Source: an uncultured Lachnospiraceae bacterium
GTDB taxonomy: Bacteria; Bacillota; Clostridia; Lachnospirales; Lachnospiraceae
Reading direction: 5' to 3'
NCBI GenBank assembly: GCA_947382625.1
Contig: CANDAG010000036.1
Location: forward strand, 1 to 37,649
DNA length: 37,649 nucleotides
The number at the start of each line of letters is the position of its first letter. Position 1 is the stretch's first letter. Both the position numbers and the translations under genes were made by a program. The notes under the pieces are model-generated. The model was not told where the DNA came from. It saw only the letters and a program-made list of their open reading frames with translations, and searched no databases. Positions 1 to 37,649 of the stretch are shown one piece after another.

Positions 1-2
1 TC

Positions 3-1532
3 TCTGTTGTGGTGTTATTTCTGATCTTTACCGTGCAGTCCATCAAACGCTGTCATGCTCCGCACGCCATCTTATTGATTCAAAAAAGGCGTTACCATAT
101 ATTGGCGGAAAATTGGAGAGTGGGAGCATACAATTCTTCGGTGACGCTCATTAGCACCGCTGTTGTGATTCTGATGAATGTCCTTGGGGCAGAGCTGCCT
201 GCAAAATATACGGTGTTTGACGTGACTGCAAACAAGCTCTATTCTCTGTCGGAAGAAACCAGGGAGCTGGTAACCTCTCTTGGTGAGGATGTTTCTCTTT
301 ATGTGGTGGCCGGTGAAGAACAGGCGGATGCTGTCCTAAATACCACGCTGGAAAATTATGCAGGACTGAGTTCTCATATTAAGCTTTCTTATGTGGATCC
401 TGCAGTAAATCCTAAATTTTTTTCCAGATATACAGATGAAAATATTTCTTATAACAGTGTGATCGTGGAGAGCGGAAAGCGCAGCAGAGTGATCGATTAC
501 AGCGCCATTTACCAGACGGAATTTGATTACTACAGCTATAGCCAGACCACCACAGGTTATGACGGGGAGGGACAGCTCACCAGCGCCATTGCCTTTGTGA
601 CCACGGAGGATATGCCGAAGATCTATACCCTGGAAGGGCATGGGGAGTTAGCCTTTGATACGGAATTTAAGGCGGCCATAGAGAAGGAAAATATAGAGTG
701 TGATACTATCAACCTGTTAAATTATGACACGGTTCCTGCGGATGCGGAGATGGTGGTGATCTATGGGCCTACGGAGGATTTTTCAGAGGATGATACCGAA
801 AAGCTTCTTTCTTATATGAAAAATGGGGGAAATCTTCTGATCATCAGCACCTATACCGGCAAGGAGATGCCCAATTTTGCGCGTATTCTTGATTTCTATG
901 GGGTGGAGGTGACCAAAGGGCTGGTGATCGAAGGAGACAGCGACTACTATTATCAGGATCCTTTTTATCTTTTTCCCCAGATGCTTTATGATTCTGTCAC
1001 GGAAAGCGCCATCGACAGTGGAAGCTATGTGTTTGTTCCCTATGCCCAGGGGATTACGGTCAGTGAAAGGGATGATACGGAGGTAACAACACTTTTGCAG
1101 GCATCGGAGCAAAGCTATGCGAGAAATGAGATAGAGAGCAGCGACAGCTACGAGAAACAGGAAGGGGATATAGAGGGACCCTTTGCACTGGGGGTAAAGT
1201 GCCTGCGGACTCTTGAGGACTTTGATGAAGAAGCAGAAGAAAATGCGGATTCAAAAATTTCGGAAGCTGTCATCTACACCAGTGAGCAGATGTTTACACA
1301 GAATGCGGATGAGATTGTATCGGGTACGAACCTGAAGCTGTTTTTGGGAACGCTTACGAGTATGGTATCCCATACCGGAAGTGTTTCTGTTCCGGCAAAA
1401 AGCTATGAGATCAGCTATCTGGCTATGCCTCAGAATACCATTGTGGTTCTGGCACTTCTGAGCGTTGTGGTGATTCCTTTTACCTTTTTGATCGGAGGAT
1501 TTGCAGTCTGGTTCAGGCGGAGGAATTGGTAG
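3..1532 (+). CDS. GldG-family ABC transporter auxiliary protein, 5' end outside window
   Basis: Extracytoplasmic component of a Gld-type ABC exporter (ABC_transp_aux family), anchored in the membrane. The core begins near residue 37 of the visible reading frame with the family-typical run of a short polar stretch, one membrane segment, then a KYTVFDVTANKLYSLS motif. The C-terminus has a second membrane segment followed by arginines, which is also typical. Upstream of the core the same frame encodes VVLFLIFTVQSIKR, which resembles the last membrane segment of the partner ABC-2 permease. The frame is open to the left edge, so this may be a permease-GldG fusion. A separate start is also possible at the TTG near 106, with a weak AAGG in front. 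The 198-residue DUF4340 gene follows 33 bp later and belongs to the same operon. Family is confident; the true start is not. Confidence 0.8.
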   Translation, partial: SVVVLFLIFTVQSIKRCHAPHAILLIQKRRYHILAENWRVGAYNSSVTLISTAVVILMNVLGAELPAKYTVFDVTANKLYSLSEETRELVTSLGEDVSLYVVAGEEQADAVLNTTLENYAGLSSHIKLSYVDPAVNPKFFSRYTDENISYNSVIVESGKRSRVIDYSAIYQTEFDYYSYSQTTTGYDGEGQLTSAIAFVTTEDMPKIYTLEGHGELAFDTEFKAAIEKENIECDTINLLNYDTVPADAEMVVIYGPTEDFSEDDTEKLLSYMKNGGNLLIISTYTGKEMPNFARILDFYGVEVTKGLVIEGDSDYYYQDPFYLFPQMLYDSVTESAIDSGSYVFVPYAQGITVSERDDTEVTTLLQASEQSYARNEIESSDSYEKQEGDIEGPFALGVKCLRTLEDFDEEAEENADSKISEAVIYTSEQMFTQNADEIVSGTNLKLFLGTLTSMVSHTGSVSVPAKSYEISYLAMPQNTIVVLALLSVVVIPFTFLIGGFAVWFRRRNW

Positions 1533-1565
1533 CTTTGAGCAGTTTCGCCGGGAAAGGATGAATGT

Positions 1566-2162
1566 ATGAACAAAACGCGGGCAGATATAAAAAGAAAACA
1601 ACGATTATTGCTGTTGCTTTTGGCATTGCTGGCAACGGCAGCGGCTCTTATCTATCTGAAAACAGATAATGAGAGGACGGCAGATGATGAGACCGCACAG
1701 GAAGAAGTCGAAGTTTATCCGGTTACCCAAATTGACTCTTCACAGGTAAAGGAAATCGGTATCATTAACAGGGGAGATGCTGTAAATCTGATCAGAGAAG
1801 GAGAAGGCTGGATACGACGGGAAAATGAGGAAGAAGCTTTTGAAGAAGCATTTGATATCGACAGCAGCTTAGTAGAGGATTTCCTTGCCAGAGCATCCTC
1901 AGTTACTGCCGATGAGAAGATCGAGGATGTGGATGACCTGGCCGAGTATGGTCTGGAGGTTCCTTCCGTCAATATCACTCTGCAGTGGGATGATAACATG
2001 TATATTATCAGGCTGGGTGACTACAACCCTATTATAGGCAGCTATTATCTGAGTATTAATGATGAGACGACTGTCTATACCATAGACAGCTCCACATACT
2101 ACGGCTTAAGCAAGACTCTGGAAGACTTCAAAGAAACAGAGGCAAAACTCCAGGATCCGTGA
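1566..2162 (+). CDS. DUF4340 domain membrane-anchored protein of the Gld operon
   Basis: Protein of 198 residues with an N-terminal anchor (basic residues, then a leucine/alanine-rich segment at about 13-30) and an outward domain. The domain matches the DUF4340 pattern: an opening strand of the type VKEIGIIN, a WIRRE tryptophan strand, a stretch containing DDLAEYGLEVPSV, and a closing strand YTIDSSTYYGL. DUF4340 proteins usually sit directly behind GldG-type genes and are thought to be part of the same exporter; the substrate is unknown. A GGAAAGGA ribosome site lies about 8 bases ahead of the ATG. The protein is shorter than many DUF4340 proteins and carries one repeat of the domain. It is the last gene of its operon, because the feo promoter follows. 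Confidence 0.75.
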   Translation: MNKTRADIKRKQRLLLLLLALLATAAALIYLKTDNERTADDETAQEEVEVYPVTQIDSSQVKEIGIINRGDAVNLIREGEGWIRRENEEEAFEEAFDIDSSLVEDFLARASSVTADEKIEDVDDLAEYGLEVPSVNITLQWDDNMYIIRLGDYNPIIGSYYLSINDETTVYTIDSSTYYGLSKTLEDFKETEAKLQDP

Positions 2163-2195
2163 TCCCTCAGTCATAGAAAGAAAAATAACACAGCC

Positions 2196-2224
2196 TTGCA
2201 AACCCCTTCCTACTGTGCTTTAAT
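2196..2224 (+). promoter_or_regulatory. Predicted sigma-A promoter of the feo operon
   Basis: TTGCAA (2196-2201), a 17-base spacer and TTTAAT (2219-2224) lie 34 bases before feoA. This separates feoAB from the Gld genes upstream. I see no obvious Fur or DtxR-type palindrome over it. Confidence 0.55.
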
Positions 2225-2257
2225 AGTATTGAACCTGAAGAAAAAGAGGTAGCATTT

Positions 2258-2491
2258 ATGTCACTGTTTGAAGGTACCAAAGGAAATCATTACGAGATCA
2301 AGGGGCTTTATGTGGAGGAGGCGATCACCCGCAGACTCCAGGCTCTTGGATTAAATGACGGAACCAGAGTCACCGTATTGAACCGCAAAAAAAACGGTGC
2401 GCTGATCATCCGTGTGAGAGGGACAAGACTTGCCCTTGGCAGACATATTTCCCAGGGGATAGAAGTGGAGGAACGAACCGATGAAGTATGA
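2258..2491 (+). CDS. feoA: Ferrous iron transport accessory protein FeoA
   Basis: Small SH3-like protein of 77 residues, the usual size for FeoA, which assists the FeoB ferrous iron channel at the inner face of the membrane. The sequence has the family's central ITRRLQALGLNDGTRVTVL segment and ends with a strand containing RGTRLALGR, the typical FeoA closing motif. An AAAAAGAGGT ribosome site precedes the ATG. Its last 11 bases overlap the start of feoB, so the two are probably translationally coupled. Confidence 0.9.
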   Translation: MSLFEGTKGNHYEIKGLYVEEAITRRLQALGLNDGTRVTVLNRKKNGALIIRVRGTRLALGRHISQGIEVEERTDEV

Positions 2492-4517
2492 GGAGACCGT
2501 TCATGTGGCGTTTGTGGGGAATCCCAACTGCGGAAAGACCACCCTGTTTAACGCCGTCACAGGGGCTAAGCTGAAGGTGGCCAACTGGCCCGGAGTGACG
2601 GTAGAGAAGATAGAGGGAGAGGCAGAGTACGAGGATGTCCATATGACATTGGTGGATACGCCGGGAATTTACTCCCTTACCAGCTACACGATAGAAGAAA
2701 AGGTCACCAGAGGCTGTGTGATGGACGATGATATTGAGGTGATCGTCAATGTGGTGGATGCCTCCAGCCTGGAAAGAAATCTGTATCTGACCCTGCAGCT
2801 CTTAGAGCTGGGGAAGCCTGTAGTGCTGGCATTAAATATGATGGATGTGGTGGAAGAGAGGGGGATGGAGATCGACCTGCACCGCCTTCCGGAGCTTTTG
2901 GGAGATATTCCTGTAGTGCCGGTCTCGGCGGCGAAGCGAAAGGGGCTGGATATCCTGCTCCATGCTGTGATCCATCACTATGAGGAAGGCTCAAAGGGGG
3001 ACGTTCTCCACTACAGCGAGGAGATCGAGGAAAAGCTTACAGAGCTTACCCGGATGATGCGGTCCAATTACCCTACCCATTCCTCGGCAAGGTGGCATGC
3101 CATTAAGCTGTTAGAGGGGGATGAGGAGGTCAGAACGGATCATCCCATTGAGGTTTCACATATTGTGGACCGAAGCTACGAAAAGGAGATCATCCAGGCC
3201 AAGTATGGATTTATAGAGAGTATTATTAAGGAAATCCTTTTTTACAAAAAAAGAAGCAATAAACGAGGATTTCTTGTATTTGATAAGGATACCACAGATA
3301 AGGCGGATGCTGTCCTTACGCATCCCATATGGGGTGTTCCTGTGTTTTTGTGCATCATGGCGCTGGTATTTTTCCTGACCTTTGCTATCGGGGACTGGCT
3401 GAAGGGGTATTTTGAGGCCTTTCTGGAAGTTTTTTCGGGAAGGGTCAGCGGTCTGCTTTCGATGATCCACACGGCGGACTGGCTGAATTCTCTGATCGTG
3501 GACGGGATCATAGCAGGGGTAGGAGGAATCTTAACCTTTATCCCCAATATCGCTATTTTATTTCTTGCCCTGGCAATCTTAGAGGACAGCGGCTATATGG
3601 CCAGAGTAGCCTATGTTATGGATGGTATTATGGGAAAGGCAGGGCTTTCCGGCAAGGCCTTTTTGCCTATGATATTGGGATTTGGATGTACGGTTCCGGC
3701 GATCATGGCATCCCGGGCGCTGGAAACGGAAAGGGACAGAAAAAGAACCATGATCATAACGCCTTTTATGTCCTGCTCTGCAAGGCTTCCTGTGTATGTA
3801 CTTTTTTCCGGAATGTTTTTTGGTAAATATGCCCATATTGCGGCATTCTCCATGTATGTGATCGGAATGCTCTGTGCGATCCTGGTAGCCAGGATACTCC
3901 ATATCAGCGAGAAGCGCCGGGGCGGGGAAGCAAGTGAGAGCCTTCTGATCGAGCTTCCTGAGTATAAGCGTCCAAACGGAAGAACGATCAGGATCTATGT
4001 GTGGAATAAATTAAAGGATTATCTCTCCAAGGCAGGGACTACGATCTTTATTGCATCCATTTTTATCTGGGTAGTGTTGAATTTTGGCCCTTCCGGCATG
4101 ATCAGCGATCCGGCGGCAAGCTTTGGAGCGATCCTTGGCAGATGGCTGGAGCCGGTCATGCGCCCGGCAGGGCTTGGTATGTGGCAGATCATTGTTTCGC
4201 TGATCGCCGGGATCTCTGCAAAAGAGGTGGTGGTATCCAGCTTTTCCGTGCTTTTTGGCGTAGGGAATTCCGAAGCGGCGGCAAGTATGGATCTGGTAGT
4301 AGAAAATCTAAAGAGCATCGATCCGGCCTTCGGTCCTCTCAATGCTTATTGTATGATGCTCTTTGTGCTTCTTTATGTGCCCTGTGCGGCGGCTATGGCA
4401 ACCATACGCAAGGAGAGCGGTTCCACGGCGTTTATGGTAAAGCTTGCCCTGTTCCAGATCCTGTTTGCGTGGACAGCGGCGACTCTGGTTTTTCAGATCG
4501 GAAGCCTGTTTTTATAA
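2481..4517 (+). CDS. feoB: Ferrous iron transporter FeoB
   Basis: Membrane protein of 678 residues that takes up Fe(II). The N-terminal G domain has the P-loop GNPNCGKT (13-20), the switch segment ANWPGVTVE (34-42), DTPG (59-62) and NMMD (119-122). A helical linker follows to about residue 270. The membrane part has the two cysteine-containing gate motifs, GFGCTVPAIMASR and SCSARLPVY, and about eight hydrophobic segments. Length is at the short end for the family but all motifs are present, so it should work. It starts inside feoA and is followed 25 bases later by the alcohol dehydrogenase gene, probably in the same transcript. Confidence 0.95.
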   Translation: MKYEETVHVAFVGNPNCGKTTLFNAVTGAKLKVANWPGVTVEKIEGEAEYEDVHMTLVDTPGIYSLTSYTIEEKVTRGCVMDDDIEVIVNVVDASSLERNLYLTLQLLELGKPVVLALNMMDVVEERGMEIDLHRLPELLGDIPVVPVSAAKRKGLDILLHAVIHHYEEGSKGDVLHYSEEIEEKLTELTRMMRSNYPTHSSARWHAIKLLEGDEEVRTDHPIEVSHIVDRSYEKEIIQAKYGFIESIIKEILFYKKRSNKRGFLVFDKDTTDKADAVLTHPIWGVPVFLCIMALVFFLTFAIGDWLKGYFEAFLEVFSGRVSGLLSMIHTADWLNSLIVDGIIAGVGGILTFIPNIAILFLALAILEDSGYMARVAYVMDGIMGKAGLSGKAFLPMILGFGCTVPAIMASRALETERDRKRTMIITPFMSCSARLPVYVLFSGMFFGKYAHIAAFSMYVIGMLCAILVARILHISEKRRGGEASESLLIELPEYKRPNGRTIRIYVWNKLKDYLSKAGTTIFIASIFIWVVLNFGPSGMISDPAASFGAILGRWLEPVMRPAGLGMWQIIVSLIAGISAKEVVVSSFSVLFGVGNSEAAASMDLVVENLKSIDPAFGPLNAYCMMLFVLLYVPCAAAMATIRKESGSTAFMVKLALFQILFAWTAATLVFQIGSLFL

Positions 4518-4542
4518 AAGATGAGTAGGAGGGTATTTCAAA

Positions 4543-5565
4543 ATGAAAAGTGCGGTTTTTTATGGAAAACATGATATGAGAGTGGAGGATCGGGAGATTC
4601 CGGAGGTTGGGCCGGAGGAAGTGCTGATCCGGGTTAAGGCCTGCGGGATCTGCGGAACGGATGTGCATATCTACGAGGGAGACAAGGGAGCGGCAGAGGT
4701 GACGCCTCCTACCATCTTAGGGCATGAGTTTGCAGGTGTGATCGCAAAGGTGGGAAGCCGGGTAAAAAATTTCAGGGAAGGGGACAGAGTCTGTATCGAT
4801 CCTAACTGTATTTGCGGGGGTTGCGATTTCTGCAGGAACGGCCAGGTGCATTTTTGTGAGAACATGATCGGATACGGCACCACAGTAAACGGCGGCTTTG
4901 CGGAATATTGCGCGGTCAGGGCCAGTCAGGTTTATCTTCTGGGGGAAAATACCAGCTTTGCCCGGGGAGCCATGACAGAGCCGGTGGCCTGCTGCCTTCA
5001 CGGTATTGATATGTGCGATATCCAGCCGGGGCATCAGGTGGTGGTGATCGGCGGAGGCATGATCGGACTTTTGATGCTTCAGCTTGCAAAGCTTGCGGGA
5101 GCTGCCAAAGTGGCGCTTCTTGAGCCGGTGGAGAAAAAAAGGGAAATGGCAGGGCGTTTAGGAGCGGATATCTGCATCGATCCCTTGAAGGAGGATGTGG
5201 AGGCACGCCTGAAGGAAGCAGGGATGACGTGGATCCGCTGTGTGATCGAATGTGCGGGGCTTCCCTCTACTATGGAGCAGGCTATTGGACTTGCAGGCAA
5301 AAAGGGAACAGTGATGATGTTCGGGCTGACCAGGCCGGATGCCGCTATTTCAGTGAAGCCCTTTGAAATCTTCCAGAAGGAGCTTACCTTAAAGGCCAGC
5401 TATATCAATCCCTGCACCCAGCAGAGGGCTTTGCAGCTGATCGACTCCGGACGGCTGGATGTGGAAAGCATGGTATGTGCTTCTATTGGCCTTGAGGAGC
5501 TGGAGGAGGTGCTCTCCGACCCGAAGCGCAGGGCAGAAGGAAAGTTTATTGTGGTTCCTGAGTAG
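4543..5565 (+). CDS. Zinc-dependent medium-chain alcohol/polyol dehydrogenase
   Basis: NAD(P)-dependent dehydrogenase of the sorbitol/threonine dehydrogenase group, 340 residues. The catalytic zinc site is visible as C37 in CGICGTDVH and H61-E62 in GHEF. The structural zinc cysteines are C91, C94, C97 and C105. The nucleotide-binding fold begins near residue 167 with VVVIGGGMIG. The substrate cannot be read from sequence; sorbitol, butanediol, threonine or another secondary alcohol are all possible. It follows feoB by 25 bases with a GGAGGG ribosome site, which suggests co-transcription, though a link to iron is not obvious. Confidence 0.88.
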   Translation: MKSAVFYGKHDMRVEDREIPEVGPEEVLIRVKACGICGTDVHIYEGDKGAAEVTPPTILGHEFAGVIAKVGSRVKNFREGDRVCIDPNCICGGCDFCRNGQVHFCENMIGYGTTVNGGFAEYCAVRASQVYLLGENTSFARGAMTEPVACCLHGIDMCDIQPGHQVVVIGGGMIGLLMLQLAKLAGAAKVALLEPVEKKREMAGRLGADICIDPLKEDVEARLKEAGMTWIRCVIECAGLPSTMEQAIGLAGKKGTVMMFGLTRPDAAISVKPFEIFQKELTLKASYINPCTQQRALQLIDSGRLDVESMVCASIGLEELEEVLSDPKRRAEGKFIVVPE

Positions 5566-5640
5566 ATGTCATGCAGCAGTTGCCCTTTATCGCCAAAAGC
5601 CGGATAAGGCTGAAGTAAACAGAAGAAGGAATGATAGGAT

Positions 5641-6348
5641 ATGGAGCTGACAAAAAGAGAGGAAAGTGAGGCTCAGCGCAGACAGGTAATGATGCTGGAC
5701 GATAAACCGGGGGTACTGCTGGAAGAGGCAAAACCGTTTATCAATCTGATGATGCAGTATAAGTGTGCCATCATGGAGGTGGAGACGAAGCTTAAGGTAC
5801 TGGATGCGGAGTTTTCACAGGAGTATAACAGAAATCCCTTTGAGTCCATTAAGAGCAGACTCAAAAGCCCCTTAAGTATTTATGAGAAACTAAGGAAAAA
5901 GGGATATTCCGTCACTGTGAATAATATAGAAAGGTATTTAAACGATGTGGCAGGCGTCAGGGTGATCTGCTCTTTTCCGGACGATATCTATCGGCTGGCA
6001 GATCTGCTCTCAAGGCAGGATGATATTGAGGTGATTAACCGGAAGGATTATATCAAAAATCCCAAGCCCAATGGTTACCGCAGTCTGCACCTGATCCTGA
6101 GCACCCCGATCTTTTTATCCAGAGAAAAAAAATATATTCGCGTGGAGGTGCAGTTCCGCACCATTGCCATGGATTTCTGGGCAAGTCTGGAGCATAAGCT
6201 TAAATACAAAAAAAACATAGAGGATGGGGAAGCCATTGCCAGAGAACTGAAAAATTGTTCGGATTTCATAGAAGCTCTGGATTATCAGATGCAGGGGATC
6301 AGGGACAGGATTGACAATGCTGAGGCAGGCACGGAAGAGGGGGATTAA
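5641..6348 (+). CDS. relQ: Small alarmone synthetase, RelQ (YjbM) type
   Basis: Single-domain (p)ppGpp synthetase of 235 residues without a hydrolase or TGS/ACT domain. It transfers pyrophosphate from ATP to GDP or GTP in the cytoplasm. Visible motifs include the ATP-binding basic stretch with RLKSPLSIYEKLRKKGY, the metal-site region with NDVAGVRVICSF, and the nucleotide-binding part NPKPNGYRSLHL followed by VEVQFRTIAMDFWASLEHKLKYK. RelQ proteins usually act as tetramers activated by pppGpp. The stop codon shares the four bases TTAA with the stop of the leftward response-regulator gene, so the two genes converge without a gap. A full-length Rel gene lies 11.6 kb downstream. Confidence 0.88.
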   Translation: MELTKREESEAQRRQVMMLDDKPGVLLEEAKPFINLMMQYKCAIMEVETKLKVLDAEFSQEYNRNPFESIKSRLKSPLSIYEKLRKKGYSVTVNNIERYLNDVAGVRVICSFPDDIYRLADLLSRQDDIEVINRKDYIKNPKPNGYRSLHLILSTPIFLSREKKYIRVEVQFRTIAMDFWASLEHKLKYKKNIEDGEAIARELKNCSDFIEALDYQMQGIRDRIDNAEAGTEEGD

Positions 6349-7058
6349 TCTCCCTCTTCCATACGGTATCCGATCCCAATCTCAGTAAAAACATATTCCG
6401 GCGCAGCCGGATTTTTTTCTATCTTGCGGCGGATATTGGCCATATTTACCCGCAGGATCTGGTTATTATTGTCTGTGTAAGGACCCCATATTTTTTCCAT
6501 CAGATAGGTATAGGTGAGAACCCTGCCGGAATTTTTGGCTAGGAGGGTCAGAAGCTTATACTCAATCTGGGTCAAATGGATGATCTTTCCGTCAAGGGTT
6601 ACCACATGATTTTCAAAATGGATGGTGAGATTTTTGCAGTGGTAGGGTTTAGGCTCTGTGGAGGTCATATCCTGCATCTGACTACTGTGCCGCAGGGAGG
6701 TGCGGATCCTGGCAAGAAGCTCCACTGTGCTGAAGGGCTTGGTGATATAGTCATCTGCGCCAAGATCAAGAGCCCGGGCCTTTTCATGTTCATTGGTGCG
6801 TGCGGAAATTACGATGACAGGCACCGGCGTCCAGGAACGGAGCTTGCGTATCACCTCTATTCCATCCATGTCGGGAAGCCCCAGATCCAAAAGAATGATA
6901 TCCGGACACAGGGAGGCGGTTAAATGCAGTCCCTCCTTGCCGCTGGATGCGCAGGTGATCTTATAATTCTGGTTCTTTAGGGCAGTAGAAATAAAAGAGC
7001 AGATATTTTCTTCATCTTCGATGAGAAGAATGGTGTTTTTGGAAAGATTTTTGGTCAT
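6345..7058 (-). CDS. kdpE: KdpE-like OmpR-family response regulator
   Basis: Response regulator of 237 residues, receiver plus winged-helix DNA-binding domain. The receiver has acidic pair E14-D15, phosphate-accepting D58 and K107. The C-terminal domain has the features of the KdpE branch, including LTQIEYKLLTLLAKNSGRVLT, the WG after the recognition region and RVNMANIRRKIE. It lies downstream of the KdpD-like kinase gene in the same leftward operon, so the kinase is its likely partner. No kdpFABC genes are in the window, so its target may be elsewhere or may not be potassium transport. Its stop overlaps that of relQ. Confidence 0.85.
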   Translation of the reverse strand: MTKNLSKNTILLIEDEENICSFISTALKNQNYKITCASSGKEGLHLTASLCPDIILLDLGLPDMDGIEVIRKLRSWTPVPVIVISARTNEHEKARALDLGADDYITKPFSTVELLARIRTSLRHSSQMQDMTSTEPKPYHCKNLTIHFENHVVTLDGKIIHLTQIEYKLLTLLAKNSGRVLTYTYLMEKIWGPYTDNNNQILRVNMANIRRKIEKNPAAPEYVFTEIGIGYRMEEGD

Positions 7059-7081
7059 GCGTCACCTCATCTGTTTTAGTG

Positions 7082-7158
7082 AACATAAGGACTGTGCGCG
7101 GAGCGCGTAATCCGTTGTTAAACATAAGGACTGTGTATGGAGCGTGTAGTCCGTTGTT
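7082..7158. repeat. Tandem pair of 38-bp hairpin repeats, locus 1
   Basis: Two copies, 7082-7119 and 7121-7158, separated by one A. Each reads AACATAAGGAC, a variable arm, a GGA loop, a variable arm, then a TCC end followed by GTTGTT. The copies lie between the kinase and regulator genes. The second copy is inside the 3' end of the leftward kinase gene, where it encodes the final RTTRSIHSPYV, and the first base pair junction (7118-7120) gives its TAA stop. The same 38-bp unit occurs as pairs at 14169 and 22238. Confidence 0.85.
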
Positions 7159-8239
7159 TGGGCAGTACAAAAATGAATTCACAGCCGTTCGGATGGTTGG
7201 CAGCTGTAATAGTTCCGGTGTGGGCAGCGATGATGGTTTTGCAGATGGAGAGTCCTATCCCCATTCCGCGATGACCGTCAGAGCTGCTTTCGGGGTTATA
7301 GCTGGAGCCGTCAAAGATAGTGGAGAGCTTATCCGGAGGGATTCCGATCCCGTAATCCCGGACGCAGAAAGCCGCTTCATCATGGGTAGAGGTCACGATC
7401 AGCTCCGGGGGGATACGGCTGCCGGAATGGATCATGGCATTTTCCAGAAGGTTGATGATGACCTGCTCGATCAATATGGCATCCATGGGAATCATGAGGA
7501 GCTCTTCCGGTACCTGTACGTTTACTGCTGCATCCGGAAATCTTTTGTGAAACCGGATAAGGGCTTCCGAAACCACCTCTTCTACAGATTCCAGCGAGGT
7601 GGCGATCTCCATGGAGCCTTCCTGTATCCTGGTAACCGACAGAAGATTTTCTACCATATTCAGAAGCCAGTTGGAATCCTCACGGATGTGTGCTACCAGC
7701 CGGAGGCGCTCCTCTTCGGTTAAGGCGGCGTGGTGCTCCAGATAGGCGGAGCTGCTTCCGATGATCCCGGTAAGGGGAGTGCGCAGATCATGAGAAACGG
7801 AGCGGAGCAGATTGGCCCGCATTTTTTCTTTTTCCGCCTCCATCAGCAGCTTTTCCCGTTCTACCAGTGCATCGGCCTGGGCCTTGATCCTTGTGGTCAT
7901 GGTGCTCACTACCAGGGAGATGATCAGAGTAAACACAAAGGTCACCGGGTAGCCGGTGAGGGTGAAATTTACCTGAAAATAAGGATAGGTAAACAGATAG
8001 TTGATACCGATCACGCTTACAACAGAGGCGGCGATCCCGTAAAGGTAGCCTTCTGTAAAACGGGCGGTGAGTACCAGGGCGGTTATATATACCAGTGCAA
8101 TATTCGCTGAATTTTCGGGGACAGTAAGAAAAAACCAGAATGCGGTCAGGGTGGCAATGATCAGGATCAGCGCTGTAAGGAGGAGATCCCTGACGGATAA
8201 GGTTTTGTTTATGGGGGAGCTGGCTGGCTTCATGGGCAC
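7118..8239 (-). CDS. Short KdpD-like sensor histidine kinase
   Basis: Membrane histidine kinase of 373 residues. It matches only the C-terminal half of KdpD: a DUF4118 block of four membrane segments (about 17-112), a linker coiled region, the phosphorylated H150 in SVSHDLRTPLTG, then an ATPase domain with the N box LLENAMIHS, DYGIGIPPDKL and GMGIGLSICK. The N-terminal KdpD and Usp domains, which sense the cytoplasm in classical KdpD, are absent. Short kinases of this type are known in Firmicutes. The last 11 residues, RTTRSIHSPYV, and the stop come from the 38-bp repeat. Promoter and direct repeats lie upstream at 8274-8344. The partner is the regulator gene downstream. Confidence 0.85.
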   Translation of the reverse strand: MPMKPASSPINKTLSVRDLLLTALILIIATLTAFWFFLTVPENSANIALVYITALVLTARFTEGYLYGIAASVVSVIGINYLFTYPYFQVNFTLTGYPVTFVFTLIISLVVSTMTTRIKAQADALVEREKLLMEAEKEKMRANLLRSVSHDLRTPLTGIIGSSSAYLEHHAALTEEERLRLVAHIREDSNWLLNMVENLLSVTRIQEGSMEIATSLESVEEVVSEALIRFHKRFPDAAVNVQVPEELLMIPMDAILIEQVIINLLENAMIHSGSRIPPELIVTSTHDEAAFCVRDYGIGIPPDKLSTIFDGSSYNPESSSDGHRGMGIGLSICKTIIAAHTGTITAANHPNGCEFIFVLPKQRTTRSIHSPYV

Positions 8240-8273
8240 TCCTATCTTTGTGATAAAGGATTTTTATGTTCTG

Positions 8274-8302
8274 ATTATACATTTTTCTGCCAGAGAGGGC
8301 AA
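8274..8302 (-). promoter_or_regulatory. Predicted promoter of the KdpD/KdpE-like operon
   Basis: Read on the minus strand: TTGCCC (8297-8302), a 17-base spacer and TATAAT (8274-8279), about 35 bases before the kinase start. The -10 is perfect and the -35 moderate, which suits a promoter that needs an activator. Confidence 0.6.
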
Positions 8303-8322
8303 ATATTTGTGCAGAGAAAGGG

Positions 8323-8344
8323 CGTTAAGATGACGTTAAGATTA
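8323..8344. promoter_or_regulatory. 11-bp tandem direct repeat, candidate response-regulator operator
   Basis: CGTTAAGATGA (8323-8333) is followed directly by CGTTAAGATTA (8334-8344), 10 of 11 bases identical. Direct repeats of one helical turn are the normal binding site of OmpR-family dimers. They lie about 20 bases upstream of the -35 of the leftward kinase operon, a good position for autoactivation by its own regulator. The rightward muramidase gene starts 139 bases away and could share the site. Confidence 0.5.
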
Positions 8345-8482
8345 GACAGGCCTTTCGGAGAGCGAAAGGAGCAAAGAGGACAGGCCGGTTCCTGAAAGTG
8401 AATCAAGTTCTTATGGCAATGAGATGGTTTTTGGGCTATAATATGTTCATATTATTATACACAAAACTACTTGGGAGCAGTC

Positions 8483-10108
8483 ATGAGAAAAAGTACAAAG
8501 GAGAAGCGGATGCTGCTTGCCATAGCCGCATTGGGCATTACCATAGTGGCAGCAGTGATCATCGCTTTTGTAATGTTTTTAAAAAACAGTACGAGTCAGA
8601 GAGAAGCTGTGCAGGCGCAGATCAGCAGTCTGGCGCAGGCGGAGCCCCAGCCGGAGGAGGCATCGGGGACGGAAGCATGTCCGGAATCAGAGGAGAGCAA
8701 GGAACCGAAGGAGGGGGAAAACGGTGAAGAAGCTTCCCCTGATGGGGACGGCACTGCAGGAGAAGAAGAGACGAATGCAGATGGACAGGGTGACCTGCCG
8801 GAACTAAAAGGCGTAGCAGATGGGCAGAGTGAGGTTGCTGTGGGAGCGTTAGATGACGTGCAGGATCCTCAGGGCTCCGGAGTCGCAGGAAATGAAGGAA
8901 GCGGCGCCGAGGTGACAGTTGTCCCCATCGGCAAAGAGGAAACCGCCGATATGACCATGGGGATCGATGTGTCCAAATATCAGGGAACCATTGACTGGAG
9001 TAAGGTGAAGGAATCCGGCGTGGAATTTGCCATGATCCGGGTGGGATATCGGGCAAAGACCACCGGAGAGATCTTTGAGGATCCCACTGCCCGTTATAAT
9101 ATGCAGGAGGCCCAGGCAGCAGGGATCAAACTTGGGGCATACTTTTTTTCATCAGCGGTAACCGGGGAGGAGGCCAGAGCGGAAGCCGCCTTCACAAAGG
9201 AGATCATAGCCAAATATAAGATCACCTACCCGGTAGCCTATAATTGTGAGGATTTTCTCTCATCGGACAGCCGCCAGTACGGGCTTGACAAGGAGACCAG
9301 AACCTCTCTTGCATGCGCCTTTTTAGATGAGATCGCAGCCGCAGGCTATACGCCCATGTTTTATGCTGCCAGAGGGGAATTGGAGGGCAGCGCCCAGTGG
9401 GATACCCAGACCCTTGCAGAAAAATATAAGATCTGGGTTGCCCAGTATCCGGCCCTGGCCTATCCCCAGACCGGAAGATCCGATTATACAGGGGTCCACG
9501 CTATGTGGCAGTATACCAGCCAGGGTACGGTGGCGGGAATCCCGGGGAAGACAGATGTGAACATTGCTTATTTCGGCTATACTCAGGAGGCGGAGGCAAA
9601 GGATGAAACGCCGGCAGAGACAGTGACGGCCAATCCTGAGGTGGGGATTATTTTTACGGAGGTAAATGAAACGGTAACAGCCAAGCAGGAGACAAATCTG
9701 CGGACAGAGCCGAGCACAGCCAATGAAGCTTCCATAGCCGCCAGGCTGGTACATGGAGATACGGCGACCCGGACAGGGATCGGGCATAATGGCTGGTCCA
9801 GACTGATCTATAACGGACAGACCTATTACGCGGTCAGCAGTTATTTAACCACTGATATGTCAGATACAGGACAGCAGGCGCCGCCCCAGGGGCCGGTCTA
9901 CACTCCGGTAAATGAACAGGTGACAGCTAAGATTGAGACGAATCTGCGTTCGGAACCAGGCACTGCAAGTGATGATACAATTGTAGGGCTTCTTCACAAC
10001 GGGGAGGTTCTTACCCGGACAGGGATCGGAGATAACGGCTGGTCCCGGCTTGATCTTAACGGGCAGACAGTTTACGCAGTCAGCAGCTTTCTGACAACGG
10101 CAGAGTAG
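8483..10108 (+). CDS. Membrane-anchored GH25 muramidase with two SH3b domains
   Basis: Cell-wall hydrolase of 541 residues. The ATG at 8483 is chosen because GGGAG lies five bases before it; a TTG twelve bases upstream is in frame but has no ribosome site. The order is: basic start, one membrane segment (about 11-33), an acidic Glu/Gly-rich linker to about 155, a GH25 lysozyme domain (about 159-367) with DVSKYQG, and two bacterial SH3 repeats (about 390-458 and 470-541), each with TNLRxEP and NGWSRL motifs. GH25 enzymes cut the MurNAc-GlcNAc bond. The usual catalytic DxE reads N254-C-E256 here, so the first acid is an asparagine. It is the first gene of a rightward group with the next two genes. 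Confidence 0.88.
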   Translation: MRKSTKEKRMLLAIAALGITIVAAVIIAFVMFLKNSTSQREAVQAQISSLAQAEPQPEEASGTEACPESEESKEPKEGENGEEASPDGDGTAGEEETNADGQGDLPELKGVADGQSEVAVGALDDVQDPQGSGVAGNEGSGAEVTVVPIGKEETADMTMGIDVSKYQGTIDWSKVKESGVEFAMIRVGYRAKTTGEIFEDPTARYNMQEAQAAGIKLGAYFFSSAVTGEEARAEAAFTKEIIAKYKITYPVAYNCEDFLSSDSRQYGLDKETRTSLACAFLDEIAAAGYTPMFYAARGELEGSAQWDTQTLAEKYKIWVAQYPALAYPQTGRSDYTGVHAMWQYTSQGTVAGIPGKTDVNIAYFGYTQEAEAKDETPAETVTANPEVGIIFTEVNETVTAKQETNLRTEPSTANEASIAARLVHGDTATRTGIGHNGWSRLIYNGQTYYAVSSYLTTDMSDTGQQAPPQGPVYTPVNEQVTAKIETNLRSEPGTASDDTIVGLLHNGEVLTRTGIGDNGWSRLDLNGQTVYAVSSFLTTAE

Positions 10109-10122
10109 GAGTCATTTTCTTT

Positions 10123-10821
10123 ATGAAGATACAAAATAATTATAACCCTTATTCCGGAACAGAATATCACAGGCCATATACTCCTCACGGGGCGGAACAC
10201 GTCCGGGAACGTGAGGAAGAGGCCGAAATCAGCGGCGGGCAAAAGAAACAGGAAGCCGGGCATCGAAAGGGAAGAGAGCTGATCAGACAGTTCTGGGATT
10301 CCATGGGAGATGATGAAAACAGCCAGACGGAAAAAACAGATGTGCCCGGGGAAGAAGGTCTGTCAGGGAAGGATACCGGCCGGAGGATATGGGCAATATC
10401 CGCATCTGTCCGGAATCTGTTGCCTGCCTATATCACAGAGAAATGGGAGGATGTAAAAGACAGGATAAAGGAAGGGGCAGGAGCAGCTTTCCAGCGTTTT
10501 AACAGAGGAAAGGATGCCTTTTTGGCACTTTCGGATCCAGGAGGACGATTCCGGGGCAAAAAAGAAGAAAAACACAGGGGCAGGGAGCAGCCCGGCCGGG
10601 GGATGCGGCGGGCAAAGCCGGAGGTACTTTCAGGATCCGTACCGGACACTCATCTGATGGATTCCTATAGTAAGACAGGAGAGTACTGCAGGCTGAATGA
10701 TAATCTTTCCTACAGAAGGGAGCGCCATGAGGCAAACCGCAGGGCTTTTTCCGAAAGCAGGGAAAAGGAGGCTGCAGAGGCTTTGAAGGATGCACCCAAA
10801 AGACTTGATAAACGCCTTTGA
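10123..10821 (+). CDS. Hypothetical highly charged protein
   Basis: I do not recognise this 232-residue protein. It is rich in Arg, Lys, Glu and Gly, has no membrane segment or signal peptide, and looks mostly disordered apart from a possible helix around WAISASVRNLLPAYITEKWEDVKDRIKEG (split by me only for reading; about residues 88-118). The start follows the muramidase stop by 14 bases with TAGGAG about 11 bases before the ATG. The reading frame is long, in line with its neighbours and lies between two same-direction genes, so it is probably real. Function unknown. Confidence 0.55.
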   Translation: MKIQNNYNPYSGTEYHRPYTPHGAEHVREREEEAEISGGQKKQEAGHRKGRELIRQFWDSMGDDENSQTEKTDVPGEEGLSGKDTGRRIWAISASVRNLLPAYITEKWEDVKDRIKEGAGAAFQRFNRGKDAFLALSDPGGRFRGKKEEKHRGREQPGRGMRRAKPEVLSGSVPDTHLMDSYSKTGEYCRLNDNLSYRRERHEANRRAFSESREKEAAEALKDAPKRLDKRL

Positions 10822-10876
10822 AAACGATATACTTATGAAACCGATAAAAAAGACAAACTGGGAAGGGGTTACGAAA

Positions 10877-11803
10877 ATGGGCTACGAAATACCTTATGAG
10901 AAGAGGATCAAAGAAAATATCAAGAATTATACGTTGTCGAATCTTTATGATATGGAGGTCGTCAAGAGATATCTGGGCAGTCTGGCGGAGGCGTTAAAGC
11001 TCAGCATACTGCTCACAGACCGGCATGGGGAAAAGGAGGTTGCCATAGGAGACGGCTTTGCAGGCTTTCATCCGGATGTTGTAGGAGAGCCGGGGAGAAA
11101 GCTCCGGATCAAAAACCGGACCATCGGCCATCTTTATGTGAAGCAGCTTACAGGGGAAGAAGAGAGCAGACTGGCCGGTGAGCTGTTAGACGGTACGATC
11201 GCGATTTTAAGTACACTGGGAGAAGAGGCATATCTTCACAGGGAAAGCAGTATTTATCTGGAAGAGCTTGAAAAGCAGTTAGAGAGCCGGAAGCATATTG
11301 TGGCAAACAATGAGCGGGAGGATATCCTGACAGGCGTGTTCAACGAGATTTATTTTGAGAGCAGGATGAAGCTGATCGACCGCTCTGAGGTGATCCCGGT
11401 GGCAGTGCTGAACGTGAATATCAACGACTGGAAGTTTGTAAACGATCATTTCGGGGATGAGGAGAGCGACAGGCTGATACGCACGGTGGCAGATATCGTA
11501 CGTGAGGAAGCGAAGCCCGATTATGTGGTGGGAAGGATTGACGGCGATGTGTTTGGCGTACTGATCCCTATGGCAGAGGAGGGGGAAGCGGAGGAGTATA
11601 TGGAGCGGCTCCAGAGCAGATGCTTATCCTTTGAAGATCCCATACTGGCTCCCTCCGTGGCAGTGGGTATGGTATACAAGACAAATATAGAAGAAACACT
11701 GGAGGAAAGGCTCTCGGACGCAGAGTATGAGATGTTTAATAACAAGTTCGAGATCAAGAATGCCCCCGGATACAGAGAAAGACTTGAAAAAGGATTAAAT
11801 TAA
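10877..11803 (+). CDS. Degenerate GGDEF-domain protein
   Basis: Protein of 308 residues with an N-terminal sensory-like region (about 25-130, perhaps a PAS/GAF-type fold), a short helix, then a GGDEF domain (about 150-305). DILTGVFNEIYFESRM matches the start of a GGDEF domain, but the signature reads D222-G-D-V-F226 instead of GGDEF, so the GTP-binding Gly and the catalytic Glu are lost. It is unlikely to make c-di-GMP and may serve as a binding or regulatory protein. The ATG at 10877 is preferred because GGAAGGGG lies eight bases before it; an earlier in-frame ATG at 10790 would overlap the gene upstream and has no such site. Confidence 0.72.
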   Translation: MGYEIPYEKRIKENIKNYTLSNLYDMEVVKRYLGSLAEALKLSILLTDRHGEKEVAIGDGFAGFHPDVVGEPGRKLRIKNRTIGHLYVKQLTGEEESRLAGELLDGTIAILSTLGEEAYLHRESSIYLEELEKQLESRKHIVANNEREDILTGVFNEIYFESRMKLIDRSEVIPVAVLNVNINDWKFVNDHFGDEESDRLIRTVADIVREEAKPDYVVGRIDGDVFGVLIPMAEEGEAEEYMERLQSRCLSFEDPILAPSVAVGMVYKTNIEETLEERLSDAEYEMFNNKFEIKNAPGYRERLEKGLN

Positions 11804-11923
11804 AATGAAATTCTAAACAGTTTATTAAATCCTTCTTTTGAGGCGAAAATGAGATAATGAGAGTAAAATAAAGAAAAAAAGAGAAAATGGAAGATATTTC
11901 TAAATATACAGCCGTAATTCCGT

Positions 11924-11952
11924 TTGCAAAGGAAAGGATATGAAATTAATAT
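11924..11952 (+). promoter_or_regulatory. Predicted promoter of groES-groEL
   Basis: TTGCAA (11924-11929), 17-base spacer, TAATAT (11947-11952). The CIRCE operator begins 12 bases downstream of the -10, the usual arrangement for HrcA repression. The 120 bases before it (11804-11923) are AT-rich and hold nothing else I can name. Confidence 0.6.
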
Positions 11953-11964
11953 ATGCTTTAGTGA

Positions 11965-11991
11965 TTAGCACTCGATATAAATGAGTGCTAA
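11965..11991. promoter_or_regulatory. CIRCE operator (HrcA binding site)
   Basis: Perfect inverted repeat TTAGCACTC, nine bases, GAGTGCTAA, identical to the consensus arms. It lies in the groES leader, so HrcA should repress the operon until heat shock. Confidence 0.96.
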
Positions 11992-12036
11992 CAAGAAAAA
12001 CTATAGGGAAGCGAAGGCAATAAGGAGGCATTCATA

Positions 12037-12321
12037 ATGAAGTTAGTACCATTAGCAGACAGAGTTGTTTTAAAGCAGTTGGTAGCAGAAGAGACTACCA
12101 AATCAGGCATCGTGCTGCCGGGACAAAATAAAGAGAAGCCCCAGCAGGCAGAAGTTATTGCAGTAGGCCCTGGCGGTGTAGTGGACGGAAAAGAAGTAAA
12201 GATGGAGGTTAAGGTGGGCGATCAGGTCATCTACTCCAAATATGCAGGAACAGATGTGAAGATCGATGAGGAAGAGTTCATCATCGTAAAGCAGAGTGAC
12301 ATCTTAGCAGTGATCCAGTAA
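12037..12321 (+). CDS. groES: Co-chaperonin GroES
   Basis: Ten-kDa lid of the GroEL chamber, 94 residues, full length. It starts with KLVPLADRVVLKQ and contains the mobile loop EETTKSGIVLPGQNKEKP and the VGDQVIYSKYAGTDVKI segment typical of GroES. An AAGGAGG ribosome site precedes the ATG. The gene is followed by groEL after 104 bases and is under CIRCE control. Confidence 0.98.
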   Translation: MKLVPLADRVVLKQLVAEETTKSGIVLPGQNKEKPQQAEVIAVGPGGVVDGKEVKMEVKVGDQVIYSKYAGTDVKIDEEEFIIVKQSDILAVIQ

Positions 12322-12419
12322 GGATCAGGCTTACAGCGTAAGCACACAGGCAGATTTAAGTTTTGCTGATACCGATCAAAAGGCATCAGCGCAAGTATGA
12401 TAGAAATCAGGAGGCATAA

Positions 12420-14048
<1,629 letters not shown>

Positions 14049-14126
14049 AACGGATGAATCTGAAGGATAAATCCGGCAGATAAGATCCACACCTATAAAG
14101 ACCAGAAAAAATATATTAGGGTAATG

Positions 14127-14168
14127 AGAGCAGATATGCTATAATAAAAAGCATATCTGCTCTTTTTT
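14127..14168 (+). terminator. Intrinsic terminator of groES-groEL
   Basis: Perfect 14-bp stem AGAGCAGATATGCT / AGCATATCTGCTCT with a nine-base loop, followed by a run of T. The first 38-bp repeat of locus 2 begins at the base after the T run. Confidence 0.93.
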
Positions 14169-14244
14169 AACATAAGGACAGTTTGCGAAGCGTGCTGTCC
14201 GTTGTTAACATAAGGATGGCTCGCGGAGCGTGGCATCCGTTGTT
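14169..14244. repeat. Tandem pair of 38-bp hairpin repeats, locus 2
   Basis: Copies 14169-14206 and 14207-14244 with no spacer. Compared with locus 1 and 3 the arms differ, but changes on one side are matched on the other: GGACAG pairs with CTGTCC, and GGATGGC pairs with the GGCATCC arm apart from one offset. It is placed between the groEL terminator and the ABC exporter genes. Confidence 0.88.
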
Positions 14245-14286
14245 TGGGCAATAGTAAATACAGGAGAAAAGGACAAAGGAATATAA

Positions 14287-16098
14287 ATGAAGGGCATCTT
14301 TAAATACATAAAACCATATGGTCCGTTTATGCTTCTTACGCTGTTATTAAAGTTTGTGGCAGCCATGATGGATCTGCTGATCCCATCCCTGTTAGCAAAG
14401 ATCATCGATGATATTGTCCCTACCAGGGAGGTGAGACTGATCTTCTTATGGGGCGGAGTCATGCTCATTTGTGCTGTTTTTTCCGTTACCACCAATGTGA
14501 CCGCTAATCGTATGGCGGAGGTCTCTGCCGGAGGGATGACCAGGCAGCTTCGGCATGATCTTTTTTCGAGGGTTACTTATTTAAGCGCCGGGCAGATGGA
14601 CGATTTTACAGTCTCCTCGGTGGTGTCCAGGCTGACCTCCGATACCTACAATGTAAACCGGATGCTGGCAAGGATGCAGCGTCTGGGGGTAAGAGGCCCC
14701 ATTCTTCTGATCGGCGGTATTTTGATCACTATGACTATGGAACCCAGACTGACATTGGTGCTGGCGGCGGCGCTTCCGTTTATCATACTGATCGTTTGGG
14801 CAGTCACCACAAAAAGCATTCCGGTGTACAGCGGGCAGCAGAAGGTCTTAGATAAGATGGTGCGGGTCCTTCAGGAAAATATCACCGGCGTCCGGGTAAT
14901 ACGGGCTCTTTCGAGAACAGATTATGAGAAGGAAAGATATGATAAGGTAAATGAAGAGCTGGCGGAGATCGAGCAGAAGGCGGGGCGGATATCCTCTGCC
15001 AGCAGTCCCCTGACAACGCTGGTGCTGAACCTGGGACTTACAGCTGTGATCCTTACCGGTGCTTATCTGGTCCAGAGGGGAGAAGCCGGACCGGGAGTGA
15101 TCATTGCTTTTTTGAGTTACTTTACCATCATACTAAATGCCATGCTGGGGATCACCAATATTTTTGTCATGTGTTCTAAGGGGCTGGCCTCCATGCGGCG
15201 TATCTTTGAAATCATGGAGGCACCGGAGGAGATGCCGGTACGTATGCCGGATCCGGAAAACGATCTGCCGGCGGAGGAAGCAGGAAAAGAGGCAGAAAAG
15301 GAAGCGGGAAGAGAAGGAGAAGCTCCGCTGGTGGAATTTAAGGATGTGACCTTTTCTTATAATAAGAAGGGGAACCACCTTTCCCATATCAGCTTTGCCC
15401 TGAAAAAGGGAGAAAGTCTGGGGATCATTGGAGCCACAGGAAGCGGCAAGAGCACTATTGTCAATCTGCTCCTTCGGTTTTATGATGCGGATCAGGGAAG
15501 CATATGGATTGACGGAAGAAAAATCGACACGATTCCCTACCCTGAGCTTCGGGAAATGTTCGGTGTGGTATTCCAGAACGATTATCTGATGGCGGCATCC
15601 ATGGAAGAAAATATTGATTTCTTCCGGGGGCTTACGCGGGAGCAGATCGATGAGGCTGCAGAACATGCCCAGGCAAAAGGGTTTATCACGGAAAAAGAGG
15701 GCCGGATGGATGCAAGGGTGGCGGTGAGAGGTAATAACTTAAGCGGCGGTCAGAAACAGCGTATTATGATCGCCAGGGCATTGGCAGCAAAGCCCCGGAT
15801 CCTGATTTTGGACGATGCCTCCTCCGCCCTTGATTATAAGACGGATGCCGGACTGCGAAGGGAGCTGCATACCCATTTCGGGGAAACCACTGCCATTACC
15901 ATTGCCCAGCGGATCAGCTCCATTCGGGGAGCGGATCATATACTGGTTTTGGAGGATGGCAGATGTATCGGATATGGAACCCATGAGGAGCTTTTGAAGA
16001 GCTGCCGGGAGTATCAGCTTATTTACGAGCTGCAGATGGGAATGGATGATGAAAGGGAAGATTTGGGGAAGGAGGCGCAGGAAAATGAAGGGGAATGA
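14287..16098 (+). CDS. ABC exporter half-transporter, degenerate-site subunit
   Basis: Fused membrane and ATPase protein of 603 residues, one half of a heterodimeric multidrug-type exporter (BmrCD or TM287/288-like). Six membrane segments span about 15-300 and an acidic linker with repeated EAGKEAEKEAG follows. The ATPase has Walker A GATGSGKST (382-390), signature LSGGQKQR and Walker B LILDD. The catalytic Glu after Walker B is D510 and the switch His is Q541, so its own ATP site is degenerate. This is the normal asymmetry of such pairs. The second subunit begins 14 bases before its stop. An AAAGGA site precedes the ATG. Substrate unknown. Confidence 0.9.
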   Translation: MKGIFKYIKPYGPFMLLTLLLKFVAAMMDLLIPSLLAKIIDDIVPTREVRLIFLWGGVMLICAVFSVTTNVTANRMAEVSAGGMTRQLRHDLFSRVTYLSAGQMDDFTVSSVVSRLTSDTYNVNRMLARMQRLGVRGPILLIGGILITMTMEPRLTLVLAAALPFIILIVWAVTTKSIPVYSGQQKVLDKMVRVLQENITGVRVIRALSRTDYEKERYDKVNEELAEIEQKAGRISSASSPLTTLVLNLGLTAVILTGAYLVQRGEAGPGVIIAFLSYFTIILNAMLGITNIFVMCSKGLASMRRIFEIMEAPEEMPVRMPDPENDLPAEEAGKEAEKEAGREGEAPLVEFKDVTFSYNKKGNHLSHISFALKKGESLGIIGATGSGKSTIVNLLLRFYDADQGSIWIDGRKIDTIPYPELREMFGVVFQNDYLMAASMEENIDFFRGLTREQIDEAAEHAQAKGFITEKEGRMDARVAVRGNNLSGGQKQRIMIARALAAKPRILILDDASSALDYKTDAGLRRELHTHFGETTAITIAQRISSIRGADHILVLEDGRCIGYGTHEELLKSCREYQLIYELQMGMDDEREDLGKEAQENEGE

Positions 16099-17884
16099 TA
16101 AGGAAGAAAGAAATCCCGAAGAAAAGAAAAGACCGGCAAGGAAATATCTTCTGGTCAGATTATGGCGCTATTTAAGCAGGTATTATCTGCTTCTTACGGC
16201 AGGCTTTTTTCTTATGCTTTTCTCTAATATACTTGCCCTTTTCGGTCCAAAGCTCTCCGGAAAAGCCATTGATGCCATCGGAATCCGGGCAGGAGGAGTG
16301 GATTTTGAGAGGGTGCTTTACTATGCAGGATGGATGGCGGTTTTTTATGTGCTTTCTGCCTTTTTTTCTTACCTTCTGTCCTTACTCACCATTCATCTCA
16401 CACGAAAAGTGATCTATCAGATGCGAAGAGATGTGTTTGAGAATCTGGCAAGGCTTCCGGTATCTTTTTTTGACAGATACCAGACCGGGGATATCATCAG
16501 TATTATCACCTATGATATTGATACGGTGAATCAATCTCTTTCAGGGGATTTTCTTCAGATCATGCAGAGCGTTATCACAGTTTTGTTTTCTCTGGTAATG
16601 ATGCTGTCCATTGCGCCTGCGATGGTGCTTATTTTTGTGGTGACGATCCCGCTTTCCGCCTTGCTTACCCGGTTTATCACCAGCCGTTCCAGGCCTTTAT
16701 ACCGGGTACGGTCCAAAAAGCTGGGGGAGCTTAACGGTTTTGTGGAGGAAATGCTGGGCGGACAGAAGACCACCAGGGCCTATGGAAGGGAAGAGCAGGT
16801 GATAGAGGCCTTTGACCGCAAAAACGGGGAGGCAGTGGAGGCCAATACAAAGGCAGAATATTATGGTACGCTGGCAGGCCCCTCCGTGAACTTTATGAAT
16901 AATACTTCGCTCGCACTGATCAGTGTTTTTGGTTCTCTTCTTTATCTGAGAGGAGGGATCGGGATCGGGGATATTTCCTCTTTTGTGCAGTACTCCCGGA
17001 AGTTTTCCGGCCCGATCAATGAGACAGCCAACATCTTAGGGGAGCTTCAGTCTGCTTTTGCGGCGGCGGAGCGGGTGTTCCGGCTGATGGATGAGCTCCC
17101 CGAAAAGCCGGATGAGGAGAGAGCAGAGCTCTTGAAGGAGGTTTACGGAGATGTGGTCCTTAAGGATGTCTCCTTTGGCTATCAGCCCGGACAGGAGATC
17201 CTTAAGGAATTTAATCTTCATGCAAAAGCCGGAGAGCAGATCGCCATTGTGGGACCTACGGGTGCAGGCAAAACCACGGTGATCAATCTGCTGATGCGGT
17301 TTTATGATATTGAGAAGGGCTGTATTTTGCTGGATGGGCAGGACACTTATCAGATTAAAAGAGACAGCCTGCGGGGAGCCTATACTATGGTTTTGCAGGA
17401 TGCGTGGCTGTTCCATGGAACGATCTATGAAAATCTGACCTATGGAAGAGACAATATTTCCATGGAGGAGGTGGAGCGGGCAGCGAAGGCAGCCATGATC
17501 TATTCCTATATCCAGAAGCTGCCGGAGGGCTTCCAGACCATGCTCAGCGATAACGGCGTCCATATTTCCAAGGGACAAAGACAGCTCCTTACGATTGCAA
17601 GGGCCATGCTTTCCGACGCCCATATGCTGATCCTTGACGAGGCAACCTCCAACGTGGATACCCGGACGGAAATGCAGATACAGGAAGCCATGCGAAGCCT
17701 TATGGCAGGAAAAACCTGCTTTGTGATCGCCCACCGGCTTTCCACCATCCGTAATGCGGATCTGATCCTGGTGGTAAAGGACGGGAGGATCGCCGAGCAG
17801 GGAAAACACAGGGAGCTGTTAGAAAAGAGAGGGCTGTATTACGAGATGTATCACGCCCAGTTTGAGGAACCTGTGGCTTCTTAG
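16085..17884 (+). CDS. ABC exporter half-transporter, partner subunit
   Basis: Second half of the heterodimer, 599 residues. The ATG at 16085 is chosen because GGAGG lies nine bases before it; an upstream in-frame ATG at 16046 sits inside the partner gene. Six membrane segments are followed by an ATPase with Walker A GPTGAGKTT (390-398), Walker B LILDEATSNVD with the catalytic Glu, and the switch His in IAHRLSTI. The signature reads ISKGQRQ (494-500) in place of LSGGQ. Since this signature faces the degenerate Walker site of the first subunit, one of the two composite sites is doubly degenerate and the other canonical. Confidence 0.9.
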   Translation: MKGNDKEERNPEEKKRPARKYLLVRLWRYLSRYYLLLTAGFFLMLFSNILALFGPKLSGKAIDAIGIRAGGVDFERVLYYAGWMAVFYVLSAFFSYLLSLLTIHLTRKVIYQMRRDVFENLARLPVSFFDRYQTGDIISIITYDIDTVNQSLSGDFLQIMQSVITVLFSLVMMLSIAPAMVLIFVVTIPLSALLTRFITSRSRPLYRVRSKKLGELNGFVEEMLGGQKTTRAYGREEQVIEAFDRKNGEAVEANTKAEYYGTLAGPSVNFMNNTSLALISVFGSLLYLRGGIGIGDISSFVQYSRKFSGPINETANILGELQSAFAAAERVFRLMDELPEKPDEERAELLKEVYGDVVLKDVSFGYQPGQEILKEFNLHAKAGEQIAIVGPTGAGKTTVINLLMRFYDIEKGCILLDGQDTYQIKRDSLRGAYTMVLQDAWLFHGTIYENLTYGRDNISMEEVERAAKAAMIYSYIQKLPEGFQTMLSDNGVHISKGQRQLLTIARAMLSDAHMLILDEATSNVDTRTEMQIQEAMRSLMAGKTCFVIAHRLSTIRNADLILVVKDGRIAEQGKHRELLEKRGLYYEMYHAQFEEPVAS

Positions 17885-17906
17885 CAGGAAATTAGGAAAC
17901 GCTACA

Positions 17907-17935
17907 TTGACGAACCAGACAAAAAAATATATAAT
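17907..17935 (+). promoter_or_regulatory. Predicted strong promoter of rel
   Basis: TTGACG (17907-17912), 17-base spacer, TATAAT (17930-17935); 11 of 12 consensus bases. It lies 55 bases before the rel start. Confidence 0.75.
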
Positions 17936-17990
17936 AGCTTAAATAAAGTGAGAATAAGAAGATGAACAGAGTATCTGAGGGTATTGCCAT

Positions 17991-20315
17991 ATGACGGAAG
18001 AAAAAGATACGAATCAGGCAACAAGTGAATTAGTGATCGATGACGGCAGGATAGAAGCCATCGAAGAGTTCCAAAGTCCCGAGCAGTTATACAGGGACTT
18101 GGTTTTGCGTGTCCGGAAATACCATCCTTCAGATGACATTACTTTAATAGAAAAGGCTTACAATCTGGCAAGGAAGGCTCACGAAAACCAGGTGCGCAAA
18201 TCCGGCGAGCCTTATATCATCCATCCCTTATGTGTAGCCATCATACTGGCTGACCTGGAAATGGACAAAGAAACCATAGCCGCCGGCCTTCTGCATGATG
18301 TGATCGAGGATACCATCATGACAGAGGATGAGATCAAGGAGGAGTTTGGCAAGGATGTTGCCCTGCTGGTAGACGGAGTGACCAAGTTAGAGCAGCTGAA
18401 ATTTACCAGTGAGAACGGAGACAAAACCTTGGACCGGTTGGAAATGCAGGCAGAAAATCTCCGAAAAATGTTTCTGGCCATGGCAAGGGATATCCGTGTT
18501 ATTATCATTAAGCTTGCGGACCGTCTCCACAATATGCGGACCCTGAAGTATAAGAGCCCGGAAAGCCAGATCCGGATCGCAAGAGAGACCATGGAGATTT
18601 ATGCCCCCATTGCCCAGAGGCTTGGGATATCCAAGATCAAGGTGGAGTTAGATGACCTTTCCCTGAAATATTCGGCGCCGGATGCTTATTATGATCTGGC
18701 GGATAAGATCGCGGCCCGCAAAAGCGAGAGGGAGGCTTATATCCAGGGTATTGTGGATGAGGTGCGGGAGCATATCGTAGGTGCCGGTATCAAAGCTCAG
18801 ATCGACGGCCGTGTAAAGCATTTTTTCAGTATCTACAAAAAAATGAAGAATCAGAATAAAACCATTGACCAGATCTACGATCTGTTTGCAGTGAGGATCA
18901 TTGTGGATACGGTGAAGGACTGCTATGCGGCGTTAGGCGTGATCCATGAGATGTATAAGCCGATCCCGGGCCGATTCAAGGATTATATTGCCATGCCCAA
19001 GGCAAATATGTATCAGTCGCTGCATACTACCCTGATCGGGACCAACGGACAGCCCTTTGAGATCCAGATCAGAACCTACGAAATGCATAAGGCGGCGGAA
19101 TACGGGATTGCCGCCCACTGGAAATATAAGGTGGCCTCTGATGGCAAGAAGATAGAGGATTCCGAAGAAGAAAAGCTTTCCTGGCTTCGGCAGATCCTGG
19201 AGTGGCAGCAGGATATGTCTGACAACAGGGAATTCATGAATCTGTTAAAGAGCGATCTTGATCTGTTTTCGGACAGTGTTTACTGCTTTACTCCCACCGG
19301 AGAGGTGAAGAATCTTCCGGCAGGCTCCACGCCCATTGATTTTGCCTACAGTATCCACAGCGCGGTGGGGAATAAGATGATCGGCGCAAGAGTCAACGGT
19401 AAGCTGGTGACCATAGATTATGAGATCAAAAACGGCGATCAGCTGGAAATACTGACCTCCCAGAATTCCAAGGGACCCAGCCGGGACTGGCTTGGCGTGG
19501 TCAAGAGTACCCAGGCCAAGAATAAGATCAACCAGTGGTTTAAGAATGAATTTAAAGAAGACAATATCATCAAAGGCAAGGAGCTTTTAAACACATACTG
19601 TAAGAACAGAAATATCAATATGCCGGAGATCATGAAGACCGAATATATGGAGGTCATCATGCGCAAGTACGGCTTCAGGGATTGGGATTCAGTGCTTGCG
19701 GCGGTAGGGCACGGAGGCCTGAAGGAAGGGCAGATTATCAATAAGATGCTTGAGGTTTACGACAAAAACCACAAGAAGGAGCTGACCAATGAGGAAGTGC
19801 TTGCGGCGGTAGCCGAAAATGATTTTTCCAGGAAGCCTGTGCAGATCAAATCCAAAAGCGGGATCACCGTCAAGGGCATCCACGATGTGGCGGTGCGCTT
19901 TTCCAAGTGCTGTTCTCCGGTACCGGGAGATGAGATCGTGGGATATGTGACCCGGGGAAGAGGGGTATCGATCCACAGAACAGACTGTATCAATGTGATC
20001 AATCTTCCGGATATGGAAAGGGTGCGTCTGATCGACGCGGAATGGGAAGGCTCGCCGGATGAGACAGGCGGCGAAAAATATCTGGCTGAAATTAAAATTT
20101 TTGCCAATAACAGGAATGGCCTTTTAGCAGACATATCCAAGGCATTAACCGAAAAAAATATCGATATACTCGCCCTGAATACAAGGGTCAGCAAGCAGGG
20201 AACCGCTACCTTGTCGACCTCCTTTGAGATCACCAACAGGGAAGAGCTGAATCATATTATCGACAAGCTCAGCGGGATCGAGAGCGTTCTGGATATTGAG
20301 AGGACCACAGGATAA
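17991..20315 (+). CDS. rel: Bifunctional (p)ppGpp synthetase/hydrolase Rel
   Basis: Long ribosome-associated stringent-response enzyme of 774 residues. Order of domains: HD hydrolase (about 50-200, with H102-D103 in LLHDVIEDT), synthetase (about 240-350, with the RFKDYIAMPKANMYQSLHTT and FEIQIRTYEMH motifs), TGS (about 415-475, VYCFTPTGEVKNLPAGSTP), a helical and zinc-finger-like region containing FSKCCSPVPGDEIVGY, and a C-terminal ACT domain. Both active sites look intact. GAGGG lies eight bases before the ATG. It may share a transcript with the hydrolase gene 19 bases downstream. The window also holds relQ. Confidence 0.95.
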   Translation: MTEEKDTNQATSELVIDDGRIEAIEEFQSPEQLYRDLVLRVRKYHPSDDITLIEKAYNLARKAHENQVRKSGEPYIIHPLCVAIILADLEMDKETIAAGLLHDVIEDTIMTEDEIKEEFGKDVALLVDGVTKLEQLKFTSENGDKTLDRLEMQAENLRKMFLAMARDIRVIIIKLADRLHNMRTLKYKSPESQIRIARETMEIYAPIAQRLGISKIKVELDDLSLKYSAPDAYYDLADKIAARKSEREAYIQGIVDEVREHIVGAGIKAQIDGRVKHFFSIYKKMKNQNKTIDQIYDLFAVRIIVDTVKDCYAALGVIHEMYKPIPGRFKDYIAMPKANMYQSLHTTLIGTNGQPFEIQIRTYEMHKAAEYGIAAHWKYKVASDGKKIEDSEEEKLSWLRQILEWQQDMSDNREFMNLLKSDLDLFSDSVYCFTPTGEVKNLPAGSTPIDFAYSIHSAVGNKMIGARVNGKLVTIDYEIKNGDQLEILTSQNSKGPSRDWLGVVKSTQAKNKINQWFKNEFKEDNIIKGKELLNTYCKNRNINMPEIMKTEYMEVIMRKYGFRDWDSVLAAVGHGGLKEGQIINKMLEVYDKNHKKELTNEEVLAAVAENDFSRKPVQIKSKSGITVKGIHDVAVRFSKCCSPVPGDEIVGYVTRGRGVSIHRTDCINVINLPDMERVRLIDAEWEGSPDETGGEKYLAEIKIFANNRNGLLADISKALTEKNIDILALNTRVSKQGTATLSTSFEITNREELNHIIDKLSGIESVLDIERTTG

Positions 20316-20334
20316 AAGAAAGGAAATTTTGAAG

Positions 20335-20964
20335 ATGGCGAATTTAAAGATCGGCAGGATCATGCTGGGCATGTGTCAGACAAACTGCTATTTTGTCTAT
20401 GAAGAAGGAAAGCAGAAGGCGCTGGTATTCGATCCGGCGGACAAAGGCGAATATATTTATAACGGCCTGAAGGATAAGGGCTTTTCGGTGGAAGCGATCC
20501 TCCTGACTCATGGGCACTTTGACCATATCTGGGGTGTGGAGGCCTTAAAGGAGCTTTCCGGCGCAAAGGTGTATGCCTGGGAGGAAGAGAAGGAGGTATG
20601 CGAAAACGCCTCGGTAAATGTTTCCAAGGGAGCAGGAAGACCCTGCGCCATAAAGGCGGATCATTATCTGAAGGATGGAGAGGAGATCACCCTTGAAGAT
20701 ATGAATTTAAGGCTGATCGGTACGCCCGGACATACAAAGGGGAGTTGCTGCTATTATTTTGAGGATGATAAGATTTTGATAAGTGGGGACACTTTATTTC
20801 AGGAGTCAGTGGGAAGGACGGATCTGCCTACAGGAAGTATGGGAAGCCTTGTGCGCTCCGTGAAAGAAAAGCTCTTTCCTCTGCCGGAGGATGTAAAGGT
20901 ATATCCCGGCCACGGAGACTCCACCACGATAGGGCACGAAAAGAAATATAATCCCTTTTTATAA
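20335..20964 (+). CDS. Metallo-beta-lactamase-fold hydrolase (glyoxalase II-like)
   Basis: Cytoplasmic hydrolase of 209 residues with the two-metal motif H59-G-H61-F-D63-H64, a second ligand set in GTPGHTKGS, an Asp in SGDTLF and a closing His in VYPGHGDST. Proteins of this size next to rel are common in Firmicutes and are often named hydroxyacylglutathione hydrolase, but the substrate is not known. The ATG at 20335 has AAAGGA about 10 bases before it; an in-frame ATG at 20296 lies inside rel. Confidence 0.85.
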   Translation: MANLKIGRIMLGMCQTNCYFVYEEGKQKALVFDPADKGEYIYNGLKDKGFSVEAILLTHGHFDHIWGVEALKELSGAKVYAWEEEKEVCENASVNVSKGAGRPCAIKADHYLKDGEEITLEDMNLRLIGTPGHTKGSCCYYFEDDKILISGDTLFQESVGRTDLPTGSMGSLVRSVKEKLFPLPEDVKVYPGHGDSTTIGHEKKYNPFL

Positions 20965-21043
20965 TACAAAAGCACTTACGGCGGATCACAGGAACATCAG
21001 TGTTTGAAGCCGCAAAAAGAAAACGGCAGAAAGGAACAAGAAA

Positions 21044-22225
21044 ATGACAGCAAAGAGAAAAGTATTTATGGCTGCCGCGGTACTGGCAGCAGGCATGATC
21101 CTGACAGGATGCGGCAAAGAGGAACAGGAACCGGCTTCGCCGGAGGTTGTGGTTGAGCCCATACCGGAAGCGACCACGGAGCCCACACCGGAAGCGACTA
21201 CGGAGCCGGAGGATCCTTCAGTGATCGGAGAGCGGGAGTCGGTAGATGGAAAGATGCAGAGCTACCTGACCGGAGAATGGAAGGATGAAGAGGTGGTATC
21301 AAGACGCCCGATCGCAGTTATGATCCCCAACAATTCTCCAGCCATGCCTCAGTACGGGATCTCCAGGGCAAGCATTATCTATGAAGCTCCTGTTGAGGGA
21401 AGGATCACCAGGCTGATGGGAGTTTTTGAGGACTTTGATGATCTGGAAAGGATCGGACCTGTCAGAAGCAGCCGTGACTACTTTGTCTATGTAGCCATGG
21501 GATATGAGGCTCTTTATTGTAACTGGGGGCTGGCAAGGCCTTATGTGGAAGAGCTGATCAACCGTGATACAGTCCAGAATATCAGCGCCGCAGTGGAGGG
21601 GATCAACAATCCTGCCCATGAAGCCTTTGACAGGGTCAGCCGTCCGGGCTATGCCACAGAATTTACCGGGTACCTTTTTATAGACGGAGTGAAGGAAGCG
21701 GCAGAGCGGCTTGGCTATGAATGGGAATATGATGACGCCTATGTGCCTCCCTTTACCTTTGCAGCGGAAGGGAAGAGGGCCGAGGAAGAGTTTTATAAGG
21801 ACGCGGAGGATGCCACCATGGTATATCCCGGCGGACAGAGCGGCAATCAGGGCGGTTATGGCGCTTATAATCCCTACTTTGAGTATAATGAAGAGGATCA
21901 TCTTTATTACAGATATCAGAACGGCAAGCAGCATATCGACGAGATCGACAGCAAACAGCTCACCGTGTCCAATGTAGTATTCCAGTACTGCCATGGAGAA
22001 GTGAGAGACTCTCATGATTATCTGGCGTTTGGCGTTCACGGAGAAGGGGATGCCATTGTCTTCACCGGCGGAAAGGTGATTAAGGGCACCTGGGAGAGAT
22101 ATGACGGTGACGCCACGCCGGCCAAATTCTATGACGAAAACGGCGAAGAGATCATTTTTAACCAGGGAAAGACCTGGATCTGCAATATCTGGAAGGAATA
22201 CGGAGAGTTTGTAGAGTACAAATAA
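21044..22225 (+). CDS. DUF3048-domain lipoprotein (YerB-like)
   Basis: Exported lipoprotein of 393 residues. Signal peptide with lipobox LTGC (C23), followed by a short Pro/Thr/Glu linker with a repeated PEATTEPTPEATTEP unit and then a DUF3048 domain from about 80. RRPIAVMIPNNSPAMPQYGIS, YEAPVEGRITRLMGVF and RIGPVRSSRDYFVY are characteristic. The C-terminus has the matching YRYQNGKQH and WERYDGDATPAKFYDENG parts of the second domain. Role unknown, probably cell envelope. AAAGGA precedes the ATG. The third hairpin repeat pair lies 12 bases after the stop. Confidence 0.88.
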   Translation: MTAKRKVFMAAAVLAAGMILTGCGKEEQEPASPEVVVEPIPEATTEPTPEATTEPEDPSVIGERESVDGKMQSYLTGEWKDEEVVSRRPIAVMIPNNSPAMPQYGISRASIIYEAPVEGRITRLMGVFEDFDDLERIGPVRSSRDYFVYVAMGYEALYCNWGLARPYVEELINRDTVQNISAAVEGINNPAHEAFDRVSRPGYATEFTGYLFIDGVKEAAERLGYEWEYDDAYVPPFTFAAEGKRAEEEFYKDAEDATMVYPGGQSGNQGGYGAYNPYFEYNEEDHLYYRYQNGKQHIDEIDSKQLTVSNVVFQYCHGEVRDSHDYLAFGVHGEGDAIVFTGGKVIKGTWERYDGDATPAKFYDENGEEIIFNQGKTWICNIWKEYGEFVEYK

Positions 22226-22237
22226 AAAGAAAAACCT

Positions 22238-22313
22238 GACATACGGACTGTGCGCGGAGCGTGCAGTCCGTTGTTGACATTAGGACAGTTCGCGGAGCGT
22301 GCAGTCCGTTGTC
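22238..22313. repeat. Tandem pair of 38-bp hairpin repeats, locus 3
   Basis: Copies 22238-22275 and 22276-22313 with no spacer. The first copy has an 11-bp stem GGACTGTGCGC / GCGTGCAGTCC (two G-T pairs) with a GGA loop. The second differs on one arm only (GGACAG against CAGTCC), a single mismatch. The pair lies between the DUF3048 gene and the glmS promoter, 10 bases before the -35. Confidence 0.88.
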
Positions 22314-22323
22314 TTTTCACAGG

Positions 22324-22352
22324 TTTACAAATCCATTGTTTTTGTGTATAAT
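22324..22352 (+). promoter_or_regulatory. Predicted promoter of glmS
   Basis: TTTACA (22324-22329), 17-base spacer, TATAAT (22347-22352). It starts a leader that holds the glmS ribozyme. Confidence 0.75.
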
Positions 22353-22410
22353 GGTATGCGGCACCTTGAAAACAACATAAATGCATGAGGTTTGTCATTG
22401 TTTCCCTTAT

Positions 22411-22601
22411 CTAGCGCCATGGCCTTCCAGAGAAGCGGCAGTATATTTGTCGCAGGATCCGGGAGGTTGACGAGGTAAAGAGTGATCGAAAATTCGGCGG
22501 ATGCTCTTTCGTACTTCTCCGGTGCGGGATATACCGGCAAATATGCGGGTAACTGCAAAACAAATACGGTATAACGGAGACCTGCTGTTAAAGCAGGAAA
22601 T
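22411..22601 (+). ncRNA. glmS ribozyme (glucosamine-6-phosphate-activated)
   Basis: Self-cleaving leader RNA. Cut site expected between A22413 and G22414 in TCTAGCGCC. Conserved core pieces are in order: GCGCC, a P1 helix (CCTTCC with GGGAGG), GTTGACGAGG, ATCGA, TCGGCGGATG, a P2.1 helix (AAAGAG with CTCTTT), P3 arms TCTCCG and CGGAGA, and a final CCTGC/GCAGG helix ending near 22601. When glucosamine-6-phosphate is high the RNA cuts itself and the glmS message is degraded. The ends are approximate. Confidence 0.9.
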
Positions 22602-22651
22602 CTTATTGATCAGGCCCGAGAGCGCAGAGTGCGCAGGACGGCATATAATGA

Positions 22652-22694
22652 ACAGTAAACGCTTAAGCTTATTACAGTAAACGCTAAAGCTATT
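22652..22694 (+). repeat. Two-copy tandem repeat in the glmS leader
   Basis: ACAGTAAACGCTTAAGCTTATT (22652-22673, shown shortened as ACAGTAAACGCTTAAGCTTA) followed at once by a near copy ACAGTAAACGCTAAAGCTATT (22674-22694). It lies between the ribozyme and the ribosome site. The stretch 22602-22717 holds no gene. Confidence 0.7.
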
Positions 22695-22717
22695 AATAGA
22701 AAGATGAGGGAAACATT

Positions 22718-24535
22718 ATGTGTGGAATTATTGGATATACAGGCAAAGGTAATGCGCAGAAGATCATGCTGGATGCGTTGGAGCTTTTGGAGTACAGAGG
22801 CTATGACAGTGCAGGGATTGCCCTTTTAAATCAGGGAAAAACACAGATCCTGAAGAGAGCGGGAAGAGTAAAGGAATTACGGGAGCTGTGTGCAAGAGAA
22901 AAACCGGCGGGGCAATGCGGCATCGGACATACCAGGTGGGCGACTCACGGCGGGGTATGCGACGAGAATGCGCATCCTCACCGATTCGGGCAGATCACCC
23001 TGATCCACAACGGTATCATCGAAAATTACAGGGAGCTTATGGAGAAGTATGCCCTGGAAGGAAGGCTGAAATCTGAAACAGACAGCGAGGTGGTGGCTGC
23101 GGTGGTGGAGCATTTTTACCAGGGAGATCCCTATTCGGCGATCCGCAGGACCGTGCTGAAGCTGAAAGGAACCTTTGCCCTTGCCATTATGTTCGACGAC
23201 CAGCCCGACAAGATCTTTGCAGTCCGGAATGTGAGCCCTATTGTGGCGGCAGCTACAGAGGACGGAACAATACTGGCTTCTGATGTGACGGCCATTGCGC
23301 CCTTCACATCGGATTATTTTGTGTTGCCTGAGTTTCATGTGGCCTGCCTCTCGAGAGAGGGGATCGAAATGTTTGATCTTTCCGGAGACAGGGTAGAGAT
23401 AGAGTGGCTGAAGATGGACTGGGATGTAAGCCGTAGTGGTAAGGGCGGTTACCCCTTTTATATGGAAAAGGAGATCATGGAGCAGCCGGAGGTGATACGG
23501 GAGACCATTATGCCCAGGATCAGGGACGGGAAGCCGGATTTTTCTGAGGAAGGTATTCCGGATGAGATGCTCAGGGAGTGCAAAAGAATCTGCGTGATCG
23601 CCTGCGGTACTGCCATGCATGCAGGACTGGTGGGGAAGAGCCTGATCCAGGCAATGATCGGGATCCATGTGGATGTGGTAATGGCTTCGGAATTCATGTA
23701 TAATGATCCGGTAGTAAATAAGGATACCCTGGTGGTGACCATTTCCCAGTCGGGGGAAACCATAGATACCCTGGAGGCTCTTAAATTTGCACGCAAGTGC
23801 GGCTCACCCAGTATCTCCATTGTTAATGTGAGAGGGGCTTCCATTGCAAGAGCCAGTGAGTATGTGATCTACACCAATGCCGGTCCGGAGATCGCGGTAG
23901 CAAGCACCAAGGCCTATACCACCCAGCTGGCGGTCTTGTATCTCCTTACGGCCAGAATGGCAATGGCCAGAAATCTCTGGCAGGAAGAGGAGCTTGCCCG
24001 CTACATGAAGGAATTGCAGAGGGTTCCCCAGGTAATGGAGCGGACCCTTGAGACAAAGGAGGAGATTCACCGGCTGGCAGGGACGATTTTAAATGCCCGG
24101 GACGTGTTTATGATCGGCCGGGGATTGGATTATTCCATTTTGCTGGAAGGGTCTCTTAAGCTGAAGGAGGTTTCCTACATCCACTCCGAGGCCTATGCCT
24201 CCGGTGAATTAAAGCACGGCACGATCGCACTGATCACAGAGGATACGCCGGTGATCGCAGTGGTGACTCAGGAGAAGCTAAAGAGCAAGGAGCTTTCCAA
24301 TATCAGAGAAGTGCAGTCCAGAGGTGCAAGGGTATTGCTTCTTATTAAAGAAGATGAGACAATGGATGAAGGAGAAAAGTGGAGCTGTGTCTACCGGCTG
24401 CCCCGTATGGAGGATCCGTTTATGGTGATGCCTGCGTCTGTTGTATTGCAGCTGATCGCCTACTATGTATCTTTGGATAAAGGGCTGGACGTAGATAAGC
24501 CACGGAATCTGGCAAAAGTGGTTACAGTAGAATAA
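22718..24535 (+). CDS. glmS: Glutamine-fructose-6-phosphate aminotransferase GlmS
   Basis: Makes glucosamine-6-phosphate from fructose-6-phosphate and glutamine, the entry to peptidoglycan amino sugars. Protein of 605 residues, full length. The N-terminal glutaminase domain begins MCGIIGY with the catalytic Cys2 and has HTRWATHG. Two SIS sugar-isomerase domains follow, with VACGTAMHAG-like ACGTA, SQSGETIDT and the C-terminal HSEAYASGELKHGTIALI and DVDKPRNLAKVVTVE tail. GAGGGA lies just ahead of the ATG. Regulated by the upstream ribozyme. hemZ follows 42 bases later. Confidence 0.97.
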   Translation: MCGIIGYTGKGNAQKIMLDALELLEYRGYDSAGIALLNQGKTQILKRAGRVKELRELCAREKPAGQCGIGHTRWATHGGVCDENAHPHRFGQITLIHNGIIENYRELMEKYALEGRLKSETDSEVVAAVVEHFYQGDPYSAIRRTVLKLKGTFALAIMFDDQPDKIFAVRNVSPIVAAATEDGTILASDVTAIAPFTSDYFVLPEFHVACLSREGIEMFDLSGDRVEIEWLKMDWDVSRSGKGGYPFYMEKEIMEQPEVIRETIMPRIRDGKPDFSEEGIPDEMLRECKRICVIACGTAMHAGLVGKSLIQAMIGIHVDVVMASEFMYNDPVVNKDTLVVTISQSGETIDTLEALKFARKCGSPSISIVNVRGASIARASEYVIYTNAGPEIAVASTKAYTTQLAVLYLLTARMAMARNLWQEEELARYMKELQRVPQVMERTLETKEEIHRLAGTILNARDVFMIGRGLDYSILLEGSLKLKEVSYIHSEAYASGELKHGTIALITEDTPVIAVVTQEKLKSKELSNIREVQSRGARVLLLIKEDETMDEGEKWSCVYRLPRMEDPFMVMPASVVLQLIAYYVSLDKGLDVDKPRNLAKVVTVE

Positions 24536-24577
24536 ACGAGGAGCCTGCCGCAGGCAGGGAATAAGGTTGGGGAAACA

Positions 24578-26116
24578 ATGACAAATGCAAAGGATTTATG
24601 TAAAGATGTATCTTCAGTGATTCAGGTTGCCGTTAACAGGGCGGGATTTGCCTATGATATCCATGCCCTTGTGAAATCCTTCTATCCGGCATGGGATGTG
24701 AAGGTGGCAGAGGGAGAGGACGAGAGTGAAGGCGTAAGAGTCTGGGATATTTTGATAGTGATTGAGGAGGAAAAGGTCAGGATCGCACTGAGAGAACCGG
24801 GGAAGCATCAGGAGTCTGAGAGGGAGGCTGACGGGCCTGTCTCTGCGGAAGACAGCATCGGGCTTCAAAGGGACACTTCAGGCGAAGTGACCCGGCTGGA
24901 GATCAAAAACCGGATCAAGCAGCTTTTGTATCAAATGCTTTCCGGATATACAGGACAGAAGCTTCCATGGGGAACTCTCACGGGTATCCGCCCGGTCAAA
25001 ATTCCCATGTCAATGCTGGAGGAGGGTAAGGAAGAAGAGGAGATCAGGGCTTATATGCGTAAGACCTATTTTATCAGCCCCGGGAAGGAGCAACTGGCCA
25101 TTGATATTGCCAAAAGGGAAAAGGCCTTGCTCGATACTCTTCATTATGAGAATGGCTACAGCCTTTATATCGGCATTCCTTTTTGCCCTACTACCTGTCT
25201 GTACTGCTCCTTTACCTCTTATCCGATCGTTTCCTGGAAAAAGCGGGTGGGAGAGTATCTGGACGCGCTGGAAAAGGAAATTGATTTTACTGCGGAAATA
25301 TACAAAAATAAGATACTGGACACTATTTATATTGGCGGTGGAACGCCCACTACATTAGAGCCCCCGGAGCTGGGGCGTCTTCTTGCCAAAATAAGAGACA
25401 GCCTTGATCTGTCCCATCTGAAGGAATTTACGGTGGAGGCCGGCCGGGCAGACAGCATTACGCCGGAGAAGCTTAAGGTATTGAAGGAAGGCGGAGTTAC
25501 CAGAATCTCGGTCAATCCTCAGACCATGAAGCAGGAAACCCTGGATCTGATCGGCAGAAGGCATACTGTTACCCAGGTAAAGGAAGCCTTTGCCATGGCA
25601 AGAGAAGCGGGCTTTACCAATATTAATATGGATATCATTCTTGGGCTTCCCGGAGAGGAACCGGCGGATGTGCGTCACACCATAGATGAAATAGAAAGGC
25701 TGGATCCTGACAGTCTGACGGTGCATTCCCTGGCCATCAAACGTGCCTCCCGGCTCAGCCAGTGGATCATTGAAAACGGGATCTCTGCTCTGAACAATAC
25801 GGAAGAGACCATGGAGATCACCGCAGAGGGAGCTGTGCGGATGGGAATGGTGCCTTATTATCTGTACCGCCAGAAAAACATGTCCGGTAATTTTGAGAAC
25901 GTGGGTTACGCCAGGGATGGAAAATTCGGCATTTATAATATTTTGATCATGGAGGAGAAACAGGACATCATCGCTTTGGGAGCCGGTTCGATCAGTAAAA
26001 GGGTACACCCGGACGGGCAGATCGAGAGATGCGAAAATGTCAAGGATGTGGCTTCTTTCATAGAAAGAATCGATGAAATGATTGAGCGAAAGAGAAGGCT
26101 GCTCACTGATTTTTAA
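24578..26116 (+). CDS. hemZ: Radical SAM coproporphyrinogen dehydrogenase HemZ
   Basis: Oxygen-independent coproporphyrinogen-III oxidase-like protein of 512 residues. The radical SAM cluster motif is C203-x3-C207-x2-C210 in PFCPTTCLYC. Other landmarks are GGGTPTTL, VEAGRADSIT (family has GRPDTI-like), ISVNPQTM and the long HemZ-specific N-terminal region. YYLYRQKNMSGNFENVGY is the typical HemZ C-terminal motif. Many HemZ proteins lack proven haem activity, so the exact reaction is open. The 42-base gap after glmS holds a small hairpin (CCTGC/GCAGG) and no clear promoter. Confidence 0.9.
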   Translation: MTNAKDLCKDVSSVIQVAVNRAGFAYDIHALVKSFYPAWDVKVAEGEDESEGVRVWDILIVIEEEKVRIALREPGKHQESEREADGPVSAEDSIGLQRDTSGEVTRLEIKNRIKQLLYQMLSGYTGQKLPWGTLTGIRPVKIPMSMLEEGKEEEEIRAYMRKTYFISPGKEQLAIDIAKREKALLDTLHYENGYSLYIGIPFCPTTCLYCSFTSYPIVSWKKRVGEYLDALEKEIDFTAEIYKNKILDTIYIGGGTPTTLEPPELGRLLAKIRDSLDLSHLKEFTVEAGRADSITPEKLKVLKEGGVTRISVNPQTMKQETLDLIGRRHTVTQVKEAFAMAREAGFTNINMDIILGLPGEEPADVRHTIDEIERLDPDSLTVHSLAIKRASRLSQWIIENGISALNNTEETMEITAEGAVRMGMVPYYLYRQKNMSGNFENVGYARDGKFGIYNILIMEEKQDIIALGAGSISKRVHPDGQIERCENVKDVASFIERIDEMIERKRRLLTDF

Positions 26117-26156
26117 GAGTTTTTCTCTTCCTCAAAAGCATAGGAAATGGTGCAAA

Positions 26157-26194
26157 GTACATCAAAAGTACATCATTTTTTTACTTGATAGTAC
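26157..26194. repeat. Small repeats at the start of the accessory zone
   Basis: GTACATCA occurs at 26157-26164 and 26168-26175, 11 bases apart, and a partial inverted match TTGATAGTAC lies at 26185-26194. This is just after the hemZ stop, where gene content turns from core to mobile. It could be part of a recombinase site, but no partner copy was found at the other side. The gap 26117-26480 otherwise holds the terminator and promoter listed next and a 9-bp inverted repeat AGGAAACGC (26306-26314) / GCGTTTCCT (26442-26450). Confidence 0.35.
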
Positions 26195-26237
26195 AGAATA
26201 ATACGCAATAAATATGAATACCTGAATATTGTGCCTT

Positions 26238-26278
26238 AAAGGACAATCTCATTTTAGCGAATGGGGCTGTCCTTTTTT
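26238..26278 (+). terminator. Intrinsic terminator after hemZ
   Basis: Stem AAAGGACA / TGTCCTTT, with a second inner stem CTCATT/AATGGG, followed by a T run. It closes the glmS-hemZ transcript 120 bases after the stop. Confidence 0.75.
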
Positions 26279-26376
26279 GTTATAGTCAAACAATTATTTT
26301 ATTAAAGGAAACGCTATAACAATCGGAACATCAATAAAAATCCGGTCATATCTGGCTCGGCTTCTGAAAGTTTCGA

Positions 26377-26405
26377 TTGATTTAGCAGGGCTTTCAGGGT
26401 ATAAT
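26377..26405 (+). promoter_or_regulatory. Predicted promoter of the transposase-type nuclease gene
   Basis: TTGATT (26377-26382), 17-base spacer, TATAAT (26400-26405), 75 bases before the gene. Confidence 0.65.
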
Positions 26406-26480
26406 GAATCCGAGGTCATATACCTATTGGGAATGGCTTTTGCGTTTCCTGCAACTGGATAAAAGGAGGTTTTATGGCTA

Positions 26481-27428
26481 ATGGATATTCTATCCATGGA
26501 CACAGAGATAAGAAATGCAGTAAGTGCGGCGGACGAAGATGCCCAATATGACGAGAAGGCGAAGCGACTGTTGGGAAATAAGATCATTTTGGCGCATATA
26601 CTGGTAAAGACTGTTGATGAATTTAAGGGAATGGATCCGGAAGATGTGGTGTCCCACATTGAGGGAGAGCCTTTCATCAGTGTGGTTCCGGTAGAGCCGG
26701 GGCTGACCAATATCGAAAAGGAAAAAAATGGGCAGAGGATTGTCGGGCTGAATACGGAAAATGCGGAGATTAACGAAGGGCTGATCCGATTTGACATTAT
26801 CTTTTATGTACGCATGAAAGACGGTATCTCACAGGTGATCGTAAATTTGGAAGCACAAAAGGACGAACCCACAAGTTACCATATCCTGAACAGGGCAGTG
26901 TTCTATGTAAGCCGCCTTGTTTCCTCGCAGAAGGAACGGGATTTTGTCAAGACGAACTATAACGACATCAAACGTGTTTTCAGTATCTGGGTCTGTATGA
27001 ACATGGACGAGAACTGTATGGATTATGTGCATCTGGCGGACGATAAGCTCTTAGGCTCTTATCCGTGGAAAGGCGGGATTGACCTGCTGAATATTGTCCT
27101 GATCGGTATAGCAAATGAACTTCCGGAGCATGATGATAAATATGAGCTGCACCGTCTGCTGAGTACGCTTTTGTCAATGGAGCTTTCCGTTGATGAAAAA
27201 TTAGGGATTATGGAGAGTGAGTACAGTATTGCAGTAGATGATAGAATAAGAGAGGACGTGAGCGCTATGTGTAACTTGTCACAAGGAATCAGAGATAATA
27301 CCTTAGTAGATGTAATAATGAATATGTATGAGAATAATTTTACTCTTGAACAGATAGCTGTTGCCACAAAGAAAAGCGTGGAAGAGGTCAGAATTATCAT
27401 CAAGAAAAAAGAGCCTGTGCTGGCATAA
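26481..27428 (+). CDS. PD-(D/E)XK nuclease family transposase (Rpn/PDDEXK_2 type)
   Basis: Protein of 315 residues of the recombination-promoting nuclease group, cut-and-paste-like elements common in gut Clostridia. The nuclease core reads RFDIIFYVR (D105) and VNLEAQKD (E124-A-Q126), which fits D...ExQ of this family. The C-terminus has a short helix-turn-helix-like ending FTLEQIAVATKKSVEEVRII, also typical. GGAGG lies 11 bases before the ATG at 26481 and only four before another ATG at 26474, which opens a 25-codon frame ending at 26551. The real N-terminus is therefore uncertain; 26496 is a third option. No clear terminal inverted repeats were found, so mobility is inferred from family. Confidence 0.78.
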   Translation: MDILSMDTEIRNAVSAADEDAQYDEKAKRLLGNKIILAHILVKTVDEFKGMDPEDVVSHIEGEPFISVVPVEPGLTNIEKEKNGQRIVGLNTENAEINEGLIRFDIIFYVRMKDGISQVIVNLEAQKDEPTSYHILNRAVFYVSRLVSSQKERDFVKTNYNDIKRVFSIWVCMNMDENCMDYVHLADDKLLGSYPWKGGIDLLNIVLIGIANELPEHDDKYELHRLLSTLLSMELSVDEKLGIMESEYSIAVDDRIREDVSAMCNLSQGIRDNTLVDVIMNMYENNFTLEQIAVATKKSVEEVRIIIKKKEPVLA

Positions 27429-27458
27429 TTACAGTAACTTAATAACAAATGCAGTGGA

Positions 27459-27502
27459 GCAGCGAACTAAGTTTTGAATAAAAACAGTTTGCTGCTTTTT
27501 CT
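27459..27502 (+). terminator. Intrinsic terminator after the nuclease gene
   Basis: GCAGCGAACT pairs with AGTTTGCTGC (one G-T pair) around a 17-base loop, followed by five T. Confidence 0.8.
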
Positions 27503-27509
27503 TTCAGGG

Positions 27510-27542
27510 AGAAAGGCAGTCTATGCGGATTGTCTTTTTTTA
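27510..27542 (+). terminator. Second hairpin with T run
   Basis: AAGGCAGTC / GATTGTCTT with two G-T pairs and a six-base loop, followed by seven T. It lies directly before the ArdC pseudogene and could be a leader attenuator of that gene. Confidence 0.55.
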
Positions 27543-27566
27543 TATTGCAGAGAAAGGATTGAAAAT

Positions 27567-27772
27567 ATGGCAGATGCAAAAACAGAAAAGCAGAAAGTAA
27601 AAGAGATCACTGACAAACTGGAGGAAGGATTAAAAGAGCTTTTGAGAGCGAGAAGTACAAAAGCTATCTTTCCACTATGTCAAAGTTCCATAATTATAGT
27701 GTCAACAACACGCTCCTGATCGCCATGCAGAAGCCCGAAGCCAGCTTAGTCGCAGGCTTCTTATCCGATTAA
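27567..27772 (+). pseudogene. ArdC-like antirestriction/ssDNA-binding protein, truncated and frameshifted
   Basis: The ATG at 27567 with AAAGGA before it opens MADAKTEKQKVKEITDKLEEG. Near 27640 the frame breaks: a T run in GAGCTTTTGAGAG lacks one base compared with the expected reading FESEKYKSYLSTMSKFHNY. In the next frame the sequence continues as YSVNNTLLIAMQKPEASLVAGF, the well-known N-terminal ArdC block (split here at the family boundary, about residues 25-64). It then stops within LSD after the palindrome begins. Only about 68 of some 300 residues remain. ArdC genes are common cargo of conjugative elements, so this is a scar of one. Confidence 0.8.
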
Positions 27773-27780
27773 TCGGATAA
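27761..27780. repeat. Perfect 20-bp palindrome at the ArdC break point
   Basis: TTATCCGATTAATCGGATAA reads the same on both strands. It replaces the sequence expected after the conserved VAGF of ArdC and supplies the stop codon. Confidence 0.85.
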
Positions 27781-27978
27781 ATACCCTACTATTTCCATTC
27801 CCAGGGGCGTCCGGTGAAGACTTTCGGGTATTATGAAGAAAAGATGCAGGAGGAGGAAATCCGTAACAGACAGAATGTCGGTTCATGCGGTATTATCATG
27901 GGCTGGAGAAGAAGACTGAAAGAGACCAGGGGCAGGAGGCCCAAAAGGGAATGGAAGAAAATACGAAAAAGAAGATAG
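27781..27978 (+). pseudogene. Gene remnant, unassigned
   Basis: Open frame that begins directly after the palindrome and runs 65 codons to TAG at 27976-27978, with YYFHSQGRPVKTFGYYEEKM and GSCGIIMGW in it. It has no start codon with a ribosome site and I cannot name a family. The end is strongly basic. It looks like the tail of a mobile-element gene. Confidence 0.4.
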
Positions 27979-28043
27979 GGGAAAAGAACGGCATAAAACG
28001 GGACAGTGAATAGAAAAAACGATACAGATATGATAAAATATAA

Positions 28044-28304
28044 AAAGCATTTACTCTGCAGATCAGACAAAAGAAATTGTTCGGAAAGACAGTCCTTGAT
28101 ATCCCGTCACTGGCCAGTGCCTGTGGCTTTCATTATGGTTCCAATAATGACTTCACAAAGCATTATCATATCTTTATCCAGGTCGGCCTGACCGGTACAG
28201 AAAACGGGCAGGAAGAATATTATATGAGCCTGGATCTGGTTGCGGACATTGCTTCTTTGGATGATCAGATTGAGTTTGAAGTTTTATCGCTTGGTGTAAT
28301 GTAA
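28044..28304 (+). pseudogene. Gene remnant, unassigned
   Basis: Frame open from 28044 to a TAA at 28302-28304, containing PSLASACGFHYGSNN, HYHIFIQVGLTGTENGQ and SLDLVADIASLDDQIEFEV. The only start is a TTG at 28077 without a clear ribosome site. Looks like the C-terminal part of a lost gene. Family not recognised. Confidence 0.4.
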
Positions 28305-28339
28305 ATTAGAAACAGAATATAAGAACTAATCCAGCTTTT

Positions 28340-28488
28340 ATGGCAGACCGGACTTTTGACAGCAGCACAAGTGATTTGAAAAACACTCTCTATTTTGAGC
28401 TTATTACAAAGGATAAAAATGGAGAAGAAATCGGGATTTTAGTCCCGGTGAGGTTAAAAAGCTTCTTGATGAAACCAAAAATAAATGA
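28340..28488 (+). pseudogene. Small frameshifted remnant, unassigned
   Basis: ATG at 28340 opens MADRTFDSSTSDLKNTLYFE and reads to EEIGILVP. A one-base shift near 28447 is needed to reach GEVKKLLDETKNK and a TGA at 28486-28488; without it the frame runs on into the start of the next gene at 28509. Origin unknown. Confidence 0.35.
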
Positions 28489-28509
28489 GCAGAATTTTCA
28501 GGAGAAATG

Positions 28510-28899
28510 ATGGTGTATCATACAGGACAGGATGAACTTGTTTTCTTTGACAAACATCCAACAGCATTCCCTTTATATGAAGTATTTGCAGAAAAATTGT
28601 TTGAAATGTTTCCTTCCATTTCCGTGCGGGTACAAAAATCACAGATAACATTTTCAAATCGTCATGTATTTGCGTGCGTTTCTTTTATGCGTGTTAAAAA
28701 GAAAATGGAATTGCCGGATCCGTATATCGTGATCACTTTAGGGCTTTCTTATCCACTTGAATCTGACCGGGTAGCTGTAAAAACAGAACCTTATCCCGGA
28801 AGATGGACCACTCATTTGGTCATAGGTTCCCAATCGGAGCTTGACAGTGAATTTTTTATGTGGGTAAGTCAGGCATATGATTTTTCAGAAAGTAAGTAG
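28510..28899 (+). CDS. DUF5655 domain protein
   Basis: Protein of 129 residues. It fits DUF5655: PTAFPLYEVFAEKLFEMFP, VRVQKSQITFSNRHVFACVS, YIVITLGLSYPLES and TEPYPGRWTTHLVI all appear in the family order. GGAG lies five bases before the second ATG at 28510, which is preferred to the ATG at 28507. Function unknown; this family is often found as a small fold beside DUF1801-like proteins, and such a gene is 3 kb away on the other strand. It seems intact although its left neighbours are decayed. Confidence 0.72.
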   Translation: MVYHTGQDELVFFDKHPTAFPLYEVFAEKLFEMFPSISVRVQKSQITFSNRHVFACVSFMRVKKKMELPDPYIVITLGLSYPLESDRVAVKTEPYPGRWTTHLVIGSQSELDSEFFMWVSQAYDFSESK

Positions 28900-29008
28900 G
28901 TTCCTGTTTTTCAGGAATCTAAACGATAGTTGTACTGGTAACGGATATTTATTGCATTAGAAGGATAGTGACCTTCTTGAAAAGGTTTGGACAGAAAGGG
29001 GGCAGATT

Positions 29009-30274
29009 ATGAGAAAAAATAACAGAACCGGAAAAGGCTTACGTCTGTTTCCCCTTATATTGGGAGGTTATGCCGTATTTCTTGGTTTGGGACTGATTAC
29101 TATGGGACTTGCTGAAATTAAGGAAGGAATCGGGATAATACGGCTCCTGATCGGACTTGGCATGACAGGTTTTGGCCTGTTTGGGATATGGGATGGAGTG
29201 CGTGATTTGATTAAACCGGAGAAAAAGCCGGAGCAGGCACCAATAAGCCAGTTTATTCTTACGGATACGTCTGGAAACAGGAGTTCCAATGTTACAGTAG
29301 AGGTTTTACAAAAACAGTTGGAAAGCCTGATGGAAAGTGACAAAGGGGGCGTTTTTAAACTCCAGATCCTGCCGCCCTTTGCTGTGCAGGAAATAGGGAA
29401 CGTAAGCCATATTTTTTGCATGTACTACGAGACCTTCCGGTTGACGGCATTTTTGGATGTGTCTGAAGGCGGATATGAATCGTACCATAAAAGTGCAGAG
29501 TTTGACGAGACGAAAGGATGGCTTGAAAAACTTTTGGCTGGCAGCGCTGATCTTACGGGATGGAAAAAAATGGAGAACGCTCCTTTGTGGGAGGAATATG
29601 ACGATGACGACGAAAGTAGCGAGGAAGATGATACCGGATGGGAAGAGGGCAGCATCCTCGATACAGGCGGAACAGAGGACAACTGGGAAGATATGGATGG
29701 GGCAGCAGAGCCGGTTGCCGGTTTTGACAGACAAGGCTCTTCTGGTAATATGGAAAAAGAGCATTCCATGGAAAAAGAGCATTCCACAGAAGAAGTCGCC
29801 GCAGGGAAGAGCGAAACGGATACCCAACAGGTTGAGGAACGCATAAAGTCTTACTGGTATCAGCTTCAAAGAGAACAGAAGGGTCAAATGCGGGGATGGC
29901 ATCAGTACCTGGTGATTTTTGGAGAGAGCTGGCATGATGAACACAAATTCTTTTCTGTCAGGGATGTAGAGCTGGCGATTGAAGGAATCTATGAGGGGAA
30001 ATACACAAAGGCAGTCGTGGAATGGGGAACGCAGGAATTTAATTTTTTCCCCGGCGTTCAAAATGACCTGATGATAATCTGGTGTACAAATAATACAGGA
30101 AAAGGGAATACCAGGTTTCTGGCGAGAGAAGGAACTGTGACGCAGGTGAAATTCTGGCTGGTGGAATATTTGAATTCCGGTGTTTTTGAAGAAACGAGCG
30201 GTTGGGCTGATATTACTGCCCAGATAGAAAAAGCAAACAGAAAGGACAAAAGGAAGCATGGGAAAGTATTTTAG
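29009..30274 (+). CDS. Unrecognised membrane-anchored protein with acidic linker
   Basis: I do not recognise a family for this 421-residue protein. Two hydrophobic segments (about 12-32 and 42-62) anchor a large soluble part. A first region (about 78-190) is followed by a very acidic linker (about 195-235, runs of Asp and Glu) and a short exact repeat MEKEHS-MEKEHS, from an 18-base duplication near 29750-29790. A second globular region (about 285-405) ends in lysines. GGGGG lies six bases before the ATG. It overlaps the Sel1 gene by 17 bases, so both are probably made together. The 109 bases before it (28900-29008) hold a small hairpin only. Confidence 0.6.
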   Translation: MRKNNRTGKGLRLFPLILGGYAVFLGLGLITMGLAEIKEGIGIIRLLIGLGMTGFGLFGIWDGVRDLIKPEKKPEQAPISQFILTDTSGNRSSNVTVEVLQKQLESLMESDKGGVFKLQILPPFAVQEIGNVSHIFCMYYETFRLTAFLDVSEGGYESYHKSAEFDETKGWLEKLLAGSADLTGWKKMENAPLWEEYDDDDESSEEDDTGWEEGSILDTGGTEDNWEDMDGAAEPVAGFDRQGSSGNMEKEHSMEKEHSTEEVAAGKSETDTQQVEERIKSYWYQLQREQKGQMRGWHQYLVIFGESWHDEHKFFSVRDVELAIEGIYEGKYTKAVVEWGTQEFNFFPGVQNDLMIIWCTNNTGKGNTRFLAREGTVTQVKFWLVEYLNSGVFEETSGWADITAQIEKANRKDKRKHGKVF

Positions 30275-31493
30275 CGATGTGGTGGATAAGGCCATTGAGG
30301 ATCTCTATTATTGCTGCGACAACGACAAGGCGAAAGCGGCGGCGGACGCATTATTGCTTGCGGCAAAGGAAGGGGATGGCGATGCCTGTTATTTCCTGTC
30401 CCGCTGTTTTTCCGGTTCCTGCTACAGCTGGGAGTATCATCCATTTGAGGAAAACGAAGCTGCGGCTTATGCCATGCTTCATCAGTCAGTCTCCCTTGGC
30501 AGTGCTGCAGGGGTTTTAGGGGCGCTTCGGATAGATATGCTGACACCGGAACTTCGGGAGATCATGCCCTTTGACAGCATTGAAGAGGCATGGAAAGTAA
30601 TCCTCGAAAAAGCCGAAAAGGGCTGTCCATTTTGCCAGTATATGATCGGGAATACTTATTACTTTCTCGATATTATAGAGATTCAGGACAGGAAAGAAAG
30701 CGAATTTGCGAGCCGGAAAGCCTGGGATGACTGGAGGCGTAAGCAGATGGAACAGAGCATTCCCTGGTTTGAAAAGGCATTTTCCGGCGGTATGATTCTG
30801 GCTGGTCGGAATTACAGTCATTATTATGAATATGGCAGAGGGAATCTGATCCCGCCCGAACCGGAAAAGGAAATACCAATTCTGCGTCAGGGTGCAGAAC
30901 GGGGCTATCCGGAGTGGATGCACGCTTATGCCAATCATCTGGCATATACAGAGAAAAACCACAAAGAAGCCCTCACCTGGGCGCTGAAGGCGGCAGAGGC
31001 AGGACATCTGTGGAGCTGGCATATTGTAGGGGATATTTATTGGGATGGGAAGGCTGTGAAACGGGATCTGGCCTATGCCCTGGAGTGCTATGAGAAAACT
31101 GCCGCTTATGGGAATGACAGCTATGCCTGCCGTCAGATCGGAGTGATGTATTTCCATGGTTATGGTACGGCTGTGGATCACGCACGGGCGATCCAATATT
31201 TAGAGCGGGATCAGGAGCCGGAATATTATCGGTATGATCTGTTAGGGATATGTTATCTGCTGGGGTATGGCTGTCAGCAGGATCCGGCCAGGGGAAAGGC
31301 GCTTCTGGAGAAAAGCAAAAATTCTATTTATAAAAACTATGGTCTTGGGATGATGTATGCCGAGGGAATCGGCGTCCAGGAGAACATTGAAAAGGGTGTG
31401 GAGTATCTGAAGGCGGCAATAGAGTATTCCCCCGCAAAGGAAGCATTGACACATTATAAAAAGAGCTGGTTCGGTGTCTGGCGGCGGAAGTAA
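30258..31493 (+). CDS. Sel1-like repeat protein
   Basis: Soluble protein of 411 residues built from Sel1/TPR-like helical repeats. Units such as AKAAADALLLAAKEGDGDACYFLSRC, ALTWALKAAEAGHLWSWHIVGDIYWDG, YALECYEKTAAYGNDSYACRQIGVMYFHGYG and GLGMMYAEGIGVQENIEKGVEYLKAA are visible through the whole length (each is quoted as pieces of one repeat). Such proteins form scaffolds for protein contacts. No signal peptide. It overlaps the membrane protein gene upstream, which is the likely partner. Confidence 0.8.
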   Translation: MGKYFSDVVDKAIEDLYYCCDNDKAKAAADALLLAAKEGDGDACYFLSRCFSGSCYSWEYHPFEENEAAAYAMLHQSVSLGSAAGVLGALRIDMLTPELREIMPFDSIEEAWKVILEKAEKGCPFCQYMIGNTYYFLDIIEIQDRKESEFASRKAWDDWRRKQMEQSIPWFEKAFSGGMILAGRNYSHYYEYGRGNLIPPEPEKEIPILRQGAERGYPEWMHAYANHLAYTEKNHKEALTWALKAAEAGHLWSWHIVGDIYWDGKAVKRDLAYALECYEKTAAYGNDSYACRQIGVMYFHGYGTAVDHARAIQYLERDQEPEYYRYDLLGICYLLGYGCQQDPARGKALLEKSKNSIYKNYGLGMMYAEGIGVQENIEKGVEYLKAAIEYSPAKEALTHYKKSWFGVWRRK

Positions 31494-31560
31494 CGGTCTG
31501 GTATCCCGCATTTAAGTTCATCGGTTATTTCAGGGGTGGCGGATACGAAGCCATGAGCTA

Positions 31561-31845
31561 TTATGCTTCCTGTATAGTCACGGTTACTATGTCTCCGGGA
31601 TACCGGTTTATTTCCTTTTGAATATCCTTACGCACACCGATGATATAGCAGATGGAACCGTCAGGATTTTTGATGCCCATATTTACAATGTTTCCACTAT
31701 ATGGTATGCCGTTGAAGGTAGCAGATACTTTTAACCGTCCTTTTCCAAACTCACTTCTGATATCAAAAGGGATCCGGATATATGCGCCGCCCTTATCCGG
31801 TACAGGTTCAATGACAGCCTTGAATTTATATATTTTTTCATTCAT
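31561..31845 (-). CDS. DUF1905 domain protein
   Basis: Small protein of 94 residues starting MNEKIYKFKAVIEPV. DUF1905 features are clear: GGAYIRIPFDIRSEFGKGRLKVSATFNGIPYSG and IIGVRKDIQKEINRYPGDIVTVTI. This start fits the family length; the frame is open further upstream to 31911, where an ATG overlaps the stop of the DUF1801 gene. It is the second gene of a leftward pair. Confidence 0.78.
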   Translation of the reverse strand: MNEKIYKFKAVIEPVPDKGGAYIRIPFDIRSEFGKGRLKVSATFNGIPYSGNIVNMGIKNPDGSICYIIGVRKDIQKEINRYPGDIVTVTIQEA

Positions 31846-31903
31846 TTTTCTCTTCAACATCCTTTTTATTACATGATATTTTCCCTCAAAATAAAACCGC
31901 GGT

Positions 31904-32311
31904 TTACGCATGGTTCCCGGTAATCAGGCACCATCGGGCGATTTCCTTAATTAATTCCGGATCAACTTTCCCATAGGGGATGCGTATGGTTCCTTTATCC
32001 ACACTGTAATTTTTCAACTTTTCTTTAAATGTTTCCACTGCTTCGGGACCGGGGTAGAAACCGATGTGCTTTTTGGAAGCGGCAAAATGAAGGATGTTGT
32101 GCTTTTTCCAGTACGTTGGCATGCTCCATGAAATGCGTTCCTCTGCCTCAGGCAGTGCCTGCTGCAGGGCCTGCCTGATAAGAGACAGATCGGCCTGTTT
32201 TTCCTCATCCTGAAGCATAATGTATTCTCCAATGGTTTCAGGCTTTTTCCCGCAGTAATGGTTTTGATTTGTGTTCTTAAATTCTTTTCCGCATTTTGGA
32301 CATTTCCACAT
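31904..32311 (-). CDS. DUF1801 (YdhG/iron-chaperone-like) protein with zinc ribbon
   Basis: Protein of 135 residues. The N-terminus has CPKCGKEFKNTNQNHYC, a zinc-ribbon-like cysteine set; the rest fits DUF1801, with ISWSMPTYWKKHNILHFAASKKHIGFYPGPEA and GTIRIPYGKVDPELIKEIARW. GGAGA lies nine bases before the ATG. Role not known. It is the first gene of the leftward pair. The 154 bases between it and the next rightward gene hold a promoter candidate. Confidence 0.82.
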   Translation of the reverse strand: MWKCPKCGKEFKNTNQNHYCGKKPETIGEYIMLQDEEKQADLSLIRQALQQALPEAEERISWSMPTYWKKHNILHFAASKKHIGFYPGPEAVETFKEKLKNYSVDKGTIRIPYGKVDPELIKEIARWCLITGNHA

Positions 32312-32428
32312 AACGATTGCTCTCCAAGTTTACTTTTTCATTTATCCTACCATTCTTGCATGCCTTTGGCAAGATTTGGCAGGAAGGTCAGTAATATCTT
32401 TGGGCTGGTGTTTATGGGAAGGTTTTGC

Positions 32429-32458
32429 TTGATAATACCGTATATGAAGTGATAAGAT
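32429..32458 (+). promoter_or_regulatory. Possible promoter of the two-component genes
   Basis: TTGATA (32429-32434), 18-base spacer, TAAGAT (32453-32458), 31 bases before the regulator start. The -10 is weak. Confidence 0.35.
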
Positions 32459-32489
32459 AGGAATTATGTTTGATTATGGAGGCGTCTGT

Positions 32490-33164
32490 GTGGGCAAAAA
32501 GATTCTGATCGTAGATGATGAAAAAGGTGTTGTAGATATGCTGAAGAACTATTTTGGGAAACAGTCATTTCAGGTTTATACTGCCCTTAATGGTACGGAG
32601 GCATTAAAACAGGTAAAAATGAATCCGGATATTGTGCTGCTTGACATCAATATGCCGGATATGGACGGACTTGCTCTCTGTGAGCGGATACGGGAGTTTA
32701 TTACCTGTCCGATCCTTTTTCTGACGGCACGGGTCGAGTCTGCCGATAAGATTATGGGATTTCAGGCCGGGGCAGACGATTATATTGTCAAGCCTTTTGA
32801 CTTGGATGAATTGGGGGCGAGGGTAGCAGCCCATTTGCGGCGGGAACAACGTCGCCAAAGCAGCAGGGCAGTAGGCTTTTTTGGGGAATTGACAATCGAC
32901 TATACCGCACGGAGGATCACTGTAAATGGTGAAGTTGTTGCTATGTCAAAACGGGAATTTGACATTACCACGTTATTATCCCTTAATCCAGGTCAGGTAT
33001 TTGACAGGGAACGGATTTATGAAGCTGTTTGGGGAATAGACGGGGATGGGAACAGTGATACGGTTATGGAGCATATCCGAAAGATCAGGGCAAAGCTGGC
33101 GGTGCATACACCTTACAGCTATATCGAAACAGTTTGGGGGTGTGGCTATAAATGGAACGCATAA
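32490..33164 (+). CDS. OmpR-family response regulator
   Basis: Response regulator of 224 residues. GTG at 32490 is chosen because GGAGG lies seven bases before it and the protein then begins MGKKILIVDDE; an ATG at 32466 would add eight residues. The receiver has D9-D10, phosphorylated D52 and K in VKPFDLDEL. The winged helix shows MSKREFDITTLLSLNPGQVFDRERIYEAVWG and IETVWGCGYKW. It overlaps its kinase gene by 13 bases. The likely target is the ABC operon that follows. Confidence 0.9.
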   Translation: MGKKILIVDDEKGVVDMLKNYFGKQSFQVYTALNGTEALKQVKMNPDIVLLDINMPDMDGLALCERIREFITCPILFLTARVESADKIMGFQAGADDYIVKPFDLDELGARVAAHLRREQRRQSSRAVGFFGELTIDYTARRITVNGEVVAMSKREFDITTLLSLNPGQVFDRERIYEAVWGIDGDGNSDTVMEHIRKIRAKLAVHTPYSYIETVWGCGYKWNA

Positions 33165-34288
33165 AAAATATGGGGCTGAAAAAATCCCTGTTTTTTCTGT
33201 CAGTGTCCTGTGTTTTCATTTCTTTACTGCTCGTCCTTTTGGTATTTCATATCTGTGAAGCCATCAGTGAAATCTATCCCAAAGGAGGTATCGCCTATTC
33301 ATTTGACGGAGGGATGACACTTATGGAACAACCAACGCCAGAGCAGCAGAAAATCCTGTCAATGCTGTCTTTTGCAGAATTGTTTTCCTGCGTGGTCTTT
33401 CCCTTAGCGGGGCTGGGATGTGCAGGCGTCCTGTTCTATCACATCAAGTTGAAAACACCGATCGATCTGTTGCGGGAGGGTACAGCGCATATTCGGGCGC
33501 ATGACCTGAATTTTTCCGTTCCGGCCGTATCATCAGACGAACTTGGCCAGATTTGTGCGGCTTTTGAAAAAATGCGGACGGAGCTTCTCACAACAAATCA
33601 GGAATTATGGAGACAGACTGAGGAACGGAAGCGGTTAAATGCAGCTTTCTCCCATGATTTACGGAATCCTGTCACAGTTATAAAAGGAACTGTAAAATTG
33701 ATGAGGCAAGGGATAGCGGATGATCAGGCACTTGAACGGTTGGAAAGTTATACACTGCGCATTGAGCAATATGTGGAAGCCATGAGCAGTATTCAGAGGC
33801 TTGAACAAATGCCAGTCCGGATCAGTGAGTGTATGTACGCCGAATTACGGTCAGAGCTGGAGGATACTGCAAAATTATTTGCCCCACAGCTATGCCTGGC
33901 GATATCTGCCCCCGATAGCGGTTCTGTAAAATTAGATCATGGAATATTTTTGACCGTTGCGGAGAATCTGATCAGCAATGCAGCCCGTTTTTCACGAAAT
34001 AAGCTTCAAATACAGCTGATTGAAAATAAGGATTTTTTATCCCTTTCCGTTATTGATGACGGTTCCGGTTACCCTGATGAATTGTTGCAAAGCGGGCCGA
34101 AACCATTTGGAAAGCGAAAGGAGGATGCTGTGCATTTTGGTATGGGGCTGTATAGCAGTGAAATACTCTGTGTCAAGCATGGCGGTATGTTAAAGCTGAA
34201 AAATGTAGATGGACAAGGTGCGATGGCAACGGCATTTTTTCAAACAGATCAAACGCCGTCACGCTTCGCGGGTCAGCTTATTGATTAA
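33152..34288 (+). CDS. Sensor histidine kinase
   Basis: Kinase of 378 residues. Two membrane segments (about 11-33 and 74-96) enclose an outer loop of about 40 residues, then a HAMP-like region, phosphorylated H168 in AAFSHDLRNPVTVIKG, and an ATPase domain with NLISNAARFS, DDGSGYP and HFGMGLYSSE. The loop makes it unlike the loop-less Bce-type kinases, so it may sense a signal itself. It is likely paired with the regulator ahead of it. Confidence 0.88.
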   Translation: MERIKNMGLKKSLFFLSVSCVFISLLLVLLVFHICEAISEIYPKGGIAYSFDGGMTLMEQPTPEQQKILSMLSFAELFSCVVFPLAGLGCAGVLFYHIKLKTPIDLLREGTAHIRAHDLNFSVPAVSSDELGQICAAFEKMRTELLTTNQELWRQTEERKRLNAAFSHDLRNPVTVIKGTVKLMRQGIADDQALERLESYTLRIEQYVEAMSSIQRLEQMPVRISECMYAELRSELEDTAKLFAPQLCLAISAPDSGSVKLDHGIFLTVAENLISNAARFSRNKLQIQLIENKDFLSLSVIDDGSGYPDELLQSGPKPFGKRKEDAVHFGMGLYSSEILCVKHGGMLKLKNVDGQGAMATAFFQTDQTPSRFAGQLID

Positions 34289-34292
34289 AAAA

Positions 34293-34318
34293 CTTGAGCG
34301 TTTCTTGAGATTTATAAT
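34293..34318 (+). promoter_or_regulatory. Promoter region of the ABC operon with 11-bp direct repeats
   Basis: CTTGAG at 34293-34298 and again at 34304-34309, in phase by 11 bases, directly before TATAAT (34313-34318). There is no good -35. The repeats fit an OmpR-family binding site, most simply for the regulator upstream, although they lie closer to the -10 than is usual for an activator. Confidence 0.45.
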
Positions 34319-34355
34319 ATAAACTCTCCTTATTAAACATAAGGAGGTTTTTTTA

Positions 34356-35030
34356 ATGAAAATTGAAGCCAGGGAACTATCCAAAATTTATGGGAATGGA
34401 GAGAACCGGGTTGTGGCTCTCGATAGGGTCAATCTGGAAATCGGTATCAATGATTTTATATCCATTATGGGACCGTCAGGAAGCGGAAAAAGTACGCTGC
34501 TCCACCTTTTATCCGGGCTGGACAGACCGACCTCTGGGAGTCTGACTTATGATGGCAGGGATATTTACAGTCTTAGCGACAGGGAATTGTCCACATTCAG
34601 ACGTCGCCGGATCGGTTTTGTTTTCCAACAGTTTCATCTTCTGCCTGTTTTGACTGCAAGAGAAAACATTATCATGCCGCTGCTTTTGGATAAAAAGCAG
34701 CCGGATGAAGCCTATTTGATGCAGCTTACAGAATTGCTGGGGATCGGTGACCGTCTGGGACATCTGCCTCATGAACTGTCCGGGGGTCAGCAGCAGCGAG
34801 TTGCCATTGCGCGCGCTTTGATCGCAAAGCCGGATATTATCTTTGCGGATGAGCCTACCGGAAACCTGGATAGCAAAAGCGGCGGTGAGGTTATGAAGAT
34901 GCTTGAAAATATCTGGAAAAGGATGGGTACGAAGCTGGTCATTATTACACATGACAGCCAGATTGCGCAGATGGCTGAGAGGCGATTTGTGATCGTTGAC
35001 GGTGTTCTTTCGGAGGTGACAGTAAAATGA
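34356..35030 (+). CDS. ABC transporter ATP-binding protein, MacB/BceA type
   Basis: ATPase subunit of 224 residues. Walker [10 protein letters not shown] (39-47 region), Q loop in [10 protein letters not shown], signature [15 protein letters not shown], Walker [14 protein letters not shown] and the switch His in IITHDSQIA. This group drives FtsX-like permeases in lipoprotein release or peptide resistance. AAGGAGG lies before the ATG. Its stop overlaps the permease start by four bases (ATGA). Confidence 0.93.
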
Positions 35031-37528
35031 AATCTTATTATGCACTGGCACTCAAAGAAATAAAGGCACAGAAAACTACGTCTATTCTGATTTTACTTGC
35101 GCTCATCCTTTCTACCATGATGACGGCGGTGATCGGTCAGTCCGCCGGGGTACTGTCCGCTATGCGGCAGCAGCAGGCGATCACTCTGGGCGGTAACCGG
35201 TATCTTACCTTTGTGCAGATGGATCAGGAGCAGGTTGCGGCGATACGGAATGATCCGAGATTGTCTTTCGTTGGGGAATATATCACTTTGGGGTCTGCGG
35301 AGATCAACTCTTCCCTTACGCTTGGACTGAATGAATACCATGAGGATGTTGCCGCTGTTTATCCATCCCATGCCAAATTAAAAAAGGGCCGCCTGCCGGA
35401 TGCCCCGTTGGAAATTGCTCTGCCGGAGGATGTGCTGAATTACCTGGGTTTTACAGGAAAGCCAGGGGATACCATTCCACTCACACTTTCAAAAGCTCTG
35501 CGGCATGGGGTTGAGATTTCTTCTTATGACTTTTCTGCAGATTTTGTGCTGGCAGGAATCACGGAAAGCAATTATCTGAATTATAGTTCCGGCTCAGTCA
35601 CCGGTATGGTGGGTCCGGGAACGGCAGAGAAATTGCTGCCGGACAACTACCTTTATTACAATGTTGATATTCGGACATCTGACAAAAAGACATTTCAAAA
35701 TACGGTAAATGACTTGATCGCCACCCTGTCCGTGCATGAGCTGGATACCCTTTATAATGTCGTTTTGCTGGAAGCACTGGGAATCCATTACGATACGGAA
35801 CAGGCGGATATGGAGCTTTCCGGTCAGGGATTCTCTCTGGTATTGGCTGCGGGGATCATGGTCGGGCTGTTGCTGCTTTTGGCAGCAGGGCTGGTGATCT
35901 ATAACATCCTGAAAATCGCAGTATCACAGCGGATTGGCCAGTATGGGGTTCTCAGGGCGATCGGCGGAGAAAAAGGGCAGCTTTACTTACTTGTATCTGC
36001 CCAGGTTTTACTGCTTTGCGTGATTGGTATCCCGGTTGGGATCCTGCTGGGAACATTGTCAGCGGAGGGGATCCTTACTGCTGCAACCAGCCTGCTCTCT
36101 CCGGAAATTTTTCTGGTACAGAATACGGATGAATTAAACCGTTTGATTGCGGAGAACAGCGCAGGCAAAGGCGTTTTCCTCCTGGCAAGCGCTGCTATTA
36201 CATTGCTGTTTGCTTTTATTGCCGGGATTCCTGCCGCCCGGTATGCGGCAAAGGTATCGCCGACTGTGGCTATGGCGGGCCAGAGCATCAAAATCAAACG
36301 AAGGAACCGAAGAACAAAGAAAATCCGCAATTTTGAAGCTTTCTATGCCTGCCTTAATTTGAAACGCAACCGTGGGAGAACAGCAATCACGATTTTATCT
36401 TTGGTTATGAGCATCACGGTTTTTATTACCTTGCAGGGATTTACTGACCTGCTGAACACGGCCGGCAGTATGGAAAGTGCACGCATGGGGGATTATTCTA
36501 TTGTGAATGAGACAGTCGGCTTCTCCCCGGATACTTTAAGCGCGATCGAAGGAAATGAGATGGTGCGGTCTGTTTCGGCGATTCAATTTTCGCTTTATGA
36601 CATGGATGAAAATAAAAAACCGATTGGAATTGACATTGGTTTTGCGCTCCGGCCGGGCGAAACATTTCAAGTGGCAGGATTGAACAATGCCTGTCTGGAT
36701 GCAGTTTTCGGCGAACGGGTGTCTGATATCGATCTGGAGCGTTTGAAAACAGGGGACGGATGTTTCGTGCGTAACCCGATTCCGCTTATTTTTGAAGGCA
36801 CCGAAATACCACGGACCGAGATTAAGGCAGGTGAGACGATTACCGTGGCAGGAACACAAATTCCTGTCCTGGCGACACTGAATGGGTATGACACTTATAT
36901 TAGTATTGGTAATAATGGTTTCACGAATGGAGTACAGGTGATCGTTTCTGAACAGCTCTATTCTAAACTGACAGGTAAGGCTGAGTACAATGAACTGCTG
37001 CCTGACCTGATCGATGGCGCAGAGCGGGAAGAGTTCGATTCTGTGGTGAGGCAGCTTTGCCGGGATATTCCGGGAACAACCTATCTTTCTTATGAGGAAA
37101 CAGACCGTCAGCTTGCAGAAAGCTTTGAACAAATACGGCTTTTAGCATGGGGACTGATCTTGTTTATTGCGCTGATCGGCCTTTTGAATATCATCAATAC
37201 TGTTTACACCAATATCCATACCCGTGTTGCGGAAATCGGTATGCAGCGAGCCATTGGCATGAGTGTGGGAGGTTTGTTCAAGGTGTTCTTATGGGAGGGC
37301 GCTTATTATGGTCTGATCGCGGCGGTCATAGGCAGTATGGCCGGATATATCTGCACAATTTTCGTAGAGGCTGCAACAACAGACGCTATCCATCTGGTTG
37401 CTGTTCCCATTATCCCTGTCGTAGAGGCAGTCATCTTCTCGACCGGAGCTTGTCTGCTGGCAACCTGTATCCCGTTAAGAAGGATTAGCAGAATGAGTAT
37501 TGTGGATTCTATTGAAGCGGTTGATTAG
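35027..37528 (+). CDS. FtsX-like ABC transporter permease
   Basis: Permease of 833 residues with two FtsX halves. Segment 1 lies at about 17-37, a large outer domain at 40-265, and three segments between about 272 and 410 close the first half. The second half begins after a basic loop (about 425-440), with a segment near 450-470, another outer domain to about 700, and three segments between 705 and 825. This is the architecture of MacB-type and peptide-resistance permeases rather than the ten-segment BceB. With the kinase and regulator upstream it probably senses or removes envelope-active peptides; substrate unknown. Confidence 0.88.
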
Positions 37529-37554
37529 TTTAGAAAAGTACAATATGAATAATT

Positions 37555-37645
37555 TCAGGGTAGAAATGGAGAAGCCATTACTACCCTGATCTCATTAATG
37601 GGCTTTAGCCCGTTGAGTACATCGGAGTTTCTCCCAACGGAGAAA
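37555..37645. repeat. Cluster of three strong hairpins at the right edge
   Basis: Hairpin 1 (37555-37589) has TCAGGGTAG/CTACCCTGA, a single A-A mismatch, then AATGG/CCATT around AGAAG. Hairpin 2 (37600-37611) is GGGC-TTTA-GCCC. Hairpin 3 (37628-37645) is TTTCTCC-CAAC-GGAGAAA. None is followed by a T run, so plain termination is unlikely. The structure resembles the folded end of an IS200/IS605-type element or a small structured RNA, but the window ends before this can be decided. Confidence 0.5.
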
Positions 37646-37649
37646 TGGA

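Follow-up and report, generated by a model that had tools for sequence, protein, structure and literature searches.

Short hairpin repeats of the genus Parablautia as probable REP-like mobile elements directed to terminators

What are the short palindromes that lie in three head-to-tail pairs along a 37,649-nt stretch of Lachnospiraceae DNA (the whole stretch analysed here, called the window), and what brought them there? A sequence-only reading had described six copies of a 38-bp unit and offered two explanations: a REP-like palindrome moved by a RAYT-type enzyme, or an RNA element acting on the 3' ends of transcripts. All six copies were recovered where they had been placed, with periods of 39, 38 and 38, and the loops read GGA in five units and GAA in unit 2a, as claimed. 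The features of the window are listed below; the last two, copies of a sister family (family 2), are absent from that reading.

7082-7119, + strand: family-1 hairpin unit 1a
7121-7158, + strand: family-1 hairpin unit 1b
14127-14168, + strand: groEL intrinsic terminator (arms 14127-14139 and 14151-14163, T-run to 14168)
14169-14206, + strand: family-1 unit 2a, immediately 3' of the groEL terminator T-run
14207-14244, + strand: family-1 unit 2b, 0 bases from 2a and of a different stem subfamily
22238-22275, + strand: family-1 unit 3a, with a DUF3048 gene on one side and glmS on the other
22276-22313, + strand: family-1 unit 3b
34248-34285, - strand: family-2 unit ATCAATAAGC..GCGTTTGAT
42-79, - strand: degenerate family-2 unit, preceded by a T-run

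Hairpin units in the window and in the genus

The covariation reported for the arms is real, as mutual information and shuffle tests both support it. Among 703 column pairs in 90 distinct 38-mers from the window's own genome, the three top-ranked by corrected mutual information all belong to the stem, and the same was found in 116 pooled 38-mers; 56 divergent copies score 0.361 for covariation, against 0.195 for shuffled versions, none of 500 of which came as high. Sliding the pairing along the same 56 copies gave scores of at most 0.128, a control biased in favour of the structure, since the pairing was derived from these very sequences. Folding energy on its own leaves three of the six window copies unremarkable (DNA z -0.98, -1.20 and -1.71), and the other three range from -2.54 to -5.08. 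The general architecture is an imperfect hairpin with an outer arm ACA(A)/(T)TGT and a constant internal loop TAA/GT, across which the outer arms AACA/TGTT pair too; the covarying inner stem usually keeps a T.T mismatch, and the loop is mostly RRA. The unit measures 38 nt in family 1 and 37 nt in the sister family.

A genome-wide search for further copies, suggested along with the initial description, returned 103 strict family-1 matches (pattern ACATNNGGAN{16,26}TCCGTTGT) in the 4.18-Mb genome and 154 strict copies of the sister family, which has the same architecture; the reversed-pattern control gave 0 matches for each. These 257 copies come from an assembly that is 88% complete. Family 1 is concentrated in a single Lachnospiraceae genus, Parablautia, where strict copy numbers range from 0 to 103 per genome and near-identical, genome-specific subfamilies are present. 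A family-wide covariance search matched at least 10 of 397 genomes, the window's own included, its counts being floors as 17 candidates were scored per genome. Four pattern matches in viral contigs had no family-like arms by eye. The 83 family-1 arrays lie mostly between ORFs (64), with 17 inside an ORF of 100 or more amino acids and 2 at a locus edge, as judged with a simple ORF caller. Read from the other strand, copies can form gene ends: the reverse complement of unit 1b encodes the last residues of a KdpD-like kinase ORF with its stop codon at 7118-7120, where 1a meets 1b, and that of the family-2 unit at 34248-34285 encodes the end of a kinase-like ORF (33152-34288), so that antisense copies in the window give these genes new last residues and stop codons.

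The pairwise arrangement, described as constant, did not generalise: of 125 candidates found by a relaxed script in the fetched stretches (at least one visibly spurious), 47 stand alone and 11 are flanked by neighbours on both sides. Stems of neighbouring units often differ, and units of the two families also occur together in mixed arrays. No named family had been recognised, and this still stands: an Rfam search of the window gave no named RNA family above the gathering score except glmS, and no intron match, while in 56 aligned copies the foot reads TAAG and the 3' side CGTTGT, with the REP motifs GTAG/CGTC absent. Our literature searches found no description of these sequences, the letter-string search being judged by titles among the matches listed.

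Position behind terminators and empty sites

Where do the elements sit? By a home-made score and cut-off, a strong hairpin lies upstream of 33 of 60 array-first family-1 copies, versus 52 of 600 random positions, and the same score finds one downstream in 9 of 89; inspection by eye assigns at least 5 of the 33 hairpins to degenerate repeats rather than gene terminators, and the 27 copies that lack one include loci 1 and 3 of the window. Family 2 in P. intestinalis gives a similar picture (upstream in 30 of 43 array-first copies versus 26 of 500 random positions; downstream in 8 of 62). Among 139 array-first copies, T is found at each position from -9 to -2 in 53-88%. The elements lie on the strand that bears the T-run, in sense orientation, frequently with an intrinsic terminator or another copy immediately upstream; between about a half and two thirds of the array-first copies occupy the position directly behind an intrinsic terminator that is typical of group IIC introns. 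We also considered a replication-strand bias: 114 of 155 family-1 copies lie on the strand that is G-rich by local GC skew, but the figure is 22 of 49 for copies whose upstream gene has the opposite orientation, and this candidate was discarded as confounded by gene orientation.

The proposal of an RNA element at transcript 3' ends survives in part: about half of all array-first copies do have a link to 3' ends. The element lies just beyond the T-run of the terminator, so transcripts should for the most part stop short of it, and the upstream gene points the opposite way in 23 of 64 intergenic family-1 arrays; together these observations suggest target choice rather than RNA function.

Comparison of relatives revealed filled and empty sites. 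No family-1 copy lies 3' of groEL in any of the 17 relatives read, 15 of which have a groEL terminator recognisable by eye. The array at L269:4869-4980 is missing from 8 of 8 relatives, seven of which read CTTTTCTGCATA or TTTTTCTGCATA where the filled site reads CTTTTC[..]TGCATA. Within the window's own genome, one of two tandem gene copies is filled and the other empty, the insert lying 3' of a family-2 hairpin. Insertion is not always precise, as the filled site at L276 lacks the TTCC of the empty site. A MITE of a DDE transposase has terminal inverted repeats and makes a target-site duplication of fixed length; here, where empty sites could be read, no duplication exceeds 1-2 bases, and one of 1-2 T is possible. 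These empty sites also bear on the idea that the hairpins are functional RNA or DNA elements under selection and not mobile (back-up terminators, RNA 3'-end barriers or protein sites). Covariation and the position 3' of terminators favour it, but orthologous sites without the element, strict copy numbers of 0-103 within one genus, near-identical genome-specific subfamilies and the location past the T-run speak against it, and we regard it as quite improbable.

The left flank differs between the families. Of 43 family-2 copies in P. intestinalis, 23 have TTAC immediately to their left, as do 10 of 11 copies from other genomes or records, yet 0 of 13 array-first family-2 copies of the window's own genome; a P. 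muri array has TTTC in that position, and family 1 is preceded by TT and then A or G. TTAC may be part of the element rather than of the target, two readings that are not separable here because the flanks of orthologous family-2 sites are too diverged for a base-exact empty-site comparison. In IS608, TTAC is the target and AAAG the guide (PMC5934647).

What moves the hairpins?

On balance, we consider the element to be probably a non-autonomous, REP-like mobile hairpin that targets terminators. An enzyme would recognise the folded single strand and attach the element, by its left end, to the first base after another hairpin with a T-rich tail. As the element's own right end is a hairpin followed by GTTGTT, head-to-tail pairs fit insertion 3' of an existing copy; terminators would be structural mimics of this end, which would explain terminator targeting and head-to-tail arrays alike. 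The nearest chemistry, by analogy, may be that of HUH/Y1 enzymes (IS200/IS605, TnpA-REP), which work with a hairpin and a guide tetranucleotide at its base; the counterpart here would be TAAG.

The RAYT proposal fits the palindrome with its conserved mismatch, the high copy number, the mostly intergenic location and the subfamilies, and REP-bearing genomes without a tnpA-REP gene are known, with gene loss suspected (PMC6006769). The enzyme itself, however, did not emerge. The genus, in incomplete assemblies, gave 34 Y1 matches (PF01797), of which 19 were scanned with protein models, many of the other 15 being partial; all 19 pass the IS200 model and are of IS200/IS605 type, while the RAYT model scores 24.8-39.7 in 17 (cut-off 80) and gives no match in 2. 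No family copy lies in 30 Y1-bearing loci (87 kb), where two loose-scan matches were not family-like. Having a Y1 gene shows no relation to copy number: 9 of 16 genomes with at least 14 copies of both families have one, as do 12 of 21 genomes with lower counts. Relative G007 (24 copies, listed as 100% complete) has no Y1 match. With the foot lacking GTAG/CGTC as well, a classical REP moved by RAYT in these genomes is unlikely, and the REP-like part of the earlier proposal stands as an analogy: short, imperfect, mostly intergenic, with about 100 copies, genome-specific subfamilies and filled and empty sites.

Could a group IIC intron protein act in trans on the same terminator position? Bacterial-C introns insert just 3' of rho-independent terminators (PMC8919778), as do many elements here. 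Against this stand the lack of any TIGR04416 match (E<=0.001) in the window's own genome (257 copies, 88% complete), G001 (164), G020 (98) and G031 (21), the absence of an Rfam intron match in the window and of family copies in 30 RT-bearing loci, and size, since a ribozyme cannot fit within a 38-nt hairpin; we consider this reading very unlikely. Many copies in G020 (both families) and G031, neither with a Y1 or group II RT match, speak for another, undescribed single-strand hairpin recombinase or a host activity, but the neighbourhood of the copies points to no particular gene family: clustering 704 distinct nearby ORFs returned common families only, which we take to be ABC transporters, regulators, serine recombinases and a nuclease-like family. 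Such an activity is a minor possibility. One ORF near a P. muri copy (L040/L165, one locus), presumably IS110-like, was rejected as mobiliser as the locus shows no junction with the hairpin, and the pattern match beside a similar ORF in viral contig L193 does not resemble the family. Returning to the mobile hairpin, we tentatively suggest a structure-guided transposition, in which a single-stranded hairpin with a T-rich tail, be it a terminator or the element's own end, might serve as landing site for an enzyme that is neither RAYT, IS200/IS605 TnpA nor group II RT, and the element might have colonised terminators across a gut genus.

Relation to known systems

Finally, we would place the hairpins among systems that they resemble. 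With REPs and REPINs they share short imperfect hairpins, conserved mismatches, a mostly intergenic location, high copy number and per-genome subfamilies; they differ in an outer stem beyond the TAA/GT internal loop, in head-to-tail arrays (0-1 base spacing in the window), in terminator targeting and in that no RAYT was found among the 19 scanned of 34 Y1 matches. The main text of a 2013 REP survey does not mention "Firmicutes" or "Clostridi" (PMC3733652). Two REP-like families are thus added here for the Clostridia, with no earlier description found in the literature searched. The ends of IS200/IS605 elements (IS608, ISDra2) are alike in hairpin, foot tetranucleotide and the lack of evident target duplication, and the TTAC-like left flank extends the likeness to part of the sister family only; the hairpins here contain no transposase gene, and the IS of the window's own genome has, by eye, unrelated end hairpins. 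Tandem hairpin repeats of constant length recall CRISPR arrays, but here there are no spacers, the units are dispersed and neighbouring stems often differ. Integron attC sites are recombined by IntI at R'/R'' boxes. Bacterial-C introns share insertion directly 3' of intrinsic terminators, whereas the element here is 38 nt with neither ribozyme nor reverse transcriptase. It would thus be a non-intron example of elements landing in this harmless niche, with head-to-tail arrays following from the same insertion rule, and at only 38 nt its target and donor recognition should be accessible with oligonucleotides.

Two hairpin families and their covariation

The six units described in the sequence-only reading were found in the sequence at the claimed positions, as three head-to-tail pairs:

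7082, locus 1: two family-1 units (1a, 1b)
14169, locus 2: two family-1 units (2a, 2b)
22238, locus 3: two family-1 units (3a, 3b)
Besides these six, on the minus strand of the window: two units of the sister family 2, one of them degenerate

Each family-1 unit is a 38-nt hairpin of the form (R)ACATAAG-stem-CGTTGT(T). Its outer arms, AACA and TGTT, pair with each other; inward of them lie an internal loop (TAA/GT), an inner stem usually carrying a T.T mismatch, and a mostly RRA loop. The proposed covariation of the arms is borne out. Across 56 divergent copies, pairing holds in 91.1% of cells and the covariation score is 0.361, compared with 0.195 +/- 0.010 for shuffles and at most 0.128 for slid versions; stem pairs also rank first to third by corrected mutual information, out of 703 column pairs, among 90 distinct own-genome 38-mers, and again among 116 pooled 38-mers. 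DNA folding of the six window copies gave the expected outline, with z values of -5.08, -3.72, -2.54, -1.71, -1.20 and -0.98, while the family-2 unit in the window has -0.56; given the weak z in several units, folding energy alone would not pick out all copies.

The genome holds further copies: a strict family-1 pattern matches 103 times in the 4.18 Mb assembly of the window's own genome (66 forward, 37 reverse) and its reversed control 0 times. A relaxed script over fetched stretches of this genome gave 125 candidates, at least one of them spurious, of which 47 have no neighbour and the remainder lie in arrays. Although the genes differ, the same downstream flank, TGGGCARTA, follows the pair at locus 1 (7159-7167) and the pair at locus 2 (14245-14253).

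Family 2, 37 nt long, has the same architecture and keeps the TAA/GT loop. Its outer arms are ACAA/TTGT or ATCAA/TTGAT, both sides switching together: among 33 copies in full context, 14 combine left TAC with right TT, 12 left ATC with right AT, and 7 are other forms. The pattern AATAAGCN{16,24}GCGTTTG matches 154 times in the own genome and 144, 121, 53 and 53 times in the genomes G001, G028, G029 and G020, with 0-1 matches per genome for the reversed pattern; 27 of the 37 genomes of the genus Parablautia carry matches. Units of both families occur together in mixed arrays, and an array in P. muri (L337:3326-4098) holds 21 nearly identical tandem family-2 units at an exact period of 37, a recent local amplification.

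Landing sites, empty sites and gene ends

The units are dispersed and are often placed, on one strand, behind a hairpin with a T-run or behind another unit. T occupies each position from -9 to -2 in 53-88% of array-first family-1 copies (139 of the 163 pooled distinct copies, a few of which are chance matches). By a home-made score with a cut-off of 18, a strong hairpin lies upstream of 33 of 60 own-genome array-first copies; the same score finds one at 52 of 600 random positions and in 9 of 89 cases downstream. Judged by eye, at least five of the 33 are degenerate repeats and not gene terminators. For family 2 in P. intestinalis, such a hairpin precedes 30 of 43 copies; the corresponding figures are 26 of 500 at random positions and 8 of 62 downstream, where the test covered 38 nt only. 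Loci 1 and 3 have no obvious terminator in front, which is evidence against a strict terminator rule.

Filled and empty sites (the same locus with or without the insert) were compared. All 17 relatives lack a family-1 copy behind groEL (locus 2); in 15 the groEL terminator is recognisable by eye, and in one fetched locus (L208) it is followed by a hairpin-like remnant. Upstream of glmS, a family-1 copy occurs in G012 alone among the 18 relatives read, where it follows that genome's own terminator; in the window, a glmS riboswitch/ribozyme (22402-22583; Rfam RF00234, 76 bits) lies upstream of glmS, just downstream of locus 3. The array L269:4869-4980 is missing in 8 of 8 relatives, seven of which read CTTTTCTGCATA or TTTTTCTGCATA where the filled site reads CTTTTC[insert]TGCATA. 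At L250:2769, where G012 has GCTTTTTCTA, the filled sequence is GCTTTTT[insert]CTA, with the relic of a previous unit inside the insert. A family-1 unit immediately follows a family-2 hairpin in one of two tandem gene copies (89.5% identity); the other copy has TTCC in that place. No target duplication of more than 1-2 bases is visible at the readable sites; flanks at other arrays are too diverged for a base-exact junction.

Some units form gene ends. At 7118-7160 on the minus strand, unit 1b, read as its reverse complement, codes for KQRTTRSIHSPYV*, the end of a KdpD-like kinase ORF; the two relatives read there, G012 and G020, have no insert and a different ending. Antisense placement supplies a gene end a second time at 34248-34288, where a family-2 unit, again read in reverse complement, codes for QTPSRFAGQLID*, the last residues of the kinase-like ORF 33152-34288. 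The 315-aa ORF at 26481-27428 has no Pfam match at E<=0.001.

Distribution and candidate enzymes

The family-1 pattern matches 32 of 194 genomes, own included. Of these, 22 are among the 37 of the genus and 10 lie outside it; among seven outside matches read in sequence, family-like arms occur only in G049. The reversed control gives a single match in each of 4 of the 194. A covariance model matches at least 10 of 397 Lachnospiraceae genomes, own included, and in other genera its matches include G295 (at least 7) and G100 (at least 4). Family-1 units, otherwise seen in Lachnospiraceae, also occur in records titled Muribaculum sp. (JAMPGV; L105, L115, L130, L146, L154, L157, L181, L187), probably a misnamed MAG.

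Mobilisation of the units by a RAYT-type enzyme, as the sequence-only reading suggested, finds no support among the Y1 proteins: PF01797 occurs in 21 of 37 genus genomes (34 matches), and all 19 proteins scanned of these pass the IS200 model, with the RAYT model below cut-off in 17 and without a match in 2. The sole PF01797 protein found in the own genome is an IS200/IS605 TnpA, next to an ORF that we take to be TnpB-like, on a 4,953-base contig without hairpin copies. Copy number is not tracked by Y1 presence (9 of 16 genomes with at least 14 copies of both families versus 12 of 21 with fewer). Group II reverse transcriptase is present in 10 of 16 versus 14 of 21, with no match in the own genome, G001, G020 or G031. 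Repeated genes can be missing from MAG assemblies, so an enzyme gene's absence from these, the own genome being 88% complete, is no proof.

Relation to known mobile elements

From the likeness of the unit to the left end of IS200/IS605 elements we infer that single-strand hairpin chemistry would move it. IS608 inserts 3' of TTAC, selected by the guide AAAG (PMC5934647), and TTAC lies directly beside family 2 in 23 of 43 P. intestinalis copies and 10 of 11 from other genomes or records. It does so in 0 of 13 own-genome copies, where ATC forms prevail, which limits the parallel to one subfamily. A mismatch bulge is required for the activity of E. coli REPs (PMC8266576). Bacterial-C introns share the landing place of the hairpin units (PMC8919778), but the search found none of their machinery in the own genome.

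No published description of either family was found in the literature searched, most subscription papers being outside reach; the RepRanger paper, which names at least three Bacillota species in a table, has no match for Lachnospir (PMC12306157). According to a REP survey (PMC3733652), the GTAG and CGTC superfamilies hold most REPs; the hairpin foot here matches neither. By resemblance rather than membership, both families may be regarded as REP-like non-autonomous hairpin elements.
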